A stretch of 64,000 bases of DNA, taken from NCBI GenBank assembly GCA_003212535.1, contig QCPO01000006.1:1-64000 (forward strand), read 5' to 3'. Positions 1 through 64,000 of this stretch are shown piece after piece. The notes beneath the pieces were generated by a model. The model did not search any database, was not told the origin of the DNA, and saw only the letters and a list, made by a program, of their open reading frames with translations. Every line of letters starts with the position of its first letter. Positions within the stretch are counted from its first letter, which is position 1. The position numbers and the translations under genes are program-made. This DNA is from Prochlorococcus sp. AG-436-O11 (GTDB lineage: Bacteria; Cyanobacteriota; Cyanobacteriia; PCC-6307; Cyanobiaceae).

Positions 1-456
1 TTATTTGAGTTGAATTCAAATAACTATTCTGAGGTAATAAGTCTTCTAGGAGAAGATTTAAAAAATGATATTCCAATTTTCATTAAATATCTGAATGAAA
101 TAATGGATAATAAGCCAAATAATTCTTGTTATGTTGCTTCTCAACAACTAGGTTGTCAAACTACAAAATCAAATCATGGAGGAAGCTTTTTTGTTCATAG
201 AAAAAGTTCTTGGAAACCGTGGATATATGCATCATGGAAAAAAAATGACCTTAAAGAAAAAGAAGTCGTAATGGATTGGATGTATAAATCATGGAGCAAA
301 CTAAAAAGGTTTTATCCAAATATTCACTTAGCTCAGTTGCATAATCATTTAAATTCTCATAGGGAAGAACTCAAATTGGCCTTTGGGAATAGAATTGAAG
401 AATTAAAAACTTTAAAGAACATTTGTGATCCACAAAGTATTTTGCCACCTCTATAG
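1..456 (+). CDS. C-terminal part of a FAD-linked oxidase (5' end missing)
   Basis: The frame is open from the window edge; the first possible start is a TTG at 10, with no ATG or ribosome site. The W/Y-rich segment and the ending CDPQSILPPL resemble the C-terminal end of FAD-linked oxidases (FAD_binding_4/BBE type). The missing FAD-binding half appears on the opposite strand at about 2420-2982, fused to MetA sequence, so this looks like the detached 3' half of that gene. Reversing 1-2420 would restore an uninterrupted FAD oxidase on the minus strand. Function of the intact enzyme is not known to me beyond flavin-dependent oxidation. Confidence 0.6.
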   Translation, partial: LFELNSNNYSEVISLLGEDLKNDIPIFIKYLNEIMDNKPNNSCYVASQQLGCQTTKSNHGGSFFVHRKSSWKPWIYASWKKNDLKEKEVVMDWMYKSWSKLKRFYPNIHLAQLHNHLNSHREELKLAFGNRIEELKTLKNICDPQSILPPL

Positions 457-486
457 GGTAACTTCATAATTATAAAGAAAATCTCA

Positions 487-2052
487 ATGTCAAATTTATC
501 AAAATATTTATCTAAAAATTGGTTAGATGATCCAAAGTCTAATATTCTTTCTGGATTAGTTGTAGCATTTGCAATGATCCCAGAAGCGATTGCTTTTTCA
601 GGTATAGCTGGAGTCGATCCTAAAGTTGGACTTTTTGGTGCATTTTGCTTATCTATAACAATTGCGATTGTTGGAGGCAGAAGAGGGATGATTACCTCAG
701 CAACAGGTTCAACAGCTCTCTTGATGACTGGACTTGTTGCTTATGGAGAAGCACAAGCTCCTGGTTTAGGCGTACCATATCTTATTGCAGCCGGAATATT
801 AACCGGAATTTTTCAAATCCTTTGGGGTTATTTAAGACTTGCATACCAAATGCGATTCGTTCCGGCTGGAGTATTAAGTGGATTTGTAAACGCACTAGCG
901 CTTTTAATATTTCAAGCACAACTCCCTCAATTAGGAATAGGTATTAAAGAATCAAAAGGATTAGTTGAACAAAATTTAAGTCAATATCCAGTTAGCTCTC
1001 AAATGCCAATAGTTTGGATTCTTGTAATTCTAGGATTAGTAATTATTTATGGGCTTCCAAAAATAACAAAAATAGTTCCATCTCAACTTATTGCAATAGT
1101 AGTAATTACATTAATAAGCATATTGTTTAATTTAGATGTGCCAACTGTTAGCGATTTGGGTAAATTACCTGAAGGATTACCAAGTATTTCCTTGCCTTTT
1201 GGATCATTAGAAAATGGGAAAGTACCTTTTAACCTAGAAACGTTAGGAATAATTTTACCAACCTCACTAGCAATATCTCTTGTGGGTTTAATGGAAACCT
1301 TTTTAACTCAAGATATCCTAGACGATGTAACTGATACTAATTCTAATAAGAACAAAGAGGCAAGAGGTCAGGGAATAGCAAATATTATTGCATCTTTATT
1401 TGGAGGCATGGCAGGTTGCGCCTTAGTTGGGCAATCTGTAATGAATACTGAGAATGGTGGCAAGTCTAGATTGTCAACCCTCTCCTCAGGGGCATCTCTT
1501 CTAATTATGATAATCCTCTTAAAAGATTGGATAGGTGCCATACCAATGGCTGCTTTGGTAGCAATAATGATAACAATCGCAATAAGTACAGCAGATATAA
1601 ATGGATTAAAAAATATTAAAAAGATACCTAAAAGTGATACTGCTGTGATGTTTATGACCTTTGCAGTTACTATGCTTACAAAACCTCATAATCTTGCACT
1701 TGGTGTTATTGCTGGGGTTGCATTAGCTGCAATTCTTTTCAGCAGAAAAGTCGCTAAAGTCATAACTGTTTCAAAGGCTCAAGATAGAAACTTAATCACC
1801 TACAAAGTTAAAGGACAATTATTTTTTGTTAGTAAAATTTATTTCCTACAAGGATTCGATATTCATGAGCATCCAGAAAATATAGTAATTGATATGTCTT
1901 TAGCTCATATTTGGGATCAGAGTGGTGTTGTAGCTCTTGATCAAATTTTAAGAAAATTCCAAAATGGTGGTTCTAAAGTTGAGATAGTAGGCCTAAATAA
2001 AGAGAGTCTTGATTTGTTTGACAGATTAGGTGGTATTGGAAGCTCTCACTGA
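487..2052 (+). CDS. SulP family anion transporter with STAS domain
   Basis: Inner-membrane anion transporter of the SulP (SLC26) family, 521 residues, the usual length. About 10-12 hydrophobic segments fill residues 20-425, starting with the family-typical ILSGLVVAFAMIPEAIAFS. A cytoplasmic STAS domain follows (about 430-515, with VIDMSLAHIWDQSGVVALD). The substrate could be sulfate or bicarbonate (BicA-type); sequence alone does not decide. ATG at 487 follows the upstream fragment by 30 bp. The gene lies inside the rearranged segment, so its native orientation may be opposite to that seen here. Confidence 0.9.
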   Translation: MSNLSKYLSKNWLDDPKSNILSGLVVAFAMIPEAIAFSGIAGVDPKVGLFGAFCLSITIAIVGGRRGMITSATGSTALLMTGLVAYGEAQAPGLGVPYLIAAGILTGIFQILWGYLRLAYQMRFVPAGVLSGFVNALALLIFQAQLPQLGIGIKESKGLVEQNLSQYPVSSQMPIVWILVILGLVIIYGLPKITKIVPSQLIAIVVITLISILFNLDVPTVSDLGKLPEGLPSISLPFGSLENGKVPFNLETLGIILPTSLAISLVGLMETFLTQDILDDVTDTNSNKNKEARGQGIANIIASLFGGMAGCALVGQSVMNTENGGKSRLSTLSSGASLLIMIILLKDWIGAIPMAALVAIMITIAISTADINGLKNIKKIPKSDTAVMFMTFAVTMLTKPHNLALGVIAGVALAAILFSRKVAKVITVSKAQDRNLITYKVKGQLFFVSKIYFLQGFDIHEHPENIVIDMSLAHIWDQSGVVALDQILRKFQNGGSKVEIVGLNKESLDLFDRLGGIGSSH

Positions 2053-2058
2053 TTAGTC

Positions 2059-2982
2059 TTAATTAAGACTAACCTGCTGATAACAAAACCATAGCCATTG
2101 CTGAAACAGCAAATTCCTATGAGATCTCCAAGCTGTTTTTGAACTATTTATATCAAAATTCTCTGGAGGAGGCACATCTCCCTTCTCTTTATCTCTATTT
2201 ATTTCACTTATTATTCTATGAACAGTATATTCTGGGTGACCTAAATGCATCAGTTGTTTTTGATCATTGGTTTCAAATATTGTGTATCCAACGTTTTCTC
2301 CATATGCCAATAAATTTAATTTACCCTCTGTTTGAGCTTTCTCCATATCAAGATCTGGCAAGCCTGCGAATCTACTTTGAGGACAGATAAATTCATCATC
2401 TTGTGTGCCCATTAAAGGATTAGATTGGATAGTTTTAAGCCCTATTTCCGTAATTATTGAGAAAAAGGGTGCTGCACCTTTAATTGCTTCCCAAATTAAT
2501 TGTTTATCTCCACTTGTTTGATTTTTCTTTAAAGAAATAAATGTGCCATTACCCAAGAAACCTTTTATTGATTCAATATTGTCAATTGCTAGTCCATAGG
2601 CTCTACTTAGGGGACTTACTCCTCCTGTGAGTACATAACCTGCTCCTGGCAGTTTTGAAAGTCCTATAGGAAAACTTCGATTATGTTTTTCTAAATAATT
2701 CATTAGATCCCCCATAATCACCCCACCTCCAATTGTTACTACATTTGTTTCTTTTTCTAGGTGAATTTTGTTGTAATTTTTTCTAAGATCAAGAGTTATT
2801 AATCCATTTTTGGCACAGCTAGATGTTGTCCCCCCACTACAAATGCAAAGATGCTCAAACTCTTTTGTTAGTTCACTCTCATCATTTAACAAGAAATCTT
2901 CAACGTTATAAATTATTTTCTTAAACAGAGCATCTTTTGAGTTAATATTTGGGACTTCAAGCAAGTTATGATTTTTTTTCAC
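2059..2982 (-). CDS. Chimeric ORF: FAD-binding N-terminal half fused to MetA C-terminal half
   Basis: Residues 1 to about 187 are a FAD_binding_4 (PCMH-type) domain, with CSGGTTSS and GAGYVLTGGVSPLSRAYG. From about residue 188 the sequence becomes the C-terminal part of homoserine O-succinyltransferase (MetA): PLMGTQDDEF, the GHPEY motif holding the family's catalytic His and Glu (about 249 and 251), and WRSHRNLLFQQWLW. The MetA nucleophilic Cys lies in the absent N-terminal half, and the FAD oxidase lacks its substrate domain, so neither activity is likely. The join is near 2415-2425. Either a real inversion or an assembly/amplification chimera. The gene end converges on SulP with a 6-bp gap. 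Confidence 0.75.
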   Translation of the reverse strand: MKKNHNLLEVPNINSKDALFKKIIYNVEDFLLNDESELTKEFEHLCICSGGTTSSCAKNGLITLDLRKNYNKIHLEKETNVVTIGGGVIMGDLMNYLEKHNRSFPIGLSKLPGAGYVLTGGVSPLSRAYGLAIDNIESIKGFLGNGTFISLKKNQTSGDKQLIWEAIKGAAPFFSIITEIGLKTIQSNPLMGTQDDEFICPQSRFAGLPDLDMEKAQTEGKLNLLAYGENVGYTIFETNDQKQLMHLGHPEYTVHRIISEINRDKEKGDVPPPENFDINSSKTAWRSHRNLLFQQWLWFCYQQVSLN

Positions 2983-3028
2983 TACTAAATATCGTTCTTT
3001 ACTATTATGTTATAAGTTATATATTAAT

Positions 3029-4183
3029 TTGGATAACTTGGAACCGAATTTGAATAATCAAGTCGCTATCCTTATCTGCGGGCATGGTAGTAGAAATAAA
3101 CTTGCCATTAAAGAATTCCAAGAATTAACTAAACTCATTCAACACAGATATCCAAATATAATAGTTGAATATGGTTTTTTGGAATTTGCCAAGCCTTCAC
3201 TTAGTGATGCCTTAGACAAGCTAAGAGATAATTCTATAAAAAAAGTAATTGCGATACCAGCTATGCTTTTTGCCGCTGGCCATGTAAAAAATGATATACC
3301 TAGCTTGCTTATGAGTTATTCAAGTAAAACAGATATGGAAATAATTTATGGAAGAGAGTTAGGGATTAATAATTTAATGATTAGTGCAGCTTGTGAGAGA
3401 GTGAAAGATGTATTTAAAGAAAATAATTCTCTTAAGCCTGAAGAATCATTATTAGTAGTTGTTGGAAGAGGCTCTTCAGACCCTGATGCCAATTCTAACG
3501 TTTCAAAAATTACGAGAATGATAGTAGAGGGAATTGGTTTGGGGTGGGGAGAAACATTTTTTTCTGGTGTAACATTCCCTCTTGTTGAACCAGGTTTAAA
3601 AAATGTTGTGAGACTTGGTTATAAAAATATAATTATTTTCCCTTATTTTCTTTTCTCAGGAGTGCTTGTTACAAGAATAAAAAGGCAGAGTGATTTAGTT
3701 GCTATTAACAATCCAAACATTTCTTTCATACATGCAAAATATTTGTCATCACAATCTTTTGTTGTTGATACTTTTGTGGAAAGGATTGATGAGATTTTTA
3801 ATAACGAGGATAAAAATTTTATGAATTGCTCCTTATGTAAATATAGGTCCAATTTATTTGGCTTTGAAAAAGAAGTTGGATTGGTCCAAGAAAGTCATCA
3901 TGATCACGTAGAGGGTTTAGGTGTTAGCTGTGATTTATGTAATCCTGAATGTAATGGTGCTTGTGAAATAGAAAGTCAAGTCCCAATATATAAACAAGTT
4001 GAATCAAATTTAGTAGAAAAGAATTCTCTAGAAGATGAACATAAAGAGGGTCATAAACATGAACATATTCATGATCACCATCACCATAGTATCTATCCAA
4101 ATTCCAAGCATCCTCTTGGTCCTGTTACACTTCGTTTGCTTACTGAAGATCAAATCTTAAGAAATTCAGTTGAAAATGACTGA
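3029..4183 (+). CDS. cbiX: CbiX-like sirohydrochlorin (cobalto/ferro)chelatase
   Basis: Two tandem CbiX/CbiK-like chelatase domains (about residues 12-115 and 140-245). The first begins AILICGHGSRNKLAIKEF and contains PAMLFAAGHVKNDIP, whose His residues are typical metal/porphyrin ligands. The second repeats the fold (LVVVGRGSSDPDAN ... FPYFLFSGVLVTRI). The tail is Cys- and His-rich (CDLCNPECNGACE, then HEHIHDHHHH), probably a metal store. Role: inserting Co or Fe into sirohydrochlorin in the cobalamin/siroheme route; metal choice is not resolved. The start is a TTG at 3029; no better ATG lies upstream. Divergent from the chimeric gene. Confidence 0.85.
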   Translation: MDNLEPNLNNQVAILICGHGSRNKLAIKEFQELTKLIQHRYPNIIVEYGFLEFAKPSLSDALDKLRDNSIKKVIAIPAMLFAAGHVKNDIPSLLMSYSSKTDMEIIYGRELGINNLMISAACERVKDVFKENNSLKPEESLLVVVGRGSSDPDANSNVSKITRMIVEGIGLGWGETFFSGVTFPLVEPGLKNVVRLGYKNIIIFPYFLFSGVLVTRIKRQSDLVAINNPNISFIHAKYLSSQSFVVDTFVERIDEIFNNEDKNFMNCSLCKYRSNLFGFEKEVGLVQESHHDHVEGLGVSCDLCNPECNGACEIESQVPIYKQVESNLVEKNSLEDEHKEGHKHEHIHDHHHHSIYPNSKHPLGPVTLRLLTEDQILRNSVEND

Positions 4184-4204
4184 ATCAACTGTCTCTTTCT
4201 TGAC

Positions 4205-4222
4205 CGAGTCTTAATAGACTCG
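4205..4222. terminator. Perfect 7-bp hairpin after cbiX
   Basis: CGAGTCT-TAAT-AGACTCG, 22 bp past the cbiX stop. No strong U tract follows, so it is a weak terminator or a processing hairpin. Confidence 0.45.
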
Positions 4223-4493
4223 CTATATATAAGTATTGCTAATATAAATTCAAGAAATTATTTAGGGCTACCTTTTCCACAATTTATTAGTAGTTTTCCA
4301 CGTCCAAATCCACATCGAGTTAGCAATGCCAGTATATTTCAAATAAAACAGGACTTCAACATTATTGTTGCCTTTTTCTATTAACTTTTATCAACTTATC
4401 CATTTAAACAATAATTTTTTCAATATTTAATCTATAGCTTGAGTCTTATTTGATAATTTAAAAAATGTTGTGATCAAATTTTTTTGACTTTTA
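4223..4493. other. Intergenic, nothing recognised
   Basis: AT-rich spacer between the cbiX hairpin and the DUF2811 gene. I see no ORF with a credible start, no repeat shared with the island, and no tRNA-like fold. Confidence 0.4.
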
Positions 4494-4796
4494 ATGAAAA
4501 AAAGACAATTATGGTTGGGTAGAAAAAATATGATTTTCATGAACCAAATAAATCAATCTGAGTTATCAGATGTAAAATTAGATGAATGCTCCTCAAATAA
4601 AATCTCTCTTGAGACAGAGCTTTCAGAAATTCTTTATAAATCCATGAAGGATTTCGTATTAAGTAATCCTACTTGGGATCAATATAAGCTTATAAATTCA
4701 GCACTAGCTACTTTTCTAGTCCAAAATGGATGTACTGATAATTCTGTATCAGAGATTTATTTAAATCAATTATTTACACCTTCTAAGTCTTTTTAA
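4494..4796 (+). CDS. DUF2811-like small protein
   Basis: 100 codons from the first ATG. Internal Met codons at 4530 and 4539 are equally plausible starts, and the conserved part begins only after them. The segment ISLETELSEILYKSMKDF followed by NPTWDQYKLINSALATFLVQ matches the cyanobacterial DUF2811 family as I know it. It is soluble, with no signal or membrane segment. Function unknown. The stop overlaps the 3' end of the convergent GMC oxidoreductase gene by 14 bp. Confidence 0.7.
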   Translation: MKKRQLWLGRKNMIFMNQINQSELSDVKLDECSSNKISLETELSEILYKSMKDFVLSNPTWDQYKLINSALATFLVQNGCTDNSVSEIYLNQLFTPSKSF

Positions 4797-6423
4797 TATT
4801 TAAACAGGCCCTTCTACTTAAGGCCATCATTGTAAGTGTGGGGCTATGCCATGACGAAGTTGGCCAACATGCTCCATCTAATACAAGTACATTTTTGCAT
4901 CCCCATAATCTATTGAATTTATCAACTACACTATCTTCTTTACTATTTCCCATTGGAGCTCCCCCCACTTCATGTATGTAATATCCAGGAGGTGGAGGAC
5001 TATCTGAAAGAGCAATTAAATTCTCTTTAAATACATTTCCAAATGGCAAATTGATAAGTTCATCAATATTTTTAATTTCTCCATCAGCAGCTTCTACTGA
5101 TCTTTGTATAGTACTTACCATATGTTTAGCCATGCTTAATTCATTTTCACTCCATTCGAATTCAATGTGAGGGATTGGTATACCCCATTCGTCAGTTTCT
5201 TTCGAAAGAGAGACTGAGTTTTCCTTCCTCGGGAGGACTTCTCCATGTGCGATAAGAAATCCAATAGATGAATTTGAGTCTTTTTTCAAAAATTCAGGTA
5301 TACCTAACCTATCAATTGCACCCCAGATCCCATATCCTCTCATAAAATTGATATTGTCAATTTTTGGTAAATTTGTTCCAAATGGAATGAAGAAACTTCC
5401 TGCACCAGATAGGGAAGGAGGAACATCTGATTGATTTTCTAATTTTTTTGTTTTTGGAACTGAGAAGAATCTACAGACAGAGATATGATCCATTAGAAAT
5501 TTACCTAATTTCCCTGAGATATCTTTAAAACCTTTGGAGTTTGATTGATATTCTGAGTTTAGAAGGATTCTTAGTGTTGAAATTGTTGATGAGCAAAGAA
5601 GAATTAAATCGCAATTTAATATTTCCTTATGGCCATTCTCAAGGTTGATAATTGTTATTTTTGAAGCTAGTTCTGTTATTTTGTTAGTCTCAAAAGACTC
5701 TACTTTGTGATTAAAAAGTATTTGAACATTGCCAGTATCTAAAGCTTGCTTTAGTGAACTTCCTATACTTGAAGATCTAGGCCACTCTTTTTCTTTCTCA
5801 GATGAATTACGATCAAATCCTCGAGATTGAATAAATGGATAATTTAATTTCGATTTAACTTGACTTCCGAAAATTTGTTCGTTTTTTGTTAATGGAATCT
5901 CACCAATATATTTACCATTTGGTATTTCCTTAATATCATCTTTTTGTCCATAAATCCCGCAAAACTTCTCAATAAAATCATAATGAGGAGATAATTCATC
6001 GTATGAAATAGGCCAGTTTGGTCCGAACCCATCTTTTTTTGCTGGATGAAAATCATCAGGAGAAAATCTTAGTGTAATTCCTCCCCAAGTTAATGATCTC
6101 CCCCCATATTGCTTGCCTTGCGTCCAAAGAAAGGGCTTTTTTTGGGGACATTTGTAAGGATGCTTTAATTCATTTATATATAAATTAGGATTATTTTTCC
6201 AATAACCAGGATGTTGACTTTGTTTAGCATGTTTTTTCGATAAAACTCCTGATAATCTGTTAAAGGTAGCCTTTGGCTCATAATTACTAGCTTCTTCTCT
6301 TTTGATTTGAGGTCCTGCTTCTATGACTAAAACCTTTTTTCCTTGTTCGGCTAATGTAAGTGCTGCTATTCCTCCTGTAGCTCCAGAACCAACAACTATT
6401 GCATCATAAGGATTTATATCCAA
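4783..6423 (-). CDS. GMC family oxidoreductase (choline dehydrogenase-like)
   Basis: FAD-dependent GMC oxidoreductase, 546 residues. The N-terminal Rossmann motif VVGSGATGGIAALTLAEQGK (residues 10-29) binds the FAD ADP moiety. The C-terminal GMC_oxred_C block (about 480-546) has HEVGGAPMGNSKEDSVVD and the final SSWHSPTLTMMALSRRA. It oxidises an alcohol or sugar; the substrate is not determinable. Complete and in the normal length range. No signal peptide, so cytoplasmic. Monocistronic here. Confidence 0.88.
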   Translation of the reverse strand: MDINPYDAIVVGSGATGGIAALTLAEQGKKVLVIEAGPQIKREEASNYEPKATFNRLSGVLSKKHAKQSQHPGYWKNNPNLYINELKHPYKCPQKKPFLWTQGKQYGGRSLTWGGITLRFSPDDFHPAKKDGFGPNWPISYDELSPHYDFIEKFCGIYGQKDDIKEIPNGKYIGEIPLTKNEQIFGSQVKSKLNYPFIQSRGFDRNSSEKEKEWPRSSSIGSSLKQALDTGNVQILFNHKVESFETNKITELASKITIINLENGHKEILNCDLILLCSSTISTLRILLNSEYQSNSKGFKDISGKLGKFLMDHISVCRFFSVPKTKKLENQSDVPPSLSGAGSFFIPFGTNLPKIDNINFMRGYGIWGAIDRLGIPEFLKKDSNSSIGFLIAHGEVLPRKENSVSLSKETDEWGIPIPHIEFEWSENELSMAKHMVSTIQRSVEAADGEIKNIDELINLPFGNVFKENLIALSDSPPPPGYYIHEVGGAPMGNSKEDSVVDKFNRLWGCKNVLVLDGACWPTSSWHSPTLTMMALSRRACLNIKKT

Positions 6424-6532
6424 AATCTAGTTCGTGATTTGTCATGTCAATAAATATAGCATTCAGCAAATAATTAATTTCATGATTTCAGCTTAAGAAG
6501 TTAGAATTTTATTTAAATATTTCCCCAAATAA

Positions 6533-7006
6533 ATGAGATTTATAATTTTAACTCTTTTAATGATTGTTCTAACTTTCCCTTATAGAAGCTTTGCAGCATT
6601 AGATTATGGTAAACAATCCTTATTAGGAGCGGATTTTTCTGGTTCTGATTTAAAAGGTGCAACTTTTTATTTAACTGATCTACAGGATGCAAATTTATCA
6701 GATTGTGATCTCCAAAATGCGACTTTATACGGAGCAAAATTGAAAGATACTAATTTAAGTAACTCTAATTTAAGGGAAGTAACTCTTGATTCGGCTGTTT
6801 TAGAAGGTACAGATTTATCGAATACTAATTTAGAGGATTCTTTTGCTTACAGCACTCAGTTCGAAAATGTAAAAATAAAAGGAGCTGACTTTACAAATGT
6901 CTACTTGCCAAAGGACATTGTTAGAAAATTTTGTGAAGATGCCTCTGGAATAAATCCTTTTACCAATAGAGAAACTAGAGAAACTCTAGATTGCGATTAT
7001 ATTTAA
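6533..7006 (+). CDS. Secreted pentapeptide-repeat protein
   Basis: 157 residues with an N-terminal signal peptide (LTLLMIVLTFPYRSFA, cleavage near 21), then about 16 A(D/N)LxG-type pentapeptides over residues 30-118 (ADFSGSDLKGATFYLTDLQD). These should fold as a right-handed quadrilateral beta-helix in the periplasm or thylakoid lumen. The C-terminus has two Cys (KFCEDA and TLDCDY) that could form a disulfide. Molecular role unknown. Confidence 0.85.
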   Translation: MRFIILTLLMIVLTFPYRSFAALDYGKQSLLGADFSGSDLKGATFYLTDLQDANLSDCDLQNATLYGAKLKDTNLSNSNLREVTLDSAVLEGTDLSNTNLEDSFAYSTQFENVKIKGADFTNVYLPKDIVRKFCEDASGINPFTNRETRETLDCDYI

Positions 7007-7008
7007 AT

Positions 7009-7431
7009 TTAGGCACATGAAAGTTCTTTTTTAATGTTTCTTTGCTTATAAAGTGAACTCCCAACAGGCCAACCTAAAATAGATAAACGTCTCATTATAG
7101 TATTTGAGTATTTAAAATCTAAGTTGTCTGAGAATTTGATACCTAATTCATTTAGAGTATTTATTAATAAGTTAAGCTCTTTCTTATTACCTTTTTTCTT
7201 ATCCAAGATAATAAAATCTTTTCTCATAAGTTTATTTTCTAAAACTATATTATTTTGAGCAAAACCTACTTTAAGCAAATTAAATTTATCAGAGTAAAGA
7301 GTATAAATTATTCCACTTTCAAATCTATGCTTATCTGTGCCCAAATTAAATGAGGATGAATTTAATTTGCGATATTCTTTGTTTATTCGTTTGCAATTCA
7401 TATTATGTCGTTTCATTTTGAGAAATTTCAT
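7009..7431 (-). CDS. Hypothetical protein with GIY-YIG/T5orf172-like N-terminal strand
   Basis: 140 residues. The segment GIIYTLYSDKFNLLKVGFA resembles the opening of T5orf172/GIY-YIG-type domains (IYxL...xxKVG), but the rest is too divergent to claim nuclease activity. It overlaps the upstream RHH-like gene by 29 bp, so the two are co-transcribed and probably translationally coupled. It contains many Lys and Asn, like its neighbours. Confidence 0.6.
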   Translation of the reverse strand: MKFLKMKRHNMNCKRINKEYRKLNSSSFNLGTDKHRFESGIIYTLYSDKFNLLKVGFAQNNIVLENKLMRKDFIILDKKKGNKKELNLLINTLNELGIKFSDNLDFKYSNTIMRRLSILGWPVGSSLYKQRNIKKELSCA

Positions 7432-7900
7432 ATTTCTCTAATAAATTATTTATTTCTGCTAATGCAATCCTCTTTTGACAAGCTGAGTCATATCTATTTA
7501 TTGCTATTGAAGGTATCGAACCTTTGCTTTTCATTTCTCTTAGGCCAGTTTCTAAGCATTGAAATGCAACGCTAGATAGATCTCGACCCTCTGCTGCAGC
7601 CCAAACCTTCAAGAGATAATTAAGATTTGATGGTACTGAGATTTGAACTTTGTTCGAATTTGAAGTATTTAAAGCAATATCATCAATGCTTATTTCTTTA
7701 GAGTAAATTGATTCTTTAACTTTTTTCTTCAAATCTTTAACTTGACCTATAGCATCTTCGTTATTCTTGACTTTTCTTTCTATTTCAAACAATTCTCCTT
7801 CAGAATTAATTAAAGCTTCTAATGCCCATTTTGCGTCATCTTTCGAAATAGCGGTGCTACTAAGCCATTCATCTCTTATTTTTGACCAATTACTAGACAT
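7403..7900 (-). CDS. Protein with ribbon-helix-helix-like segment
   Basis: 165 residues. An N-terminal helical, coiled-coil-prone half is followed by KVQISVPSNLNYLLKVWAAA and further helix (EGRDLSSVAFQCLETGL), the pattern of a CopG/RHH DNA-binding unit: beta strand then two helices. Upstream member of a two-gene operon with the overlapping gene on its 3' side, consistent with a regulator plus effector. No named family recognised. Confidence 0.6.
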   Translation of the reverse strand: MSSNWSKIRDEWLSSTAISKDDAKWALEALINSEGELFEIERKVKNNEDAIGQVKDLKKKVKESIYSKEISIDDIALNTSNSNKVQISVPSNLNYLLKVWAAAEGRDLSSVAFQCLETGLREMKSKGSIPSIAINRYDSACQKRIALAEINNLLEKYEISQNETT

Positions 7901-8216
7901 AAATATAATCTTATAATCATAGAATAGTTCATTCTATTTAGATTGTCTATAAATTGTATATAGATTGATTTTAGATTCTATAGGCTTTAAAATAGTGAGT
8001 TCAGTGTTTTAAAGCAGTCCTTTTAAATTTAAGTAAAGGAATTGCCGTCAATAAGGACTAATATTTCATTACAAAAAAGAATTGCAATAATTGGATATTT
8101 TAAAAACTTTGAACTTACTTTTTTGTATAGCTTTACTTAATATCAGTTATCTTTGCTCTGCATTTACTTTCTAGGAGGTAAACCTAATCATTTTCTTCTC
8201 TTGATTTCTCTATGTT
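7901..8216. other. Intergenic, nothing recognised
   Basis: Low-complexity AT-rich spacer between the RHH-like operon and gloA. It must contain the promoter of the operon, but I see no clear boxes, ORF or hairpin. Confidence 0.35.
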
Positions 8217-8606
8217 TTAATCTCTTTCAATTAATTCAATTTTATAGCCATCAGGATCTTCTATAAATGCTAAAAGAGTTGAGCTGTTCTTCATCGTTTT
8301 AGGTTTAGTTGTTACTTTACAGCCATTATCTTCAAGACCTTTGCAAATGCGATGAATATCTTTTACACCAATAGCAATATGCCCATACTTATTTCCAAGC
8401 TCATAGTCCTCAGAATTCTTGCTCCAGTTATGAGTTAATTCAATTACTGCATTATCTTTCTCTAATCCATAACCAACAAATGCTAGAGTAAATTTTCCAT
8501 GCGGATAATCTTTTCTTCTTATTAAACTCATTCCTAATCTATTAACATAAAAATCAATCGATTTATCTAAATCTCCTACCCTCAACATTGTGTGAAGAAT
8601 ACGCAT
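8217..8606 (-). CDS. gloA: Lactoylglutathione lyase (glyoxalase I)
   Basis: 129 residues, full-length VOC-fold glyoxalase I, which converts the methylglyoxal-glutathione hemithioacetal to S-lactoylglutathione. The four metal ligands of the family are in place: His5 (MRILHTMLRV), Glu in VIELTHN, His in GHIAIGV and Glu in KIELIERD. YVNRLGMSLIRRKDYP is the typical N-terminal half. Single gene in the cytoplasm. Confidence 0.93.
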   Translation of the reverse strand: MRILHTMLRVGDLDKSIDFYVNRLGMSLIRRKDYPHGKFTLAFVGYGLEKDNAVIELTHNWSKNSEDYELGNKYGHIAIGVKDIHRICKGLEDNGCKVTTKPKTMKNSSTLLAFIEDPDGYKIELIERD

Positions 8607-8716
8607 CTTAAATTATAAAACTAGTTCAATTATCTAATATTTAATGATTATCTGCCAAAAGGGTTTTGAATAATGGAATTTAATAAATTTAATTTTCAGG
8701 AAATTACGTTAAAGTA

Positions 8717-9175
8717 ATGATTATAAGTTTTACTAATTTATTGGATCAAATAGTTCAGCGACTTTCGTCAGTAATTTTGTACACATTGCCATTAAAGTCA
8801 TCAATACCTTTTGGATATTATTTGTTTTATAAATATTCTTTTATAAAAGTATTCTTATTTATAACCTTCCCAGTAGCCATAATTCAGAAATCTTTACCTT
8901 TTGGGGGTTTGTTATTATTTTTAATTTTGTTTGCAGGATTAGTAAGAAATCCAAAAGTTCCTTATTTCGTTAGATACAACGCTTGCCAAGCATTACTCCT
9001 TGATATCGCTTTGATAATAATTTCCTATCTCTTTCAAATTTTCCCCTTAGTTGAATTAGGATCGATTGTCTTTATATTTATACTTTGTATATTTATATAT
9101 TCTATTTCTCAATGTATTTATGGGGTTGAACCTGAAATACCTTTTATTAGTAAATCTGTAAGAATGCAAATTTAA
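8717..9175 (+). CDS. Tic20-like membrane protein
   Basis: 152 residues with about four transmembrane segments. The motif PKVPYFVRYNACQALLLDI matches the conserved core of the cyanobacterial/plastid Tic20 (Ycf60) family. In plastids Tic20 is a channel component of inner-envelope import; in cyanobacteria its role is unclear. Confidence 0.82.
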   Translation: MIISFTNLLDQIVQRLSSVILYTLPLKSSIPFGYYLFYKYSFIKVFLFITFPVAIIQKSLPFGGLLLFLILFAGLVRNPKVPYFVRYNACQALLLDIALIIISYLFQIFPLVELGSIVFIFILCIFIYSISQCIYGVEPEIPFISKSVRMQI

Positions 9176-9199
9176 AATCATTTAAGCTCTTTACTTTTC

Positions 9200-9529
9200 T
9201 CAGCATTCATTCAAAATAGATTCCCATTTTTTTTGACTAGCCTCTATTGATTTTATTGGAGGTTTAGTACCTTCTATTTCGAAAGCTTTAATTAATGATT
9301 TATTAGCTAATAATCCAAGCCTCCCAGCTTTTCTCTGCCTTGTACATGCTTTCTTTCTAGAACCCTCCTTGAGATTAGTTTCTATCTCTTTAAGAATCTG
9401 GCTAGCTTCATTTGATTTAGAGTAAAAATCTTTTATGTAAAAATCAAGGGCTGTATCAGCTGAAATTTGAGTTGGAGTGATGATGAGGATTAATAAATTT
9501 AAAAAAAATGTAAGAAAAGATATGTTCAT
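9200..9529 (-). CDS. Small secreted hypothetical protein
   Basis: 109 residues: signal peptide (FLTFFLNLLILIITPTQISA, cleavage about residue 24) and then a helical, basic mature part with CTRQRKAGRLGLLANKSL and a C-terminal Cys, probably one disulfide. No family name recognised. Convergent with the Tic20-like gene. Confidence 0.65.
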   Translation of the reverse strand: MNISFLTFFLNLLILIITPTQISADTALDFYIKDFYSKSNEASQILKEIETNLKEGSRKKACTRQRKAGRLGLLANKSLIKAFEIEGTKPPIKSIEASQKKWESILNEC

Positions 9530-9682
9530 ATATTTAGGTAATTTTTTTCTGAATTTATAATACTAAACAAAAAAAAATAATTCCTGATGTTCCTATTAGA
9601 ATTTTCATGGAATGATTTTTCTTTAATTCAAAATTGGTAAATTAGGACAATTCTAAGGAACTTATTTAGATTTTCAGAAAAT

Positions 9683-9711
9683 AAAAAAACTCCCTTAGGA
9701 GTAGTTTTTAT
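9683..9711 (-). terminator. Rho-independent terminator of tRNA-Ser
   Basis: On the minus strand ACTCC-TAA-GGGAGT is followed by TTTTTTT, about 20-30 bp past the tRNA 3' end. Confidence 0.75.
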
Positions 9712-9730
9712 AAAAGCCAGTTTTAGACAA

Positions 9731-9817
9731 CGGAGGGGGTGGGATTCGAACCCACGGTGCCCTTGCAGACACGCTAGTTTTCAAGACTAGAGCCTTAAAC
9801 CACTCGACCACCCCTCC
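9731..9817 (-). tRNA. tRNA-Ser(UGA)
   Basis: Complete 87-nt class II tRNA. Acceptor GGAGGGG pairs with CCCCTCC, discriminator G. The anticodon loop CTTGAAA gives UGA, there is a long variable arm, and the T loop is GTTCGAATCC. No fragments of this tRNA are seen in the neighbouring island, unlike tRNA-Pro. It marks the left edge of the variable region. Confidence 0.95.
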
Positions 9818-9947
9818 AACGGGTTATTCAGTTTTAATGAACTATAAAACTATAACATAAGAAACTAGTCATAGTAATAAATTCAGAGAATTTAAAAATA
9901 TTTCCTAAACTAAGTTTTACCAAAGTGTTTAGGATCATAATAACGGT

Positions 9948-10385
9948 TTGAATCATAATAATAGTCTATTATTCGTCAGATTTATTCCATTTACTGGTAC
10001 TAGATTGTTAATTCAATCTAAGATTGATGGCTATGCTATTGCGATCAAATATATAGATGGCAAGTTTGATTCAGAGATAACGATAAAGGAAGAGATGTTT
10101 CTAGGAAAATCTAAGCTATTAAAATTATCCCCCAAGAAGTCAAAATTAGATCACTTTTTGTGGTTTGTGGAGAACTATTTGCCCCAGAAGAAAGATCGAG
10201 CTACTCGCAAAGAATTGCGCATGGATATCTTAGAAGCGGGAATTATCAAACAAATCCAAAAATTGGCTTCTGTGCGTTCCAAATCATTAACTCCAACTGT
10301 AACGGATACTAAATTCTCGTTTACCTTAGGCAGTTGGGCTTTACCATACCTGAAACTGTTGAAGCAAATAGGAATAGCCAAGTAG
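9948..10385 (+). CDS. Hypothetical protein
   Basis: 145 residues from a TTG start at 9948. Mixed alpha/beta, basic, no signal or membrane segment. It contains KDRATRKELRMDILEAGIIK and SFTLGSWALPYLKLLKQIG. Not recognised. First protein gene after tRNA-Ser and the start of the small-gene region. Confidence 0.55.
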   Translation: MNHNNSLLFVRFIPFTGTRLLIQSKIDGYAIAIKYIDGKFDSEITIKEEMFLGKSKLLKLSPKKSKLDHFLWFVENYLPQKKDRATRKELRMDILEAGIIKQIQKLASVRSKSLTPTVTDTKFSFTLGSWALPYLKLLKQIGIAK

Positions 10386-10443
10386 AAACTTTTAGAAAGG
10401 CTTGGAGCAATGGTAAGTTTTATCTAACTGGCCAAAAGACCGA

Positions 10444-10475
10444 ATTGTAGTAAAAATAAATTTTATGAATTACAA
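10444..10475. repeat. Dispersed hairpin repeat, copy 1
   Basis: GAATTGTAGTAAAAATAAA and the inverted partner (ATTACAATTA) form a hairpin. A near-identical unit lies at 27,325-27,360, also just after a small gene. Possible terminator or remnant of a common 3' cassette. Confidence 0.5.
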
Positions 10476-10543
10476 TTATTTAGATAAAAACGTATGGTAA
10501 ATATCCTATTGGCAGATGGCAATTAGGTACTAGAGTAATTTTA

Positions 10544-10585
10544 TTGACAGTCGATCTAGATTAGAGTGGTAAACCCTCTTTTTTA
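10544..10585 (+). promoter_or_regulatory. Island promoter cassette, copy 1 (orphan)
   Basis: TTGACA, then GTCGATCTAGATTAGAGT, then GGTAAA, then a CCCTCTTTTTT tract directly before an ATG. Same design as the other copies, but the downstream gene is broken. Confidence 0.7.
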
Positions 10586-10660
10586 ATGCGTAAATTTATT
10601 CGCTGTCGCTAACTTATCTAAGGCTGTTAATGCTGAAACTCTTTTTGTTGGTTTTATATA
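10586..10660 (+). pseudogene. Decayed secreted-protein gene behind promoter copy 1
   Basis: ATG at 10,586 reads MRKFIRCR then stop. In another frame the sequence continues NLSKAVNAETLFVGF, which looks like the end of a signal peptide. The start MRKF resembles the 18,887 gene that uses the same promoter. Frameshifted remnant. Confidence 0.45.
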
Positions 10661-10856
10661 GATAATATGCAGTTTTTGAAAAAATAGAGATTAGAAATAT
10701 GGAAGTTTCCCAATAAAGAGAGATTATTTAGAGGGTTTAGATGCAAGATATCTTATTCTTATTCTCTTTGTTCTTAAGGAAAAATAAAAAAGCTCACAAA
10801 CTGTGAATTTTTTAAAATCTGTTTTTGTTATTATAAAATGGTTTTAAATTTTCTTT

Positions 10857-11336
10857 GTGGTTAATTTTTCTAAACTTGAAAATGTTTCGCCGTTGTATTC
10901 TTATTGGAAATCGAATCAGGATGATATCGATGAAAGAAATAGGTTATTAATGGCTAATAAGAATAGTCAGGCTTTATATCTCTTCGAAAAAGAACCTTAC
11001 AAGTGGGAGATATTATTTCAAAGCATAATAAGAGAAATAATTAATGGAGATGAATCTTCAATAAAAGGAATGAAAATTATATTAAGTAGCCTTTCTATTA
11101 AAGTAAGAAAAAAAGTTTTAAATGATTTACTTGAGAATGAATTTATTAATCAAGATTGTTATTTAGAACTCAATAATCCAGTTGATACTAATTCAGAAAG
11201 TAAAAAGAATTTTCTTAGATTTATAAAAATCTTTTTTGCTATATTTACAAACCCATATGGCATTGTAATAAGACGAACAAAAACTCATATTTATGAAAAG
11301 ACTGGATTTCTATTTAATTATTTAAGAAATTTATAA
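10857..11336 (+). CDS. Hypothetical protein
   Basis: 159 residues from GTG at 10,857. Charged helical protein ending in a short hydrophobic, basic segment (LRFIKIFFAIFTNPYGIVI). Not recognised. Isolated, with no operon partner. Confidence 0.55.
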   Translation: MVNFSKLENVSPLYSYWKSNQDDIDERNRLLMANKNSQALYLFEKEPYKWEILFQSIIREIINGDESSIKGMKIILSSLSIKVRKKVLNDLLENEFINQDCYLELNNPVDTNSESKKNFLRFIKIFFAIFTNPYGIVIRRTKTHIYEKTGFLFNYLRNL

Positions 11337-11415
11337 AATCCTATAAATTTTTGTATCAGACCTGTGAATTTCTTTTGAAATTATTGATAGTTTATAAACT
11401 CAATGAAATTTTGTC

Positions 11416-11550
11416 ATGACTAAAAAAAAAGAAAATGAACTGGCTACAGTAAAGGTTTATTTAAATACTGGTATAATTGCTACTTTAGTAGGCGTTGGGT
11501 TTATAGCATCAACGCTTATATTTGGGGTACTCTTTATAGCCTTAAAGTAG
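11416..11550 (+). CDS. 44-residue single-pass membrane protein
   Basis: Starts MTKKKENELATVKVYLNTG, followed by one transmembrane helix (IIATLVGVGFIASTLIFG) and a short tail. The charged N-terminus then helix topology fits a real small membrane protein. Function unknown. Confidence 0.55.
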   Translation: MTKKKENELATVKVYLNTGIIATLVGVGFIASTLIFGVLFIALK

Positions 11551-11744
11551 AAAAAAATATTCGGTTATAATTAAAAAAAAATAAGGAGTATTTTAAATAC
11601 TAAATTCCTTTTATTTGATGAAGTTTGATTGTCATCGATATATTTTTAATTTTTATAATTTCTTTTAATCAAAAAAAACTTTTGAGTAATTGTTTTGATT
11701 GCCACTTAAATAAAAAAGTGCTTTGATGTAAAAAATATACTTCA

Positions 11745-12254
11745 ATGATTAAAGTTTTAATTATTCTTCTGACAACATTTTTTATTTGGTTTGGTTTTGT
11801 AAAAATATTTAGCAAAGATAATGAAAATTCAATTAATGTTCTTTCAAGTGAATTTATTCAGAATTTTACTTTAATTTTTAGAAATATATTTGATCTCATT
11901 GATTATTTATTTAAAGGTTTCATACAAATCTATGAACTTTTAGGTTCATTATTAAAAAATGTAGTAGGAATATTTAAATCATTAGTTTCTGCTCTTATTA
12001 AATTTCTAATGCTTTTCAAAATAATAGGAATTACGTTTTTATCCTTTATATCTTTATTTATCGGACTATTTCAGGCAACAAGAACAATTAATCTCTTTAC
12101 TACTTTTGAATCAATAATTAATAATTTAAAATCTTCTAAAAATAATGTTGTTAATCTAAAGGAAAAAAATGAAGATAAAAAAAAAGAAGATCAAAATAAA
12201 AAAGAGAGCTTTTTTCCTTCAATTTTAAATAGACTTTCATTCATTAATAAATAA
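11745..12254 (+). CDS. Hypothetical membrane protein
   Basis: 169 residues: an N-terminal transmembrane helix (VLIILLTTFFIWFGFVKIF), amphipathic repeats in the middle (YLFKGFIQIYELLGSLLKNV), a second hydrophobic helix around 95-115, and a very Lys-rich tail (EKNEDKKKEDQNKKES). Function unknown. Confidence 0.6.
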   Translation: MIKVLIILLTTFFIWFGFVKIFSKDNENSINVLSSEFIQNFTLIFRNIFDLIDYLFKGFIQIYELLGSLLKNVVGIFKSLVSALIKFLMLFKIIGITFLSFISLFIGLFQATRTINLFTTFESIINNLKSSKNNVVNLKEKNEDKKKEDQNKKESFFPSILNRLSFINK

Positions 12255-12289
12255 TTATTACATGGTATTTTTAATATCTTTCATTCAAT

Positions 12290-12712
12290 ATGGTTTTTAG
12301 AATTTTTAAAATAATGATTGAAAATCAATTATATAATCGGGAAAACAAAAAAGATCAATTACAGGAAATAACCTTTAGAGAATTACGGCAAGAAGCAAAA
12401 AAATTATCAGTACCTTTCTATAGTCGTAAAACTAAGTCAGTATTGTTCGAGTTAATACTCAAATATCAAAAGAAAATCTTAATTAAAGATCAGATTAATG
12501 AGAATAAAAAATTATATCTAGATAAAAATTTGAAAAGCTATGAAAAATATTTTAAAAATATAATTTCAGATGATCATTCAAAATTAAAAAGAATTTTGTC
12601 TAAATTAATTCCATCTTCAAAATTAAAAACCTTATTGCATAAATCATTTCCAGATAAAAAAATAACCGTAACAGATAACAAAGATGGATCACAAACAATT
12701 CTTATACTCTAA
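12290..12712 (+). CDS. Hypothetical basic protein with SAP/Rho-N-like segment
   Basis: 140 residues. FRELRQEAKKLSVPFYSRKTK followed by SVLFELILKYQKK has the helix-turn-helix spacing of SAP/Rho-N-like nucleic-acid-binding motifs, and the protein is strongly basic. An internal ATG at 12,305 could be the start. Possibly downstream of the 11,745 gene in one transcript (35-bp gap). Assignment tentative. Confidence 0.5.
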   Translation: MVFRIFKIMIENQLYNRENKKDQLQEITFRELRQEAKKLSVPFYSRKTKSVLFELILKYQKKILIKDQINENKKLYLDKNLKSYEKYFKNIISDDHSKLKRILSKLIPSSKLKTLLHKSFPDKKITVTDNKDGSQTILIL

Positions 12713-12804
12713 TCCTATCAATATTTAATAGCATCTAAAGCTTTTATAATTTATTTATTGAGAAGAATGTAAAATTAAAGCAATAGAAATTATTTTTAGT
12801 AATT

Positions 12805-13020
12805 ATGGGAGAAGCTAAGAGAAGAAAAGAATTAGGTGTTCCTCCTAGAGAAAAACCTCTAGATTTAAAGTTTCCTGAATTTGATAAAAAAGCTTTACAA
12901 ACAAAAGTAAGGTCTGCATTATATAAATATCCAATTATTCCATTACTTTTTTATTTAGTAGGAATAATCATACTCGTTGGCGGATCAATTTATTTTTTAA
13001 AATTCTACAAAGTGTTTTAA
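12805..13020 (+). CDS. DUF2839-like small membrane protein
   Basis: 71 residues beginning MGEAKRRKELGVPPREKP, the signature of the cyanobacterial DUF2839 family. A C-terminal transmembrane helix follows (PIIPLLFYLVGIIILVGGSI). Function unknown. Intact and probably core. Confidence 0.8.
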   Translation: MGEAKRRKELGVPPREKPLDLKFPEFDKKALQTKVRSALYKYPIIPLLFYLVGIIILVGGSIYFLKFYKVF

Positions 13021-13174
13021 TAGGCAAAACTGTAAATTGAGTTTCCTTGTGAAAGTATTTTATAATTCAATTCTGATATTTATATTCATTACTTTCCCTT
13101 TTTAAAAAAATCTAACGACTTCTTTCCTTTCAACTGAAATATCAATAACTTGAGATTAAATTATGATTTGATTT

Positions 13175-13349
13175 AATACTATTCTTGCAATTTGTCTCAA
13201 TTTACTTCCCTATAATCATTTATTAGGTGATAACAATAATAATAATTCTTTTCTTTTTGTGGTTTCTTTTTCAATCTTTCTAATAATTCTTGGGCTTTAT
13301 GGATTAAAAGGACATAAGATTTATTCCATGTTCCTTCCAAAGCGTTAGT
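13175..13349 (+). pseudogene. Membrane-protein frame without a start codon
   Basis: An open frame encodes NTILAICLNLLPYNHLLG and a transmembrane stretch FVVSFSIFLIILGLYGLKG, ending at TAG 13,349. The only upstream in-frame codons are a stop and TTT-AAT, so no ATG/GTG/TTG start exists. Probably a decayed gene. Confidence 0.4.
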
Positions 13350-13401
13350 AATAGAAGCTGTAAAATTATTTCAATTTAACATAAGAATTAAGCTAGATAT
13401 T

Positions 13402-13533
13402 TTATTTAATAACAAGCAATAAAACTAAATACAAAACAAAAGTAGAAATTATTGCCATTGCTGATAAAGGTAAAATTATTCCTGAATTTAACCACCTTAC
13501 AAATCTAATTTTTCTATTAATAACTCTTTCCAT
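13402..13533 (-). CDS. 43-residue membrane protein, coupled pair member 2
   Basis: Starts MERVINRKIRFVRWLNSG, then one transmembrane helix to the C-terminus. Its ATG overlaps the stop of the preceding gene (TAATG), which implies translational coupling. Function unknown. Confidence 0.6.
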   Translation of the reverse strand: MERVINRKIRFVRWLNSGIILPLSAMAIISTFVLYLVLLLVIK

Positions 13534-13676
13534 TACTTCTGATTTCGTAAATAAAAGTTTTTTGAAGTTGGTTTTTCTTTTGAAAAAAACAATAATAATA
13601 TGATTCCAAATAAACTTGAAAACGTAATTATTAGCTGAATAACTTCAATTAATTCTGCATTTAAATAATTAAACAT
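13533..13676 (-). CDS. 47-residue membrane protein, coupled pair member 1
   Basis: Starts MFNYLNAELIEVIQLIITF, one transmembrane helix (IITFSSLFGIILLLFF), then a basic tail. The stop overlaps the next ATG. Together they look like a two-component small membrane operon. Not recognised. Confidence 0.6.
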   Translation of the reverse strand: MFNYLNAELIEVIQLIITFSSLFGIILLLFFSKEKPTSKNFYLRNQK

Positions 13677-13976
13677 GCTAAATAAATGAGATTCCTTATA
13701 TATAATTTAACAAGTATCTATGATAATAAAAAGAGTAATCTTTCTTATTTTATTTTGAAGAGTTATTTTGATTTATCTAAGAGGCAATAGGCAAAAAAAA
13801 TAATAAACCAATAAGTAAAAAGTGTTAAGTTATAGATATGTTATATCTCAAATAAAAAATATTATTATTGGGGAAAATTATATAAATAATTAAATTTAAA
13901 ACTAAATATTAATTTACATTTTAAGACTTTGAAATAGTAAAGCAATGCCAATATTTAAATTAATTTCTATATTTAG

Positions 13977-14016
13977 TCCTATAAAAAAAAAGGGTTTAGC
14001 CTCTTTTTTTATAGGA
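13977..14016. terminator. Bidirectional terminator hairpin
   Basis: TCCTATAAAAAAA with AGG-GTTTAG-CCT at the tip and TTTTTTTATAGGA on the return. Works for the minus-strand gene ending at 14,043 and for any rightward transcript. Confidence 0.75.
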
Positions 14017-14042
14017 AGTAATTGACTTATCTTTTAGGAATC

Positions 14043-14198
14043 TTACATTTTTAAATCTTTTTGAGCCTGTCTTATTCTATCTTTAAAAACTGATCTTCTA
14101 TATGGAGTAACTTCTCCATTCTTAGTTGCCAAAAGTTTGGCTTCGTTACGCCTTTTAGCGTTGTTAATTTTGTCTCTGATTTGTAAGAGGTTATTCAT
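14043..14198 (-). CDS. 51-residue basic hypothetical protein
   Basis: MNNLLQIRDKINNAKRRNEA, then KNGEVTPYRRSVFKDRIRQA: helical, highly basic, soluble. A good terminator lies just past the stop. Not recognised. Confidence 0.55.
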   Translation of the reverse strand: MNNLLQIRDKINNAKRRNEAKLLATKNGEVTPYRRSVFKDRIRQAQKDLKM

Positions 14199-14509
14199 GA
14201 CCTTATGCAGTTAATGAGAATCCCGTTCCTTATTCTCATGTCATGCGTCCAGATATTTTAATTGGATGAACGTATATAAAAAATATCATTAGCAGTAAAT
14301 TTTTGCTAGAGTATTTTTACTAATTAATTCTTGAACCATAAAAATAGTTCGACTTTCAACAATAACAAGAGTGAATTCTCTGGATTCAATCTTTGGATAA
14401 TTTTTATTCTTATATTAAATATTTCACTATATTCATAATCAGTATTTTTGCTCTATTAAATATTAATTATCGCATTTAAATTAATCTCATTTAATTAAAG
14501 GGTGAATTA
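14199..14509. other. Intergenic, nothing recognised
   Basis: About 310 bp between two divergent small genes; presumably holds both promoters. No ORF or repeat seen. Confidence 0.35.
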
Positions 14510-14632
14510 ATGAGTACATTTAAAACTAAATACTTTAAAAATACAAGAAAAGTTAACAACACAATTTGGTTGGACAAATTAATTAACCAAATTCTAAAAA
14601 AGAAAAAGGATTTTAATTATGAATACATTTAG
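14510..14632 (+). CDS. 40-residue hypothetical protein
   Basis: MSTFKTKYFKNTRKVNNTIW... basic peptide. Its N-terminus resembles that of the overlapping next gene (MNTFRDKQFKN), suggesting an internal duplication of a 5' end. Overlaps the next gene by 14 bp. Confidence 0.4.
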   Translation: MSTFKTKYFKNTRKVNNTIWLDKLINQILKKKKDFNYEYI

Positions 14633-14783
14633 AGATAAACAATTCAAAAATGAGTTAGACCCAAAGTATGCTTTTTATGAATGTTTACGCAGTTGCCAAA
14701 TTAAAAATGCTTCTAAGGATTCCTTAGAAGAATGTATTCTCAGTTGTGAATGGGTACCTCCATCAAAAGATTCCAATTCCTAA
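14619..14783 (+). CDS. 54-residue Cys-containing hypothetical protein
   Basis: MNTFRDKQFKNELDPKYAFY followed by two similar C-x-x-x-C elements (ECLRSCQ and ECILSCEW), so two helices bridged by CxxxC pairs, a CHCH-like spacing. Function unknown. Confidence 0.5.
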   Translation: MNTFRDKQFKNELDPKYAFYECLRSCQIKNASKDSLEECILSCEWVPPSKDSNS

Positions 14784-14857
14784 AAATAAGAATTTAGACT
14801 CTATTCAATCTTTAAGAAGTTGTTTTAGAATTTAGAAAATTTGAGGAGGATAATCTT

Positions 14858-15019
14858 ATGACCAATCTAACTATTCAGTTACTTTTTTTAATACTGTTTT
14901 TAGTCAACTTTGGAGTAATCCTTACAGCTAATATTTATTCAAAGTCAGTAAAAGAATTAAAACGCAATAGATTATTTTGTAGTCAATCCTATAGTAATCC
15001 TTATTGCATAATTGGTTAA
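14858..15019 (+). CDS. 53-residue membrane protein
   Basis: A strong ribosome site (GAGGAGGA, 8 bp upstream) decides this ATG. N-terminal transmembrane helix LTIQLLFLILFLVNFGVILT, then a basic tail with two Cys. Function unknown. Confidence 0.6.
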   Translation: MTNLTIQLLFLILFLVNFGVILTANIYSKSVKELKRNRLFCSQSYSNPYCIIG

Positions 15020-15184
15020 GTGTGTTGCCTAAAATTTTCTTGTTTTCTTTTCTCAAGATTTTGAAAGATAAGAAATAGCAAGTAATATAATTAAATTTGA
15101 AAAAAGGAGTAGATTTTCTGAAATTCTATAAAACACAAAATTTGTTATACTTTCTATTCCTTTTTGAACTGTTTTGATATTTAT

Positions 15185-15274
15185 ATGACTTTGACTTCTT
15201 CTCTTGAATTAAAAGAGCTAACTTCATCAGCCGAAAAAGATTTTAAAAAAGTTCCTCTTTCACCAGATAAATAA
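15185..15274 (+). CDS. 29-residue peptide ORF
   Basis: MTLTSSLELKELTSSAEKDF..., acidic then basic, no membrane segment. Very short, so only tentative. Confidence 0.3.
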   Translation: MTLTSSLELKELTSSAEKDFKKVPLSPDK

Positions 15275-15492
15275 TCTAATCGTTATTTCCATTAGAGATA
15301 ATTAACTAACTTAAAAAAATGAGAAAATAAAAATACATATAGTTATCTAAATAACTAAAAATAAATCTAAATATTTTTAATAAGATTTCATAATAGAGCT
15401 AATTAATGAGAATATTGGAATCTATAATGTTTTTAAAATAATTAAGTAATTGACACTATGTAGTGTTGTTGTATTTTTAGTTTAGGTTAATA

Positions 15493-15633
15493 ATGTTTAT
15501 GAAAAAAATAAATAAAAAATATGCTGAAATAATGCATCAAGCAGATAATGCTGTTGGAAGAAAAGAAGTAGTTAGATTGTTGAAAAAGGCTGCACAAATA
15601 AAATCAATTTTTGATGAACATTTAGCTGGTTAA
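15493..15633 (+). CDS. 46-residue helical protein, module copy 1
   Basis: MFMKKINKKYAEIMHQADNA with VGRKEVVRLLKKAAQ: paralog of the 44-residue protein at 23,846 (KKYAE, HQA, GRKE and KAA conserved). Both copies sit directly upstream of a DUF1330-like gene, so the pair is a duplicated two-gene module. Function unknown. Confidence 0.6.
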   Translation: MFMKKINKKYAEIMHQADNAVGRKEVVRLLKKAAQIKSIFDEHLAG

Positions 15634-15699
15634 TTAAACGAGATAATGATATACCAAAGTTAATGTATTATATAAATAACTGTAATTTAATCTTTTTTG

Positions 15700-15997
15700 A
15701 TGACTAATGGTTATTGGCTAGTTACTACTACAGTGACGAATCCAGCTTTTGCTGAATATGTTGAAGCATTTCAACCTTGGGTTGAATCATTAGGTGGTTC
15801 AGTATTCGCAAAGGACATGGAGGGTCAGACTGTTGAAGGAATGGGGGGGGGGATTAGCAGTTATTATTCAGTTCCCATCCAAGAAAGCTGCAGTTGATGC
15901 TTACAATAGTTCAGAATATCAAGAGCTAAGCAAGTTACGCTGGGCTAATTCGAAGGATACCAATATCACTATAATGGAAGGAAGTGTTAATCATTAA
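15700..15997 (+). pseudogene. DUF1330-like protein split by a frameshift at a G10 tract
   Basis: Frame one reads TNGYWLVTTTVTNPAFAEYV ... GGSVFAKDMEG and then runs into a G10 homopolymer (15,843-15,852), after which the next frame continues LAVIIQFPSKKAAVDAYNSS to 15,997. The intact paralog at 24,035 aligns across both parts. Nine G would restore one 99-codon frame. Either a sequencing error, inactivation, or slip-strand phase variation. Dimeric alpha/beta barrel fold expected. Confidence 0.75.
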
Positions 15998-16178
15998 AAA
16001 TATTTTTTAGAGTTATTTTTTAAGATAGTAATTTAAAACATTTAGATAAATTACTTCTATTAAAAGATCGATACTTGCAGCGCTAGATTTAACTTGATTT
16101 AAAGTCGATTCAAATTTAATTGAAATTTGATTGAAATTTGATTCCACACTACTTAGATTTATATTTAGAAAAGAAAAT

Positions 16179-16325
16179 CTACGTTTGTATCCAAATAGGT
16201 GAAAAAGTAGCTTTTCTCTTTACAGATTCTTTATATAGTAAATAGACCATATAACTACGAGTAGCTGTTATAAAAGCGGTTAAGAATGCTACAGCTACAC
16301 AAATAGGGCAATGTGGAAATCCCAT
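16179..16325 (-). CDS. 48-residue membrane protein with CPIC motif
   Basis: MGFPHCPICVAVAFLTAFIT, with a CxxC ahead of a transmembrane helix, then a basic tail (YKESVKRKATF). A CxxC suggests metal or redox. Function unknown. Confidence 0.5.
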   Translation of the reverse strand: MGFPHCPICVAVAFLTAFITATRSYMVYLLYKESVKRKATFSPIWIQT

Positions 16326-16362
16326 GATCAAGTCTTAAAGGTTGTTTTTAGTCTGTCAGTTT

Positions 16363-16479
16363 TTAAGCCGTTTCAGATGAGTTGTTTTTCATCTCTTCAA
16401 GTTTATTGATCATTTCATCTAACCATTCTGTATTATTCTTCTCTTGTCTTTTATGGTTCTGGCTGTTTTGAGTACTCAT
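16363..16479 (-). CDS. 38-residue charged peptide
   Basis: MSTQNSQNHKRQEKNNTEWL then DEMINKLEEMKNN, a single amphipathic helix. No family known. Confidence 0.4.
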   Translation of the reverse strand: MSTQNSQNHKRQEKNNTEWLDEMINKLEEMKNNSSETA

Positions 16480-16639
16480 AAAATTTTTTTCTAAAGTCTG
16501 CTTAATTTATCTCGGAAATTTATTGATATCAATGAGCAAAAATGCGGTAACTCTTAGAAAAAATATTGAAAAACTCTAATATTGAATATAATTTATGAGA
16601 ATAAGAAACTATTAGGAGTAATAACTAGTTGATTTGTAA

Positions 16640-16690
16640 GGTTGGAGCTTAATTTTTAGTATTGTAGTAATTATTTGCTTATTACTGATT
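16640..16690 (+). repeat. DUF1651-type upstream leader, copy 1
   Basis: GGTTGGAGCTTAATTTTTAG and on to TTTGCTTATTACTGATTTG; matches the segments immediately upstream of DUF1651-like genes at 18,350-18,407 and 22,855-22,903. Confidence 0.65.
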
Positions 16691-16710
16691 TGATCTAGAA
16701 TTTTCTTTAA

Positions 16711-16881
16711 TTAATAGGGAAAAAAAGGAAATTCTTCTGCTTTTTTTGGAGAATAATCACAGATTCCAAACTGCATACATTCCATTTGAGCATCAGTTAT
16801 AGTTCTTTCGACTGAAAACATATGAATAAAAGAATTCAATAAATTGTTGAACATCTGTTTATAAGGATTTTCGTAATTCAT
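16711..16881 (-). CDS. 56-residue hypothetical protein
   Basis: MNYENPYKQMFNNLLNSFIH then FSVERTITDAQMECMQFGIC. Helical, with two Cys nine residues apart and an aromatic C-terminus (EEFPFFPY). Not recognised. Lies antisense between a DUF1651-type leader and the decayed gene of that family. Confidence 0.55.
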   Translation of the reverse strand: MNYENPYKQMFNNLLNSFIHMFSVERTITDAQMECMQFGICDYSPKKAEEFPFFPY

Positions 16882-16959
16882 AATTAATCTCCTTTGATCT
16901 GGTAGTTATTTAGTCTCTCTTTTATCAAAAATCAAGAGTTGTAATACCTAAAAATAAAT

Positions 16960-17180
16960 ATGGAAAAGGTTACTTTGATAAATATGGATAAAGTGAGAAT
17001 AAAAGTATTTCAACCATATAGGTTATTTCTAAAACCATTCCAACTATCAATTAAATTATGATTCCCCATAATTTTGTTTAATAAGAAAATAGTAAAACAG
17101 TTATGAAAGGAAACAGAAATGAAACTATTAAATAAGCAAGAAGAGAATATAAGCAGTTATTAGAAGAGAAGGAATAGAAA
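16960..17180 (+). pseudogene. Decayed DUF1651-like gene
   Basis: The conceptual translation MEKVTLINMDKVRIKVFQPY parallels MEKFILINKDRSRIKVFEPF of the intact gene at 22,904. Traces of the C-terminal EARKEYKELLE helix remain, with several stops between. A clear remnant of the same family. Confidence 0.65.
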
Positions 17181-17181
17181 T

Positions 17182-17447
17182 GAATTATCTTCAGGATTTA
17201 TTTTTAATAAAAGTAGGGACAAAATATATAAAATAGATCCTACTAACTTCCTTGCTCATTATGAGAAATTAAGCTCTAAAAATAGAGGTTGGTAATATCT
17301 ATCTTTTAATTTGTTTTTGCAAAAGTAGGGTAGACATACCTCTTATCTGTGAACTAATGCCATGAGTTAAAAACTGAAAGTTTTTTTGGACAATCAATTT
17401 AAATTAGATCCATAAAAAATTTATTTTTTACTTATTTCTTCCCTTTC
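17182..17447. other. Intergenic, nothing recognised
   Basis: AT-rich with scattered stops in all frames. No promoter cassette or tRNA fragment seen. Confidence 0.35.
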
Positions 17448-17762
17448 TTATTCTTCAAATTCACTTTTTTTCTCCTCTTCTGCTTTTGCTTTCTCTAACG
17501 CTATTCTTTCCTCTTCTGCTTTTGCTTTCTCTAACGCTTTTCTTTCCTCTTCTGCTTTTGCTTTTGCTTTCTCTAACGCTTTTCTTTCCTCTTCTGCTTT
17601 TGCTTTCTCTAACGCTTTTCTTTCCTCTTCTGCTTTAAATTCAGCTACTTTCAATTCTCCTGCTTTAGCTGCAAAATTACCTCTAATTAAATTGACTATG
17701 AAAATTATAATAGGAACGTGGGCTAGACCACCTATTATTACTTTGGTTTCTGAATAAGCCAT
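17448..17762 (-). CDS. Membrane-anchored protein with KAEEERKALEKA repeats
   Basis: 104 residues: an N-terminal transmembrane helix (VIIGGLAHVPIIIFIVNLI) and a cytoplasmic coiled coil built of four to five near-identical 13-15-residue repeats (KAEEERKALEKAK). The matching DNA (about 17,470-17,640) is a tandem repeat, so copy number should vary between strains. Resembles TolA/IgA-like Ala-Glu-Lys coiled coils only in composition. Confidence 0.65.
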   Translation of the reverse strand: MAYSETKVIIGGLAHVPIIIFIVNLIRGNFAAKAGELKVAEFKAEEERKALEKAKAEEERKALEKAKAKAEEERKALEKAKAEEERIALEKAKAEEEKKSEFEE

Positions 17763-17887
17763 TATTAGTCAAAAAGAACTGCAATATTTAAGCATGAATT
17801 TTATTGGTTGATCGCTTTTATTAAGCAGTTATTATTTTTCATGAAATTCTTTTGAGTTAAAATGGAAGGCATGAAAGCCTTTTTTTT

Positions 17888-18178
17888 ATGAACTCCCTAA
17901 ATTTCATGAATGTTGTTCGATTTAAATTGAAACAGGATTGTGTGGATAAGTATTTTGATGTAATTAATAAAACAGATTTTGAAGGTATGACAAAAAGATA
18001 TATTGCTAAAACGGGAAATTATGATTACTGTTTTGTTGGGATATGGAAAAATGAAGAAGCTATTGAAGCACAAAGACCCAAAATGATTGCTCATCTTGAT
18101 GAAGTTAGAATGTTTATGGATGAGTTGTCTCCAGAGCTTGGAGTAACTGATCCTGTGTCTGGTAATATTGTTGCCTAA
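17888..18178 (+). CDS. Dimeric alpha/beta-barrel (ABM-like) protein
   Basis: 96 residues. VVRFKLKQDCVDKYFDVI, YCFVGIWKNEEAIEAQRPKM and LDEVRMFMDELSPELG follow the strand-helix-strand plan of ABM/stress-responsive ferredoxin-like barrels (W in GIWK typical). Could be a small monooxygenase or a ligand-binding protein. Substrate unknown. Confidence 0.65.
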   Translation: MNSLNFMNVVRFKLKQDCVDKYFDVINKTDFEGMTKRYIAKTGNYDYCFVGIWKNEEAIEAQRPKMIAHLDEVRMFMDELSPELGVTDPVSGNIVA

Positions 18179-18224
18179 TAAAACCCTAGTTTTTATTAAA
18201 AGATTATTAATCCTAATTTTTTAG

Positions 18225-18284
18225 ACAGCTATTGCACATAAAGAAGGTAATATTTGCTGCGGAAATAATTGTGGGTATGACTAA
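18225..18284 (+). pseudogene. 3' fragment of a HAHNEAN-type secreted peptide
   Basis: The open frame TAIAHKEGNICCGNNCGYD, then stop, matches the region just after signal cleavage in the 18,887 protein (PAIAHNEANGGCGNHC). The 5' part is missing. Confidence 0.55.
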
Positions 18285-18349
18285 GACCTAAGGGTTATGG
18301 GATTAGAATAAGAGGATTTTCATAATGCATAATATTGATAATTAACTCG

Positions 18350-18407
18350 TAGGGATGGATTTTAGTTTTTAGTATTGGATCTATGGTCTATTTATTACTT
18401 ATTTAAT
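18350..18407 (+). repeat. DUF1651-type upstream leader, copy 2
   Basis: GGATGGATTTTAGTTTTTAG through TTTATTACTTATTTAATATG; same cassette as at 16,640 and 22,855. The downstream ATG sits at its end. Confidence 0.65.
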
Positions 18408-18669
18408 ATGACTAGAGACTCTAAAAAGGTTAATGAGGAAACATGGTTGATATGTCCTAACTGGACTGAGGTAAGACGTTTTACAAAGAATATGAATAAT
18501 AATGATAAGTTTTTTGAGTATATGTTTGTTGATAGTGGAATAGTTGTCGGATCAAATAGCGAAGCAACCCCTTATGAAAACAAGAAAAGAAATTAAAGTA
18601 GATGCTGCCCGCAAAGAATATCAAAAATTAATTACTGCAGGATGGCAAGTTACTGAGCCTAAATGGTAA
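18408..18669 (+). pseudogene. DUF1651-like gene, frameshifted
   Basis: The first frame reads WLICPNWTEVRRFTKNMN to YMFVDSGIVVGSN, then a frameshift near 18,565. The next frame continues TRKEIKVDAARKEYQKLITA to TEPKW at 18,669. Nearly identical to the intact gene at 35,986, so the frameshift is recent. Confidence 0.75.
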
Positions 18670-18773
18670 TTAATGGCAAAGTATCAAAACAATACATACA
18701 CCTAGTGCTCATTAGAGTTCCCTTTTCTCAAAATGAGATCAATTTAATCTCTTTAAACCATTTTTATGAATGA

Positions 18774-18811
18774 TCGGTATTACAGGGTTCGAACCTGCGA
18801 CCTAGTGCCTT
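18774..18811 (-). repeat. tRNA-Pro 3' fragment 1 (diverged)
   Basis: Keeps TTCGAACCTGCGACCTAGTG of the tRNA T arm, while the acceptor part is mutated. Most distal of 14 fragments. Confidence 0.75.
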
Positions 18812-18845
18812 CAATTAAATATGTCGCAGAAAGGATAGCTTTTTT

Positions 18846-18886
18846 TTTGCAGTCGATCTAAAATAGAGTGATAAATCTATTTTTTA
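18846..18886 (+). promoter_or_regulatory. Island promoter cassette, copy 2
   Basis: TTTGCA, GTCGATCTAAAATAGAGT, GATAAA, then a T-rich 11-nt gap to the ATG at 18,887. The predicted transcript start lies about 5 nt before the ATG, so the mRNA should be nearly leaderless. Confidence 0.75.
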
Positions 18887-19219
18887 ATGAGAAAATTATT
18901 ACTCCTTCCTTTGTTGTTTGGCTTAGTATCACCAGCCATTGCACATAATGAAGCTAATGGTGGTTGCGGTAATCATTGCGTTGCTGAATCAGTTTGGAAG
19001 TCTAATCCTAGTGTTAATTCGAATTCGACTAAAAAACAAAAGAAAATCATCAACGAAGAGAATAATCAACCTTCATCAATTGATAATCAAGTAGATGATA
19101 ATAATTTGAATGTGCAAATAGAGACTGAAACAAAAAACTCTATGGCAATATATATAGTAATTGGGATATTATTAGTCACAATAATTCCTTTAGTTACATG
19201 GTGGTACTATATTAAATAA
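18887..19219 (+). CDS. Signal-peptide and TM protein of the HAHNEAN family
   Basis: 110 residues: signal peptide RKLLLLPLLFGLVSPAIA, mature start HNEANGGCGNHC (Cys/His cluster, possibly a metal site or disulfide), a polar Asn/Ser-rich linker, and a C-terminal transmembrane helix (AIYIVIGILLVTIIPLVTWW). So it is membrane-anchored with a periplasmic linker. A shorter relative is at 27,542 and a remnant at 18,225. Confidence 0.65.
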   Translation: MRKLLLLPLLFGLVSPAIAHNEANGGCGNHCVAESVWKSNPSVNSNSTKKQKKIINEENNQPSSIDNQVDDNNLNVQIETETKNSMAIYIVIGILLVTIIPLVTWWYYIK

Positions 19220-19385
19220 ATCTAATTTTATGTTTCAAGTAGAAGTTACTGCTCTAGGAAGTTAGCCTCAGTAAAGCTATACAGAAACAAATTATTGTAT
19301 TTATGAAAAGCTTAATAATTTCAGAATAGTATCTATGAGTATTATTTATGTAGTTCGATTATTTTAGCTACTTTGGAATTATTAA

Positions 19386-19420
19386 ATGAAACCCTTACTA
19401 ATCGCACCTCTATATTAAAT
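19386..19420 (+). repeat. MKxLLxxxLY mini-ORF linker, copy 1
   Basis: ATGAAACCCTTACTAATCGC... reads MKPLLIAPLY then stop. Conserved boundary sequence directly upstream of promoter copy 3. Confidence 0.6.
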
Positions 19421-19424
19421 ACGA

Positions 19425-19469
19425 TTGAGAGTCGATCTAACATAGGAGTGCTAAAACCCTCTTTATTAT
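19425..19469 (+). promoter_or_regulatory. Island promoter cassette, copy 3
   Basis: TTGAGA, GTCGATCTAACATAGGAGT, GCTAAA, then CCCTCTTTATTAT abutting the ATG. No ribosome site. Confidence 0.7.
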
Positions 19470-19730
19470 ATGGAAAGTAAATTTTATCAATTTTGGAAGA
19501 ATCATAGAAGAGTAATAACTATTGGTTTGTTCCTAGCCATTTCTGTCTTTTATCTCAGAACCCCTTTTGAGAAGGAAGCAAAAGTAAAAGATATCTGCGC
19601 GAAACTAAATTCAAGCTATCAAATCACAGGTGATGAAGCTATGATGAAGCTTAATTTAAAGGAAATAAAAAATTATGATAATCGCGAGTTAGCTAACTAT
19701 TACTGCGAGAGATATTTAGGCATTAAATAA
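19470..19730 (+). CDS. 86-residue membrane-anchored protein
   Basis: N-terminal signal anchor (VITIGLFLAISVFYLRTPF), then a soluble helical part with two Cys (DICAKLNSSYQITGDEAMMK, ANYYCERYLGIK). Transcribed from promoter copy 3. Family not recognised; the plan (anchor plus Cys pair) is like the protein at 19,880. Confidence 0.6.
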   Translation: MESKFYQFWKNHRRVITIGLFLAISVFYLRTPFEKEAKVKDICAKLNSSYQITGDEAMMKLNLKEIKNYDNRELANYYCERYLGIK

Positions 19731-19736
19731 GAAAAA

Positions 19737-19771
19737 ATGAAACACTTACTATTTTCACTGCTATATTAAAT
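19737..19771 (+). repeat. MKxLLxxxLY mini-ORF linker, copy 2
   Basis: Reads MKHLLFSLLY then stop. Begins 7 bp after the preceding stop and ends 5 bp before promoter copy 4. Confidence 0.6.
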
Positions 19772-19775
19772 AGGA

Positions 19776-19820
19776 TTGACAGTTGATCTAAAATATAGGA
19801 ATAAACGCCTTCTTTTTCTT
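19776..19820 (+). promoter_or_regulatory. Island promoter cassette, copy 4
   Basis: TTGACA, GTTGATCTAAAATATAG, GAATAAA, then a CTTCTTTTTCTT tract to the ATG at 19,821. Confidence 0.7.
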
Positions 19821-19880
19821 ATGGATAAAAGATTTATCGCTGAAAAGATAATGACACTTCTTATTTCTTTAATTGCATAA
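19821..19880 (+). CDS. 19-residue leader peptide, copy 1
   Basis: MDKRFIAEKIMTLLISLIA. Its TAA overlaps the next ATG (TAATG). A 14/19-identical peptide precedes an unrelated gene at 34,192 behind the same promoter. Probably a translation-coupling leader rather than an effector. Confidence 0.6.
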   Translation: MDKRFIAEKIMTLLISLIA

Positions 19881-20287
19881 TGAAAAACTTAGGTTATATA
19901 GCTTTTGTTTTTATTCTTTTTGGAGTTCTTATTTTTGGAGATGATTACTCCTCTTGGGAACGGGAGAGAAAAAACAAAAAAATTGCAGAAGATGGATTAC
20001 AACGATTAGTAGATAATTATGGATTAGAAATAAAAAATCCAATAGATGATTTTAATCAGTGTAGTTATTGGTATGCTTATTATGAAGCAGGGATTGATCT
20101 TGGGTTTTCTGATAAAAAGTTAAAAGAAAAAGATATATTTATGGTTAAATGTATTCCTGTAATTCAAGAAATATTAGATAAATGCGAGGCTGAAGAGACA
20201 GAACTAGAAGGGAAAGGAGATTTATCTGTTATGTTTGAAAGAAGATGTCGGTCTGACGCATTAGATCCATTAATAATAGATAAATGA
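19880..20287 (+). CDS. 135-residue membrane-anchored protein
   Basis: N-terminal transmembrane helix (GYIAFVFILFGVLIFGDDYS), then an acidic helical domain with four Cys (FNQCSYWYAYYEAGIDLG, MVKCIPVIQEILDKCEAEE, RRCRSD), likely two periplasmic disulfides. Translationally coupled to the leader peptide. Family not known. Confidence 0.6.
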   Translation: MKNLGYIAFVFILFGVLIFGDDYSSWERERKNKKIAEDGLQRLVDNYGLEIKNPIDDFNQCSYWYAYYEAGIDLGFSDKKLKEKDIFMVKCIPVIQEILDKCEAEETELEGKGDLSVMFERRCRSDALDPLIIDK

Positions 20288-20327
20288 AACTCTTAAAAAT
20301 TAATTGCCTCTGAGGAATAAATTAGTT

Positions 20328-20501
20328 CTAAATATATAAAATATTTGTTATTTCTTTATTTAAGGTCAATTCTTGTGCCCCTTTCATGCACTTTCCTGTT
20401 GGATATCTTATAACCTTTTTTGAAATTGCTCCAATAAATATAGCTATTAAACCAATACCTAATATTGCTTTTGATCTTTTACTTGCGAGGATTAATTTCA
20501 T
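20328..20501 (-). CDS. 57-residue single-TM peptide
   Basis: MKLILASKRSKAILGIGLIA then IFIGAISKKV, one helix, followed by a polar tail with one Cys (TGKCMKGAQELTL). Function unknown. Confidence 0.5.
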   Translation of the reverse strand: MKLILASKRSKAILGIGLIAIFIGAISKKVIRYPTGKCMKGAQELTLNKEITNILYI

Positions 20502-20580
20502 TTAAGTTTGTATTTCTTAGATAATAGGAATTATCCTTGTTATTGTATGGATACTTTTATTTATATAGATCGACTTATGG

Positions 20581-20610
20581 TAGCAAAGTTATGCAAGATG
20601 TAGAAATATG
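20581..20610 (+). repeat. Arm-type repeat A, copy 1
   Basis: TAGCAAAGTTATGCAAGATG...; relatives at 27,798, 29,261, 33,242 and 36,270. About 90 bp left of a tRNA-Pro fragment. Confidence 0.55.
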
Positions 20611-20702
20611 TCGGTCAAAGCTTGTTCAGTCTAATTATTCTAAAAAGTAATCAAAACAATGACAGGATGGAAAACTCTCTATTATAACTTGGTTTTTAAG
20701 AA

Positions 20703-20749
20703 TCGGGCCGATTGGATTCGAACCTGCGACCTAGCCCCCCAAACACTTG
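20703..20749 (-). repeat. tRNA-Pro 3' fragment 2
   Basis: TCGGGCCGATTGGATTCGAA... with a degenerate terminator to its left and the conserved right flank ending in ATTTGTCCG-like repeats near 20,855. Left border of the rluF cargo. Confidence 0.8.
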
Positions 20750-20891
20750 ATAGACATAGTAAAGCATTAGGTTTTTAAGCTATAGTTTTTTTCTCTTTTT
20801 CTTAACTTTGCCAAGTTTTTCATGACAAATAAAGCAATATTTGTATGCAATTTGTCCGTATATTTAAAATAAATAAAAGGTAACTTTGAAA

Positions 20892-21614
20892 ATGTCTACC
20901 AGAATAAATAAATATTTAAGTGAAGTCGGTTACTGTTCTAGAAGAGCAGCAGATAGGCTAATTGAAGAAGGAAAAGTAACAATTAATGGTAAAATTCCAG
21001 AAATAGGTACCAAGGTAGAAGAAAGTGATCAAGTAGAAGTTGAAGGTCAAAGGATAGAAAAATCAACGAAACAAAAAAACATATACTTAGCCTTTAATAA
21101 ACCTGTTGGAATTGTTTGCACAACCGATAGAAGAGTAGAACCTGACAATATTATAGATTTCATTAAATATCCTACAAGAATATTTCCTATTGGAAGATTG
21201 GATAAGTCAAGTGAGGGACTAATTTTTTTAACTAATGATGGAGATATCATAAATAAAATACTCAGAGCCAGAAATAATCATGAAAAAGAATACATCGTAA
21301 GCGTTAATCGTCCGATTAATAGAGACTTTATTCAAAGCATGAGTAATGGAATTAAAATATTAAACACCATAACTAAGAATTGTTTCGTAAAACAATTGGG
21401 GCCAAAAAAATTTAAAATCATACTTACTCAAGGACTTAACCGCCAGATTAGGAGAATGTGTGAGTCCTTAGGCTACAGAGTACAATCATTAAAGCGTGTA
21501 AGAATTATGAATATTAAGTTAGACATACCAACAGGAAAATATCGAAAATTTACCAAAGAAGAACTCTTAGAATTAAATCTATTACTCGAAAACTCTTCAA
21601 AAACATTTAACTAA
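20892..21614 (+). CDS. rluF: RluF/RsuA-family rRNA pseudouridine synthase
   Basis: Complete 240-residue enzyme from ATG 20,892. N-terminal S4 RNA-binding domain (RINKYLSEVGYCSRRAADRL) and RsuA-type catalytic domain with the nucleophilic Asp in FPIGRLDKSSEGLIFLTNDG. GLNRQIRRMCESLGYRVQSL is the conserved RNA-contact block. RluF modifies 23S rRNA U2604; the RluB/E or RsuA subgroups are possible. It stands alone between tRNA-Pro fragments 2 and 3, so it is island cargo and may be an accessory version. Confidence 0.85.
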   Translation: MSTRINKYLSEVGYCSRRAADRLIEEGKVTINGKIPEIGTKVEESDQVEVEGQRIEKSTKQKNIYLAFNKPVGIVCTTDRRVEPDNIIDFIKYPTRIFPIGRLDKSSEGLIFLTNDGDIINKILRARNNHEKEYIVSVNRPINRDFIQSMSNGIKILNTITKNCFVKQLGPKKFKIILTQGLNRQIRRMCESLGYRVQSLKRVRIMNIKLDIPTGKYRKFTKEELLELNLLLENSSKTFN

Positions 21615-21739
21615 TCAGAAATCTAGTCTTTTTTATCTTAATAAGATTAAGTTTGTTTGCTTTTTGTCCGCTTTTCTTTAGGACATATTTCAGCAAAAAA
21701 AAAGGCTAGAAAACTCTACTATGACTTAGTTCTTAAGAT

Positions 21740-21778
21740 TCGGGCCGATAGGATTCGAACCTGCGACTTAGCGCTAAC
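21740..21778 (-). repeat. tRNA-Pro 3' fragment 3
   Basis: TCGGGCCGATAGGATTCGAA... Separates the rluF cargo from the superinfection-immunity cargo. Confidence 0.8.
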
Positions 21779-21969
21779 AAAGTATTCGTAAGAATTTTGT
21801 TATGACTGAGACTTATAGCTCTATAAATATTCTTTCTGAAATAATTTTGGCTGTTGTGAGGAAATAATTATTAATTTGAGGGAATTCTGAGGGAATCTTA
21901 TTTTTCTTTAATTACATAAACTTATTACTTTTTAAATCACTTATGTAGAATCAAAAAAACTTTGAAAAA

Positions 21970-22266
21970 ATGGAATTTTTAATAATTGGTCTTTTTCTAT
22001 TAGCTATATATTTTATTCCTACTTTCATCGCTTTCTACAGAAGACATACCTATAAGTGGGTAATTTTTGGAATTAATACATTTGCAATAGCAGCAGGAGT
22101 TCCTTGGCTAGCAGCTTTTATTTGGGCAGTTTGGCCCAAAAATAAGTCATTAATAGATCCTATCGCAGGCAATGTCACAGGGAAGGGGACTAGAAATTCT
22201 GGAGATACTGTTGGGTCAATAAAATACGGAAGAGAAAGAGGTTACTTAGAAGAAAAGAATAAATAA
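21970..22266 (+). CDS. T4 Imm-like superinfection immunity protein
   Basis: 98 residues with two transmembrane helices (FLIIGLFLLAIYFIPTFIAF and FAIAAGVPWLAAFIWAVWP) joined by RRHTYKWV. IYFIPTFIAFYRRH plus PWLAAFIWAVWP is the pattern of the Imm_superinfect family; phage T4 Imm blocks DNA entry of related phages. A soluble tail follows. Sole cargo between tRNA-Pro fragments 3 and 4. It would act in the inner membrane as anti-phage defence; activity inferred from family only. Confidence 0.75.
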   Translation: MEFLIIGLFLLAIYFIPTFIAFYRRHTYKWVIFGINTFAIAAGVPWLAAFIWAVWPKNKSLIDPIAGNVTGKGTRNSGDTVGSIKYGRERGYLEEKNK

Positions 22267-22346
22267 AAAACTCACTTGAGGAAAATATGAGGAACTCTTT
22301 TTTTAGGGAAAAATATTATTAGCTTAGACATACTGCCATAACAGGA

Positions 22347-22372
22347 TCGGGGTGAAAGGATTCGAACTATTT
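22347..22372 (-). repeat. tRNA-Pro 3' fragment 4 (diverged)
   Basis: TCGGGGTGAAAGGATTCGAA; the similarity ends at the T arm. Weakest member of the series. Confidence 0.55.
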
Positions 22373-22699
22373 GAGGAACATACCCTCTAGAGTTCATACC
22401 TTCTTGAAATATAACTAGGTCACTTGCACCAAACTTCAAAGGTTTTCCTCTCAGGAGTAACCTTGACTCACCCTTAAGCAAAAAATAAGTCTTTTTTTAG
22501 TAATAAGTCCAGTCAAAAGAACTTACATCACAAGTGCATATCGGCCAGTTTTTAATTCCTAATTCCTTAACTGTAATTTTTGGACAAGTTGAAGTAACTA
22601 ATATTGATATGAATTTTTGTTAGAAATCTTTGAAGTAATTTATAGCATAAGTTTTAAAAATATTTACTCTATATATAAGGGCTACTTTTTATCTAATTT

Positions 22700-22843
22700 A
22701 TGGCAAGACCAAAAAACAATCAGTTGACTTCAACTTTTAGAATGGGAGAGTTTACAACTTCTAAACTTATACAGAATTTAGGTATTAATAGAGAACAGGT
22801 CCAAATTTTCGGCTCTTTTAGAAGTATTCATGGTAGAGATTAA
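22700..22843 (+). CDS. 47-residue basic peptide
   Basis: MARPKNNQLTSTFRMGEFTT..., basic and soluble, possibly nucleic-acid binding. ATG directly after an AT-rich promoter-like region. Function unknown. Confidence 0.45.
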   Translation: MARPKNNQLTSTFRMGEFTTSKLIQNLGINREQVQIFGSFRSIHGRD

Positions 22844-22854
22844 GTCAAAGGGGT

Positions 22855-22903
22855 GGAGCTTGATTTTTAGTATTGGAGCAATGATTTGCTTATTACTTAT
22901 TTA
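22855..22903 (+). repeat. DUF1651-type upstream leader, copy 3
   Basis: GGAGCTTGATTTTTAGTATT through TTGCTTATTACTTATTTA and directly into the ATG at 22,904. Third copy of the cassette; the only one with an intact gene. Confidence 0.7.
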
Positions 22904-23152
22904 ATGGAGAAATTTATTCTTATAAATAAGGATAGAAGTAGGATAAAAGTTTTTGAACCATTTGATGATGTATCTAAGCCAAGTCCAACTATTGATGCAA
23001 TGATGATTTCCTATGGTTGTGTTTATAAGAGAAGCATTAAACCAGTTATGAAAGGAAGTAGAGTTGAAACTATAGAAGAAGCAAGAAAGGAATATAAGGA
23101 ATTATTAGAAGATGGATGGAAGAAAACTTCTATATTTAATAGCTACTTTTAA
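22904..23152 (+). CDS. DUF1651-like protein
   Basis: 82 residues from ATG 22,904. MEKFILINKDRSRIKVFEPF opens with the I-N/R-x-R-F strand pattern, then a helix RVETIEEARKEYKELLEDGW, the family's Ar-Y-L-GW C-terminal signature. DUF1651 is a marine picocyanobacterial family of unknown role. Five members or remnants lie in this island. Confidence 0.65.
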   Translation: MEKFILINKDRSRIKVFEPFDDVSKPSPTIDAMMISYGCVYKRSIKPVMKGSRVETIEEARKEYKELLEDGWKKTSIFNSYF

Positions 23153-23165
23153 TCACCTTTTTGAA

Positions 23166-23515
23166 ATGTTTTGTACAAAATATGGAAAAAAGATTACTTC
23201 AGGTGAAGAGTTCTGTGGATATTGTAGGATTACTATTCCTATTACCCCAGAGCAACAAGAAATAAGAGATTAGTAATCAAGCTCAATCAGGATACCCTCC
23301 AGATTGGAGTAATGAACAATATGATCCTAAATTAGCTAGAAGCAAAAAATACGACACTGCTAAGACAAAAAAATAATAAAAATGGTTTCTATATTTTTAT
23401 ACTTATTCTTACTGCGATTGTTATTTATGGTGGTTTAATTATGGGTCATCGGAAGGTCTCTAATTATTCTCTAGAGTCAGCCATTTATCTATATGAAGCA
23501 GTTAAGTTCAAATAA
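23166..23515 (+). pseudogene. Frameshifted zinc-ribbon membrane protein
   Basis: Frame 1 begins MFCTKYGKKITSGEEFCGYC, a zinc-ribbon with C-x-n-CGYC. Shifted frames continue QSGYPPDWSNEQYDPKLARS and then a transmembrane segment (GFYIFILILTAIVIYGGLIM) with tail to 23,515. At least one frameshift at about 23,270. Non-functional or mis-sequenced. Confidence 0.55.
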
Positions 23516-23574
23516 GCCAATTTAGTTGAGATTAGAAAGTGTAAATATAAAGGGATATATTTAAGAAAATAACT

Positions 23575-23742
23575 ATGGAATACGAAAACTTTGAATTTAT
23601 CTGCAGATATTTAGAGAGTTAAGCAGATTTAAATAAGATCTATTTTTGCTCCTATGTTATTATTGTTAAATCTCAGGTTGAGATAAGAGATAGCAATATT
23701 GACCAAGCTAAAAAATTTTTGAAAAAGAATCCAAATTGCTAG
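23575..23742 (+). pseudogene. Short gene with in-frame stop
   Basis: MEYENFEFICRYLES, TAA at 23,620, then in the same frame ADLNKIYFCSYVIIVKSQVE to NPNC. One nonsense codon divides an otherwise plausible 55-residue protein. Confidence 0.4.
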
Positions 23743-23845
23743 AGTCAAATACTTTCTATTAATCAATTTTTTTAATCTATCCAATAGATCAAATTTTAAT
23801 ATTGAACTCACTTATTAAGCCTGTATATGACATTAAAAAGAACCA

Positions 23846-23980
23846 ATGAAAAAATTAACCAAAAAGTATGCTGAATTATTACATCAAGCATCTACCGCCA
23901 CTGGAAGAAAAGAAGCAGTAGGTTTGTTGCATAAGGCTGCTAAGCTTCAGACTAAAATAAATGAGAATTCTAAGGACTAG
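23846..23980 (+). CDS. 44-residue helical protein, module copy 2
   Basis: MKKLTKKYAELLHQASTATG then RKEAVGLLHKAAKLQTKIN. Paralog of 15,493; followed 54 bp later by the intact DUF1330-like gene, the same order as in copy 1. Confidence 0.6.
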   Translation: MKKLTKKYAELLHQASTATGRKEAVGLLHKAAKLQTKINENSKD

Positions 23981-24034
23981 ATACCCTTTGATTTAAATTG
24001 TATCTAAATTGAATATTAGAAACATAAATACATC

Positions 24035-24376
24035 ATGGATAAAAGAGGAGCTAAAGGTTATTGGATTTCAACTGCAAGAATAATTAATCAGGACTTATTT
24101 GATGAATATGTAAAAAAAGTTGGACCATGGCTAAAAGAGGTTGGTGGACAAGTTTTTGCAAAAGATACAGAACCACAAGGAAAGGAGAGGACGGAGGATG
24201 CTAATTTAGCAGTTATTTGTGAATTCTCTAGCATGAGAGCAGCTGTTGAAGCCTATGAATCTGAAGAATATAGAGAACTTTCAAAACTAAGACAAAAGGC
24301 TACTGAAAATTCTACATTTACAATTATTGAAGGTTTAGATGAGGCTGCGAAGCTAAGAAAAGCAATGGGTATGTAA
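24035..24376 (+). CDS. DUF1330-like protein
   Basis: 113 residues. GYWISTARIINQDLFDEYVK, VGGQVFAKDTEPQG, LAVICEFSSMRAAVEAYESE and EYRELSKLRQKATENSTFTI follow the DUF1330 (dimeric alpha/beta barrel) pattern. Soluble, probably a small-molecule binding or catalytic dimer. Intact counterpart of the frameshifted copy at 15,700. Followed by a good terminator. Confidence 0.75.
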   Translation: MDKRGAKGYWISTARIINQDLFDEYVKKVGPWLKEVGGQVFAKDTEPQGKERTEDANLAVICEFSSMRAAVEAYESEEYRELSKLRQKATENSTFTIIEGLDEAAKLRKAMGM

Positions 24377-24450
24377 GATATTTCAACTTTTTATTTCTTT
24401 TAATTAAATAAAAAATAAACGAGGTATTTCTTTTGAAAGTTTCACTAAGA

Positions 24451-24474
24451 GGGGCTATTTTTAGCCCCTTTTCT
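24451..24474 (+). terminator. Rho-independent terminator
   Basis: GGGGCTA-TTTT-TAGCCCC followed by TTTTCTTCT, 75 bp past the DUF1330-like gene. Confidence 0.85.
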
Positions 24475-24488
24475 TCTAAAATATTTTA

Positions 24489-24530
24489 TTGACAGTCGAT
24501 CTAAAATTGAGATATAAAATTCTTTTTTTT
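24489..24530 (+). promoter_or_regulatory. Island promoter cassette, copy 5 (best -10)
   Basis: TTGACA, 18-nt spacer GTCGATCTAAAATTGAGA, TATAAA, then 12 nt to the ATG. The near-consensus boxes make the promoter reading firm. The T tract replaces any ribosome site. Confidence 0.82.
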
Positions 24531-24656
24531 ATGTCCTCTTCAATGAAAGATTTTCTGAATAAATTTTTTGATTTATGCCGAGAATATCAAGAAGAAATCC
24601 CACCTCGAAAGATGGCAGAAATTTTAAGGGATTACGCTGATAGATTAGATAGTTGA
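24531..24656 (+). CDS. 41-residue hypothetical protein
   Basis: MSSSMKDFLNKFFDLCREYQ then EEIPPRKMAEILRDYADRLD. Two helices with one Cys. Driven by promoter copy 5. The IPPxxMxExxxD stretch faintly resembles the peptide at 55,220. Function unknown. Confidence 0.6.
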   Translation: MSSSMKDFLNKFFDLCREYQEEIPPRKMAEILRDYADRLDS

Positions 24657-24714
24657 ATAATTCTGTCCAAATTGAATAACATAGTGGAGCATATTGAACG
24701 ATTAGAAGGAGAGA

Positions 24715-24776
24715 GCTTCGGAATAATAGATATTTAATTAGAAAATAATTACTATATTAAGTAGTAATTTTAAATT
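24715..24776 (+). repeat. GGAGTAATTTTT-type leader, copy 1
   Basis: AATAATAGATATTTAATTAG then AAATAATTACTATATTAAG and AGTAATTTT just before ATG 24,777. Shared with 28,788 and 35,768. Confidence 0.6.
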
Positions 24777-24962
24777 ATGAGCACTAAATGGGATGACATT
24801 TCTTGGCAAAAAGAATTTCTGGAGATGAAAGCACATAAACCTGAAGTAGTAAGACTCCTAATGGAAGGTCCAAGAGTTCTTAGAGATGCTTGGCAACTTG
24901 GATCTTTGCACGAAGAATATAAAAGACTTAAGAAAAGAAAAGATGAACATCAACAGCAATGA
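24777..24962 (+). CDS. 61-residue hypothetical protein
   Basis: MSTKWDDISWQKEFLEMKAH then helical VVRLLMEGPRVLRDAWQLGS and a basic tail with Gln. Soluble. Behind the shared AT-rich leader. Function unknown. Confidence 0.55.
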   Translation: MSTKWDDISWQKEFLEMKAHKPEVVRLLMEGPRVLRDAWQLGSLHEEYKRLKKRKDEHQQQ

Positions 24963-25051
24963 AATTAGCCGAATTAAAACTGCAGAAACAAATTAAACAA
25001 TAATAAAGTTAAAATGATAATTTATAGCTATAAATAAACTAAAGGTTATTA

Positions 25052-25252
25052 ATGAGTCTAGAAATTAATATTAATTCTTTAGAAGAATATTTAGCTAATT
25101 TAGTAAATGATATTAAATATAAAAGGACTACAGAAAAATTAAACAAAATTGATATTGAATATAAAAGGATTACAGAAAAATTAAAAGAATATGATTTAAT
25201 GGCGGATGTAGACGATCAGGTTGCTCATCATTTTTGTTATTTTTATAAATAA
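25052..25252 (+). CDS. 66-residue coiled-coil peptide
   Basis: MSLEININSLEEYLANLVND, then two copies of the near-identical element YKR(T/I)TEKL, then VDDQVAHHFCYFYK. Probably helical. 14 bp before the next gene, so likely one operon. Function unknown. Confidence 0.45.
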   Translation: MSLEININSLEEYLANLVNDIKYKRTTEKLNKIDIEYKRITEKLKEYDLMADVDDQVAHHFCYFYK

Positions 25253-25266
25253 AGGGGTAATTTTTT

Positions 25267-25380
25267 ATGGAAGATTTTAAGGAGCTTTGGCAGAATCACT
25301 CACAAGCAGTTATTGGTGTATGTGGGTTAGTACTAATATTGTCGATAGTTTTTATATATGGTTACTCAATATATAAGTAA
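25267..25380 (+). CDS. MADFK-family mini membrane protein, copy 1
   Basis: 37 residues: MEDFKELWQNHSQAVIGVCG then one transmembrane helix (LVLILSIVFIYGYSIYK). Member of a four-copy family here (25,267; 28,884; 33,640; 35,857), each preceded by (G)GAGTAATTTTTTATG-like sequence with the ribosome site. Function unknown. Confidence 0.65.
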   Translation: MEDFKELWQNHSQAVIGVCGLVLILSIVFIYGYSIYK

Positions 25381-25462
25381 TAAACTAAGCGCAATTTAGA
25401 TTAAACTACATCTGTTGAGCTCACCCCTCAGCCCCCTTTCTCAATATGAGACAGGAAGTAAT

Positions 25463-25488
25463 AAAAAAGAGAGTCTGGGAAACTCTCT
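25463..25488 (-). terminator. Terminator linked to tRNA-Pro fragment 5
   Basis: Minus strand AGAGAGTTTCCCAGACTCTC then TTTTTT. Stem sequence differs from that of the intact tRNA but pairs fully. Confidence 0.75.
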
Positions 25489-25510
25489 AGTATAACTTGG
25501 TTTTCAAGAG

Positions 25511-25559
25511 TCGGGGCGACAGGATTCGAACCTGCGACCTAGTGCTCCCATAGCACCCG
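25511..25559 (-). repeat. tRNA-Pro 3' fragment 5
   Basis: Matches the tRNA 3' 46 nt with one change, and keeps CACCCG beyond, so the fragment reaches the anticodon stem. Confidence 0.9.
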
Positions 25560-25816
25560 ATCTATAACCGATCTATAAAATGAGATTTATCAATATTTCC
25601 CTACTATAACTCGGTTATAACTAAGCGAGTGGAACAAGTTTGAGACTTAATTTTGTACAAAGTATATAGTCCTACATACAAGATAATAAGCCTGCCCCCT
25701 TAGTGCCCCCTGAGCGACATAATGCCTTGTCTTAACTAGGTCGATGATTTGATAGTATTTTTGGAATGTGAAAACCTATTATGTTTAGTCAAGCTCCATC
25801 CTATTTCCATAGGGAA

Positions 25817-26044
25817 CTAAGGATAAAAGTCCACTCCCCAACGCATTACGCAATAACTTAGAGGGTTATATCCATTGCAATTCCAGAATTTAAATATTTT
25901 TACAGCGAAATGGTGGAAACTAGCATCATTGAAAAATGCCCAGCCAAAATAAATAGCACATGCAGTTACAACAAACGCAGCATATTGAAGCCAATGCGTT
26001 CCAGACTTATCGACACCATTTTTATCAAAATTAGAATTACTCAT
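25817..26044 (-). CDS. 75-residue membrane protein downstream of hli
   Basis: Polar N-terminus (MSNSNFDKNGVDKSGTHWLQ), one transmembrane helix (YAAFVVTACAIYFGWAFF), then an aromatic/Cys-containing tail. Starts one base after the hli stop, so co-translated with it. Possibly a partner of the Hli protein in the thylakoid; that is inference from linkage. Confidence 0.65.
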   Translation of the reverse strand: MSNSNFDKNGVDKSGTHWLQYAAFVVTACAIYFGWAFFNDASFHHFAVKIFKFWNCNGYNPLSYCVMRWGVDFYP

Positions 26045-26299
26045 TTAAAGTATCGGATATGCTATACAACCAAATAAGGTGTAGTTAATAATGACAGCAA
26101 TGAATCCTATCATTGCCAGTCTTCCATTTGTTCTTTCCTCAATAAACCAATAGGTATTTGACCATTCAAAATTTCCCACCATATTGAATATTTGATCTTC
26201 TGCAAGTGGAGTCTCTTCAGGAGTATTGTCCTGATCAAGATAATAATTACTATCTGGGTAATAGCTTTCGCTTGAAACACTATCTTTAAAATCAATCAT
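26045..26299 (-). CDS. hli: High-light-inducible protein with long N-terminus
   Basis: 84 residues. A polar acidic N-terminal region (about 1-48) precedes the chlorophyll-binding helix EERTNGRLAMIGFIAVIINY, which holds the ExxNGRxAMIGF motif of Hli/LHC-type proteins. Hlips protect photosystem II and chlorophyll biosynthesis under light stress in thylakoids. In the island, with a membrane partner immediately downstream. hli genes are recurrent island cargo in Prochlorococcus. Confidence 0.88.
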   Translation of the reverse strand: MIDFKDSVSSESYYPDSNYYLDQDNTPEETPLAEDQIFNMVGNFEWSNTYWFIEERTNGRLAMIGFIAVIINYTLFGCIAYPIL

Positions 26300-26431
26300 T
26301 TTATTAGAACTTTGAATTTTATATATCTTAAAAAGGAAAAATAGTTACTGTTAATCGTATTCTTTTTCTCTGTCTAAAAGCTCTCTCTTATATATGTCAT
26401 TGATAATTAAAAAAAAATATAGTCAATTTAT

Positions 26432-26950
26432 TTAAGGAGTATTAATACCATCTTTTAAACCGAGTAAATTTAAAAGAGCAGGAATTAGTAATAAAACGGT
26501 TATTAATCTGACCGCGTGTAAAGCAGCAACTGAAGCACCTACTCCATACTCAGATCCAATTAGGCTCATCCCAATTGTCCCTCCCGGAGCAGAACCTAAT
26601 ACTGCAATGGCAATATCAATTCCTAAAAATTTAATTATTAGAAATGCTATTAAAAGTCCAGTTATCAATAAAGAAAATGTAATTATCAATGCTGGCTTCC
26701 ACAAGTTTTGTAATTCGCTTAAAGTTTCTTGATTAATACCAGTCCCTATTACAGTTCCTATTCCTATCCCAAGTGCTGTTTTAGTACCTAATGGCCAAAC
26801 TGCAACATCAATTAGACCACTTGCACTTAAAACCCCAGCTCCAATGATAGCTCCCAATAAAGAAGCAGCGGGAATGCCCGTGAAGATCATTAAAATTCCT
26901 AAACCTGCTCCAGCAAGAATATAAAAAAAAAGTGTTAATAAAGAAGGCAT
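26432..26950 (-). CDS. AbrB-family membrane protein (putative transporter)
   Basis: 172 residues with five to six transmembrane segments and glycine-rich loops (GAGLGILMIFTGIPAASLLG, VLGSAPGGTIGMSLIGSEYG, ALHAVRLITVLLLIPALL). This is a single AbrB-duplication domain, about half the common two-domain length, which is a known variant in cyanobacteria. Often mis-annotated as ammonia monooxygenase. Substrate unknown. Confidence 0.78.
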   Translation of the reverse strand: MPSLLTLFFYILAGAGLGILMIFTGIPAASLLGAIIGAGVLSASGLIDVAVWPLGTKTALGIGIGTVIGTGINQETLSELQNLWKPALIITFSLLITGLLIAFLIIKFLGIDIAIAVLGSAPGGTIGMSLIGSEYGVGASVAALHAVRLITVLLLIPALLNLLGLKDGINTP

Positions 26951-27095
26951 TTTGAATAAAGAAATTGTTCTCTTAATTAATTAATACGTTTTAATTTGAG
27001 ATAAACAAGTTAATAATTTAAAATTCCCTTTTAATGTGTCATTAAAATTTATTTGTTAATCTCAAAATGCAAACTGGATTAAACTTTAATAAAAA

Positions 27096-27311
27096 ATGAA
27101 TATTTTTGATGAAAAAATTTTTAAAGTTTTTATAAGTATTTGTTTAATATTACTAATACTGATTTTCAGTATTATTGCTTTCAATCTAATCTCCTTGAAG
27201 AATTGGGCAAATTATCAAACCATTTGTATAGAACAAGAGAGTATAGATACCACTATCCCTTGGGCAGTAAGAAAATGTAATGGGCGATCTAAAGTTTATC
27301 AAGTAAAGTAG
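27096..27311 (+). CDS. 71-residue membrane-anchored protein
   Basis: N-terminal transmembrane helix (FISICLILLILIFSIIAFNL), then an extracytoplasmic part with two Cys (QTICIEQESIDTT, AVRKCNGRSK). Followed by the dispersed hairpin repeat (27,325). Not recognised. Confidence 0.55.
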   Translation: MNIFDEKIFKVFISICLILLILIFSIIAFNLISLKNWANYQTICIEQESIDTTIPWAVRKCNGRSKVYQVK

Positions 27312-27324
27312 ATCTTCTCTTGAT

Positions 27325-27360
27325 GGAATTGTAGTAAAAATAAATTCTAGAAAATTACAA
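27325..27360. repeat. Dispersed hairpin repeat, copy 2
   Basis: TGGAATTGTAGTAAAAATAA... with the inverted ATTACAATTA; matches 10,444-10,475. Confidence 0.5.
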
Positions 27361-27393
27361 TTAATTAGAGAAAAATAATAGATAAAGGACCAA

Positions 27394-27603
27394 GTGAAGA
27401 ATATTTCAAAAGGGGGGGGAATGAGAGGGATTTTAGATTATCTATCTGGAGTGAGGCTAAAAGATGCGTGGAGCGAGCAAATAGATAAGCACCTTTTGGG
27501 AGGAGCAAAAATAAATTACTATATATATGGAGTAATTTTTTATGCGTTTGTTTTTATTATTACCTTTGCTATTAGGATTCTCAGTTCCAGCAATGGCTCA
27601 TAA
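27394..27603 (+). CDS. Doubtful 69-residue ORF with G8 tract
   Basis: Contains a G8 homopolymer (27,412-27,419) and the phrase GILDYLSGVRLKDAWSEQID. Its 3' third overlaps the better-supported gene at 27,542 in another frame, and that gene's leader lies inside it. Could be a remnant of an older gene. Confidence 0.25.
   Translation: MKNISKGGGMRGILDYLSGVRLKDAWSEQIDKHLLGGAKINYYIYGVIFYAFVFIITFAIRILSSSNGS
27512..27541 (+). repeat. GGAGTAATTTTT-type leader, copy 2
   Basis: TATATATATGGAGTAATTTT then TTATG. Ribosome site GGAG decides the ATG at 27,542. Confidence 0.6.
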
Positions 27604-27706
27604 TGAAGCTAATAGTGGTGAAGTTGGAGTTTCTAGGCAAGTCATGCGTGACATTACAGATCAAGAAGGTGCTGAATCAATCAACAATAGTGGAAGGGAA
27701 AATTAA
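27542..27706 (+). CDS. 54-residue secreted peptide, HAHNEAN family
   Basis: Signal peptide RLFLLLPLLLGFSVPAMA with cleavage before HNEANSGEVGVSRQVMRD; the mature part is about 36 residues, polar, without the Cys cluster of the 18,887 relative. The same mature start (HNEAN) follows two different upstream cassettes, so coding modules and promoters have been recombined. Confidence 0.65.
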   Translation: MRLFLLLPLLLGFSVPAMAHNEANSGEVGVSRQVMRDITDQEGAESINNSGREN

Positions 27707-27797
27707 TCCAATGAGAGTAACCCCCGATACTGGTTTTAATGAATATTAACTCGCAAGGGTATATAAGTATTTTAGTAGTTATATCTAGCGATTAAGG

Positions 27798-27831
27798 CAG
27801 CAAGGTTATGCAAGGTATAGCAGATAATCGC
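27798..27831 (+). repeat. Arm-type repeat A, copy 2
   Basis: CAGCAAGGTTATGCAAGGTA then TAGCAGATAATCGC; about 90 bp left of tRNA-Pro fragment 6. Confidence 0.6.
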
Positions 27832-27872
27832 TATTTAATCGCTAAGTCTCATATTTCTAATTTACAACCAAT

Positions 27873-27899
27873 AAAAAAGACAGGCTGGGAAACCTGTCT
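27873..27899 (-). terminator. Terminator linked to tRNA-Pro fragment 6
   Basis: GACAGG-CTGGGAAA-CCTGTC plus an A tract (T tract on the minus strand). Fully paired, different stem bases from the other copies. Confidence 0.75.
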
Positions 27900-27918
27900 A
27901 TGAATTGGATTATAAGAG

Positions 27919-27967
27919 TCGGGGCGACAGGATTAAACCTGCGACAGAGTGTTCTCAAAGCACTCGG
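27919..27967 (-). repeat. tRNA-Pro 3' fragment 6
   Basis: TCGGGGCGACAGGATTAAAC...; a few changes and a lost base in the T loop. Beyond it lies the old flank with the ATCTTCGAAGAT palindrome. Confidence 0.85.
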
Positions 27968-28054
27968 TTGCTCTAATAAGATTTACTTGAGGTTATAGTT
28001 ATAGAAAAGAGTAGAGCTAGATATAGTAATGAGTTTGAGTCTCATTATGGCAAT

Positions 28055-28066
28055 ATCTTCGAAGAT
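28055..28066. promoter_or_regulatory. ATCTTCGAAGAT palindrome, copy 1
   Basis: Perfect 12-bp palindrome in the context GAGTTTGAG...CAATATCTTCGAAGATCAT, the same context as upstream of the recombinase gene at 47,290. Probably the remnant of an older element's 5' end. Confidence 0.55.
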
Positions 28067-28198
28067 CATCTAAGCTTATACTAAATCATAGATCCCTGAT
28101 AAACTAGTGACTTTTTTCAAATAGATCAAAGATAGAACAGTTTATTTAGCGATTGATTTAAACTAAAGAAAATCATTTCCTCGGACATACTTTTAAAT

Positions 28199-28537
28199 AT
28201 GCTTTCACCAAATAAGTCAAAGGCAATTACTAGAATATTTTTGTTCTTTTTCCCATTCCCATTATTAAGTCCGCTTTTATGTTTGGATTTAATTTATCAA
28301 AATCAATATTTTAAAAGAAAAAAAGAGAGTATTTCTTGCCTTATAGCATTATTTTTTGTACTCGTAATGTATTTTGTTATATCATCTCAAGGATTTGGTT
28401 TCTACCTTGGCCTTCCCTTTGACTTTTTAAAAGAGTATCTATTATTATCGCTTGTTTTGATTTCATCTCTTGTAGTTGCAGTTAAATTTAGATGCCTAAC
28501 ACTTTTTAAATATTTGGAACTATTTGAACAAGACTAG
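28199..28537 (+). CDS. 112-residue membrane protein
   Basis: Three to four hydrophobic helices (IFLFFFPFPLLSPLLCLDLI, CLIALFFVLVMYFVISSQGF, LLLSLVLISSLVVAVKFRC). Function unknown. First gene right of tRNA-Pro fragment 6. Confidence 0.55.
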   Translation: MLSPNKSKAITRIFLFFFPFPLLSPLLCLDLIYQNQYFKRKKESISCLIALFFVLVMYFVISSQGFGFYLGLPFDFLKEYLLLSLVLISSLVVAVKFRCLTLFKYLELFEQD

Positions 28538-28576
28538 AGTCTTAATCAATTTTTCTAGTTCTTTTTTCTTTTTCTG

Positions 28577-28672
28577 TCATCTTATAAAGTAAATAATCCC
28601 ACCAACAAAAGTGCTTCCTACAATTAGCAAGACCATGAGAAGTGCAATTTATTTTGGTAAACTTCCAATCAT
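28577..28672 (-). pseudogene. Small membrane peptide with nonsense codon
   Basis: MIGSLPK, stop, IALLMVLLIVGSTFVGGIIY then FIR. One TAA interrupts a 31-residue single-TM peptide. Confidence 0.35.
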
Positions 28673-28787
28673 TTAATTTTTATCTACTACTTCTCCACCA
28701 TACTCTTTCGCTATTACATCTAAACACCTGAGAATATATTTATTTTTTAATAGATCTGTTTGCTCCAAATAATTAAGAACAGAAATC

Positions 28788-28883
28788 TTGAATAATAGAT
28801 ATTTAATTAGAGAATAATTACTCTATATATTTAATTAGAGAATAATTACTATATATATGTATATATATAAGGAGTAATTTCTT
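28788..28883 (+). repeat. GGAGTAATTTTT-type leader, copy 3 (longest)
   Basis: The unit TATTTAATTAGAGAATAATT is tandemly duplicated (about 28,800 and 28,828), then alternating TA and AAGGAGTAATTTCTTATG. The GGAG is a good ribosome site. Confidence 0.65.
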
Positions 28884-29000
28884 ATGGCAGATTTTAAGGC
28901 CCTTTGGAATAATCAACCAAATAAAGTTATTGGTGTAGGTGGGTTAGTACTATCATTGCCGATAGTTTTTATATATGGTTTATGGTTACTCAATACATAA
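28884..29000 (+). CDS. MADFK-family mini membrane protein, copy 2
   Basis: 38 residues: MADFKALWNNQPNKVIGVGG then the helix LVLSLPIVFIYGLWLLNT. Near-identical leader and DNA to copy 1, so a recent duplication. Confidence 0.65.
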   Translation: MADFKALWNNQPNKVIGVGGLVLSLPIVFIYGLWLLNT

Positions 29001-29112
29001 GTAATAAACTAGGCACAAAGTAGATCAAACTATATCAATCTAGCGCTACTTTTAGCGCTCCTTTCTCAAGTTAAGACTAACTAAAATATTTATAAACCCT
29101 TGCTATGACTGA

Positions 29113-29160
29113 TTGGGGCGACAGGATTAGAACCTGCGACCTAGTGCTCCCAAAGCACTC
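29113..29160 (-). repeat. tRNA-Pro 3' fragment 7
   Basis: TTGGGGCGACAGGATTAGAA... to CCCAAAGCACTCG. Confidence 0.87.
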
Positions 29161-29260
29161 GATCGGCAAAATGCGACAGCACCCACAAGAAACAAGTGAG
29201 GCTGTGACTTTAGTTTGAAATATTTGTTATCAAAATGAGTCTCAAGAATTGTCTTATCTT

Positions 29261-29307
29261 CAGCAAAGTTTTGCAAAGTTAAGCATTTGATCGCCCAGGG
29301 ATCGCCC
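29261..29307 (+). repeat. Arm-type repeat A, copy 3
   Basis: CAGCAAAGTTTTGCAAAGTT then TGATCGCCCAGGGATCGCCC; closely matches 33,242-33,290 including the duplicated GATCGCCC. Confidence 0.6.
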
Positions 29308-29553
29308 GGCTATGACCTAGTGTCATAAAGACACTAATAATTTTTAGGAGCCAATCATTGTCACAATGTGGCTTTAAGTAATAAAAATAATGCAGGCTCA
29401 GCTTTTTATGCAAGTAGTAAGCGTTTTAAATGAGTGACTTAGCTATGTATCAAGAATTATTGATTATATCAAAATAAGTTGATGCATTTCTTAAACTTTG
29501 TTTCTCTTCCTTGGTTGGATGATATAAATGAGATATATAATCCTACTTACTTC

Positions 29554-30519
29554 ATGAGCATTTTTAAGAAAGTTCTCGTTGGATCTTCTCTGCTTGCCAT
29601 AACAGCTTGTGGTTCACCCGCCGTTAGATTAAGTGGTGCAGGAGCCTCATTTCCTTCAAAAATCTATACAAGATGGTTTTCTGATTATGCAAGATCTGGA
29701 GGGACAAAAGTTAATTATCAGGCAGTAGGGTCAGGTTCAGGACGTAAGGCATTCATTGATGAAACAGTTAACTTTGGTGCATCAGATGATCCCATGAAAG
29801 ATTCTGATATAAAAAAAGTTACTAGAGGACTTGTTCAAATACCTATGGTGGGTGGAACTATTGCTTTTGGATATAACTATGATTGCGATCTGAAATTAAC
29901 TCAAGAGAAAGCAGTACAAGTTGCTATGGGAATGATTAAAGATTGGAAACAATTAGGTTGTAAGCCTGGTAAATTGACTTGGACTCATCGTTCTGATGGA
30001 TCAGGTACAACTAAAGCTTTTACCAATTCTATGGAGGCTTTTTCTAAAACTTGGAATTTAGGTACTGGTAAATCTGTTAAATGGCCTTCGGGAGTTGGAG
30101 CAAAAGGTAATTCTGGTGTAGCGGGAGTTATCCAAAATACTCCCGGAGCAATTGGTTATGTTAATCAATCATATATAAAAGGAGATGTTAGAGCAGCAGC
30201 TTTACAAAATCGTTCAGGTCAGTTCATTGACCCAAGTTCAGAATCTGGTGCAATAGCTTTAAACGGCATTAGGCTTGATGAAAACTTAGCTGGTATAAAT
30301 CCTAACCCCAAAGCTAAAGGAGCTTATCCAATAGCAACCTTAACTTGGATACTTGCTTATGAAACAGGTAATGGGAGGAATACTGAGGCAATTAAAGATA
30401 CATTCTATAAATTGCTCAGCGATGAATATCAATCCAAAGCTCCTGCTCTAGGTTTCGTTCCTTTGGAAGGGGAAATTCTACAAAAATCAATTAATGCTGT
30501 TGGAAGAATAGGTAGGTAA
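29554..30519 (+). CDS. pstS: Phosphate ABC transporter substrate-binding protein PstS
   Basis: 321 residues from ATG 29,554 (an upstream in-frame ATG at 29,482 is less likely because the lipoprotein signal begins here). Lipobox LLAITACGS gives a lipidated Cys. SGAGASFPSKIYTRWFSDYA, VGSGSGRKAFIDETVNFGAS and HRSDGSGTTKAF are the phosphate-binding blocks of PstS. Periplasmic, feeding PstCAB (not in the window). Next to an arsenate-detoxification set, which makes sense because Pst also admits arsenate. Overlaps the convergent arsJ by 33 bp. Confidence 0.93.
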   Translation: MSIFKKVLVGSSLLAITACGSPAVRLSGAGASFPSKIYTRWFSDYARSGGTKVNYQAVGSGSGRKAFIDETVNFGASDDPMKDSDIKKVTRGLVQIPMVGGTIAFGYNYDCDLKLTQEKAVQVAMGMIKDWKQLGCKPGKLTWTHRSDGSGTTKAFTNSMEAFSKTWNLGTGKSVKWPSGVGAKGNSGVAGVIQNTPGAIGYVNQSYIKGDVRAAALQNRSGQFIDPSSESGAIALNGIRLDENLAGINPNPKAKGAYPIATLTWILAYETGNGRNTEAIKDTFYKLLSDEYQSKAPALGFVPLEGEILQKSINAVGRIGR

Positions 30520-31743
30520 TTTAGAACTAATAAGCCAAGCAATAAAAATCAAAATAGATGAAGTATATAAACAATATTGCATACCTATAGTGGCATTTTT
30601 ACCGAGCATAAATAATAAGCCCGAAAGTAAGGTTCCAATTAATCTTCCTGCGGCATTAGCCATATAGTAATAACCAACATTTAAACTTACTTTCTCATTA
30701 TCTGAATAAGCCAAAATCAAGTACGAATGAGTAGATGAATTCATTGCAAAAATAAAGCCAAATATTATTAATCCAATAACAATTACAGGACCTAATGATT
30801 TATCTCCGTTTAAAGCTCCAGCAATAAATAAAGGAATAGCCGTCAAGATAAGGCCCCAAAATTGAACGGTAGTTTTTGTTGGGCTATTATTTTTTCCCCA
30901 TACTTTTCTAAGTAATGGAGCTAATACTTGAAAGAGACCATAGATTATTATCCATCCACCCAAGAATAGTCCTATTTTTAAATAATCCCATCCAAAAGAA
31001 ATATCTAAAAATACTGGTAGAGCTACTACAAACCAGACATCTCTTGCTCCAAACAAGAAAAACCTTGCACTTGAAAGAATATTTATTCCTTGAGACTTTG
31101 AATAAAGATCTTTAAAAATTGGCTTTCTTTTCATTTTTCCTGAATCTTTAGGGAGACATAAAGTTAAAAAGAATGCTAGGCAAAGACCTAAACCCATTAT
31201 TAAAACTGCATTATTAAAGCCCAATACCTTATATAAGAGACCCCCTAAGAAAAAACCAACACCCTTAAGTGCATTTTTAGATCCTGTTAAAATTGAAACC
31301 CACTTAAATAATTGTTTTTGACTATTTTTATTATTCTCTTCTGAATCTGGAACTATTGACTTAACTGCACTTTTTGCACTCATCTTATTTAAATCTTTTG
31401 CTACCCCACTAAGAGCTTGGGCTAACATAACGTATGAGACGCTAAAGATTACTGACCAATTCTCTTTGACTGGAATCAGCATGAAAAGAGCAAGAATTTG
31501 CAGAATTGTTCCTATCCATAAAGTAAGCCTTAAACCATATCTTGCTCCTATCCAGCCTCCAAAAAGATTTGTAATTATTCCAAAAAACTCATAGAAAAGA
31601 AAAAGTAAAGCAATTTGTAGAGTTGTGTAACCTAGCTCATGAAAGTGACCAACAACTAATAATCTTAATGCGCCGTCAGTAAGCGTGAACGCCCAATAGT
31701 TTGCTGTTACAACACTATATTGTTGAATATTAGATAACTTCAT
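30487..31743 (-). CDS. arsJ: ArsJ-type MFS organoarsenical efflux protein
   Basis: 418 residues, about 12 transmembrane segments, MFS fold, beginning NYWAFTLTDGALRLLVVGHF. The pairing with the GAPDH gene 11 bp upstream is the hallmark of ArsJ, which exports 1-arseno-3-phosphoglycerate made by that GAPDH. Assignment rests on both the N-terminal motif and context. Confidence 0.85.
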   Translation of the reverse strand: MKLSNIQQYSVVTANYWAFTLTDGALRLLVVGHFHELGYTTLQIALLFLFYEFFGIITNLFGGWIGARYGLRLTLWIGTILQILALFMLIPVKENWSVIFSVSYVMLAQALSGVAKDLNKMSAKSAVKSIVPDSEENNKNSQKQLFKWVSILTGSKNALKGVGFFLGGLLYKVLGFNNAVLIMGLGLCLAFFLTLCLPKDSGKMKRKPIFKDLYSKSQGINILSSARFFLFGARDVWFVVALPVFLDISFGWDYLKIGLFLGGWIIIYGLFQVLAPLLRKVWGKNNSPTKTTVQFWGLILTAIPLFIAGALNGDKSLGPVIVIGLIIFGFIFAMNSSTHSYLILAYSDNEKVSLNVGYYYMANAAGRLIGTLLSGLLFMLGKNATIGMQYCLYTSSILIFIAWLISSKLPTYSSNSIN

Positions 31744-31754
31744 AAAGACATAAA

Positions 31755-32795
31755 TTAAATCTCTTTTTTGATTACATATTCAGTAAGATCTGCAAGTCTG
31801 CAGCTGTAACCCCACTCGTTGTCATACCAAGCGTATATTTTTAATAAATTTGAATTAACAACCATCGTTGATAAACTATCAACTATTGAGCTTCTAGAGT
31901 CATTTACATAATCTGCAGAAACTAAAGGTCTTTCTTCGTAGCCAAGAATTCCTTTTAAATAAGTTTCTGAAGCTTCCTTAAGTGCCAAATTTACTTGTTC
32001 AACTGTCACTTTATTATTTAATTCAAAAACTGCATCTGTTAAAGAACCATTAAGTATAGGAACTCTTACTGCATGGCCATTTAATTTTCCTTTTAATTCT
32101 GGAAAGATCTCAGCGATAGCTTTAGCAGATCCAGTGGTAGTAGGTATTAAACTTTGCATACATCCTCTTGCTCTCCTCAAATCACTTTTATAAAAATCTA
32201 CAGGACCTTGAGTGTTAGTGACATCGTGAATAGTTGTAATAGCGCCATGTTTAATTGAGAAATTTTCATTAATTACCTTTACTATCGGAGCTATACAATT
32301 TGTAGTGCAGGATGCTGCAGTTACTAATTTATGTTTGGAGGGGTCATAAAGACTTTGATTTATACCGTAAACAATATTAAGTGATTCAGCTTCTGCAACA
32401 ATTCCTTTGACTGGACAAGCTACTATTACTCTTTTCATCCCAAGAGAATCAAAATAGGGATTTAGTTTTTCTGGCTTTTTATTCTGTCCTGTACATTCCA
32501 AAACAAGATCAACCGAAGATTTATTCCATGGAACATCAAGATAGTTCTTTGTTGATGTAAAGGAAATTTTTTTACCTTCAATTATTATTTCGTTGTCATT
32601 AGAAGTTATATTTTTATTCCATCTTCCATGAACAGAATCAAACTCTAGTAGATGAGATGCAGTTAAAGAATCCCCACTTATTTCATTTATATGAGTTATT
32701 TCTATATCTTTTCTTTCCCATAAAATTCTTAAAACTAACCTACCAATTCTTCCAAATCCGTTAATTCCAATTTTCATAACAAATATCGAAACCAA
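31755..32795 (-). CDS. gap: Glyceraldehyde-3-phosphate dehydrogenase (ArsJ-associated)
   Basis: NAD-binding motif [16 protein letters not shown] and the catalytic Cys in [30 protein letters not shown] is the C-terminal family signature. About 340 residues; the internal ATG (residue 7, MKIGINGFG) is the more usual start. Besides glycolysis, such paralogs form 1-arseno-3-phosphoglycerate from arsenate for ArsJ export. First gene of the gap-arsJ operon, divergent from arsR. Probably a specialised paralog of the housekeeping Gap. Confidence 0.9.
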
Positions 32796-32894
32796 GGTTA
32801 TTATATATCAAAAATAATTGATACATCAATATTCCTTGATATGTGTAATTAATTTTTTTAGGTTAATATTTAAGAAGTTAATGATCTTTTAATT

Positions 32895-33212
32895 TTGTTA
32901 GAACAACTTAAAAAGATTAATAGTGAGCAATTCATTGGGATAATGGAGTCCCTTTCTGATCCGATTAGAATAAATATTCTTGAATTAATGATGGGTGGAG
33001 AGATATGCGTTTGCGACATAGTTAAAGTAACTGGATTATCTCAATCTAAAATTTCTTATCACATAAAGATCCTAAAAGATTCAGGTCTTATCTCTGATAG
33101 ACAAGAGGGTAGATGGGTTTACTACAAATTAGATTTGGAAGTATTATCAGATATTAAAAATTGGATGGGTAATTTAATTCAGTCATCATCAAGTAAAAGA
33201 TCTTGTGAATAA
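32895..33212 (+). CDS. arsR: ArsR/SmtB-family metalloregulator
   Basis: 105 residues, winged HTH. SLSDPIRINILELMMGGEIC followed by VCDI carries the C-V-C-D motif in helix 3 typical of As(III)-sensing ArsR. VTGLSQSKISYHIKILKDSG is the recognition helix. A C-terminal Cys may be a third ligand. The divergent position 100 bp from gap suggests it represses gap-arsJ and itself until arsenite binds. Confidence 0.9.
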   Translation: MLEQLKKINSEQFIGIMESLSDPIRINILELMMGGEICVCDIVKVTGLSQSKISYHIKILKDSGLISDRQEGRWVYYKLDLEVLSDIKNWMGNLIQSSSSKRSCE

Positions 33213-33241
33213 ATGGTTTTTAACATAGCGGGCGATGCAGA

Positions 33242-33290
33242 CAGCAAAGCTATGCAAGGTATAGCAAATGATCGCCCAGAGATCGCCCAG
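33242..33290 (+). repeat. Arm-type repeat A, copy 4
   Basis: CAGCAAAGCTATGCAAGGTA then TAGCAAATGATCGCCCAGAG and ATCGCCC. About 30 bp left of tRNA-Pro fragment 8. Confidence 0.6.
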
Positions 33291-33318
33291 AGAGTATTTA
33301 AGAATCGTGAGAAGTCAA

Positions 33319-33364
33319 TCGGGGCGACAGGATTCGAACCTGCGACCTAGTGCTCCCAAAGCAC
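33319..33364 (-). repeat. tRNA-Pro 3' fragment 8
   Basis: Exact TCGGGGCGACAGGATTCGAA ... CCCAAAGCAC, identical to the tRNA 3' end. Right flank has the CTAGTGCAGCACTAG palindrome. Confidence 0.93.
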
Positions 33365-33607
33365 TTAAAGACTCTAGTGCAGCACTAGGCTTTCAATCTG
33401 GAACTATTTTTTTGCTTAGTTCTGCGTATTTTGTCCTGACAAATTATTCACTATTTTTCTGCGATTTGTCGGCAAGAATGAAACCTATATATTCAATTTG
33501 AATTAAGATAAACAAAAGCAATTGCAAAATTGATGAAACTAGATTTCTTAAAGCAATTTATAAAACAGACAACGAAGCATTGCGATATAAGGACGATAGC
33601 AGAAAAT

Positions 33608-33639
33608 TTATACTATATATATATATAGTAATTTTTTTT
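33608..33639 (+). repeat. GGAGTAATTTTT-type leader, copy 4
   Basis: Alternating TA and AGTAATTTTTTTTATG; lacks the GGAG but keeps the rest. Confidence 0.5.
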
Positions 33640-33756
33640 ATGGCAGATTTTAAGCAGCTTTGGCAGAATCAAAAACCTGCAGTTTTTGCAGCAGCTGTGT
33701 TAGTTGGTGCAGGTGTGTTAGCAATAATATTTTCGATAGTTTTTATAATTAAGTAG
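33640..33756 (+). CDS. MADFK-family mini membrane protein, copy 3
   Basis: 38 residues: MADFKQLWQNQKPAVFAAAV then LVGAGVLAIIFSIVFIIK. The N-terminal 10 residues and IFSIVFI match the other copies; the helix differs. Confidence 0.65.
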   Translation: MADFKQLWQNQKPAVFAAAVLVGAGVLAIIFSIVFIIK

Positions 33757-33837
33757 TAAATTTAAGCACCTTTTTGAAATGTTTAAACATTCTAGATCCC
33801 CCAAGAGATCCCTTTCTCATTTGAGATTGAAGACAAT

Positions 33838-33864
33838 AAAAAAGAGAGATTAGGAAAACTCTCT
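33838..33864 (-). terminator. Terminator linked to tRNA-Pro fragment 9
   Basis: A tract, GAGAG, loop, CTCTC: stem maintained with different loop bases. Located 22 bp past the tRNA 3' end, as at the intact tRNA. Confidence 0.7.
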
Positions 33865-33886
33865 ATTATAACTTGGTTTTTAAGAG

Positions 33887-33930
33887 TCGGGGCGACAGGA
33901 TTCGAACCTGCGACCTAGTGTTCCCAAAGC
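33887..33930 (-). repeat. tRNA-Pro 3' fragment 9
   Basis: One change (TGTTCCC for TGCTCCC) from the tRNA. Separates the MADFK copy 3 unit from the amidotransferase cargo. Confidence 0.92.
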
Positions 33931-34050
33931 AATAACCCAAAATTATTGGTGTTCAGAAGCAGTAATTAAAGAAGCTCGAAAGACTCAAACACTATCTCCA
34001 AGAAATTATTTCGGCTATGGAATTTGTACAGAAAAAGGATGGTATTTGAA

Positions 34051-34085
34051 TGAAACTCTTACTACTTGCACCGCTATATTAAATA
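34051..34085 (+). repeat. MKxLLxxxLY mini-ORF linker, copy 3
   Basis: Reads MKLLLLAPLY then stop, followed by AATACGA and promoter copy 6; same block as at 19,386 and 19,737. Confidence 0.6.
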
Positions 34086-34088
34086 CGA

Positions 34089-34131
34089 TTGACAATCGAT
34101 CTAACATAGAGGAACAAAACCCTCTTTTTTA
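34089..34131 (+). promoter_or_regulatory. Island promoter cassette, copy 6
   Basis: TTGACA, ATCGATCTAACATAGAGG, AACAAA, CCCTCTTTTTTA, ATG. Drives the leader peptide and amidotransferase. Confidence 0.7.
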
Positions 34132-34191
34132 ATGTATAAAAGATTTCTTTCTGAAAAGATATTGACTCTTCTTATCTCTTTGATCCGTTAA
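34132..34191 (+). CDS. 19-residue leader peptide, copy 2
   Basis: MYKRFLSEKILTLLISLIR; 14 of 19 residues as in copy 1 (19,821). Its stop directly abuts the next ATG (TAAATG). Conserved leader, swapped downstream gene. Confidence 0.6.
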   Translation: MYKRFLSEKILTLLISLIR

Positions 34192-34932
34192 ATGAAACGC
34201 CTGTTAGTTTTGCAACATGTAGAAATAGAGGATCCCGGTCTTTTTGAACAAATTGCTAAAGAAAGAGATTTAAAAATTGAAATCATCCGTTTAGATAAAA
34301 ACGATAACCTTCCACAAACAAAAGAAGGTGACTTGATATTAATTATGGGCGGACCAATGGGAGTTAAAGATATTGGAAGCGAAAGATATCCATGGCTTAA
34401 ATTAGAAAGAGATTTTGTAAAAAGAGAATTAGAAAATAAGAGACCTATAATCGGTGTCTGCTTAGGTGCTCAGTTGCTTGCGAGTGCTGCTGGAGGAGAT
34501 GTAGAGATTTTAAAATATGGATCGCCTCCAAAAGCATTACCAGAAATTGGATGGTCTCAAATATTTATTAATAAATCAAATAATGAATTTAAAGAACTTT
34601 TTGAAGAGCCTTTTCACGTCCTGCATTGGCATGGAGATAGAATTTTATTACCTAATAAGGCAGTACTCATCGCTAGTAGCGTACGTTGTAAGGAACAGTT
34701 CTTTAGGATTGGTGATTTTGCTTACGGGTTGCAATTTCATATAGAGGCAACAGAATTAATGATAGAAGAATTGATTAAAGAAGATAAAGAATTTATATAC
34801 AGAGCATTGGGCTTAAATGGTCAAAAAATTTTAAGAGAAGAAAATAGAAAATATATTGATAAAACTTTTTTAAAAAGAAGGCTATTAATAAGTAAGCTGT
34901 TTAACTTGTTAAGTGATATAAAGGGAATTTAG
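34192..34932 (+). CDS. Class I glutamine amidotransferase
   Basis: 246 residues, stand-alone GATase1. Nucleophile Cys in PIIGVCLGAQLLASAAGGDV; the His-Glu pair in YGLQFHIEATELMIEEL. LILIMGGPMGVKDIGSERYP is the oxyanion loop region. Hydrolyses glutamine; the ammonia acceptor or alternative activity (for example gamma-glutamyl hydrolase) is unknown. Complete, cytoplasmic, and the main cargo right of tRNA-Pro fragment 9. Translated after the leader peptide. Confidence 0.88.
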   Translation: MKRLLVLQHVEIEDPGLFEQIAKERDLKIEIIRLDKNDNLPQTKEGDLILIMGGPMGVKDIGSERYPWLKLERDFVKRELENKRPIIGVCLGAQLLASAAGGDVEILKYGSPPKALPEIGWSQIFINKSNNEFKELFEEPFHVLHWHGDRILLPNKAVLIASSVRCKEQFFRIGDFAYGLQFHIEATELMIEELIKEDKEFIYRALGLNGQKILREENRKYIDKTFLKRRLLISKLFNLLSDIKGI

Positions 34933-34943
34933 AAAAGATTTAA

Positions 34944-34975
34944 ATGAAACGCTTACTGCTTGCAAGTTATTTCAA
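34944..34975 (+). repeat. MKxLLxxxLY linker, partial copy 4
   Basis: ATGAAACGCTTACTGCTTGC (MKRLLLA), then diverges. Not followed by the promoter cassette. Confidence 0.45.
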
Positions 34976-35005
34976 AAGAGACCTCCACCATAATTTGGGA
35001 ACTAA

Positions 35006-35248
35006 TTACCAAGCAGGTTCAATTTTTATCCATCCCTGAGAAAGTAATCTTTCATATATTTCTCTTGCTAAATCTATATCTACAGAAATTGTTGTTGTCA
35101 TTTTAGGTGGTTCTTTCCCTAATACGCCAACTATTTCTCCAGAGTCAATAAACATATAATCGACAGGTAAATCAATACTCTTATCGTTTTTTATAAACCT
35201 TCTAATCTCTGACCTGTTTGAATTAATTAACCAATAAGATTTAGCCAT
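35006..35248 (-). CDS. DUF1651-like protein
   Basis: 80 residues. SYWLINSNRSEIRRFIKNDK, then VDYMFIDSGEIVG, then the helix AREIYERLLSQGWIKIEPAW. Same architecture as the copies at 35,986 and 22,904 but more diverged, so a separate lineage. Its ATG overlaps the stop of the 51-residue gene upstream (TAATG). Function unknown. Confidence 0.7.
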   Translation of the reverse strand: MAKSYWLINSNRSEIRRFIKNDKSIDLPVDYMFIDSGEIVGVLGKEPPKMTTTISVDIDLAREIYERLLSQGWIKIEPAW

Positions 35249-35403
35249 TAACTAGGTAGCTGATGCGAAGGTGGTGCTTGAAATGTTTTCTTCTTTCTTT
35301 TTGATCTCTTATAAATAACAAATACACCTAAAGCTAATAAAGGAAGTAATAAACCTTCTACAAATAAAGGGAAGTTAATCATAGAAGTTGCAAATATATC
35401 CAT
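35248..35403 (-). CDS. 51-residue single-TM protein
   Basis: MDIFATSMINFPLFVEGLLL then PLLALGVFVIYKRSKRKKK: one helix followed by a positive stretch. Translationally coupled to the DUF1651-like gene. Confidence 0.6.
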   Translation of the reverse strand: MDIFATSMINFPLFVEGLLLPLLALGVFVIYKRSKRKKKTFQAPPSHQLPS

Positions 35404-35468
35404 TTTAATAATGCGATATAAAGTCATAAAAAGCTAATTTAATTAAATTTAGTCGCATAATGGTATTG

Positions 35469-35490
35469 ATTGAAAGTCGATCTAACATCT
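35469..35490 (+). promoter_or_regulatory. Degenerate island promoter half
   Basis: TTGAAAGTCGATCTAACATC matches the -35 and spacer motif, but there is no -10 or ATG at the expected place. Remnant. Confidence 0.4.
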
Positions 35491-35523
35491 ACTTGTATCA
35501 AGTACATTTGTTGGTGAAATTAT

Positions 35524-35622
35524 TTAATTTTTTGGATAGACGCCTAGATATATTATTATCAGGACCATAAGCACGTTTAGAGCAAGTGCAATACGAAATA
35601 AAACCCTTTGATCATTTTGCAT
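35524..35622 (-). CDS. 32-residue single-TM peptide
   Basis: MQNDQRVLFRIALALNVLMV then LIIIYLGVYPKN. Typical small membrane peptide. Function unknown. Confidence 0.5.
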   Translation of the reverse strand: MQNDQRVLFRIALALNVLMVLIIIYLGVYPKN

Positions 35623-35767
35623 TTGATCTTCCAAGTTCTTAATTAAGTTTTAGATGTTTGAATAAGAAAAGATAGTCGAGACAACCGCAAAGCACTTCTA
35701 CTCGAGTAGAAATACCCTTAGTTGTTTTACTATTAGCCAACTGCAACTAGCGATACTTTTAAAAATA

Positions 35768-35856
35768 TTCTATAAATCAATAAATTAGAGAATAATTACT
35801 CTATATATTTAATTAGATAATAATTACTATATATATATATTAAGGAGTAATTTTTT
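35768..35856 (+). repeat. GGAGTAATTTTT-type leader, copy 5
   Basis: Two tandem TTAATTAGA(G/T)AATAATTACT units, alternating TA, then AAGGAGTAATTTTTTATC. The final ATG has become ATC. Confidence 0.65.
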
Positions 35857-35976
35857 ATCGAATTTTTACAGGAGCTTTGGCAGAATCATCATGACCCATC
35901 CCATGCAGCTCTTGGTATAGGTGGAGTAATAGTATTGTTGGTAATTTATAATCGATTACTCAATAAATATCAGTAG
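35857..35976 (+). pseudogene. MADFK-family copy 4 with ATC in place of ATG
   Basis: IEFLQELWQNHHDPSHAALG then IGGVIVLLVIYNRLLNKYQ, 39 codons open. The ribosome site is intact but the start codon is ATC. Translation may be weak (ATC is a rare start) or lost. Confidence 0.5.
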
Positions 35977-35985
35977 TATTTTTTA

Positions 35986-36249
35986 ATGGATAGAGACTCT
36001 AGAAAGGTTACTGAGGAAGCATGGTTAATATGCCCCAACTGGACTGAGGTAAGACGTTTTACAAAGAATAAGAATAATAAGGATAAGTTTTTTGAGTATA
36101 TGTTTGTTGATAGTGGAATTGTTGTTGGTTCTAATGGAGATAAACCACCACTTATGAAAACAAGAAAAGAAATTAAAATAGACGCTGCTCGAAAAGAGTA
36201 CCAAAAATTAATTACTGCAGGTTGGCAGGTTACTGAGCCAAGATGGTAG
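35986..36249 (+). CDS. DUF1651-like protein
   Basis: 87 residues, intact. EAWLICPNWTEVRRFTKNKN, KFFEYMFVDSGIVVGSNGDK and AARKEYQKLITAGWQVTEPR. Nearly identical to the frameshifted gene at 18,408, 17.5 kb away, but its upstream cassette is the MADFK unit, not the DUF1651 leader. So the coding module has moved independently of its 5' region. Confidence 0.72.
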   Translation: MDRDSRKVTEEAWLICPNWTEVRRFTKNKNNKDKFFEYMFVDSGIVVGSNGDKPPLMKTRKEIKIDAARKEYQKLITAGWQVTEPRW

Positions 36250-36269
36250 TCATACTTAGCGACATCAGA

Positions 36270-36315
36270 CAGCAAGGTTATGCAAGGTATAGCAAATCCT
36301 CGCTCATATCTCGCT
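36270..36315 (+). repeat. Arm-type repeat A, copy 5
   Basis: CAGCAAGGTTATGCAAGGTA then TAGCAAATCCTCGC. Not followed by a tRNA fragment, so an element edge may have been deleted here. Confidence 0.55.
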
Positions 36316-36368
36316 TTGCTCCAGATTCAACAGTTGATATATACAACAAAACAAACTTGGTGGCATAA

Positions 36369-36641
36369 ATGGGTTATTGGAAGTATGGAAGCGGAAAAGT
36401 AAATGAACCTTTTGCAAGGTGGTTAAATGTAGCCTTAATAATTTCATTATTAATTACACTTAATGGCTATCCCTCTGTTTGGTTTCTTTTGTCTCTTTTT
36501 ACCACCCCTTTTTTAGTTCTCTATTGTCCAATGACTTTACCTTGTGGTTTCCCATTGATATTTAATTCGTTTTTAATTTTTATTTATAAGTTAATTAAAA
36601 AAAGCGGTTTTCATAAACTTCTGGAATATTATCTTGCATAG
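36369..36641 (+). CDS. 90-residue membrane protein
   Basis: Two hydrophobic helices (NVALIISLLITLNGYPSVWF, LSLFTTPFLVLYCPMTLPC) and a third weak one. Function unknown. Confidence 0.55.
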   Translation: MGYWKYGSGKVNEPFARWLNVALIISLLITLNGYPSVWFLLSLFTTPFLVLYCPMTLPCGFPLIFNSFLIFIYKLIKKSGFHKLLEYYLA

Positions 36642-36698
36642 ATTGATAGATAGATTAAAAAACTTATAAAGAGGTTTAAAAGATAGAATATCTATTGA

Positions 36699-36746
36699 TT
36701 GACAGTCGATCTAACATAGAGGGTAAAACCCTCTTTTTTTTGTGCA
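36699..36746 (+). promoter_or_regulatory. Island promoter cassette, copy 7
   Basis: TTGACA, GTCGATCTAACATAGAGG, GTAAAA, CCCTCTTTTTTTT, then a slightly longer gap to ATG 36,747. Confidence 0.7.
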
Positions 36747-36953
36747 ATGAATGATAGTTTTAAAAAATTTGTATCCATAGGGATAGCTCCTAGAGGAGTG
36801 ATTGCTATTGGACTCGTTCCGATGGGCTTTATTGCTATAGGAGGAGTATCAATGGGGATCATCACAGTAGGTGCTGTTGGAATGGGTTTGATTAACGCTT
36901 GCTTGGTTGGCTGTGGTTTGATCGTATATGGGATAAAAGTAATGGGGCTTTAA
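36747..36953 (+). CDS. Gly-rich repeat protein (IAIG/MG repeats)
   Basis: 68 residues made of about seven 7-8-residue repeats of the type GVIAIGLVPMGFIAIGGVSM. Such hydrophobic Gly-x-x-x-Gly repeats could form packed helices in the membrane or a beta solenoid. Function unknown. Transcribed from promoter copy 7. Confidence 0.6.
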   Translation: MNDSFKKFVSIGIAPRGVIAIGLVPMGFIAIGGVSMGIITVGAVGMGLINACLVGCGLIVYGIKVMGL

Positions 36954-36967
36954 TCTTTGGTAAATAA

Positions 36968-37000
36968 ATGAAATGCGTACTACTTGCACCTATTAGAAGG
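36968..37000 (+). repeat. MKxLLxxxLY linker, partial copy 5
   Basis: ATGAAATGCGTACTACTTGC (MKCVLLAP), then diverges. Located just after a cargo gene stop, like the other copies. Confidence 0.45.
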
Positions 37001-37099
37001 TGAGAACTCTGGAATTATTGATATTTAGATTATTTCTTCATATTAGGTATATTTTTCTCTAAAATTCTGTATGATTTCAAGATATTTGTTTTTTAATCA

Positions 37100-37237
37100 A
37101 TGGATTTATTAACTACAATCACTATAGGTGGATTCAATCCTTCTGCAGCTGCCGTAGGAGGTGCTTTTATGGGTCTTTTTGCCCTTATAGGGATTATTCT
37201 TGGACCAAACTTTAGTAAACTTGACACTGATCAATAA
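37100..37237 (+). CDS. 45-residue single-TM peptide
   Basis: MDLLTTITIGGFNPSAAAVG then GAFMGLFALIGIILGPNFSK. Hydrophobic helix with a short polar tail and a strong terminator after it. The small-peptide-plus-terminator layout resembles photosystem-associated small proteins, but I cannot name it. Confidence 0.6.
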   Translation: MDLLTTITIGGFNPSAAAVGGAFMGLFALIGIILGPNFSKLDTDQ

Positions 37238-37260
37238 ATTTTTTTATAGATTTGAATTAA

Positions 37261-37285
37261 AAGACTCATTAGAGTCTTTTTTTTT
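37261..37285 (+). terminator. Rho-independent terminator
   Basis: AAGACTC-ATTA-GAGTCTT followed by TTTTTTT. Confidence 0.9.
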
Positions 37286-37377
37286 GTGTGAAATTCTATT
37301 AATTTTTTATTATTTAAATCAATAGAATCACTAGAAGGTAATCCAACTAGAGTAGTAGATATTTAATTCACATTTAC

Positions 37378-37533
37378 ATGAACAAAGAAACTCTAATCAA
37401 ACTTGCCCAACCTACTGCAACTTTAGTACTAGCATTATGCGTTTTAAGTATTCCATCTAGAATTTATTTTCCTGATCATTTAAATGTACATATTGATGGA
37501 GGGGCTTTAGGTGTAGATGGTTGTGGTTATTAA
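37378..37533 (+). CDS. 51-residue secreted/anchored peptide
   Basis: MNKETLIKLAQPTATLVLAL then CVLSIPSRIYFPDHLNVHID and a Gly-rich end. Signal anchor plus short outside part. Function unknown. Confidence 0.5.
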   Translation: MNKETLIKLAQPTATLVLALCVLSIPSRIYFPDHLNVHIDGGALGVDGCGY

Positions 37534-37656
37534 TTAGCTGTTCACCTCGGTGAATCTTCTCTATATAAAGGAATAACTAGGCACATTTTAGATCAAACTA
37601 CATCAAACGAGTGCCCCCTAGAGAGCCCCTTTCGCAAAATGAGACAACTAGGCAAT

Positions 37657-37683
37657 AAAAAAGAGAGGTTGGGATCCCTCTCT
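37657..37683 (-). terminator. Terminator linked to tRNA-Pro fragment 10
   Basis: GAGAGG-TTGGGAT-CCCTCTC with an A tract: fully paired, stem differs from other copies. Confidence 0.75.
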
Positions 37684-37702
37684 ATGACTTGGATTCTATG
37701 AG

Positions 37703-37747
37703 TCGGGGCGACAGGATTCGAACCTGCGACCTAGGACTCCCAAAGCA
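37703..37747 (-). repeat. tRNA-Pro 3' fragment 10
   Basis: TCGGGGCGACAGGATTCGAA... with TAGGACTCCC for TAGTGCTCCC. The lectin-pilin gene ends 8 bp to its right. Confidence 0.9.
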
Positions 37748-37754
37748 TTAAGTC

Positions 37755-38726
37755 TTATTCCTTACATGTTGGAATCTCAGCAATACCATCACTGTAATGT
37801 GTGTAGTTATTCCAATTATCTTCCCATGATCCTTCAACCCAAAAACTATTATTAGATGGGTTGGCTAAGGTTATTGAAGAAACATCTTGGTCGATAAATT
37901 TATTCACCAAAGGCAAGGAATCGTCTCTAAGGCCAGTTTTGGGATCAAATCTTCCGTAGGTTTTCTTCATCCCGCTAAAATGACCAGAATCAATTGTCCC
38001 TCTATAAGTTACTTCTTGGCCCGAACTCCATACATATTCCCCTTCTTTTTTTCGATCATTAAGCCCAATCCAAGCTCTTGGGAGGGTATCAGCAGAACCA
38101 TTGATATCTCCAGTAGCGTTATTATAAGTCACTAAATTCTGATAAGAATCGACTACCCATTTGTTTTCATCCTTATCGTTGATCGTAATTAAATGCCCAC
38201 CTAGTTTTCTAGAATTATTTTCTGCATCTTCCCAAGTAGGGCCTTTTACAATGACATATGCAGAACATCCTCTCTCTTTGTATGAATCTTTAACCACAAA
38301 ATTATATTTCTCAAGCTTGGCTTTTAGAGAGACACATTCACTAAACAAACCCTTAATGAAACCACTATAAGAACAATTTATATCACCAGATTCAAAGTTA
38401 TAACTATAAGTTGGTAAATAGTCAGGATTATCAGGAAGAGCTATTATTAAGCCATTTTGAATCTCTCCAAGACAGCTATTATTTTCACGGGTATTTATTG
38501 AATATGAATTTAAATCTAATAGTGTGAAATCTTCTTTTAAACCTAAATCTGAATTTCTAATACATTCAGATTTGATATTTCTGATAGCTTCTCTGGCTGC
38601 AAATGCTCTTGATTTCCTGACAAAACGGTTAAAACCAATAAACCCCAACTGACAAAGAATCGCAGTAATTATTAAAACAACAATTAATTCAATGAGAGAA
38701 AATCCATTTTCTTTCGATTTAAACAT
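37755..38726 (-). CDS. Prepilin-like protein with C-type lectin domain
   Basis: 323 residues. A type III prepilin N-terminus (ENGFSLIELIVVLIITAIL: cleavage after Gly, Glu at +5) gives a pilin helix, followed by a pseudopilin-like globular part to about residue 150. From about 155 a C-type lectin-like domain follows (YVIVKGPTWEDAENNSRKLG, GHLITINDKDENKWV, AWIGLNDRKKEGEYVWSSGQ, final Cys). It should be exported by the type IV pilus/secretion machinery and display a sugar- or ligand-binding tip. The stop abuts a tRNA-Pro fragment, so it is island cargo between fragments 10 and 11. Confidence 0.85.
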   Translation of the reverse strand: MFKSKENGFSLIELIVVLIITAILCQLGFIGFNRFVRKSRAFAAREAIRNIKSECIRNSDLGLKEDFTLLDLNSYSINTRENNSCLGEIQNGLIIALPDNPDYLPTYSYNFESGDINCSYSGFIKGLFSECVSLKAKLEKYNFVVKDSYKERGCSAYVIVKGPTWEDAENNSRKLGGHLITINDKDENKWVVDSYQNLVTYNNATGDINGSADTLPRAWIGLNDRKKEGEYVWSSGQEVTYRGTIDSGHFSGMKKTYGRFDPKTGLRDDSLPLVNKFIDQDVSSITLANPSNNSFWVEGSWEDNWNNYTHYSDGIAEIPTCKE

Positions 38727-38836
38727 TGCTTTAGTTATTTTAAGAAAATTATAGCAATATCATTTATGGGCACATTTTGGGCACTCTATTTTTTAGGTTA
38801 AATATATTATTCGCTGAAACTTATTGCTATAACTGA

Positions 38837-38883
38837 TCGGGGCGACAGGATTCGAACCTGCGACCTAGTGCTCCCAAAGCACT
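38837..38883 (-). repeat. tRNA-Pro 3' fragment 11
   Basis: Exact match to the tRNA 3' 46 nt. Right flank CTAGTGCAGCACTAG, then TTTGACCAC repeats. Confidence 0.93.
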
Positions 38884-38967
38884 AAATAGTTCTAGTGCAG
38901 CACTAGGTTTTCAAGCTATAGCTAATTTATTGCCTGATTTTGCGTGATTTGTCCAGACAATATAAGC

Positions 38968-38993
38968 AACATTTGACCACTATTTGACCACTT
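38968..38993. repeat. Arm-type repeat B, variant TTTGACCAC
   Basis: ACATTTGACCACTATTTGAC then CAC: two direct copies about 100 bp right of fragment 11, at the position where other copies have TTTGTCCGCA. Confidence 0.55.
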
Positions 38994-39036
38994 TGAAGAA
39001 ATAATTAAAATAGATTTAAAAAATAAATTAGTTTTG

Positions 39037-39465
39037 ATGAAAAAATTTCTTTTTCCAGTTGTTTTGCTCCTCTCAATAGCTTCTCTCAAAACTTATGCTG
39101 GAGGTACAGAATACAAAATCAGATTTGCTGGTGGTGGGAATGCATATTGGACAGGTGCAGGTAATAAGTATGCAGTAGTAAAGAAAATGAACGATTCTAA
39201 TTGGTATATAAAACAAACTACTCTTGTTTCAAATATGATTACAGGCTTTGGCAAGTGGTGGGACCATGATGTAATTGCCTCTAGAGCATGTTTGTTGGAA
39301 AAAGATGGTTGGGAGGATTCAAAATCATGTATTAAAGGTGAAGGTGGTCTCCTGGTATTACCGAAAAATAGTGATATAAAAGACTACTCCATTGAAATAA
39401 AATGGAATGAAAATGGTGCAGAGCAGTATGTGAAGTTTAAATTAACTGATGAAAACTTAAAGTGA
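39037..39465 (+). CDS. Secreted hypothetical protein
   Basis: 142 residues from ATG 39,037. Signal peptide FLFPVVLLLSIASLKTYAGG, then a beta-rich mature domain with two Cys (SRACLLEKDGWEDSKSCIKG), likely disulfide-bonded. Sole cargo between tRNA-Pro fragments 11 and 12. Not recognised. Confidence 0.6.
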   Translation: MKKFLFPVVLLLSIASLKTYAGGTEYKIRFAGGGNAYWTGAGNKYAVVKKMNDSNWYIKQTTLVSNMITGFGKWWDHDVIASRACLLEKDGWEDSKSCIKGEGGLLVLPKNSDIKDYSIEIKWNENGAEQYVKFKLTDENLK

Positions 39466-39552
39466 TTTTAAAAAATAAAATTCTTTGTTTAAAAATTAGA
39501 AAGACTTTTGACCACTATTTGAACACATTTCGAGTTGTCATATTTTTGCAAT

Positions 39553-39578
39553 AAAAAAGCGAGTCTGGGTAATTCGCT
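39553..39578 (-). terminator. Terminator linked to tRNA-Pro fragment 12
   Basis: GCGA-GTCTGGGTAAT-TCGC with an A tract. Relative to fragment 5 (GAGA...TCTC) the A to C change is matched by T to G on the other side. Confidence 0.75.
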
Positions 39579-39601
39579 AGTATGAATTGGTTTTGAAATG
39601 G

Positions 39602-39649
39602 TCGGGGCGACAGGATTCGAACCTGCGACCTAGTGCTCCCAAAGCACTT
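39602..39649 (-). repeat. tRNA-Pro 3' fragment 12
   Basis: Exact match to the tRNA 3' 46 nt. Confidence 0.93.
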
Positions 39650-39734
39650 CATAGCTTTAGTGCAGCACTAGCTTTTTAAGCTATAACTATTTTCTTACTT
39701 GTTTTTGCAAGGTTTGTCATGACAAATTAAGCAA

Positions 39735-39758
39735 CATTTGTCCGCAATTTGTCCGCAT
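39735..39758. repeat. Arm-type repeat B (TTTGTCCGCA x2)
   Basis: ATTTGTCCGCAATTTGTCCG then CA; direct 10-bp repeats about 90 bp right of fragment 12. Confidence 0.6.
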
Positions 39759-39950
39759 AATTCAAAGATAAAAATCTCTACCCTTAGCTCGAGGATAGTC
39801 AAAACCTAGTGATAAATACGTATATAGAGATATGTTTATTGCCCTTTTAGGCGATTCTGAGTGGACTTATTTAGTGTGGTTTAGTGATATGAGTGTCTTT
39901 CATTCACATCTAAACTACTATTAAGAAAGTAAAAATATCATTATTTTTAT

Positions 39951-40721
39951 ATGGGATATTGGAGTGATTTTGCTGGTTATGTTTGCATAGTTTTTTATAA
40001 AAAAAGAAAACTTTATAAAATTTGTATTAGCGATGATAAAACAGAAAAATTTCAAGACTTATTGGTGAGCCCAGATTCAACTGAATTAGTTAACTCATAC
40101 TATATTAGTGATTACAAATGGGTTGCAAAATCTTGCAGAGATAAATTAGTAGATAAAGTAAAATACCGCAGTGATTTTTTTAAGTTATCAAAAGAGGATC
40201 TAGAAGAGTTACAAGATTTTTTATCACAAGAAAGGGCTAAATCCAGAGAACAAATAAGGAAAGAAAATGAGTTTGCAAAAAATGTAGAGAAAGAAAAAGT
40301 AAGTTTTAGAGAGAATTTAACCTTAAGAAAAAGAGAATATCGGACATCAAGCAGATACAAGCGATTTGTGATTAGACATAAAAACAAATTAGTTACTGCG
40401 ATTAACTGGATCACGCTAGGTTTTTTATTTGGATTACTATATTTTCCTTTTACAATGTGGATCTTTGTAAAATTAGGAGTACCACCTATTTGGAGTTGGT
40501 ATTACCCCTCTTTGCCTTATTTACTTATTTATTGGGTTCTTTTTTCTTTTAGTTATAAAGCAGATAAACACAATATAGACGACATATTAAAAGATGAAGA
40601 TTTCATAATTAAAGATCGTTTCGAGAATTGGGAAAAGGTAAGACTAGAAAATCCAATTTACAAATTTCCTTGGGAAGACAAGATAATCGAAAAATTCGAT
40701 TTCCTTGGGAGGAAAAGATAA
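39951..40721 (+). CDS. Membrane protein with GIY-YIG/T5orf172-like N-terminus
   Basis: 256 residues. The first 95 resemble the T5orf172 layout: GYVCIVFYKKRKLYKICISD, ELVNSYYISDYKWVAKSCRD and SDFFKLSKEDLEELQDFLSQ, but the usual KIG is KIC. A basic coiled coil (100-140) and two transmembrane helices (INWITLGFLFGLLYFPFTMW, LPYLLIYWVLFSFSY) follow. The arrangement nuclease-like domain plus membrane anchor is unusual. Catalysis is not assured. Confidence 0.55.
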   Translation: MGYWSDFAGYVCIVFYKKRKLYKICISDDKTEKFQDLLVSPDSTELVNSYYISDYKWVAKSCRDKLVDKVKYRSDFFKLSKEDLEELQDFLSQERAKSREQIRKENEFAKNVEKEKVSFRENLTLRKREYRTSSRYKRFVIRHKNKLVTAINWITLGFLFGLLYFPFTMWIFVKLGVPPIWSWYYPSLPYLLIYWVLFSFSYKADKHNIDDILKDEDFIIKDRFENWEKVRLENPIYKFPWEDKIIEKFDFLGRKR

Positions 40722-40739
40722 TCAAAAATTCTATGATAT

Positions 40740-41729
40740 TCAAATTAAGATTTCTAGTTGCCCTTTTTTGAAGTCATCTACTGATGCAATTAAACAACCT
40801 GTGGTAGCAACTCCTTTAAACATCCAATTTGCTGCTTCTTTATGTAAAGATGGTTGAGGCTGTTCAGATTTTACAGAACAACAGTACCAAGGATTTAATA
40901 TCCAGAGGCCATCACTTTCATCCCACCTTATAGAGAAGAGGGAATAGATTTCTTGGTACTTTGCTAGGGTAGTTTTTTCTGTAAATGAGCAAACATAAAA
41001 ATATATTTTTTTTGTGGAGTATTTTTTGTTCACATAAGTTGCGACTTTAATAGTATCTGAAGGTAAGGAACTCTCTAGATTATTAAAGTTATTTGATATA
41101 CAAAAATCATCTGGATCTGGTATTTTTCCATCATTCAAAAAACTAAACGCATAACAAAAAGCCTGCACCTCGTCATACCCAGATAGTTCTATTTGATAAG
41201 TTTCTTTTTTTCCTAAATTTAATAACTGTTCCAAGTTACGTTGAAATTCTTCTTCAGTTATTATGACTTGATCTTTTTTTACATTAAGACCTGAATCCAC
41301 CTTATTAAGACCTGGATCCACCTCATTAAGACCTGGATAAATTCCACTTCGAATAGCCGAATCAGCAGTTGGAACAATGCACAAGGAAAGACCAGTTATT
41401 TTTCCCTCATCTACAGAAGCATAAGCAACTCCAAGTAAATTAGACTTATCGCCTTGAGCCATGATAAGGCAGTCGTTATGACCATAGGCTGGGCAGACGC
41501 CTAATTCTGCGTAAACAGGACTATTAGTTTTTTTTATTACTTCAAGTTTTGGTCTGATATATTCGATGAACTCATCTTTTGAGTTCATATCGGTTAAGAC
41601 TTTTTGTGATGAGTATGAGAAGTCTTCTGCCAAAAACGATTCAAACTCAGACGAATCAAGAGTGTGCATCATTCTCGCATAAATGCTCAAAGCATCCCTT
41701 TCTGTTAGTTGAGAAGCTTCTTTTCCCAT
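40740..41729 (-). CDS. Hypothetical protein with NTF2/SnoaL-like N-terminus and PGLN repeats
   Basis: 329 residues. The N-terminal 115 resemble the NTF2/SnoaL fold (ALSIYARMMHTLDSSEFESF, LAEDFSYSSQ). A short tandem repeat follows (YPGLNEVDPGLNKVDSGLNV), then EEEFQRNLEQLL, similar to the SHOCT end of the next gene, then a Cys-containing C-terminal domain. Transcribed after the SHOCT gene with a 28-bp gap. Function unknown. Confidence 0.55.
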   Translation of the reverse strand: MGKEASQLTERDALSIYARMMHTLDSSEFESFLAEDFSYSSQKVLTDMNSKDEFIEYIRPKLEVIKKTNSPVYAELGVCPAYGHNDCLIMAQGDKSNLLGVAYASVDEGKITGLSLCIVPTADSAIRSGIYPGLNEVDPGLNKVDSGLNVKKDQVIITEEEFQRNLEQLLNLGKKETYQIELSGYDEVQAFCYAFSFLNDGKIPDPDDFCISNNFNNLESSLPSDTIKVATYVNKKYSTKKIYFYVCSFTEKTTLAKYQEIYSLFSIRWDESDGLWILNPWYCCSVKSEQPQPSLHKEAANWMFKGVATTGCLIASVDDFKKGQLEILI

Positions 41730-41757
41730 TACTAAAGAGATAAATTCATAAAGTGTT

Positions 41758-42663
41758 TCATAAATCTAATAATTGTTTCTTTTTAGCTTGAAATTCTTCT
41801 TCGGTTATTATTCCTTTATCTTTTAACTCTGCATATTTTTTTAATTCGTCTGCATCTGAAATGTTAGATTTTGATAAATACTTTGCAGTAGATTTAATTC
41901 TTCTTCTTGTTTCTTTTTTTGTTTTACTAAAAGTATTTGGAATATCCTTAATATCCTTAAACCAAAAGATGAATGTAATAAAAAATATTGGGGCAAAAAA
42001 CAAAGTCAAGATGAAAGGGGGAAAGAGAGGAGACTGATAAAGTTCCCAATTATTTTCCATAATATCTGTAGAAAGTGAATCAATAACAAAAAACCAAACA
42101 ACTACGAATCCAATATTAAGAACAAGTCTAGTAAGTATATTTTTAGGTACTAGAGATTGACTTTCTTTATATAACTTTTGAGGTAACTTAAATAAATTTA
42201 TAAATACATTCTTTGTCTTATCTCTAAATTTTTTGCTAAAAGAGTATAATAAACCGAAAGAAATTATTGGTATATAAAGAGCTATTAAAGCAGGATACAA
42301 GATTGGAGCAATAATTAAACCAGATACAAGTGCTCTAAAAATTATAAGTGTAAAAGGAAAAGCAATTATTCCAATGACATAAAGTAAAGCCAGTAATCTA
42401 TCGTCGCGTTTAGTCCATGGTTTTGGCTTTGGCTTTAGTTTTGGTTTTGGTTTTGTTTTTTTAGATGCGCCTAGAGATTTAACCCGATCTTGCTTTTCTG
42501 TTGGTAGTGAAGTTTCTTCTACAAAAAAATCTTCGGCTATATCAATATCTTTTTCGTCATTAAAGGATTCAATACCTAATGCTTTTAATGTATTCCTCTC
42601 TATCAATCTATCAATATCTTCTTTAGAATCACCTTTATATTTATCGGATTTATCTGATGTCAT
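41758..42663 (-). CDS. Membrane protein with C-terminal SHOCT domain
   Basis: 301 residues. A charged N-terminal region ends in a Lys-Pro repeat (KPKPKLKPKPKPW), then about four to five transmembrane helices (90-235), and a SHOCT domain at the end (LKKYAELKDKGIITEEEFQA then KKKQLL). SHOCT is a short oligomerisation motif. Its ATG lies directly behind promoter copy 8. First gene of a pair with 40,740. Function unknown. Confidence 0.7.
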   Translation of the reverse strand: MTSDKSDKYKGDSKEDIDRLIERNTLKALGIESFNDEKDIDIAEDFFVEETSLPTEKQDRVKSLGASKKTKPKPKLKPKPKPWTKRDDRLLALLYVIGIIAFPFTLIIFRALVSGLIIAPILYPALIALYIPIISFGLLYSFSKKFRDKTKNVFINLFKLPQKLYKESQSLVPKNILTRLVLNIGFVVVWFFVIDSLSTDIMENNWELYQSPLFPPFILTLFFAPIFFITFIFWFKDIKDIPNTFSKTKKETRRRIKSTAKYLSKSNISDADELKKYAELKDKGIITEEEFQAKKKQLLDL

Positions 42664-42706
42664 TAAAAAAGAGGGTTTTATCCGTCTATGTTAGATCGAC
42701 TGTCAA
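42664..42706 (-). promoter_or_regulatory. Island promoter cassette, copy 8 (minus strand)
   Basis: On the minus strand TTGACA (42,706-42,701), 18-nt spacer with GTCGATCTAACATAGACG, GATAAA, then CCCTCTTTTTTA and ATG. The only copy on the minus strand; shows the unit is mobile or invertible. Confidence 0.78.
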
Positions 42707-42720
42707 TAAATTTGATCAGA

Positions 42721-42753
42721 ATTTGTCCGCAATTTGTCCGCAATTTGTCCGCA
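42721..42753. repeat. Arm-type repeat B (TTTGTCCGCA x3)
   Basis: Three perfect direct repeats of ATTTGTCCGCA, about 50 bp left of fragment 13. Here the repeats are on the opposite side of the tRNA fragment from those at fragment 12. Confidence 0.65.
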
Positions 42754-42803
42754 GTTGTTGCAGACAATAAATTTAGATTTATAACTTCCCCTGCTATGAC
42801 TGA

Positions 42804-42848
42804 TCGGGGCGACAGGATTCGAACCTGCGACCTAGTGCTCCCAAAGCA
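42804..42848 (-). repeat. tRNA-Pro 3' fragment 13
   Basis: Exact match up to CCCAAAGCA. Left border of the restriction cassette. Confidence 0.93.
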
Positions 42849-43058
42849 ACTGGTCAAATTAAGCTATATTTAGACTTTTTAGTCATAACAACAGTAGTAG
42901 CAATATGCTAGTGTTTTGTATTGTTCGTAAATGTTCACTAGAGGTTGACTTTTTCCCACGTTTTTCCCACAGGGCACTTTCTCTTGACCTAGTGCTCTTA
43001 AATCTAAAAGATTTTTAAGACAAAATAAAATAAAATTTGAGTAATAAAAGTTAGGTAA

Positions 43059-44111
43059 ATGAGTCTTGAGAACCAAGAAAAAAATATAGGCTTTGTTTAT
43101 TTCATGACCGAAAGAGATCTATTTGGTTATCCATGTGGTCCTTATGTGAAGATTGGTCTTGTTAAAGGTAATGATGATGGCAGATCATCTTTTGATAGAA
43201 GAAAAGAACATCAGACTGGAAATCCTAGAGAAATAATTATTGAAGCAGAAGTTAAAACCTATGCTCAAGTTTCAACCTTAGAATCTCTTGTTCATCAAAG
43301 ATTGGCAAAAAATAGAATACATGGGGAGTGGTTTAATTATGGCGAGGATGGAATACATCCCTATGTAGAATTAACAAAAGAAATAAATGGAGATCTTGAG
43401 AGCGAATTAGAAAATGATTTGAAAATTAATAATTATACGGGGATTCAAGATAACGGAGAAGAAATAAAACCATCTTCAGATGCAGAGGATATTTATAATG
43501 AACTTCTAAAGGTCAAAGCAAATTTTTTAAAGATTAAAGGCGAAAAAGATTTAGCAGTCTTAAAACTTAGATCTTTTAATAAGGAATTTTGTAGGGATAT
43601 TGATGGCATTTGTTCATATGAAAAGATCAAACCTTCAGAAAAATTAGAATCTGTAATTTTTAAGAAAGATCATCCTGATATTTTTGAAAAACTTTGTACA
43701 AAAAAAATTAAAGGCCCACTTCTTGTAAAAAAAGATCTTAAACAAACACTCAGTAAAGAATTTAAAGATATTCAAGAAACTATTAAAGTACAAAAGTTTC
43801 TGGAGGATAGTTCGAAAAGACTTCTCAAAAGAGACGAATATGCCATGAAATTGCATCAAGAATATCTTGAGGCACATGCCTCATTGCAACCTATTGAGTA
43901 CAAAAAGAAGCTTTTCGAAAATAAACTAAAACTTCTTACAGGAGAAAACCAAGGTATTCAAAAAATTTGTTCATGGAAAAGAAGAATAACTAAAAACCTA
44001 AGTAAAATTGACCTTTTAAATTATGATTCTGAGTTAACTCAAAAATATATAACTAAGAAAAAATCTGTTGTTAGATTTAAAGTTAATGATTATCGCCCTT
44101 ATCCTTTTTAA
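43059..44111 (+). CDS. GIY-YIG (T5orf172-type) nuclease-like protein
   Basis: 350 residues. N-terminal domain (10-100): GFVYFMTERDLFGYPCGPYV then KIGLVKG, RRKEHQTGNPREI, LESLVHQRLAKNRIHGEWFN, the T5orf172/MUG113 GIY-YIG pattern including the final E-W-F. The remainder is a long charged helical region. Convergent with the REase gene (5-bp gap) and in the same cargo unit as the Dcm/Vsr set, so it may be an accessory nuclease of that system. Ends FKVNDYRPYPF. Confidence 0.72.
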   Translation: MSLENQEKNIGFVYFMTERDLFGYPCGPYVKIGLVKGNDDGRSSFDRRKEHQTGNPREIIIEAEVKTYAQVSTLESLVHQRLAKNRIHGEWFNYGEDGIHPYVELTKEINGDLESELENDLKINNYTGIQDNGEEIKPSSDAEDIYNELLKVKANFLKIKGEKDLAVLKLRSFNKEFCRDIDGICSYEKIKPSEKLESVIFKKDHPDIFEKLCTKKIKGPLLVKKDLKQTLSKEFKDIQETIKVQKFLEDSSKRLLKRDEYAMKLHQEYLEAHASLQPIEYKKKLFENKLKLLTGENQGIQKICSWKRRITKNLSKIDLLNYDSELTQKYITKKKSVVRFKVNDYRPYPF

Positions 44112-44116
44112 AATAT

Positions 44117-45172
44117 CTAATAATCAAAGGAGGGATCGAAAAGTTCTTCTATTGAATCTCTTATTGTTGAAATTGGCCTTACGTATTTCTTCGTAGAGTG
44201 ATCATCAAGAAATTCTCTATATTTTATGTCATGATCTGGAAGATAAATAATATGTCCTCTTAATCCGAGCTGTCTGCATTGTTCAAAAGATAAATCGCAA
44301 TCCCTAAAAAACCAAACGACTCTACTTATTTTCAGTTTTAGAAGAGTCTCTCTATTTTCAACCATAGCTTGTTTATATCTCTCTCTGGCAGTTGTTTTAC
44401 AACTAATCAAAAGCATATTCCCGAATTTTCCACCTTTTTTAATTACGTGATCAGCCTCTAAAATACCTGTGATATGGGGGGGGACGTCCTCTAATTTTTT
44501 ACCGATATGTTCAAGAATACATTGAACAGATAACTCAAGTCCATCTCCTGCAGATTTCTTTCCACCATTAGTACATCTTCCATGAAAAAGAACCAAGGAA
44601 GAATTAATACATTGTTTTTGCAACTCTTCATTTAATGGATATTTAGATTCTTTTAAGCTTAATTCCATTTTTTTTACCAATTCATGCCCCAAACTATCTT
44701 TTATAACTTGACTTGCTTCGTAAGAGTATTTACTCCAATTAGAAATTAAATTATTCAAAGCATTGTCACCATTTATTTCTAAATCTGTCTTGGCATCATC
44801 CATAGCGATATTTTGCATGATTTTCACTTCTTTTCCGTTTTCTTCTAATGCCTCATTAGTTAGTGGTCCAATTATTTGTTGACAATTGAAGAGTATTTCA
44901 AGAGCATTTGGGATTGATAAATATTTTTTTAAATAATTTTTAAGTGATTTATATTTTTCTCTTTTAGATAAGGAACGAGAATCAAAGATTTTGTTTCTAA
45001 ATATATCTTCAAGGCCCTCATAAATATCTAAATTTAATTCCAAAATATTTGAAATTGATTTTGCCATAAACTCCATCTTTTTTTGATTTTTATTTATTGC
45101 TCCATAATCTTCACTAACCAAAACTCTTAAAAATAAAAAAGATAAATTTTTATTTTCAACTTTGGAGTTCAT
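44117..45172 (-). CDS. Type II restriction endonuclease (EcoRII-C-like PD-(D/E)XK)
   Basis: 351 residues. The catalytic core GDGLELSVQCILEHIGKKLE, then GILEADHVI and LLISCKTTARERYKQA, gives E-x-D ... C-K-T-T-x-R-x-R-x-K-Q, as in EcoRII-type C-terminal nucleases. Start ATG overlaps the methyltransferase stop by 4 bp (ATGA), a classic R-M pair. Contains a C8 run on the coding strand (44,476-44,483) that could slip. It cleaves unmodified phage DNA; recognition site unknown, though a Dcm-like partner hints at a CCWGG-type site. Confidence 0.78.
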   Translation of the reverse strand: MNSKVENKNLSFLFLRVLVSEDYGAINKNQKKMEFMAKSISNILELNLDIYEGLEDIFRNKIFDSRSLSKREKYKSLKNYLKKYLSIPNALEILFNCQQIIGPLTNEALEENGKEVKIMQNIAMDDAKTDLEINGDNALNNLISNWSKYSYEASQVIKDSLGHELVKKMELSLKESKYPLNEELQKQCINSSLVLFHGRCTNGGKKSAGDGLELSVQCILEHIGKKLEDVPPHITGILEADHVIKKGGKFGNMLLISCKTTARERYKQAMVENRETLLKLKISRVVWFFRDCDLSFEQCRQLGLRGHIIYLPDHDIKYREFLDDHSTKKYVRPISTIRDSIEELFDPSFDY

Positions 45173-46422
45173 ATTATTATTTTTACCATATTTCTTGCGA
45201 TTTCTCTTATCACTGGAACAGATACCGAATTCCCAAACTGTTTATATATTTGAACATCAGAAACAGCTGACACATTGAATTCATCAGGAAACCCTTGTAT
45301 TCGTGCACATTCCCTCGGAGTTAACTTTCTTGGATTTTTATTAATATCACTTTGATCAATTAATATTTCGCTCCCATCTTTGTAGTATCTAGCGCTGATT
45401 GTATTACAGAAAGAACTTTCAGTATTAAATAAGGAATAACCAAAACCATTCCCTTTGATTTTATGCTCTTTCTTTCGTCTTATATGTCCTGCTAGTAATC
45501 TGTCTGAAATAGTATATTTCTCTTCAACCTTAGAATTCTCTTCAAGAACATCCCCTAGCCTAGTAATCGATTTTTTTTGCTCCAAGGTAGAAAACATTTC
45601 TTCGATTTTTTTATCTAAGGCATCTGTATTTTTAAAATAATCCCTATTAAAACCAACAATATAAATCCTTTCTCTTTTTTGAGGTATCCCAAAATTATTA
45701 GCTCTTAATACTCTAAAATCAACCGCATAATTCAGTTTTTTATTCATACTTTTTCTAACTTCATCAGAAACTGGATAATCTTGAGGTATGTTTTGCTTAT
45801 TCTCTCCTCGTAAAATTTCTAAAATTGTTTTTAGTGTTTTCCCCTTATCATGACCTTTTAATTGTTTGACGTTTTCAAGAAGAAAGGCTTTAGGTTGTTT
45901 TGCAGCAAGTATTCTTTGAATCTCAAAAAACATTGTTCCTCTCGTATCTGTAAATCCCTTCTTAAGGCCTGCTTGTGAAAATGCCTGACAGGGAAATCCT
46001 GCCAAAAGAATGTCATGAGATGGAATTTGATTAGTTTGGATTTTAGTTATATCTCCATTAGGAAGCTCACCATAGTTGGATGCATATGTTTTGATTGCAA
46101 ATTTGTCCCACTCAGAACTAAAGAGACATTTACCATTTAGCTGCTGAAAAGGAAGTCTTATTCCACCAATTCCTGCAAACAAATCTATGAATGTAAAATC
46201 TGGTTTTTTAGAGGATTCTTTAAAAGGGATTAATGTAGATAAATTTTTAATTATTTTTAGCTTTGCATCGGTTGGTGAATGTTCGCCTCTTTCCCATCCG
46301 CTAATTGTTCTATCACCTGAATCTTTTAAATTTAATAAAAAGGCAAATTCTTTTTGAGTTAATCCAAGACTTTCTCTTCTATGTTTAATTAAATCTTTTG
46401 ATTGAAGTAAGGTATCTTCCAT
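45169..46422 (-). CDS. dcm: C5-cytosine DNA methyltransferase with N-terminal XRE HTH
   Basis: 417 residues. Residues 10-65 form an XRE-type HTH (IKHRRESLGLTQKEFAFLLN, ISGWERGEHSPTDAKLKII), then a C5-MTase: FIDLFAGIGGIRLPFQQLNG (motif I), the catalytic Cys in LLAGFPCQAFSQAGLKKGF (IV), AFLLENVKQL (VI), FGIPQKRERIYIVGF (VIII), QFGNSVSVPV (X). The HTH probably represses its own promoter, as in EcoRII/SsoII-type systems. Protects host DNA from the overlapping REase. Confidence 0.93.
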   Translation of the reverse strand: MEDTLLQSKDLIKHRRESLGLTQKEFAFLLNLKDSGDRTISGWERGEHSPTDAKLKIIKNLSTLIPFKESSKKPDFTFIDLFAGIGGIRLPFQQLNGKCLFSSEWDKFAIKTYASNYGELPNGDITKIQTNQIPSHDILLAGFPCQAFSQAGLKKGFTDTRGTMFFEIQRILAAKQPKAFLLENVKQLKGHDKGKTLKTILEILRGENKQNIPQDYPVSDEVRKSMNKKLNYAVDFRVLRANNFGIPQKRERIYIVGFNRDYFKNTDALDKKIEEMFSTLEQKKSITRLGDVLEENSKVEEKYTISDRLLAGHIRRKKEHKIKGNGFGYSLFNTESSFCNTISARYYKDGSEILIDQSDINKNPRKLTPRECARIQGFPDEFNVSAVSDVQIYKQFGNSVSVPVIREIARNMVKIII

Positions 46423-46496
46423 AAATATCTTTATATTTTTAGAACATATCCAACAATATTCGCAGGGTCAACTACTAGATAGATTTTCTTAAGGTT

Positions 46497-46895
46497 TTAT
46501 TGAGAAATATCTTTTAATTTTGAGCATAAGTGAAATTTTTTATCTTTGATCTCACATTCCCAAACATTTATTATTTTCCATCCCAACTCATTTAATTGAG
46601 ATTGCTTTAATTTATCTCTCTTTTTATTTCCCTCTAACTTATTTTTCCAGAAATCGGTTTTTGTTTTGGGTAAACACGCATATTTGCAATCTTCATGCTG
46701 ATGCCAAAAGCATCCATTAACAAAAATAGCCGTTTTATATTTAGGTAGAACAATATCTGGATTCCCAGGTAAATCTTTTCTATGTAATCTAAAACGATAT
46801 CCCATCTCATGAAGTATTTTTCTTACTTCAATTTCTGGCTTTGTATTTTTCGATTTAATTGCAGCCATATTTCTAGATCTGGCTTCACTGGTCAT
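46497..46895 (-). CDS. vsr: Vsr very-short-patch repair endonuclease
   Basis: 132 residues, full length. SRNMAAIKSKNTKPEIEVRK, the catalytic Asp in PGNPDIVLPKYKTAIFVNGC, FWHQHEDCKYACLPKTKTDF (zinc Cys/His) and LNELGWKIINVWECEI. Nicks at T:G mismatches produced by deamination of 5-methylcytosine at the cognate methyltransferase site, so it belongs with the Dcm-like gene 75 bp downstream. Confidence 0.95.
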   Translation of the reverse strand: MTSEARSRNMAAIKSKNTKPEIEVRKILHEMGYRFRLHRKDLPGNPDIVLPKYKTAIFVNGCFWHQHEDCKYACLPKTKTDFWKNKLEGNKKRDKLKQSQLNELGWKIINVWECEIKDKKFHLCSKLKDISQ

Positions 46896-47152
46896 TTTTT
46901 GAAGTTTCTTTAATTTTTAAGAATGTATAAACATACTAATTAGTATTTTCAGAGATGAAAATACTTTAAAAAATTCGTACCTAGAAAATCTAAGAGGCTC
47001 GAAAATACTCATCTATAAACGCTCAGAAAGAACCTAATAAAAAAATAAAGTTTTAATTTTATTAAAAGATCCAGAGCATAGTAGGTTTTCTCTCATCCAT
47101 ATTTTTCCCACATTTTCCCCACGAGCAATATTAGCAATCTTTGTAATCCCAA

Positions 47153-47199
47153 TCGGGGCGACAGGATTCGAACCTGCGACCTAGTGCTCCCAAAGCACT
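47153..47199 (-). repeat. tRNA-Pro 3' fragment 14: distal attachment site of the complete element
   Basis: The 46 nt from TCGGGGCGACAGGATTCGAA to CCCAAAGCAC are identical to 55,610-55,655 of the intact tRNA-Pro. These direct repeats bracket the recombinase/replication genes. Confidence 0.93.
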
Positions 47200-47289
47200 G
47201 GGCGTTATTTTTAAGAAAACCTTGAGACTTTAGTTATAGCCTAGACTAATTATAGATGGTGGAACGAGTTTGAGACAACATATTGCAAT

Positions 47290-47301
47290 ATCTTCGAAGA
47301 T
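47290..47301. promoter_or_regulatory. ATCTTCGAAGAT palindrome, copy 2 (recombinase 5' region)
   Basis: Perfect 12-bp palindrome 9 bp upstream of ATG 47,310. Same motif at 55,502 and 28,055, and as a 10-bp core at 49,640. Candidate operator or recombinase site. Confidence 0.6.
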
Positions 47302-47309
47302 CATACAAG

Positions 47310-48635
47310 ATGTTTATAGATGCTAGCTCCCCCTCTAGCTCCCCCTTCTACGACCTAGTGCTTATGCCAAAGCGATCACATACAGAAGATTGGATAGAAG
47401 CTATTAGAGTTTTCATTAGAGATACTCTAGGGAATAAGAATTGGCAAATTATAGAAAATAAGGGAAAGGCTAGATTAGGAATAAGATTCGAAGATGGTAC
47501 AAGAACTTACAAATATCTTCCCTACAAGTGGCAAAGATCAAATCAAAATGAGATTAGACATTTTATTGAATCAGTTCATTATCTTCATATAAAAAAGAAA
47601 GTTCCAATAGATGAAGCATTTGAAAGAGTAAAAGCTAGAGCACCTAAAGATAAACTTCCACAAAGTAAAACTGACCCACAAGTTTTGTTAGATGCTTGGA
47701 AGAAGTATGGAGATTTTAAAATTAATACTTCAGGAGATATTTCCCAACAAACTTGGGATAAAGGTTATGCAAAAACTTTTAGGAAGTTAGAGCAAGTTGC
47801 TGATTCTCAGGATGCAATAAATCTATTAAAAAATATAGGTAAGTTTAATGAAGCAGGAAGTAGATCAAGAGAAGAAAATGTTCAAAGAATAGCTAGTTTT
47901 TTAAGATGGGCTACAAGCAAAGAGAGTGGATACTTATTAGATAGTGAAATATGGAATCCTCCTCCAAAATTTAATCTTCAAGATTTTAAAGGTAAGAAAT
48001 CTAGGCAACTTCAGCAAAGAACTCAAGATCCTACAACACCTATAGAAGATAATGATTTATTTAGATTAATTGAAAGTTTAAATTTAACTCCTGAAGAGAA
48101 AAAACATAGAGTTGAGGATAGAGCAAAGGAGTGGAGCTTTGCTATTAAGTTGATGGCTACTTATGGTTTAAGACCAATAGAAGTGCAATATCTTGAAGTA
48201 AGGAGAAATGGTAAGGATACTGTATGGTGCACCTATGCCAAGAAGTCAGGTGGAGGTATTGGTCAAGCTAGAAGATTATTTCCATTGCATCCTACTTGGG
48301 AAAAAAATTGGAATTTAATTCAAAAAATCAAAAAAAAATCTCCACTTCCAAGAATGAAAGCAGGTGCAGCAGAAGCCTTCAAAAATTACATGAGATTTAA
48401 TCCTGTATGGAAAGAATTAAAAGAAAAAGGATGCAAAGGATATAGCTTTAGACATGCTTGGGCTATGAGAGCACACTTGGAGTATGGATTACATCCAAGA
48501 GAAGCAGCACCAATGATGGGTCACAGTTTGGAAAGTCATCAACAATACTCAAGATTCTTCAATGAAGAGTTATTAGAGGAATCATTTGAGAGAGCTATTG
48601 AAAGAAGAAAAGCTACACATGACGTTAAATCTTAG
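47310..48635 (+). CDS. Tyrosine recombinase (integrase) of the tRNA-Pro element
   Basis: About 441 residues from ATG 47,310; ATG 47,364 (MPKRSHTEDW) is the more natural start because the codons between encode the repeated flank SSPSSSP. C-terminal catalytic domain: Arg I in LMATYGLRPIEVQYLEV, box II Y-S-F-R-H-A-W-A (Tyr where His is common), His in MMGHSLESH and nucleophile Tyr in QQYSRFF. The N-terminal part is probably a core/arm-binding domain. It stands just inside the distal repeat, the tycheposon arrangement. Expected to recombine the tRNA-Pro 3' end. Confidence 0.9.
   Translation: MFIDASSPSSSPFYDLVLMPKRSHTEDWIEAIRVFIRDTLGNKNWQIIENKGKARLGIRFEDGTRTYKYLPYKWQRSNQNEIRHFIESVHYLHIKKKVPIDEAFERVKARAPKDKLPQSKTDPQVLLDAWKKYGDFKINTSGDISQQTWDKGYAKTFRKLEQVADSQDAINLLKNIGKFNEAGSRSREENVQRIASFLRWATSKESGYLLDSEIWNPPPKFNLQDFKGKKSRQLQQRTQDPTTPIEDNDLFRLIESLNLTPEEKKHRVEDRAKEWSFAIKLMATYGLRPIEVQYLEVRRNGKDTVWCTYAKKSGGGIGQARRLFPLHPTWEKNWNLIQKIKKKSPLPRMKAGAAEAFKNYMRFNPVWKELKEKGCKGYSFRHAWAMRAHLEYGLHPREAAPMMGHSLESHQQYSRFFNEELLEESFERAIERRKATHDVKS
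47326..47361. repeat. Attachment-flank sequence inside the recombinase 5' end
   Basis: TAGCTCCCCCTCTAGCTCCC then CCTTCTACGACCTAGTGCT. The first part equals the left flank of the intact tRNA-Pro (55,515-55,540), the second resembles the tRNA core CGACCTAGTGCT. About 80 bp between them are missing relative to the tRNA locus. Confidence 0.55.
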
Positions 48636-48739
48636 AAGATCTATTGAAATCTTAGAAGATGGCTACATAATGATATTAATGTCGTGGCAATCCTCAGATT
48701 TAATCTAGTAATGTCCTTTGCTCGACTTCTGGTAATTAG

Positions 48740-48775
48740 AGTTCGAATCCTAGTTATTGGCGGATAGACAGGCGA
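48740..48775 (+). other. tRNA-T-arm-like sequence
   Basis: AATTAGAGTTCGAATCCTAG then TTATTGGCGGA: contains the universal GTTCGAATCC loop with weak flanking pairing, on the plus strand, unlike all tRNA-Pro fragments. I cannot fold a full tRNA around it. Possibly a fragment of another tRNA. Confidence 0.3.
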
Positions 48776-48802
48776 TTTTGTTCAACTTTTAGCTTTTTAC
48801 TA

Positions 48803-49084
48803 TTGGCAACTAAGAAACCCAACAAATTTAAAAAATCATCAACTATTGATGGAAAGTTTGTGAAGGTTTTTAATTCTGATAAATCTGCTGAACAAATCTC
48901 AAAGGACATAGACAGAATGTTTCCTAATCATAAAAGAGGTGGTTCTTACGTTTATATAAACGGAGAAGAATCTCAAGTGTTTGAGGGAATATCAACTGGA
49001 ATGGTACTAGAAAAAGGTAACTTCGAGTGGACTAAAGAAGAACTAGCAGTAGCAAGAGCTAAGGGAATAAAAATCAATAGCTAA
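48803..49084 (+). CDS. 93-residue hypothetical protein in the element
   Basis: From TTG 48,803. MATKKPNKFKKSSTIDGKFV, NSDKSAEQISKDIDRMFPNH, GGSYVYINGEESQVFEGIST. Basic N-terminus, mixed fold. Its stop touches the ATG of the next gene (TAAATG), so it is operonic with the excisionase-like gene. Function unknown. Confidence 0.6.
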   Translation: MATKKPNKFKKSSTIDGKFVKVFNSDKSAEQISKDIDRMFPNHKRGGSYVYINGEESQVFEGISTGMVLEKGNFEWTKEELAVARAKGIKINS

Positions 49085-49324
49085 ATGTCAAATAAGCCTT
49101 CGTATGAAGGCAAATGGGTAACTACTGCTGTAATAGCAAGTGAGTTAAATTTTAATCCTGTTTACTTCATACAGAAAGCGAAGAAACTTGAGAAGGATGG
49201 TGTATTCGAATATGGATTTCATTACTTCAAAAGTGGAGCTTCTAACTCATGTTCCTATCAATGGAATTTTAGTGAGATAAAGAAAACCTTCTCCAAGTGG
49301 AGAGCACCTTCTAGGGAGGTGTGA
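49085..49324 (+). CDS. Excisionase-like helix-turn-helix protein
   Basis: 79 residues. KWVTTAVIASELNFNPVYFI followed by QKAKKLEKDGVFEYGFHYFK is the winged-helix layout of AlpA/Xis-type factors, with a wing and a terminal helix (YQWNFSEIKKTFSKWRAPS). In an element with a tyrosine recombinase it would be the directionality factor for excision; that role is inferred from fold and position. Confidence 0.6.
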   Translation: MSNKPSYEGKWVTTAVIASELNFNPVYFIQKAKKLEKDGVFEYGFHYFKSGASNSCSYQWNFSEIKKTFSKWRAPSREV

Positions 49325-49325
49325 T

Positions 49326-49484
49326 ATGTCACATGATGATATAGAAAGAAAGAGGGTGGAGCTAGAAATGTCTCTAGCTAATGAGATCCACATGTCAGAT
49401 AAAAGTAAGTATGAGTTGATTAGAAAAATAATGGATGTATTAGAAGAATCTATGGAAGACGATAGAAGACTTGATGATGATTAA
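49326..49484 (+). CDS. 52-residue acidic helical protein
   Basis: MSHDDIERKRVELEMSLANE, then YELIRKIMDVLEESMEDDRR, ending LDDD. Starts one base after the previous stop (TGATATG context). Last gene before a terminator. Function unknown. Confidence 0.55.
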   Translation: MSHDDIERKRVELEMSLANEIHMSDKSKYELIRKIMDVLEESMEDDRRLDDD

Positions 49485-49494
49485 AAACAAGAAG

Positions 49495-49525
49495 CCCCCA
49501 AGAATGAAAAAACTTAGGGGGTTTT
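49495..49525 (+). terminator. Terminator of the integrase/excisionase operon
   Basis: CCCCCAAG ... CTTAGGGGG followed by TTTT. Confidence 0.75.
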
Positions 49526-49639
49526 CATTTGAGTACCACGTCAAACTATCTTGGGATAATCTCTTAGCAGGATATTATCCACTTTTTTTATAGGTCAAAT
49601 TAACTGCAAGTTCTATTAATTCGTAAACAAATATCAATT

Positions 49640-49649
49640 TCTTCGAAGA
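49640..49649. promoter_or_regulatory. TCTTCGAAGA palindrome upstream of the replication operon
   Basis: 10-bp core of the ATCTTCGAAGAT motif, followed by TCATC as at 28,055. About 95 bp before the RHH-like gene. Confidence 0.5.
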
Positions 49650-49724
49650 TCATCTCAACTTATAAAAGGGAAAAATATTAAAAAGTTATATCTCTTCTTA
49701 ACAGAGTTAGTTTTGGATTAACAC

Positions 49725-49744
49725 GTTAAACAAGTTAGACAACA
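49725..49744 (+). promoter_or_regulatory. Tandem operator-like repeat, replication operon
   Basis: GTTAAACAAGTTAGACAACA: two 9-bp-spaced half-sites GTTAAACA and GTTAGACA directly before ATG 49,745. 18 of 20 bases recur at 53,957. Confidence 0.65.
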
Positions 49745-49954
49745 ATGATGACGGAAGAGCAAAAATTAGAGTTTTATCAATCTGAATATCGTGGTGCTCC
49801 TTTTGCAAAGTTTATTAGTTTTAGATGTACTGAACCACTACAAAGATTTCTAGATACAAAAGCAATGATCGAGGGAAGAGACATATCTCAAATTATTAGA
49901 AGGTTATTAACTAAAGCAGCAGAAGAGGAGGGATTCGATAGAAATGCAATTTAA
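49745..49954 (+). CDS. 69-residue RHH-like regulator
   Basis: FAKFISFRCTEPLQRFLDTK then AMIEGRDISQIIRRLLTKAA: strand followed by two helices, the CopG/MetJ plan. Overlaps the primase-helicase start by 11 bp. Likely binds the tandem operator at its own start and at 53,957; this is inference from fold and position. Confidence 0.6.
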   Translation: MMTEEQKLEFYQSEYRGAPFAKFISFRCTEPLQRFLDTKAMIEGRDISQIIRRLLTKAAEEEGFDRNAI

Positions 49955-52418
49955 ACATAAGATCTTCGAAGCCCTGAAGAATAATCCTGAAGGGTGGAGA
50001 TTTTGTAATTGTTGGGATAAGGAAGCTAAGTATGCAGGGAATCATTTTAAAAGTCCTTTTACTTTGGATGATGTACTTAATCAAAAAGGAAATGGGGTTG
50101 GAGTTCTACTCGGTGGACATAGTACAACAACTATTAATGGGAAGAAGTATGGATTAGGTGCAATAGATTTTGATGGAACTAATTCTGACTTAAGTTTTGA
50201 ACATTATGTAGGATTTGATCCTGCTGCACTTACAAAAACTGTTACTGTTGCAAGTGGGAAAAAAGATAGAAAGCAAATGTTCTATTGGATTCCTGAAGAA
50301 TATTTAGATGTATTGAAGAAGAAACAGCTTCAACATCAAGATTATGCAAACTTTGAACTAAGAATAGGAAATCATTACTCAATGGTTGCAGGAGTACATC
50401 CTGAAACTGATGGTTATTTTTGGGTTAACTCTCCTGCTGATACTGATATAGCTATAGCTCCACTTCTTCTCCTAGAAGGTTGGGAGGAGTTATCAAAGGA
50501 TGATGATGATAAGCCTGAAGAAATTATTGTTTATCAAAGATCTAGAGATGAGTTGATCTATGACTCTTCTAGAGTTCCAAGATATTTAGAAAAGTTTTTT
50601 TCTCCTGCTATTAATTACGCTGAGCCTAGAGAAGAGTGGATCAAAATAATACAAGCTCTTCGTCATCTATCTCAAGAGTGGGAAGATCTTACAGGAGAAA
50701 AGGATAAACATTTAAAGGATGCTGATAAATGGTGCAGCCAAATGGGGGAATATTATGATCGCAAAGATTTGCATAAGACTTGGTATAGCTTCAAGAGAAA
50801 TCCTACTGATAAAAATACAGTTACTATTTCTACTTTCTTCCATAAAGCAAAGCAACATCCTAATTGGAAAGACGAAGTCAAATTCCAGGGGGATCAAAAA
50901 GAAAAGCCAAAAAGGAAAAGAAGTGAGTTATTAAATGATCTAATCAAACATGCAAAGAGTCATAACTTGGATGATTATTTTGAAGACTTTGCAGAAATGG
51001 AGCATAGGTTTAAAAGAAGTCCTTCAGATATAAATAATGATTTATTGAATGTTTTAAGAGATAGTTATTCCTCCAAGTCCTTCAAGGTTGGGGAAGTAGA
51101 TATGAGTAAGGTTGATGATTTGGAATACATCTTGGAGGGCTTCCTCATTCGTGGAGAAAATCACCAATTCTACGCTGGAGCAGGTATGGGGAAGACTTCC
51201 TTATTAGCAGGGATGATTAAATCAGGATATAAGGGCATAGGATTCTTAAATCACACTAGAAGAAGAAATAAATTTAGAACCTTATGGATTGCTTGTGATG
51301 GCTCTTCCTCAAGGTTTAAGAGTGTTTATGAGGATATGGGACTTAATCCTGAAATGGTTGATGTACTAGGAGGAGATCTTAAGCAGGGTTTAACTAATTG
51401 GAAATGGAATATTCCTAATTTGATCCTACTAAGGAAGATTCTTGAAGATCAGGAGAAGAATTATGGGCTAGTGGTTTTTGATAGTGTAAAAGGGATGTTA
51501 AGTGGTACAGGCTTCAAGTACATAGATAATGAGCATGCTGATTCTATATGCCAATTTTTAAGAGAAATAATAGGAGAGCCACTTGGGATGGCTTGTGTAT
51601 TGATTAATCATCTATCTAATGATGGCAAAGCAGGAAGTGGAGCTAAGAGATGGGGAGAAGCAGTTGCAATGAATGTAGAAATTAAACCTGTTATAGATCC
51701 TTCTGGAAATGATGGAGGGCAAGGAGTAGGGATTAATCATAATGAGAGGAAACTTTGTATTTGGAAAGATCCAATAGGGGGAAGAAGGCTATTTGATTAC
51801 ATGATTAATAGAGATGGAATATTTGTTCCTAGTTATAAAACTGATACTGTTGGAGATTGCTTCCAAGCAGTTAAAAAGTTTTTAGTGGAATCTAATTTCA
51901 AAACAGGCCAAAGTCTTTTTAAAAGAACTGAAATTCATGCAGGAGTAAATAATTACTCAAGAGCACATGTTGATAGAACTATTAAGGAACATCTTGGAAA
52001 ACTTGGAATGTTAAAGCAACAAAAAGATTCCAATGGGAAAGTACAAAGAGGAAGATTTGTATTAAAAGTAAAATTTAAACTCAATAAAGAAATAACTGAA
52101 CAAGAAGCAATGGATTTATATGAAAACCCTACTAAATACATAGAAGCAACTAACAAAATGTGGGGCAAAAAAGAAGATATGGATTATTGGGATGCTGACC
52201 CTGCTACTCTTCCTCCTAAAAAAGAAAAAAAAGAAGAGAAGGATTATTCCCATTTCTTTATCAAAGGAACTCCTGAAGATCCTCTAGCTCCTCATCCTGA
52301 TAGAAATAGTATTAAACCTGAAGGATCTACAACTGAGATGACAAGTGGAGACAAAATTGATGTATTTAAGGGAGCTATGGAATCCAATGAAGCAAAGGAT
52401 CAAATAATTGATCTTTAA
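49944..52418 (+). CDS. Primase-polymerase/helicase replication protein
   Basis: 824 residues. Residues 1-190: Prim-Pol/D5-N-like (LGAIDFDGTNSDLSFEHYVG with catalytic Asp-x-Asp; NFELRIGNHYSMVAGVHPET). Residues 220-310: PriCT-like helical bundle (IKIIQALRHLSQEWEDLTGE). Residues 380-620: RecA-fold helicase/AAA_25 with Walker A FYAGAGMGKTSLLAGMI (about 411) and Walker B LVVFDSVKGM. A C-terminal winged-helix-like region and a charged tail follow. It should initiate element replication, as in phage satellites. Confidence 0.82.
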   Translation: MQFKHKIFEALKNNPEGWRFCNCWDKEAKYAGNHFKSPFTLDDVLNQKGNGVGVLLGGHSTTTINGKKYGLGAIDFDGTNSDLSFEHYVGFDPAALTKTVTVASGKKDRKQMFYWIPEEYLDVLKKKQLQHQDYANFELRIGNHYSMVAGVHPETDGYFWVNSPADTDIAIAPLLLLEGWEELSKDDDDKPEEIIVYQRSRDELIYDSSRVPRYLEKFFSPAINYAEPREEWIKIIQALRHLSQEWEDLTGEKDKHLKDADKWCSQMGEYYDRKDLHKTWYSFKRNPTDKNTVTISTFFHKAKQHPNWKDEVKFQGDQKEKPKRKRSELLNDLIKHAKSHNLDDYFEDFAEMEHRFKRSPSDINNDLLNVLRDSYSSKSFKVGEVDMSKVDDLEYILEGFLIRGENHQFYAGAGMGKTSLLAGMIKSGYKGIGFLNHTRRRNKFRTLWIACDGSSSRFKSVYEDMGLNPEMVDVLGGDLKQGLTNWKWNIPNLILLRKILEDQEKNYGLVVFDSVKGMLSGTGFKYIDNEHADSICQFLREIIGEPLGMACVLINHLSNDGKAGSGAKRWGEAVAMNVEIKPVIDPSGNDGGQGVGINHNERKLCIWKDPIGGRRLFDYMINRDGIFVPSYKTDTVGDCFQAVKKFLVESNFKTGQSLFKRTEIHAGVNNYSRAHVDRTIKEHLGKLGMLKQQKDSNGKVQRGRFVLKVKFKLNKEITEQEAMDLYENPTKYIEATNKMWGKKEDMDYWDADPATLPPKKEKKEEKDYSHFFIKGTPEDPLAPHPDRNSIKPEGSTTEMTSGDKIDVFKGAMESNEAKDQIIDL

Positions 52419-52710
52419 CCTATATGTATGGGTGCAGGAGGAGAACAAGCTAAGAAATAAGAATATAACTAGAGAATTAGCCCTTTTTTGATGAGTAATC
52501 GCATGAGAACATGAGAACAATAGCTCCACCTTCTTCTTTTACTCATTACTCATTGTCCTACTCATATTTATTTTCTAATTATTCATTGGTATAACTACTA
52601 TTTTTAATTAATTATCCTCATAGACCTATACATATATAAGAGAGTGGTGCAATTTTTCGAGGTTAAGAAAAAAGGGTTTAGGCTGTAAGAAAAGGATTAT
52701 TTATTGATTA

Positions 52711-52893
52711 ATGGATTTAACAAGAGATATTGACTCATTTAAGAGAAGACTTAATAAAGTAGCACCAAGAGTAGATCCTCCAAAGTTAAAAATGAATATA
52801 TTTACTGAAGAAGAGTGGAACAATAAAAAACCCATTGAGAAAGATCAATGGGCATTAACTTTAATAATTGAAGAAAAACGGCCTTTAATGTAA
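52711..52893 (+). CDS. 60-residue hypothetical protein
   Basis: MDLTRDIDSFKRRLNKVAPR, NIFTEEEWNNKKPIEKDQWA. Soluble, charged, ends next to the convergent short recombinase (3-bp gap). Function unknown. Confidence 0.5.
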   Translation: MDLTRDIDSFKRRLNKVAPRVDPPKLKMNIFTEEEWNNKKPIEKDQWALTLIIEEKRPLM

Positions 52894-52896
52894 TTT

Positions 52897-53472
52897 TTAA
52901 GCAAATAATGCTCTAGCTTTCCTTTTCTCATCATCATCAACCTGTAAATACAGGGAAAGAGTATTCAAGGATTGATGGCCTGAGATGGACTTAATCACAT
53001 TAAGAGGAACTTGCTTTCTATGGAGTTGAGTTAATTGAGTTCTTCTAAAACTATGACTAGATACTCCTGAGATTTTCGCCCTTTCAGTAGCTTTATCAAG
53101 TGCATCCATAAAACTTCTTGTAGTTTGATGAGTACCTTCTTTTCTTCCATAAAATAGGAAATCTTCTGGAAGAGGTTTTCGCCCTTTATAGATAGTCCAA
53201 TATCTACTCCAATCCATTAAGTACTTATGAAAACTTTCACTTATAAAGATTTCTCTTGATGCAAGTTTTCTTTTAGTGATTGAAGCAGGAAAGAGTATTT
53301 GCTCTTTTCCTATATCTCTCCATTTAAGTTGAACAACTTCTCCAACTCTTGCTCCTGTATTTCTTAAAGTTGCAGCTACAACTTTTTGATTCCTAGATTT
53401 TAAATATTTAATAACTAAATCTAGTTCAGGAGTATTTAAAACCTTTGCTTGTCCAAAGCGATTATTTTTCAT
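52897..53472 (-). CDS. Short XerD-like tyrosine recombinase (catalytic domain only)
   Basis: 191 residues with a complete active site: Arg in LRNTGARVGEVVQLKWRDIG, Lys in SITKRKLASREI, His-x-x-Arg in SSHSFRRTQLTQLH, His in SISGHQSLNTLSLY and Tyr in SLYLQV. It lacks the N-terminal SAM-like core-binding domain, so it is about 100 residues shorter than XerC/D. Could resolve dimers, act on a second site, or assist the large recombinase. Transcribed opposite to the rest of the element. Confidence 0.85.
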   Translation of the reverse strand: MKNNRFGQAKVLNTPELDLVIKYLKSRNQKVVAATLRNTGARVGEVVQLKWRDIGKEQILFPASITKRKLASREIFISESFHKYLMDWSRYWTIYKGRKPLPEDFLFYGRKEGTHQTTRSFMDALDKATERAKISGVSSHSFRRTQLTQLHRKQVPLNVIKSISGHQSLNTLSLYLQVDDDEKRKARALFA

Positions 53473-53619
53473 TTAGAAGATCTCCCTATCAATAGAATCT
53501 TTTAATTCTTCTCTTTGGGAATGATCTAAAAAACAAATAATAGATCTAATTAAATAATCTTTATCAAATGCTGCTAAGTCATCAATAAGATCTTCTCTTA
53601 ATTGTTCAGGGTTTTTCAT
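53473..53619 (-). CDS. 48-residue acidic helical protein coupled to the short recombinase
   Basis: MKNPEQLREDLIDDLAAFDK then DYLIRSIICFLDHSQREELK. Stop directly abuts the recombinase ATG (TAAATG). Possibly a regulator or DNA mimic; function unknown. Confidence 0.6.
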   Translation of the reverse strand: MKNPEQLREDLIDDLAAFDKDYLIRSIICFLDHSQREELKDSIDREIF

Positions 53620-54014
53620 TTTTAAGTGGTGTTTGTGGTACTAAGACGTAGCAATGGTTTTATACTTCGTCTTATTCTTATTTTACGAAGTCAGGAGCAA
53701 AGATAAACCTAATTTATTGATAGTTGTAGTAAACAATACGATAGTATTTCTTATGTAATTTGATTAAACAATAGAGAGTCTTAATATCAGTAATAGCAAT
53801 GTATTTAGTCTTTTTTATTACTTATACTAATTTGACAAATAAGGTAGGGGAGAGTAGCAAAAATATCAACTTCAGATCGCTAGACGGGGTACTTAATTAA
53901 TAAGTTAAATATACATTAGTTTATAATATTTAGCAAGGATAATCTTCAGAAAAAATGTTAAACATGTTAGACAATATTTAGAGTTAATATTAATAATATA
54001 GTCTTCTTATTTTA
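53620..54014. other. Divergent control region of the element
   Basis: 395 bp between the leftward recombinase operon and the rightward packaging operon. AT-rich, no ORF. It contains the tandem operator repeat at 53,957 and must hold two promoters; possible origin-like AT tracts but no clear iterons. Confidence 0.5.
53957..53976 (+). promoter_or_regulatory. Tandem operator-like repeat, packaging operon
   Basis: GTTAAACATGTTAGACAATA, 18/20 as at 49,725; 38 bp before ATG 54,015. Links control of replication and packaging genes. Confidence 0.65.
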
Positions 54015-54272
54015 ATGAGAGAGGATCTCGAACATAACTTCGATTTAGCAGAGTTTAACAACTCCTGTAGGGTTATGAAATGTGCAAGACAGCTATTTCC
54101 TCATAGTGAAAAACAAGCACAGTTATGGGCTGTTTACGCTTATGAGAGATGGACTAGAGGAGAAGGTGGTACTCCTGAAATGCAACGAGATCGCAGAAAT
54201 CCTAACTGGAAAAAATCTCTCGAAATGTTTGAAAAAAGAAGAGCTAGAACAAAACTTATTTACTACAAATAA
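54015..54272 (+). CDS. 85-residue hypothetical protein, packaging operon gene 1
   Basis: MREDLEHNFDLAEFNNSCRV, KCARQLFPHSEKQAQLWAVY, AYERWTRGEGGTPEMQRDRR. Helical, basic C-terminus. First of three tightly packed genes (2-bp gap to the next). Function unknown, possibly virion or packaging accessory. Confidence 0.6.
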   Translation: MREDLEHNFDLAEFNNSCRVMKCARQLFPHSEKQAQLWAVYAYERWTRGEGGTPEMQRDRRNPNWKKSLEMFEKRRARTKLIYYK

Positions 54273-54274
54273 CT

Positions 54275-54757
54275 ATGGATTATCCAATGATTGATAATAC
54301 TGATGCTTACATAGCAGTTTGTGAGAAAGCTAATCTTCCAATTAATAAAGTTCCTAAGAAGGGAGATGATATTTCACTTGCTTATGAGATGGCAATGAAG
54401 GAATTAAATCCTCATCTTTATCAGAATATAACTTCTCCTGATCCTGATGATCTTCCTGCTGATGTAGCTAAAAGATATAAGCAGGGGATGATGTGGGTAG
54501 ATGATTTAAACGCTTATGAGGAATGTGGTTTTACAGGAACAGCAGCAAATATTAGAAAAGCAATGGAACAAGCTCAGCAACAAATGATAGAGCAAAAAAC
54601 TGCTGAGATGAAGGCTAGAAATGATGCTAGGGATGAAGCTCAAAGAAATAAACCTAGTGGATTTACACCACAGAAAAATATAAGTTTTTGGGATCCTTCA
54701 GCAGTTGCATTTAGAAGACAACACAACATATCTGATGATGTAGGTGCAGGTTGTTGA
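54275..54757 (+). CDS. 160-residue hypothetical protein, packaging operon gene 2
   Basis: An acidic N-terminal half (DDISLAYEMAMKELNPHLYQ, PDPDDLPADVAKRYKQGMMW) and a Gln/Ala/Glu-rich coiled coil (KAMEQAQQQMIEQKTAEMKA), like phage scaffolding or head-associated proteins in composition. Overlaps the next gene by 7 bp. No family assigned. Confidence 0.55.
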   Translation: MDYPMIDNTDAYIAVCEKANLPINKVPKKGDDISLAYEMAMKELNPHLYQNITSPDPDDLPADVAKRYKQGMMWVDDLNAYEECGFTGTAANIRKAMEQAQQQMIEQKTAEMKARNDARDEAQRNKPSGFTPQKNISFWDPSAVAFRRQHNISDDVGAGC

Positions 54758-55167
54758 CTTTATCTTCATTAAAAAATGAAATCCCAGAAAATATAAGGAT
54801 GGGATTAATAGCAAAAGGAGAGGGAGCTACTTGGGAAACTGCTGCAAAAATTGCAAAAACTACTAGATATGAGATGCAGCAATGGAGAGGTCATCCTGAT
54901 GCTGAAGCAATTATCAATACTGCTTTTCACTTAGCTTTAGAGGAAGCCTATGGAGTACTAGCTAATGCTGCACCAGAATTATCTAGAAGACTTGTAGCTA
55001 TAGGATTAAATCCAAAAACTCCTGCTTATGCTGCTACTCCTGCAATATTAGGGTGCATGTCTATTCTTCAAGAAGGAGTAATTAATAGACAAAATAAATT
55101 AGAAATGAGAAAAATAAGAGAATCTATTGAAAGATTAGAAGGAGAACCTCAAGCAATAGATATTTAA
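54751..55167 (+). CDS. Terminase small subunit-like protein
   Basis: 138 residues from TTG 54,751. KGEGATWETAAKIAKTTRYE then MQQWRGHPDAEAIINTAFHL is an HTH followed by the helical segment seen in phage small terminase subunits. ALEEAYGVLANAAPELSRRL and KIRESIERLEGE extend it as a coiled oligomerisation region. There is no large terminase in the element, as in phage satellites that redirect a helper's packaging motor. Assignment from pattern and context. Confidence 0.6.
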   Translation: MLTLSSLKNEIPENIRMGLIAKGEGATWETAAKIAKTTRYEMQQWRGHPDAEAIINTAFHLALEEAYGVLANAAPELSRRLVAIGLNPKTPAYAATPAILGCMSILQEGVINRQNKLEMRKIRESIERLEGEPQAIDI

Positions 55168-55202
55168 AAGAAAAGCTCCACACTTGGGTGGAGCAAAACT
55201 AG

Positions 55203-55218
55203 AGTAATCGACTGTCAA
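55203..55218 (-). promoter_or_regulatory. Degenerate island promoter half (minus strand)
   Basis: TTGACAGTCGATTACTC on the minus strand matches the -35 and spacer start of the cassette, with no -10 following. Remnant. Confidence 0.4.
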
Positions 55219-55219
55219 T

Positions 55220-55369
55220 CTATTCCAAAATATCAGAATATTCCTCCATTATTTTTGGTGGAATTTCTAACTTATGGGAAAGATAAAAAGATTTGATTTC
55301 TTTAAATCTTTCTAGACGAGGATTGGTAGTGAAATTAAAATCACTAGCCTTCATTCCATTAACAGGCAT
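55220..55369 (-). CDS. 49-residue hypothetical protein
   Basis: A good ribosome site (AGGAG, 7 bp upstream) decides ATG at 55,369. MPVNGMKASDFNFTTNPRLE, FKEIKSFYLSHKLEIPPKIM. Convergent to the terminase-like gene; the last gene before tRNA-Pro. The IPPKIMEEYSDILE end recalls the peptide at 24,531. Confidence 0.6.
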   Translation of the reverse strand: MPVNGMKASDFNFTTNPRLERFKEIKSFYLSHKLEIPPKIMEEYSDILE

Positions 55370-55501
55370 TTGTATTCTCCTATGGGTAAGTGGACTATAT
55401 AAATCTGTTTATCGTCAGACAGAAAACGTTAGCTTTGCGATATAAAAATAATACTACATATATAAGGAATAAAAAGTATCAAAGACCGCACCTTTTTCAA
55501 G

Positions 55502-55513
55502 ATCTTCGAAGAT
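55502..55513. promoter_or_regulatory. ATCTTCGAAGAT palindrome, copy 3 (tRNA-proximal end)
   Basis: Perfect palindrome directly followed by ACTAGCTCCCCTCCTAGCTC, the same order as at the recombinase 5' end (47,290-47,345). So both ends of the element carry palindrome plus CTCCCC repeat. Confidence 0.6.
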
Positions 55514-55561
55514 ACTAGCTCCCCTCCTAGCTCCCCTTTCTCATTTGAGATTGCAAACATT

Positions 55562-55587
55562 AAAAAAGCGTGTCAGGGAAACACGCT
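55562..55587 (-). terminator. Terminator of tRNA-Pro
   Basis: Minus strand AGCGTGTTTCCCTGACACGC then TTTTTT, 23 bp past the tRNA end. Lies on element-side DNA, so it was probably supplied by the integrated element. Confidence 0.85.
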
Positions 55588-55609
55588 AGTATAACTTGGT
55601 TTTTAAGAG

Positions 55610-55683
55610 TCGGGGCGACAGGATTCGAACCTGCGACCTAGTGCTCCCAAAGCACCCGCGCTACCAAGCTGCGCCACGCCCCG
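55610..55683 (-). tRNA. tRNA-Pro(UGG), intact integration target
   Basis: 74 nt: acceptor CGGGGCG pairs with CGCCCCG, discriminator A, anticodon UGG in CTTTGGGAG, T loop GTTCGAATCC. Its 3' 46 nt are duplicated at 47,153 and in 13 further fragments to the left. The intact 5' half means each integration rebuilt a full tRNA. Confidence 0.97.
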
Positions 55684-55985
55684 CCTATAAGATCTTAGTT
55701 CATAAAATGCATCTGTAAAAGAGTAATTTTTCAAAATATTGATAAAAAAATAAATTTTTAAGGAATTCAGGTCAATCCTCACTAAAGTGTCAAAAATAAT
55801 TTTGTTCTACTAATATAGAAGATTATCCATCATCCTAGTTACTTAATAAAATTTTTAAAAAGAAATTGAAGATACATTATTACCATTATTGTCTTACTTA
55901 ATTATTTAGTATTAAATAATTTCTCAAATATTAAATATAGAATTCTAATCTTTTTGTTAAATGATTTAAACGACATTAAGTTTGA
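55684..55985. other. Intergenic upstream of tRNA-Pro, nothing recognised
   Basis: About 300 AT-rich bp with the tRNA promoter; no ORF or island repeat is found right of the tRNA. Confidence 0.4.
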
Positions 55986-56090
55986 TTAGATCCAGCCTAT
56001 AGATCCTGCTGTAAATCCTACTACTAAAAAAAATGTAAATTCTAGTAATTCTCTTGGTAAAGAATTCACTATTAAATTAAGTTGAGTCAT
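55986..56090 (-). CDS. 34-residue single-TM peptide
   Basis: MTQLNLIVNSLPRELLEFTF then FLVVGFTAGSIGWI. A polar start and one C-terminal helix. Probably a core small membrane protein; I cannot name it. Confidence 0.6.
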   Translation of the reverse strand: MTQLNLIVNSLPRELLEFTFFLVVGFTAGSIGWI

Positions 56091-56336
56091 TTTACCTTGT
56101 GCTCCTCAGGTTAATTAATTTCAGCAAATATAACTAATATTTTTTTTTGTTGAGGTAAAAACTTTAATTTTTTTCTTTTTTCTAAAGAATTTAAGAATGT
56201 TTAAACTTATTACATTTGAATTTAAGATTTTAAATTCAAAGTAAGTTTCTTTGAAATTTAATGATCTTGCATATTTTGAGGTGATTTTTATTTAAAATGC
56301 TATATTCATAAAAAGGGTTTTCATCCCCAGATAAAA

Positions 56337-56504
56337 ATGGACTATAAAAAGAAATCTCTGAAAAGACTGAATCGTAATGAAAGTTACGAAGAAATAGATA
56401 CTAGATTAGCTTCTGGATGGTATGTGGATACTTTAGAAGGTGATAATCGAAAGAAATATAAGACGAAAAAGGTAGCCTTTAAAATTGCTAAAAAGTCAGA
56501 TTGA
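56337..56504 (+). CDS. 55-residue basic hypothetical protein
   Basis: MDYKKKSLKRLNRNESYEEI, TRLASGWYVDTLEGDNRKKY, then a Lys-rich tail. Basic, soluble, perhaps nucleic-acid binding. Function unknown. Confidence 0.5.
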   Translation: MDYKKKSLKRLNRNESYEEIDTRLASGWYVDTLEGDNRKKYKTKKVAFKIAKKSD

Positions 56505-56694
56505 CCTGATAAAAAATCAATACGAAAATTATTAAAAAATCTTTTAAGACGCTTTTATATCCAAGTTTAAATATTTTTTAAGAAGTTTTCGAAATGTACA
56601 GGTTAACAAACTGGCACTAAAATATATCAATGTATCGTTTTATACTTGATTTTGTATGCAGAAATACATTATTTTAAGGTGTACTTTAAATTTC

Positions 56695-56703
56695 GTGTGA
56701 GGA
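56695..56703 (+). promoter_or_regulatory. Yfr1-complementary site in porin 1 leader
   Basis: GTGTGAGGA overlaps the ribosome site and is the reverse complement of 9 nt of the ACUCCUCACAC motif of the cyanobacterial sRNA Yfr1, known to repress som porin mRNAs in Prochlorococcus. Predicted translational repression. Confidence 0.65.
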
Positions 56704-56708
56704 AATTT

Positions 56709-57863
56709 ATGAAGCTTTTTAAGAGCTTGCTTATAGCTCCTGCGACATTAGGCCTTCTAGCTCCTATGTCAGCAACAGCTAATGAGCTTAACATTGGTGA
56801 AGTATCTGGCTATTCTTCATCAGAAGAAGTTCAGAACATTAGCGAATTTAATTCTGAAGAACTTGCTGTTACTAAAAGTCGTGTAGATGGCCTAGAAGCA
56901 AGAATCAATAATTTTGAAGCTGGTTCTTTTTCAGAAACAACAACAGCATCATTCTCAGCTGATTTTGCTATTGGTGCAGTTGATGGTGTTGCAGCACAAG
57001 ACGCTGTTCAAGGCCTTTACGGTTTTCAAATCGATTTAAATACTAGTTTCACTGGTTCAGATTCTCTTGATGTATCAATAGATGCTGGTAACGGCGGCAA
57101 TGGTTTAACTGAATTAGACATTAACGAAACAACTGCTGATGACGCATTAGCTGTTGATGGTATTTCTTATACTTTCCCTGTTGGCGATAATCTAACCGTT
57201 ATGGTTGGTAACGACATTATGGGAAGTGAGCTTTACAATACTGCTTGTGTATACGGTGGAATCACTAATACATTAGATGATTGCGGTAATAAATATTCAG
57301 CAATGGATAAAACTGCAGCTACTGCACTTTCTGCTAGTTATGACATTAATGACAGATGGACAGCTGCTTTTGGTTATGAAGGTAATGGAGACACTTCATC
57401 TGGCCTTATGACTAAAGAAGGTAGTGATACTTACGGTGCTCAACTAACTTACACTGCTGATCGTTATGCTGCTTCTGTAACTTATGCAAATGCAGACACT
57501 TCAACTACAGATACTGTTTACTGGGGTCTTAATGGATATTGGACACCTTCAGAAGAAGGAACAGGTGTTCCTTCAATCAGTGTTGGTTATGAAGTAGGTA
57601 ACCCTGACAATACTTCTACTGATACAAGTCACTACTTTGTAGGATTCCAGTGGGATGAAATTGGTCCTGGAACACTTGGTGCTGCATTTGGTACAAAGGA
57701 TCATTATGCTGACGACGTAACTGAATACCTAATGTATGAGGCATTCTATTCATATCCAGTAAATGATGGCATGACTGTAACCCCTGTAATTTTCGTAAAG
57801 GAAACAGCATCATCAGATGATGACGAGACAGGTGTAATGGTTAAGACATCATTTAGCTTCTAA
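56709..57863 (+). CDS. som: Som-type outer-membrane porin, copy 1
   Basis: 384 residues from ATG 56,709 (upstream codons are in the leader). Signal peptide SLLIAPATLGLLAPMSATA, a short SLH-free linker with a helical VDGLEARINNFEAGSF, then an 18-stranded-barrel-like domain of alternating strands ending in VMVKTSFSF (terminal Phe for BAM insertion). Two Cys around TACVYGGITNTLDDCG. A nearly identical paralog follows. The major outer-membrane channel for small solutes. Leader has the Yfr1 site. Confidence 0.85.
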   Translation: MKLFKSLLIAPATLGLLAPMSATANELNIGEVSGYSSSEEVQNISEFNSEELAVTKSRVDGLEARINNFEAGSFSETTTASFSADFAIGAVDGVAAQDAVQGLYGFQIDLNTSFTGSDSLDVSIDAGNGGNGLTELDINETTADDALAVDGISYTFPVGDNLTVMVGNDIMGSELYNTACVYGGITNTLDDCGNKYSAMDKTAATALSASYDINDRWTAAFGYEGNGDTSSGLMTKEGSDTYGAQLTYTADRYAASVTYANADTSTTDTVYWGLNGYWTPSEEGTGVPSISVGYEVGNPDNTSTDTSHYFVGFQWDEIGPGTLGAAFGTKDHYADDVTEYLMYEAFYSYPVNDGMTVTPVIFVKETASSDDDETGVMVKTSFSF

Positions 57864-57900
57864 GTTATTAATTAATTTAGAAAATCTTACGCACATTATT

Positions 57901-57927
57901 AAAAACCTCCCTCTTGGGAGGTTTTTT
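57901..57927 (+). terminator. Terminator of porin 1
   Basis: AAAAACCTCCC-TCTT-GGGAGG-TTTTTT. Confidence 0.92.
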
Positions 57928-58004
57928 GTTTTAGACAGATAACATTATGTCTACTACAACTTGTTTAATTAAGTGTTTGCATCTATTATAAAAGTACCCT
58001 TTTT

Positions 58005-58013
58005 GTGTGAGGA
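58005..58013 (+). promoter_or_regulatory. Yfr1-complementary site in porin 2 leader
   Basis: GTGTGAGGA 7 bp before ATG 58,020, the same as in porin 1. Confidence 0.65.
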
Positions 58014-58019
58014 CAATTT

Positions 58020-59165
58020 ATGAAGCTTTTCCAACGTTTGTTGGTAGCTCCAGCAGCATTAGGGCTTTTAGCACCTATAACTGCAAATGCTACTGAGGTT
58101 AACCTCAATGATATTTCAAGCTACTCTGATGTAGAGAGCATTGAATTTGCTAACTCTTTTAATGTTGATGAATCAACAGAAACTGAACTACTTGCTGGTG
58201 GTGAAGGTTTAGTTCGTGGTAATAGCCATAACGGTGATTTCTCAGAAACAACAACTGCATCATTCTCAGCTGATTACGCTATTGGTGCAACTGATGGTGG
58301 TTCAAATGACACTTTTAAAGGTGTTTACGGTTTTCAAATCGATTTAAATACTAGTTTCACTGGTTCAGATTCTCTTGATGTATCAATAGATGCTGGTAAC
58401 GGTGGCAATGGTTTAACTGAATTAGACATTAACGAAACAACTGCTGATGACACATTAGCTGTTGATGGTATTTCTTATACTTTCCCTCTTGGCGATAATC
58501 TAACCGTTATGGTTGGTAACGACGTTATGGGAAGTGAGCTTTACAATACTGCTTGTGTATACGGTGGAATCACTAATACATTAGATGATTGCGGTAATAA
58601 ATATTCAGCAATGGATAAAACTGCAGCTACTGCACTTTCTGCTAGTTATGACATTGGTAGCGGATTTACAGCTGCTATTGGTTATGAAGGTAATGGAGAC
58701 ACTACATCTGGCCTTATGACTAAAGAAGGTAGTGATACTTACGGTGCTCAACTAACTTACACTGCTGATCGTTATGCTGCTTCTGTAACTTATGCAACTG
58801 CAGACACTTCAACTACAGACACCGAATACTGGGGTCTTAATGGATATTGGACACCTTCAGATACAGGAGCTATTCCTTCAATAAGTGTTGGTTATGAAGT
58901 AGGTAACGCTGACAATACAGACACTGATACAACTCACTACTTTGTAGGATTCCAGTGGGATGAAATGGGTCCTGGAACACTTGGTGCTGCAATAGGTACA
59001 AAGGATCATTATTCTAACAATACTACTGAATACCTAATGTATGAGGCATTCTATTCATATCCAATAAATGATAGTATGACTGTAACCCCTGTAGTTTATG
59101 TAAAGGAAGCATCTACAACATATGATGAAACAGGTGTAATGGTTAAGACATCATTTAACTTCTAA
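58020..59165 (+). CDS. som: Som-type outer-membrane porin, copy 2
   Basis: 381 residues: signal peptide RLLVAPAALGLLAPITANA, linker without the helical element of copy 1, then the same barrel (TTASFSADYAIGA to VMVKTSFNF). From about 58,329 to 58,790 the DNA is almost identical to 57,021-57,480, while the N-terminal linker and last strands differ, a sign of recent conversion or a recent tandem duplication with diversification of exposed parts. Confidence 0.85.
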   Translation: MKLFQRLLVAPAALGLLAPITANATEVNLNDISSYSDVESIEFANSFNVDESTETELLAGGEGLVRGNSHNGDFSETTTASFSADYAIGATDGGSNDTFKGVYGFQIDLNTSFTGSDSLDVSIDAGNGGNGLTELDINETTADDTLAVDGISYTFPLGDNLTVMVGNDVMGSELYNTACVYGGITNTLDDCGNKYSAMDKTAATALSASYDIGSGFTAAIGYEGNGDTTSGLMTKEGSDTYGAQLTYTADRYAASVTYATADTSTTDTEYWGLNGYWTPSDTGAIPSISVGYEVGNADNTDTDTTHYFVGFQWDEMGPGTLGAAIGTKDHYSNNTTEYLMYEAFYSYPINDSMTVTPVVYVKEASTTYDETGVMVKTSFNF

Positions 59166-59200
59166 GTTATTAATTAATTTAGAAAATCTTACGCACATTA

Positions 59201-59228
59201 AAAACCTCCCTTTTGGGAGGTTTTTTTT
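59201..59228 (+). terminator. Terminator of porin 2
   Basis: AAAACCTCCC-TTTT-GGGAGG-TTTTTTTT, a copy of the porin 1 terminator, so the duplication includes the 3' end. Confidence 0.92.
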
Positions 59229-59783
59229 ATGGCAAGTAAAAATTATATTTTTTTATTTCACCTGATACTTTTTTATTAATTGAATTTAATTATATTAAAA
59301 ATATTTATATAGAAGAATGGCACCTTTATTTAAATGCTTAGTTTTAGAAAAGATATATAAAGGTGAACTAAATCTTTTTAGATTCTAGAAGAACTTTTAC
59401 TATATTCTTCTTACCTAGACAACATTGAAACAGAAAAAAATACCTCTAAAAGCAAATAGAGGTATTTATACTTTTTATTCAATGTAAATAAAATTACAAT
59501 TAAACAAAAAACTTAATAGTTGATTATGCTTTAAGAAAATGTTTTGTTTGAAATTCTGCTTTAGTTACCTTTGATATTAACTAATATTTCTTGAATATTA
59601 GAAAAATTATAGAATGATTTGACAAGTTGTTTTGTAATCCCATAACAAAGCTATAAAGCGAAATAACGTTTACCTTTTCGGAACCTTCAGTTTATCTTAT
59701 ATAATTGTTATCAAGTTTTGTTTTGATTCAATAAAATAAATATTTTGAAGACTACAGCTTTCAGTAACTTGAGTCGTTAAGAC
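59229..59783. other. Intergenic with one terminator hairpin
   Basis: No ORF with credible start. A hairpin AATACCTCTA ... TAGAGGTATT at 59,439-59,467 followed by a T-rich stretch may end an unannotated small RNA, or serve the minus-strand side; I cannot identify a promoter for it. Confidence 0.45.
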
Positions 59784-59891
59784 TTAGAACCAACCAGGAA
59801 TAATTTGTCCAGTAGTTACGTAAGCGCCTAACGCCGCAACGAAACCTAACATTGCCGCCCAACCATTAAAACGTTCTGCCTCAGGAGTCAT
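59784..59891 (-). CDS. hli: Short high-light-inducible protein
   Basis: 35 residues: MTPEAERFNGWAAMLGFVAA then LGAYVTTGQIIPGWF. Conserved E-x-x-N-G-x-x-A-M-x-G-F helix of Hlips, in the minimal single-helix size typical of Prochlorococcus. Chlorophyll/carotenoid-binding photoprotective thylakoid peptide. Monocistronic. Confidence 0.9.
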   Translation of the reverse strand: MTPEAERFNGWAAMLGFVAALGAYVTTGQIIPGWF

Positions 59892-60322
59892 AATAAAAAA
59901 AATAATTTATGTAAATGATTGTAACAGGATATGTGAAGCTTTGTAAAGTATTCCTTGTTTATTTCAGAGAATTAGCTCGATTCTTTACAAAGAAACGATA
60001 TATTGTCAATTATGGTACAGAAACGTTCATAATATTGGTTATACTACAAGTAATCTTTTGATGAAGGCAATTCTATTAATTTTCATTGGTTAGTACAGGT
60101 TTGATATTGAATTCATAGCTATTACTTTCTCTCAAATTTTATGGCGATTTAAAAGCTAAGTTGAATTTTTTCATTAAAAATAATTTTCTCAGAAACGTTT
60201 TGAGGAGTATGAGTTATGAATATAAATTGGAAAATCTATTATTAAATACGGTTTTAAAATTGAATTTAAGTTTAGGTTATTTTTTTAATTACTTCAAATA
60301 ATGCACTCAATTTATTTAAATG
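59892..60322. other. Intergenic, hli promoter region, nothing else recognised
   Basis: 430 AT-rich bp between the divergent-facing hli promoter and the tRNA-Lys 3' end. No repeats or ORFs that I trust. Confidence 0.35.
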
Positions 60323-60394
60323 TGGGTCGCCTGAGATTCGAACTCAGGACCAGCCGGTTAAAAGCCGGATGCTCTACCGCTGAGCTAGCGACCC
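60323..60394 (-). tRNA. tRNA-Lys(UUU)
   Basis: 72 nt, acceptor GGGTCGC pairs with GCGACCC, anticodon loop CTTTTAA (UUU), T loop GTTCGAATC. No fragments of it elsewhere in the window. Confidence 0.95.
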
Positions 60395-60570
60395 ATTTCG
60401 TAAAATTGAGTACATTAGAAATTATCCCTTTTTAAGGTAAAAAAAACAACTTATTATCCTAACTTGAACAATTGAAATACATTTCTTAACTTATGAAATA
60501 AAAAATTAAAAATTCTCTCTTTATTTGCAGTTAAAAGGTATTATGTTTAGTAAATAACACTATTTAAAAA

Positions 60571-60675
60571 ATGTTAAGACTCTCTATCGTTTTAATACCC
60601 ATTTTCGCTGCAATTATATGGGTGCTGTTCATTGGGCTAAATATAAATAAATTAAATAAAAAAATTAATTCTTAA
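60571..60675 (+). CDS. psbY: PsbY-like photosystem II peptide
   Basis: 34 residues: MLRLSIVLIPIFAAIIWVLF then IGLNINKLNKKINS. One transmembrane helix with the R-x-x-V-x-x-P-I-x-A-x-x-W arrangement of PsbY, a small manganese-binding-associated PSII subunit. Its stop abuts the trmFO start. Named from pattern only. Confidence 0.55.
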   Translation: MLRLSIVLIPIFAAIIWVLFIGLNINKLNKKINS

Positions 60676-62079
60676 TTGTTTGATAAAGAGGTCATTGTAA
60701 TTGGAGCTGGCCTTGCCGGCAGTGAAGCTGCATGGCAAATAGCTAATGCTGGGATATCTGTTAAATTAATTGAAATGCGCCCCTCAGTTCAAACCCCAGC
60801 ACATCACACTGAGGAATTTGGGGAATTAGTATGCAGTAATAGCTTCGGAGCTTTAAGCCCTGATAGAGCTGCAGGACTCTTGCAAGAAGAGTTAAGAACA
60901 TTTAATTCTTTAATTATTAAAACTGCTGATAAATTTTCAGTTCCTGCTGGGGGTGCTTTGGCTGTAGATAGATCTAAATTCAGTAATTTCTTGACAAAGA
61001 CTTTATCAGCTCATCCCTTAATTGAAATAAAGAGAATTGAACAATTAGATCTTCCAAATAAAGAAACCATTAGCATAATTGCCACTGGTCCCTTAACTTC
61101 AAATGAACTTGCTATTCAAATAAGAAAATTTACTGGTATTGATTCGTGCCATTTTTTTGATGCGGCAAGTCCAATTATTTATGGTGACTCAATAAATTTT
61201 GATATCGCTTTTAAGGCAAGTAGATACGATAAAGGTGATCCGGCATACTTTAATTGCCCTATGGATAAAGAAGATTACTTGAATTTTAGGACCCAATTAA
61301 TTGAAGGAGAGCAAGCTAACTTAAAAGATTTTGAAAAAGAATCTGCAAATTTTTTTGAAGCTTGTTTACCCATCGAAGAGATAGCTAGAAGAGGTGTAGA
61401 TACAATGAGATATGGTCCTTTGAAATCTATTGGTTTGTGGAATCCAGAATGGGGAGATTTATTTGATAGAGAAAATAGATTAAAAAAAAGACCTCATGCA
61501 ATTGTTCAATTAAGAAAAGAAGATCTTGAAGGGAAACTACTAAATATGGTTGGTTTTCAAACTAATCTAAAATGGTCAGAACAAAAAAGAATATTTAGAT
61601 TGATTCCGGGTTTAGAAAAAGCTGAGTTTGTACGTTTTGGAGTAATGCATAGAAATACTTTTTTAGAATCCCCTAAATTACTTTTGCCAACTCTTCAATT
61701 TTTGAATAGAAAAACACTTCTGGCAGCTGGTCAAATCACAGGTACAGAGGGTTATGCTGCCGCTGCGGCAGGAGGTTTATTGGCAGGAATAAACGCTTCC
61801 TTATTAGCAAAAAATAAACGTCCAGTAACTTTTCCTAATGAATCAATGATGGGTTCCTTAATGAACTTCATTAGTAATAAAAATGAAATTATGTCAAATC
61901 AGAAAAAAAATAAATTTCAACCAATGCCTCCTTCATTTGGCTTGGTGCCAGAATTAACTAATAGAATAAAAGAAAAAAAATTAAGATACAAAGCTTATCA
62001 AGAGAGGTCTATAGAGGTATTAAAGGAGTTTAAAAAAAAATTAGATAAATCTTTTGAAAAAGATCCTTTACTTGTTTAG
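60676..62079 (+). CDS. trmFO: tRNA (uracil-5-)-methyltransferase TrmFO
   Basis: 467 residues from TTG 60,676, immediately after the PsbY-like stop. FAD motif [20 protein letters not shown], then [20 protein letters not shown] and [18 protein letters not shown], all TrmFO signatures, and the C-terminal [20 protein letters not shown]. Methylates U54 in the tRNA T loop with methylene-tetrahydrofolate and FADH2. Complete. Confidence 0.95.
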
Positions 62080-62089
62080 ATTAATTAAA

Positions 62090-63652
62090 ATGTATTATTC
62101 AAAATTTAAAATGAAATCTAATAAAGAAAATCTTGATGCAATTATAATTGGCTCTGGAATAGGAGGATTAGTAACAGCATCACAATTAGCGGCTAAGGGA
62201 GCTAAAGTCCTAGTACTAGAAAAATATGTTATTCCTGGGGGGAGTGGGGGTTCTTTTAAGAGAAAAGGTTATACCTTTGATGTTGGGGCTTCAATGATTT
62301 TTGGGTTTGGAGAGAAAGGTTATACAAATTTATTAACTCGTGCTCTAAAAGATGTAAATGAGAAATGTGAAACTATTCCTGATCCTGTTCAACTTGAATA
62401 TCATTTGCCCAACAATTTTAGTATTTCTGTTGATAAGGAACATGAAGAATTTATTAGGAAATTATCAGATCGTTTCCCTCAAGAAAAAGAAGGGATAAGG
62501 AAATTTTATGGGAGCTGTGAAAAGGTCTTTAATTGTTTAGATTCTATGCCACTATTGTCGATAGAAGATCCTAGTTATCTTTTTAAGGTGTTTTTAAAAG
62601 CTCCACTATCCTGCCTAGGATTAGCTAGATGGTTGCCAATAAATGCAGGAGATGTTGCAAGAAAGTTTATTAAGGATTCTGAACTCTTAAAATTTATTGA
62701 TATCGAATGTTTTTGTTGGTCAGTAATGCCAGCTCTTAAAACTCCTATGATAAATGCAGGAATGGTTTTTACTGATAGACATGCTGGAGGTATAAATTAT
62801 CCAAAAGGTGGAGTGGGAAAGATTGCAGAGAAGTTGGTTTCTGGAATTGAAGGATTAGGAAGCAAGATTCGTTATAGAGCAAATGTTACTGAAATAATTT
62901 TAAAAAATCAAAAGGCAATAGGAGTAAAGCTATCAAATGGAGAAGAAATCTACTCAAATATTATTGTATCAAATGCTACTAGATGGGATACTTTTGGACT
63001 TAAAAATAATAAAGGATTAATTAATAGAAAATATGTGCCCAAAAGTGAATATAAGTGGTCAGAGAATTATAAACCGTCTCCTTCTTTTGTCTCAATTCAT
63101 CTTGGGGTTGAAAAAAATTTAATAAGTAGAAACTTTAATTGTCATCACATTATTGTTGATAATTGGGATGAATTAGAAAATGAAAAAGGGGTTGTTTTTA
63201 TTTCTATCCCTACTTTGCTAGATCCATCTTTAGCTCCAGAAGGTAAACATATTATCCATGCATTTACTCCCTCATCAATAAATGAATGGACAAACCTAAC
63301 AAGGGAAGAATATCTTCTTAAGAAAGAAAACTATTTTTTATTTCTTGTTGAAAAGATTTCCAAAATAATTCCTAATATAGATCAAAATATTGATCATAAA
63401 GAGATTGGGACTCCTAAAACTCATAGAAGATTTCTAGGAAGATTTCAAGGTAGTTATGGACCAATTCCTAATAAAAAGTTACTTGGGCTTCTTCCTATGC
63501 CATTTAATACTACAAAAATTAAAAACCTCTATTGCGTCGGGGATTCATGTTTCCCTGGTCAAGGTCTAAATGCAGTTGCTTTTAGCGGTTATGCTTGCGC
63601 TCATAAAATAGGTTCGAAACTAAATATAAATAGATTTAAGTTGCCGGACTAG
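62090..63652 (+). CDS. crtH: Carotenoid isomerase CrtISO/CrtH-like
   Basis: About 520 residues; ATG 62,090 or 62,111 are both possible, 11 or 32 bp after trmFO. Rossmann FAD motif AIIIGSGIGGLVTASQLAAK, LEKYVIPGGSGGSFKRKGY, FDVGASMIFGFG, and the C-terminal LYCVGDSCFPGQGLNAVAFS G-Y-x-C. CrtISO converts poly-cis lycopene to all-trans lycopene in the carotenoid pathway at the thylakoid/cytoplasmic membrane. Full length. Confidence 0.88.
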   Translation: MYYSKFKMKSNKENLDAIIIGSGIGGLVTASQLAAKGAKVLVLEKYVIPGGSGGSFKRKGYTFDVGASMIFGFGEKGYTNLLTRALKDVNEKCETIPDPVQLEYHLPNNFSISVDKEHEEFIRKLSDRFPQEKEGIRKFYGSCEKVFNCLDSMPLLSIEDPSYLFKVFLKAPLSCLGLARWLPINAGDVARKFIKDSELLKFIDIECFCWSVMPALKTPMINAGMVFTDRHAGGINYPKGGVGKIAEKLVSGIEGLGSKIRYRANVTEIILKNQKAIGVKLSNGEEIYSNIIVSNATRWDTFGLKNNKGLINRKYVPKSEYKWSENYKPSPSFVSIHLGVEKNLISRNFNCHHIIVDNWDELENEKGVVFISIPTLLDPSLAPEGKHIIHAFTPSSINEWTNLTREEYLLKKENYFLFLVEKISKIIPNIDQNIDHKEIGTPKTHRRFLGRFQGSYGPIPNKKLLGLLPMPFNTTKIKNLYCVGDSCFPGQGLNAVAFSGYACAHKIGSKLNINRFKLPD

Positions 63653-63667
63653 TAAAGTCTAAATAAG

Positions 63668-63919
63668 ATGATAGAAAAGTTTAACAATCTTTTTAATTTT
63701 ACAAATGATTATGTAAAAACTAGTAATCAGAAAATCGCATATAAATTAAGCTTCCTTTCTAAAATCTTTGGAAAAAAATCGGGAAATTTATTGGACAGAT
63801 ATAAAGTTCATAAAATCATTTCCAACTAGTCAGGGTAGTAAAGTATTTTACTTTGTTACTAATAAAGATGAAAATTATCTTTTACCTCAAAGGTTGGAGA
63901 ATTTTGAGGAATTTTAATT
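63668..63919 (+). pseudogene. Frameshifted hypothetical gene
   Basis: ATG 63,668 reads MIEKFNNLFNFTNDYVKTSN to KIISN, stop at 63,829. A shifted frame continues SFPTSQGSKVFYFVTNKDEN and YLLPQRLENFEEF to 63,919. Two halves of one about 83-residue protein; the shift is near 63,805-63,825. Sequencing error or decay. Not recognised. Confidence 0.45.
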
Positions 63920-64000
63920 ATTAATTGCTAATAAAACGGAACTTAATGTTAAAAGCTTTTCTTATATTTCACGTTTGTGGACATATAGGTTACTAACCTT

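Follow-up and report, generated by a model that had tools for sequence, protein, structure and literature searches.

The 64,000-nucleotide window analysed here carries an 8,457-bp element at tRNA-Pro, bracketed by 46-nt direct repeats at 47,153 and 55,610 that are 100% identical and spaced 8,457 bp apart. The left copy (47,153-47,198, minus strand) corresponds to the 3' part of the tRNA (nt 29-74) and forms the distal end of the element, and the right copy (55,610-55,655) is the 3' part of the intact tRNA-Pro(TGG) gene that is the target (55,609-55,683, minus strand). Positions, sequence and spacing agree exactly with an earlier note on this DNA, which had described identical repeats derived from the tRNA-Pro 3' end; its implication of a unique pair does not hold, as about 14 copies of the fragment, all in one orientation, lie between 18,782 and 55,610, with none expected by chance in 100 shuffles. 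Each end of the element bears the palindrome ATCTTCGAAGAT (47,290-47,301 and 55,502-55,513) and a tandem repeat, namely two copies of CTAGCTCCCCCT at 47,323-47,346 and two of CTAGCTCCCC at 55,515-55,536, proposed as Int arm sites of the P and P' arm, respectively. The stretch from the left att copy to the Int gene is non-coding and contains the palindrome and tandem repeat of that end. A terminator-like hairpin 3' of tRNA-Pro (55,567-55,587, minus strand) is imported with the right end, and the crossover window spans approximately tRNA nt 33-40.

The tyrosine recombinase that the note had placed just inside the distal repeat, Int (47,364-48,635, plus strand; 423 aa), does adjoin the left att copy, joining an N-terminal domain, the proposed binder of the arm repeats, to a catalytic domain. 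Alignment with relatives makes ATG 47,364 a more likely start than TTG 47,283. In the structural model the N-terminal domain runs alpha-beta3-alpha, as arm-binding domains do, and R287, K310, R380, H404 and Y412, counted from 47,313, are invariant in 15 aligned sequences. Profile searches with Int gave no Pfam match and a weak PHROG match, results that fit a divergent family; the deep-branching tycheposon recombinases are a candidate for it. The second, short recombinase that the note had also listed is a 191-aa protein consisting of a catalytic Phage_integrase domain only (52,897-53,472, minus strand), with R42, K67, H140, R143, H166 and Y175 invariant in 13 aligned sequences. Because the alignments show the full catalytic set in both recombinases, and relatives with the same tRNA locus are without the element, neither observation that the note had named as contrary to its reading (a lost nucleophile, or the segment in all close relatives) was made. 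Occupancy of the same tRNA, which it had proposed to compare, varies among relatives; neither a circular form of the element nor an empty site in the same strain was observed. These findings support the note's description of an intact element of about 8.5 kb, a complete integrative element at tRNA-Pro; it also fits the satellite type that the note had inferred, with replication competence putative.

Downstream of Int on the plus strand are a 93-aa ORF (48,803-49,084) that is conserved in G247 and, to some extent, in G029, a 79-aa putative excisionase (49,085-49,324), a 52-aa ORF that occurs in several relatives (49,326-49,484) and a 69-aa RHH/CopG-Arc-like regulator (49,745-49,954). The excisionase-like HTH of the note corresponds to a small HTH/Xis-like ORF, assigned by position and family conservation, whose profile search returned no significant match. 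The element has its own replication gene, an 824-aa primase-polymerase/helicase with Prim-Pol, PriCT_2 and AAA_25 domains (49,944-52,418, plus strand), as the note had read it. A conserved 60-aa ORF (52,711-52,893, plus strand) is convergent with the second recombinase, and a 48-aa ORF conserved in G247 and G220 follows (53,473-53,619, minus strand). Three plus-strand genes complete the element, encoding the highly conserved 85-aa backbone protein orf85 (54,015-54,272), the conserved 160-aa backbone protein orf160 (54,275-54,757) and a 138-aa terminase-small-subunit-like (TerS-like) protein with an HTH and a long helical hairpin (54,751-55,167). At least 10 Prochlorococcus elements, 7-10 kb long, share a backbone made up of Int, an Xis-like protein, an RHH protein, prim-pol, the small second recombinase, two proteins without assigned function and the TerS-like protein. 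Its gene order is preserved and its reading frames are intact, and none of these elements has a gene recognised as capsid, portal or tail. The viral contigs scanned yielded no relative of prim-pol, orf85 or TerS.

The three-gene operon of the note is present, and the TerS-like character of its last product is supported by weak profile matches and a middling structural model. The protein matches phrog_2538 with E=0.003 in 6 of 18 members, and a fold search with the model gives 2ao9 as best match (Z 5.6), with the TerS of Sf6, NV1 and G20c in the list; ClpB, EHBP1 and comparable entries probably owe their place there to helical resemblance. TerS, orf160 and Int have no match among phage records, and PDB sequence searches with the TerS and orf160 profiles gave chance-level matches only. 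With such evidence, the possibility that the protein is a regulator of the common HTH kind, and that the element spreads through vesicles, transformation or generalized transduction, is a serious one, though somewhat short of an even chance. The HTH plus long hairpin layout of the model, BFVD matches bearing the name terminase small subunit, the TerS folds listed above and the fixed last place of the gene in the backbone all speak against it. The element fits a satellite-type tycheposon, with a putative packaging role for the TerS-like protein.

The 8.5-kb element tops a 37-kb stack of about 14 att-bounded cells, of which it is the youngest and the sole one in the window with an Int; most of the recent cells have end repeats of their own. 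Beyond it lies an int-less cell encoding a Vsr endonuclease, a cytosine methylase and a T5orf172-type protein (42,804-47,152), with end repeats at 42,950-42,970 (TTTTTCCCAC, two copies) and 47,102-47,122. The next int-less cell (39,602-42,803) bears ATTTGTCCGCA at 39,736 (two copies) and 42,721 (three copies), and an int-less cell of 765 bp (38,837-39,601) bears ATTTGACCACT as its end repeats. Across 33,319-38,836, in the cells beginning at 33,319, 33,887 and 37,703, end repeats are mismatched or missing through recombination or decay. Another int-less cell (29,115-33,318), with PstS-like, MFS, GAPDH and ArsR-like genes, carries GATCGCCC at 29,289 and 33,270, and the oldest part of the stack (18,782-29,114; att copies at 18,782, 20,703, 21,740, 25,511 and 27,919) has decayed or mismatched end repeats. 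The cells from 18.8 to 47.1 kb are att-bounded and free of recombinase genes, a composition that they share with CIMEs.

Across genomes, 79 non-redundant cells were compared, and 51 of them have one and the same tandem repeat of 10-12 bp at their two ends, its sequence varying from cell to cell; mismatched pairs amount to 4%, and ends are matched in 17 of 18 tRNA-proximal cells. The end-match sum over the 79 cells is 1189, against 698 +/- 20 after permutation (0 of 20,000 permutations reach the observed matching), and 1040 against 623 +/- 19 for int-less cells alone. In the stretches tested, 5'-side cells showed no matched end repeats. An Int is encoded in 8 of the 79 cells, and 71, including most of the newest, are int-less; the median length of int-less cells is 2.0 kb. 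An initial total of 9 Ints became 8 when the G139 Int (L091) was dropped because it is a fragment, the first 106 aa of an Int fused to a cargo protein that we take, from its sequence, to be RmuC-like; its reading as an N-terminal domain swap was rejected. The repeats of int-less cells in the window are exact matches to repeats upstream of Int genes elsewhere, and the left end of the cell at 42,804 shares 98.8% identity over 168 bp with the left end of the Int element in G118, the match stopping at the repeats. Additionally, an int-less 4,375-bp pstS/arsR cassette is 98.2-99.6% identical across six genomes, with a right (tRNA) flank at 67-84% where alignable and mostly different left neighbours. 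In tailed-phage contigs of IMG/VR, matched repeats enclose the tRNA core next to a gene for an Int of the element's family, in an attP-like arrangement.

Taken together, the locus is probably best explained by an Int-encoding satellite-type tycheposon whose end repeats are Int arm sites, joined at tRNA-Pro by int-less cassettes moved in trans. From sequence comparison, Int would recombine an attP core, the tRNA-Pro 3' half, with the tRNA gene around its anticodon loop; insertion would restore the tRNA 3' half and terminator. The prim-pol may copy the excised circle, and the TerS-like protein may direct packaging by a helper phage. The tandem repeats at both ends would act as P and P' arm sites read by the Int N-terminal domain. 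Most other cells at tRNA-Pro would be cargo cassettes that lack an int gene but bring matched arm repeats of their own. Ints from other loci that recognise a cassette's repeat would mobilise it, and repeated insertion would build a cassette stack whose newest member adjoins the tRNA.

Alternatively, the int-less cells could be decayed CIME-like elements that lost their own Int after arrival, their matched ends being fossils, with no mobilisation in trans. Such decay predicts matched ends as well, and the truncated G139 Int fusion shows that Int loss does occur. CIMEs, described as decayed elements moved in cis, are known in tandem at tRNA genes, where ICEs and IMEs also accrete in tandem (PMC5704250). 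The window likewise has att-bounded cells without a recombinase lined up at the 3' end of a tRNA. They differ in that int-less cells here retain matched arms of their own at each end, and one int-less cell, the 4,375-bp cassette, has spread recently, mostly atop different neighbours. Between 18.8 and 47.1 kb, the cells of the window contain no remnant of an Int or of the backbone, and none of the int-less cells among the 79 retains a recognisable Int N-terminal remnant. With the large int-less majority, most of the newest cells among it, this makes decay an unlikely account.

The end repeats might instead be sites for another protein of the element, the Xis or the RHH regulator. Xis-like and RHH genes lie within the element, and the repeats adjoin the promoter region of int, a place where a regulator would bind; yet they occur at both ends and flank the core in the phage attP-like sites beside a same-family Int. 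Moreover, repeat similarity among class-A Ints tracks the N-terminal domain, modelled like arm-binding domains (partial correlation 0.70, p=0.01), with no such relation to the catalytic part (-0.09, p=0.71). This assignment is less probable still. Among Ints with an 11-bp period, repeats correlate no more strongly with the N-terminal domain than with the catalytic part, and in the Ints of L083 and L133, nearly identical catalytic parts and similar repeats go with N-terminal domains that differ. A repeat-to-domain code across the whole family is unsupported, as the partial correlation, with L091 included, falls from 0.117 (p=0.003) under N-terminal-domain de-duplication to 0.067 (p=0.10; 37 Ints) under whole-protein de-duplication. 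The least probable alternative, a defective prophage or the remnant of a phage, would have no life cycle of its own. It is suggested by the phage-like Int, prim-pol and TerS-like genes and by the existence of phages that share this Int family and att core, but is at odds with the conserved capsid-, portal- and tail-free backbone.

Tycheposons, in the account of Hackl et al. (2023), are reportedly tyrosine-recombinase elements of Prochlorococcus at seven tRNA genes, with cargo and satellite-like forms, that drive genomic islands. The present element shares with them the genus, a tRNA gene site with a partial tRNA copy, an intact tyrosine recombinase and variable occupancy. Tycheposons are cited in PMC10872708, where tRNA-Met is the one tRNA mentioned by name, PMC10803314 and PMC11389934; cell-specific matched end repeats and an excess of int-less cells are undescribed in the articles consulted here. 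A size of 6-10 kb, an integrase, an excisionase-like gene, a primase and the lack of capsid genes recall PICIs/SaPIs, PICMIs and VEIMEs, and the TerS-like gene of this element, a putative packaging gene, recalls PICIs. PICMIs differ in integrating at fis and lacking terS (PMC10803314), whereas tRNA-Pro and a TerS-like gene are found here.

The preferred reading of int-less cassettes moved in trans can be taken one step further, with about an even chance of being right. The tRNA-Pro gene would then host an integron-like exchange in which repeats serve as address labels, any label-reading Int of a phage, satellite or element moves the cassettes, and labels can be swapped with the cargo staying in place. 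Integron arrays contain many small cassettes and few integrases, with the newest cassette inserted next to the target, as is the case here. The tRNA-Pro cassettes differ in having a tRNA-half core, a phage-type Int with a proposed arm-binding domain and mostly arrays without a resident integrase; we know of no attC hairpins in them. Prochlorococcus exchanges nutrient and defence genes in islands, and few vehicles are known. If true, the end labels would delimit each cassette by sequence, predict its recombinase and tie islands to satellites and temperate phages with a common attachment site; the movement of small recombinase-free cargo would also become directly testable. In the attP of lambda and Tn916, the core lies between directly repeated arm sites and adjoins int. 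KplE1 likewise has a phage-type attP with arm-type sites (PMC2951348). The tRNA-Pro elements share this layout of a core flanked by direct arm repeats next to int, but differ in that their arm sequence varies widely among elements with one attB.

The earlier note had described a complete integrative element at tRNA-Pro, enclosed by identical 46-nt direct repeats at 47,153 and 55,610. Sequence comparison bore out the repeats, and the element is real and apparently intact, with its att pair, an intact tRNA and kept catalytic residues. The intact tRNA-Pro(TGG) occupies 55,609-55,683 on the minus strand, and its 3' part forms the right repeat. About 14 copies of the 46-nt fragment, all in the same orientation, lie between 18,782 and 55,610 in the window, with none expected by chance, making the element the tRNA-proximal cell (att-bounded segment) of a stack of ~37 kb, and presumably its youngest. 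Judging from where partial copies end, the crossover falls at about nt 33-40 of tRNA-Pro, in the anticodon loop. A second core-like copy, GACCTAGTGCT, occurs just inside the left end repeats at 47,352 and 42,986, in one Int element and one int-less cell. Another contig of the same genome (L197, G000 C20) carries a further tRNA-Pro 3'-half copy at 773-1400, adjoined by a terminator-like hairpin and a pilin-like gene resembling the lectin/pilin gene of cell 37,703.

Beyond the element itself, a labelled cassette system is present at tRNA-Pro. The majority of recent cells have tandem end repeats with a period of 10-12 bp; on the left these sit ~130-190 bp inward of the att copy, on the right ~25-90 bp ahead of it. 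The repeat is CTAGCTCCCC(C)T in the element, TTTTTCCCAC in cell 42,804-47,152, ATTTGTCCGCA in 39,602-42,803, ATTTGACCACT in 38,837-39,601 and GATCGCCC in 29,115-33,318. In a first set of 34 non-redundant cells, left-right matches summed to 480, where permutation gave a mean of 301 (sd 13) and equalled the observed value in 0 of 100,000 runs; a larger set of 79 cells gave 1189, with a permuted mean of 698 (sd 20; 0 of 20,000). A score of 13 was reached by 51 of the 79 cells, including 17 of 18 tRNA-proximal ones, compared with 4.4% of mismatched pairs. Matched ends are rarer in older window cells, as expected from decay. The Int catalytic domain is encoded in 8 of the 79 cells, and int-less cells have a median length of 2.0 kb.

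Two int-less cells of the window share their repeats with Int elements elsewhere, always at tRNA-Pro att copies. Three genomes (G216, G124, G118) have TTTTTCCCACGTTTTTCCCAC, found in cell 42,804, upstream of their Int, and G093 has ATTTGTCCGCAATTTGTCCGCA, found in cell 39,602, in the corresponding place. With the Int element of G118, cell 42,804 shares a left end at 98.8% identity over 168 bp, the similarity ending where the repeats end. An int-less cassette of 4,375 bp (PstS-like, MFS, GAPDH and ArsR-like genes; one copy at L174 13310-17685) is 98.2-99.6% identical in six genomes (G069, G109, G112, G114, G121, G133), adjoining the tRNA in all of them; its right flanks are 67-84% identical where alignable, and its left neighbours mostly differ. 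Related cargo (~86% identical) occurs in the window between ends with another repeat. Int-less cells may thus be mobilised in trans.

The end repeats could function as Int arm sites. Six IMG/VR contigs (L189, L191, L192, L194, L195, L196) carry one tRNA-Pro core as an attP-like site, with matched repeats on both sides and an adjoining Int of the element's family; match scores are 12-21 within and 6-12 between contigs. Those examined encode large and small terminase subunits, tail, Erf and a sigma factor, so by gene content they look like tailed phages carrying attP and are candidate temperate phages of marine picocyanobacteria. Among class-A Ints, a small sample of 8 proteins, repeat similarity tracks the N-terminal domain (partial 0.70, p=0.01) and shows no such relation to the catalytic part (-0.09, p=0.71). 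Joint inheritance contributes to this correlation, since the left repeats adjoin the N-terminal coding region; the right repeats, 8 kb off, match too. The window and G067 Ints are nearly identical in N-terminal domain and repeat at an overall identity of only 50%, whereas the G247 Int, 85% identical overall, has a different repeat. Across the whole Int family, the correlation is weak.

From the left, the element comprises an att copy, palindrome, tandem repeat, Int (likely start 47,364), a 93-aa ORF, an Xis-like protein (79 aa), a 52-aa ORF, an RHH protein (69 aa), prim-pol (824 aa), a 60-aa ORF, a 191-aa recombinase on the minus strand, a 48-aa ORF, 85-aa and 160-aa proteins and a TerS-like protein (138 aa), followed by palindrome, tandem repeat, terminator and tRNA. 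Between the TerS-like gene and the right att, this element and its relatives hold zero to a few cargo ORFs only, and elements with this gene order showed no recognisable capsid or tail gene. The element fits best among tycheposon-like elements that have features of a satellite, and it might be packaged.

The catalytic residues R, K, R, H and Y of Int are unchanged in 15 of 15 aligned sequences, so the recombinase does not lack its nucleophile; the HxxR motif of the window Int has Y as its first residue. Its modelled catalytic part matches tyrosine recombinases (3nkh, Z 12.2 over 182 residues; P2 Int, Z 11.2 over 145), and its N-terminal domain is modelled as alpha-beta-beta-beta-alpha (pLDDT ~80-88). 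The 191-aa recombinase may be active like Int, because its catalytic residues (R42, K67, H140, R143, H166, Y175) are kept in 13 of 13 aligned sequences; multimer resolution is a guess at its role. A small Int-like remnant lies outside the stack at 13,257-13,364 (64% over 36 aa). In G139 (L091 1390-2784), an in-frame fusion joins the N-terminal 106 aa of an Int to an RmuC-like protein, cargo having taken the place of the catalytic part.

The terminase-small-like assignment of the 138-aa protein is moderately favoured. Its model combines an HTH with a long helical hairpin (pLDDT 74), 6 of the 18 proteins in its family hit phrog_2538 (terminase small subunit; lowest E 0.003), the best Foldseek PDB match is 2ao9, phage protein phBC6A51 (prob 0.98), and BFVD matches include several small terminases. 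VIA scores, not decisive below Z 8, were 5.6 over 56 residues for 2ao9 and ~4 for the Sf6, NV1 and G20c small terminases.

The host is a Prochlorococcus, as are all the relatives named from its genus. Int relatives are widespread in the genus (266 genomes), with few close ones (G247 85%, G042 79%, others at most 49%). Among 265 genomes, 16 have prim-pol and 34 the TerS-like protein, while the 85-aa protein extends to further genera of the family. Gene order is kept in at least 10 elements, several of which have exchanged the prim-pol module for another. Of 14 additional tRNA-Pro loci whose right flank matches, 13 had an intact tRNA within the fetched stretch. The element is absent from all 13, so it is not a segment that every relative carries; these loci, all from strains other than AG-436-O11, are the closest proxy for an empty site, and most carry stacks of att-bounded cells. 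On its 5' side, this tRNA-Pro hosts related Ints (~30-35% identical) with the same backbone, which use nt 1-42, the 5' half; the stretches tested of these elements showed no matched end repeats. They occur at L088, L089, L090, L092 and other loci, several genomes being occupied on both tRNA-Pro sides. Elsewhere in the window, porin-like genes are duplicated in tandem at 56,646-59,200, with blocks 73-95% identical.
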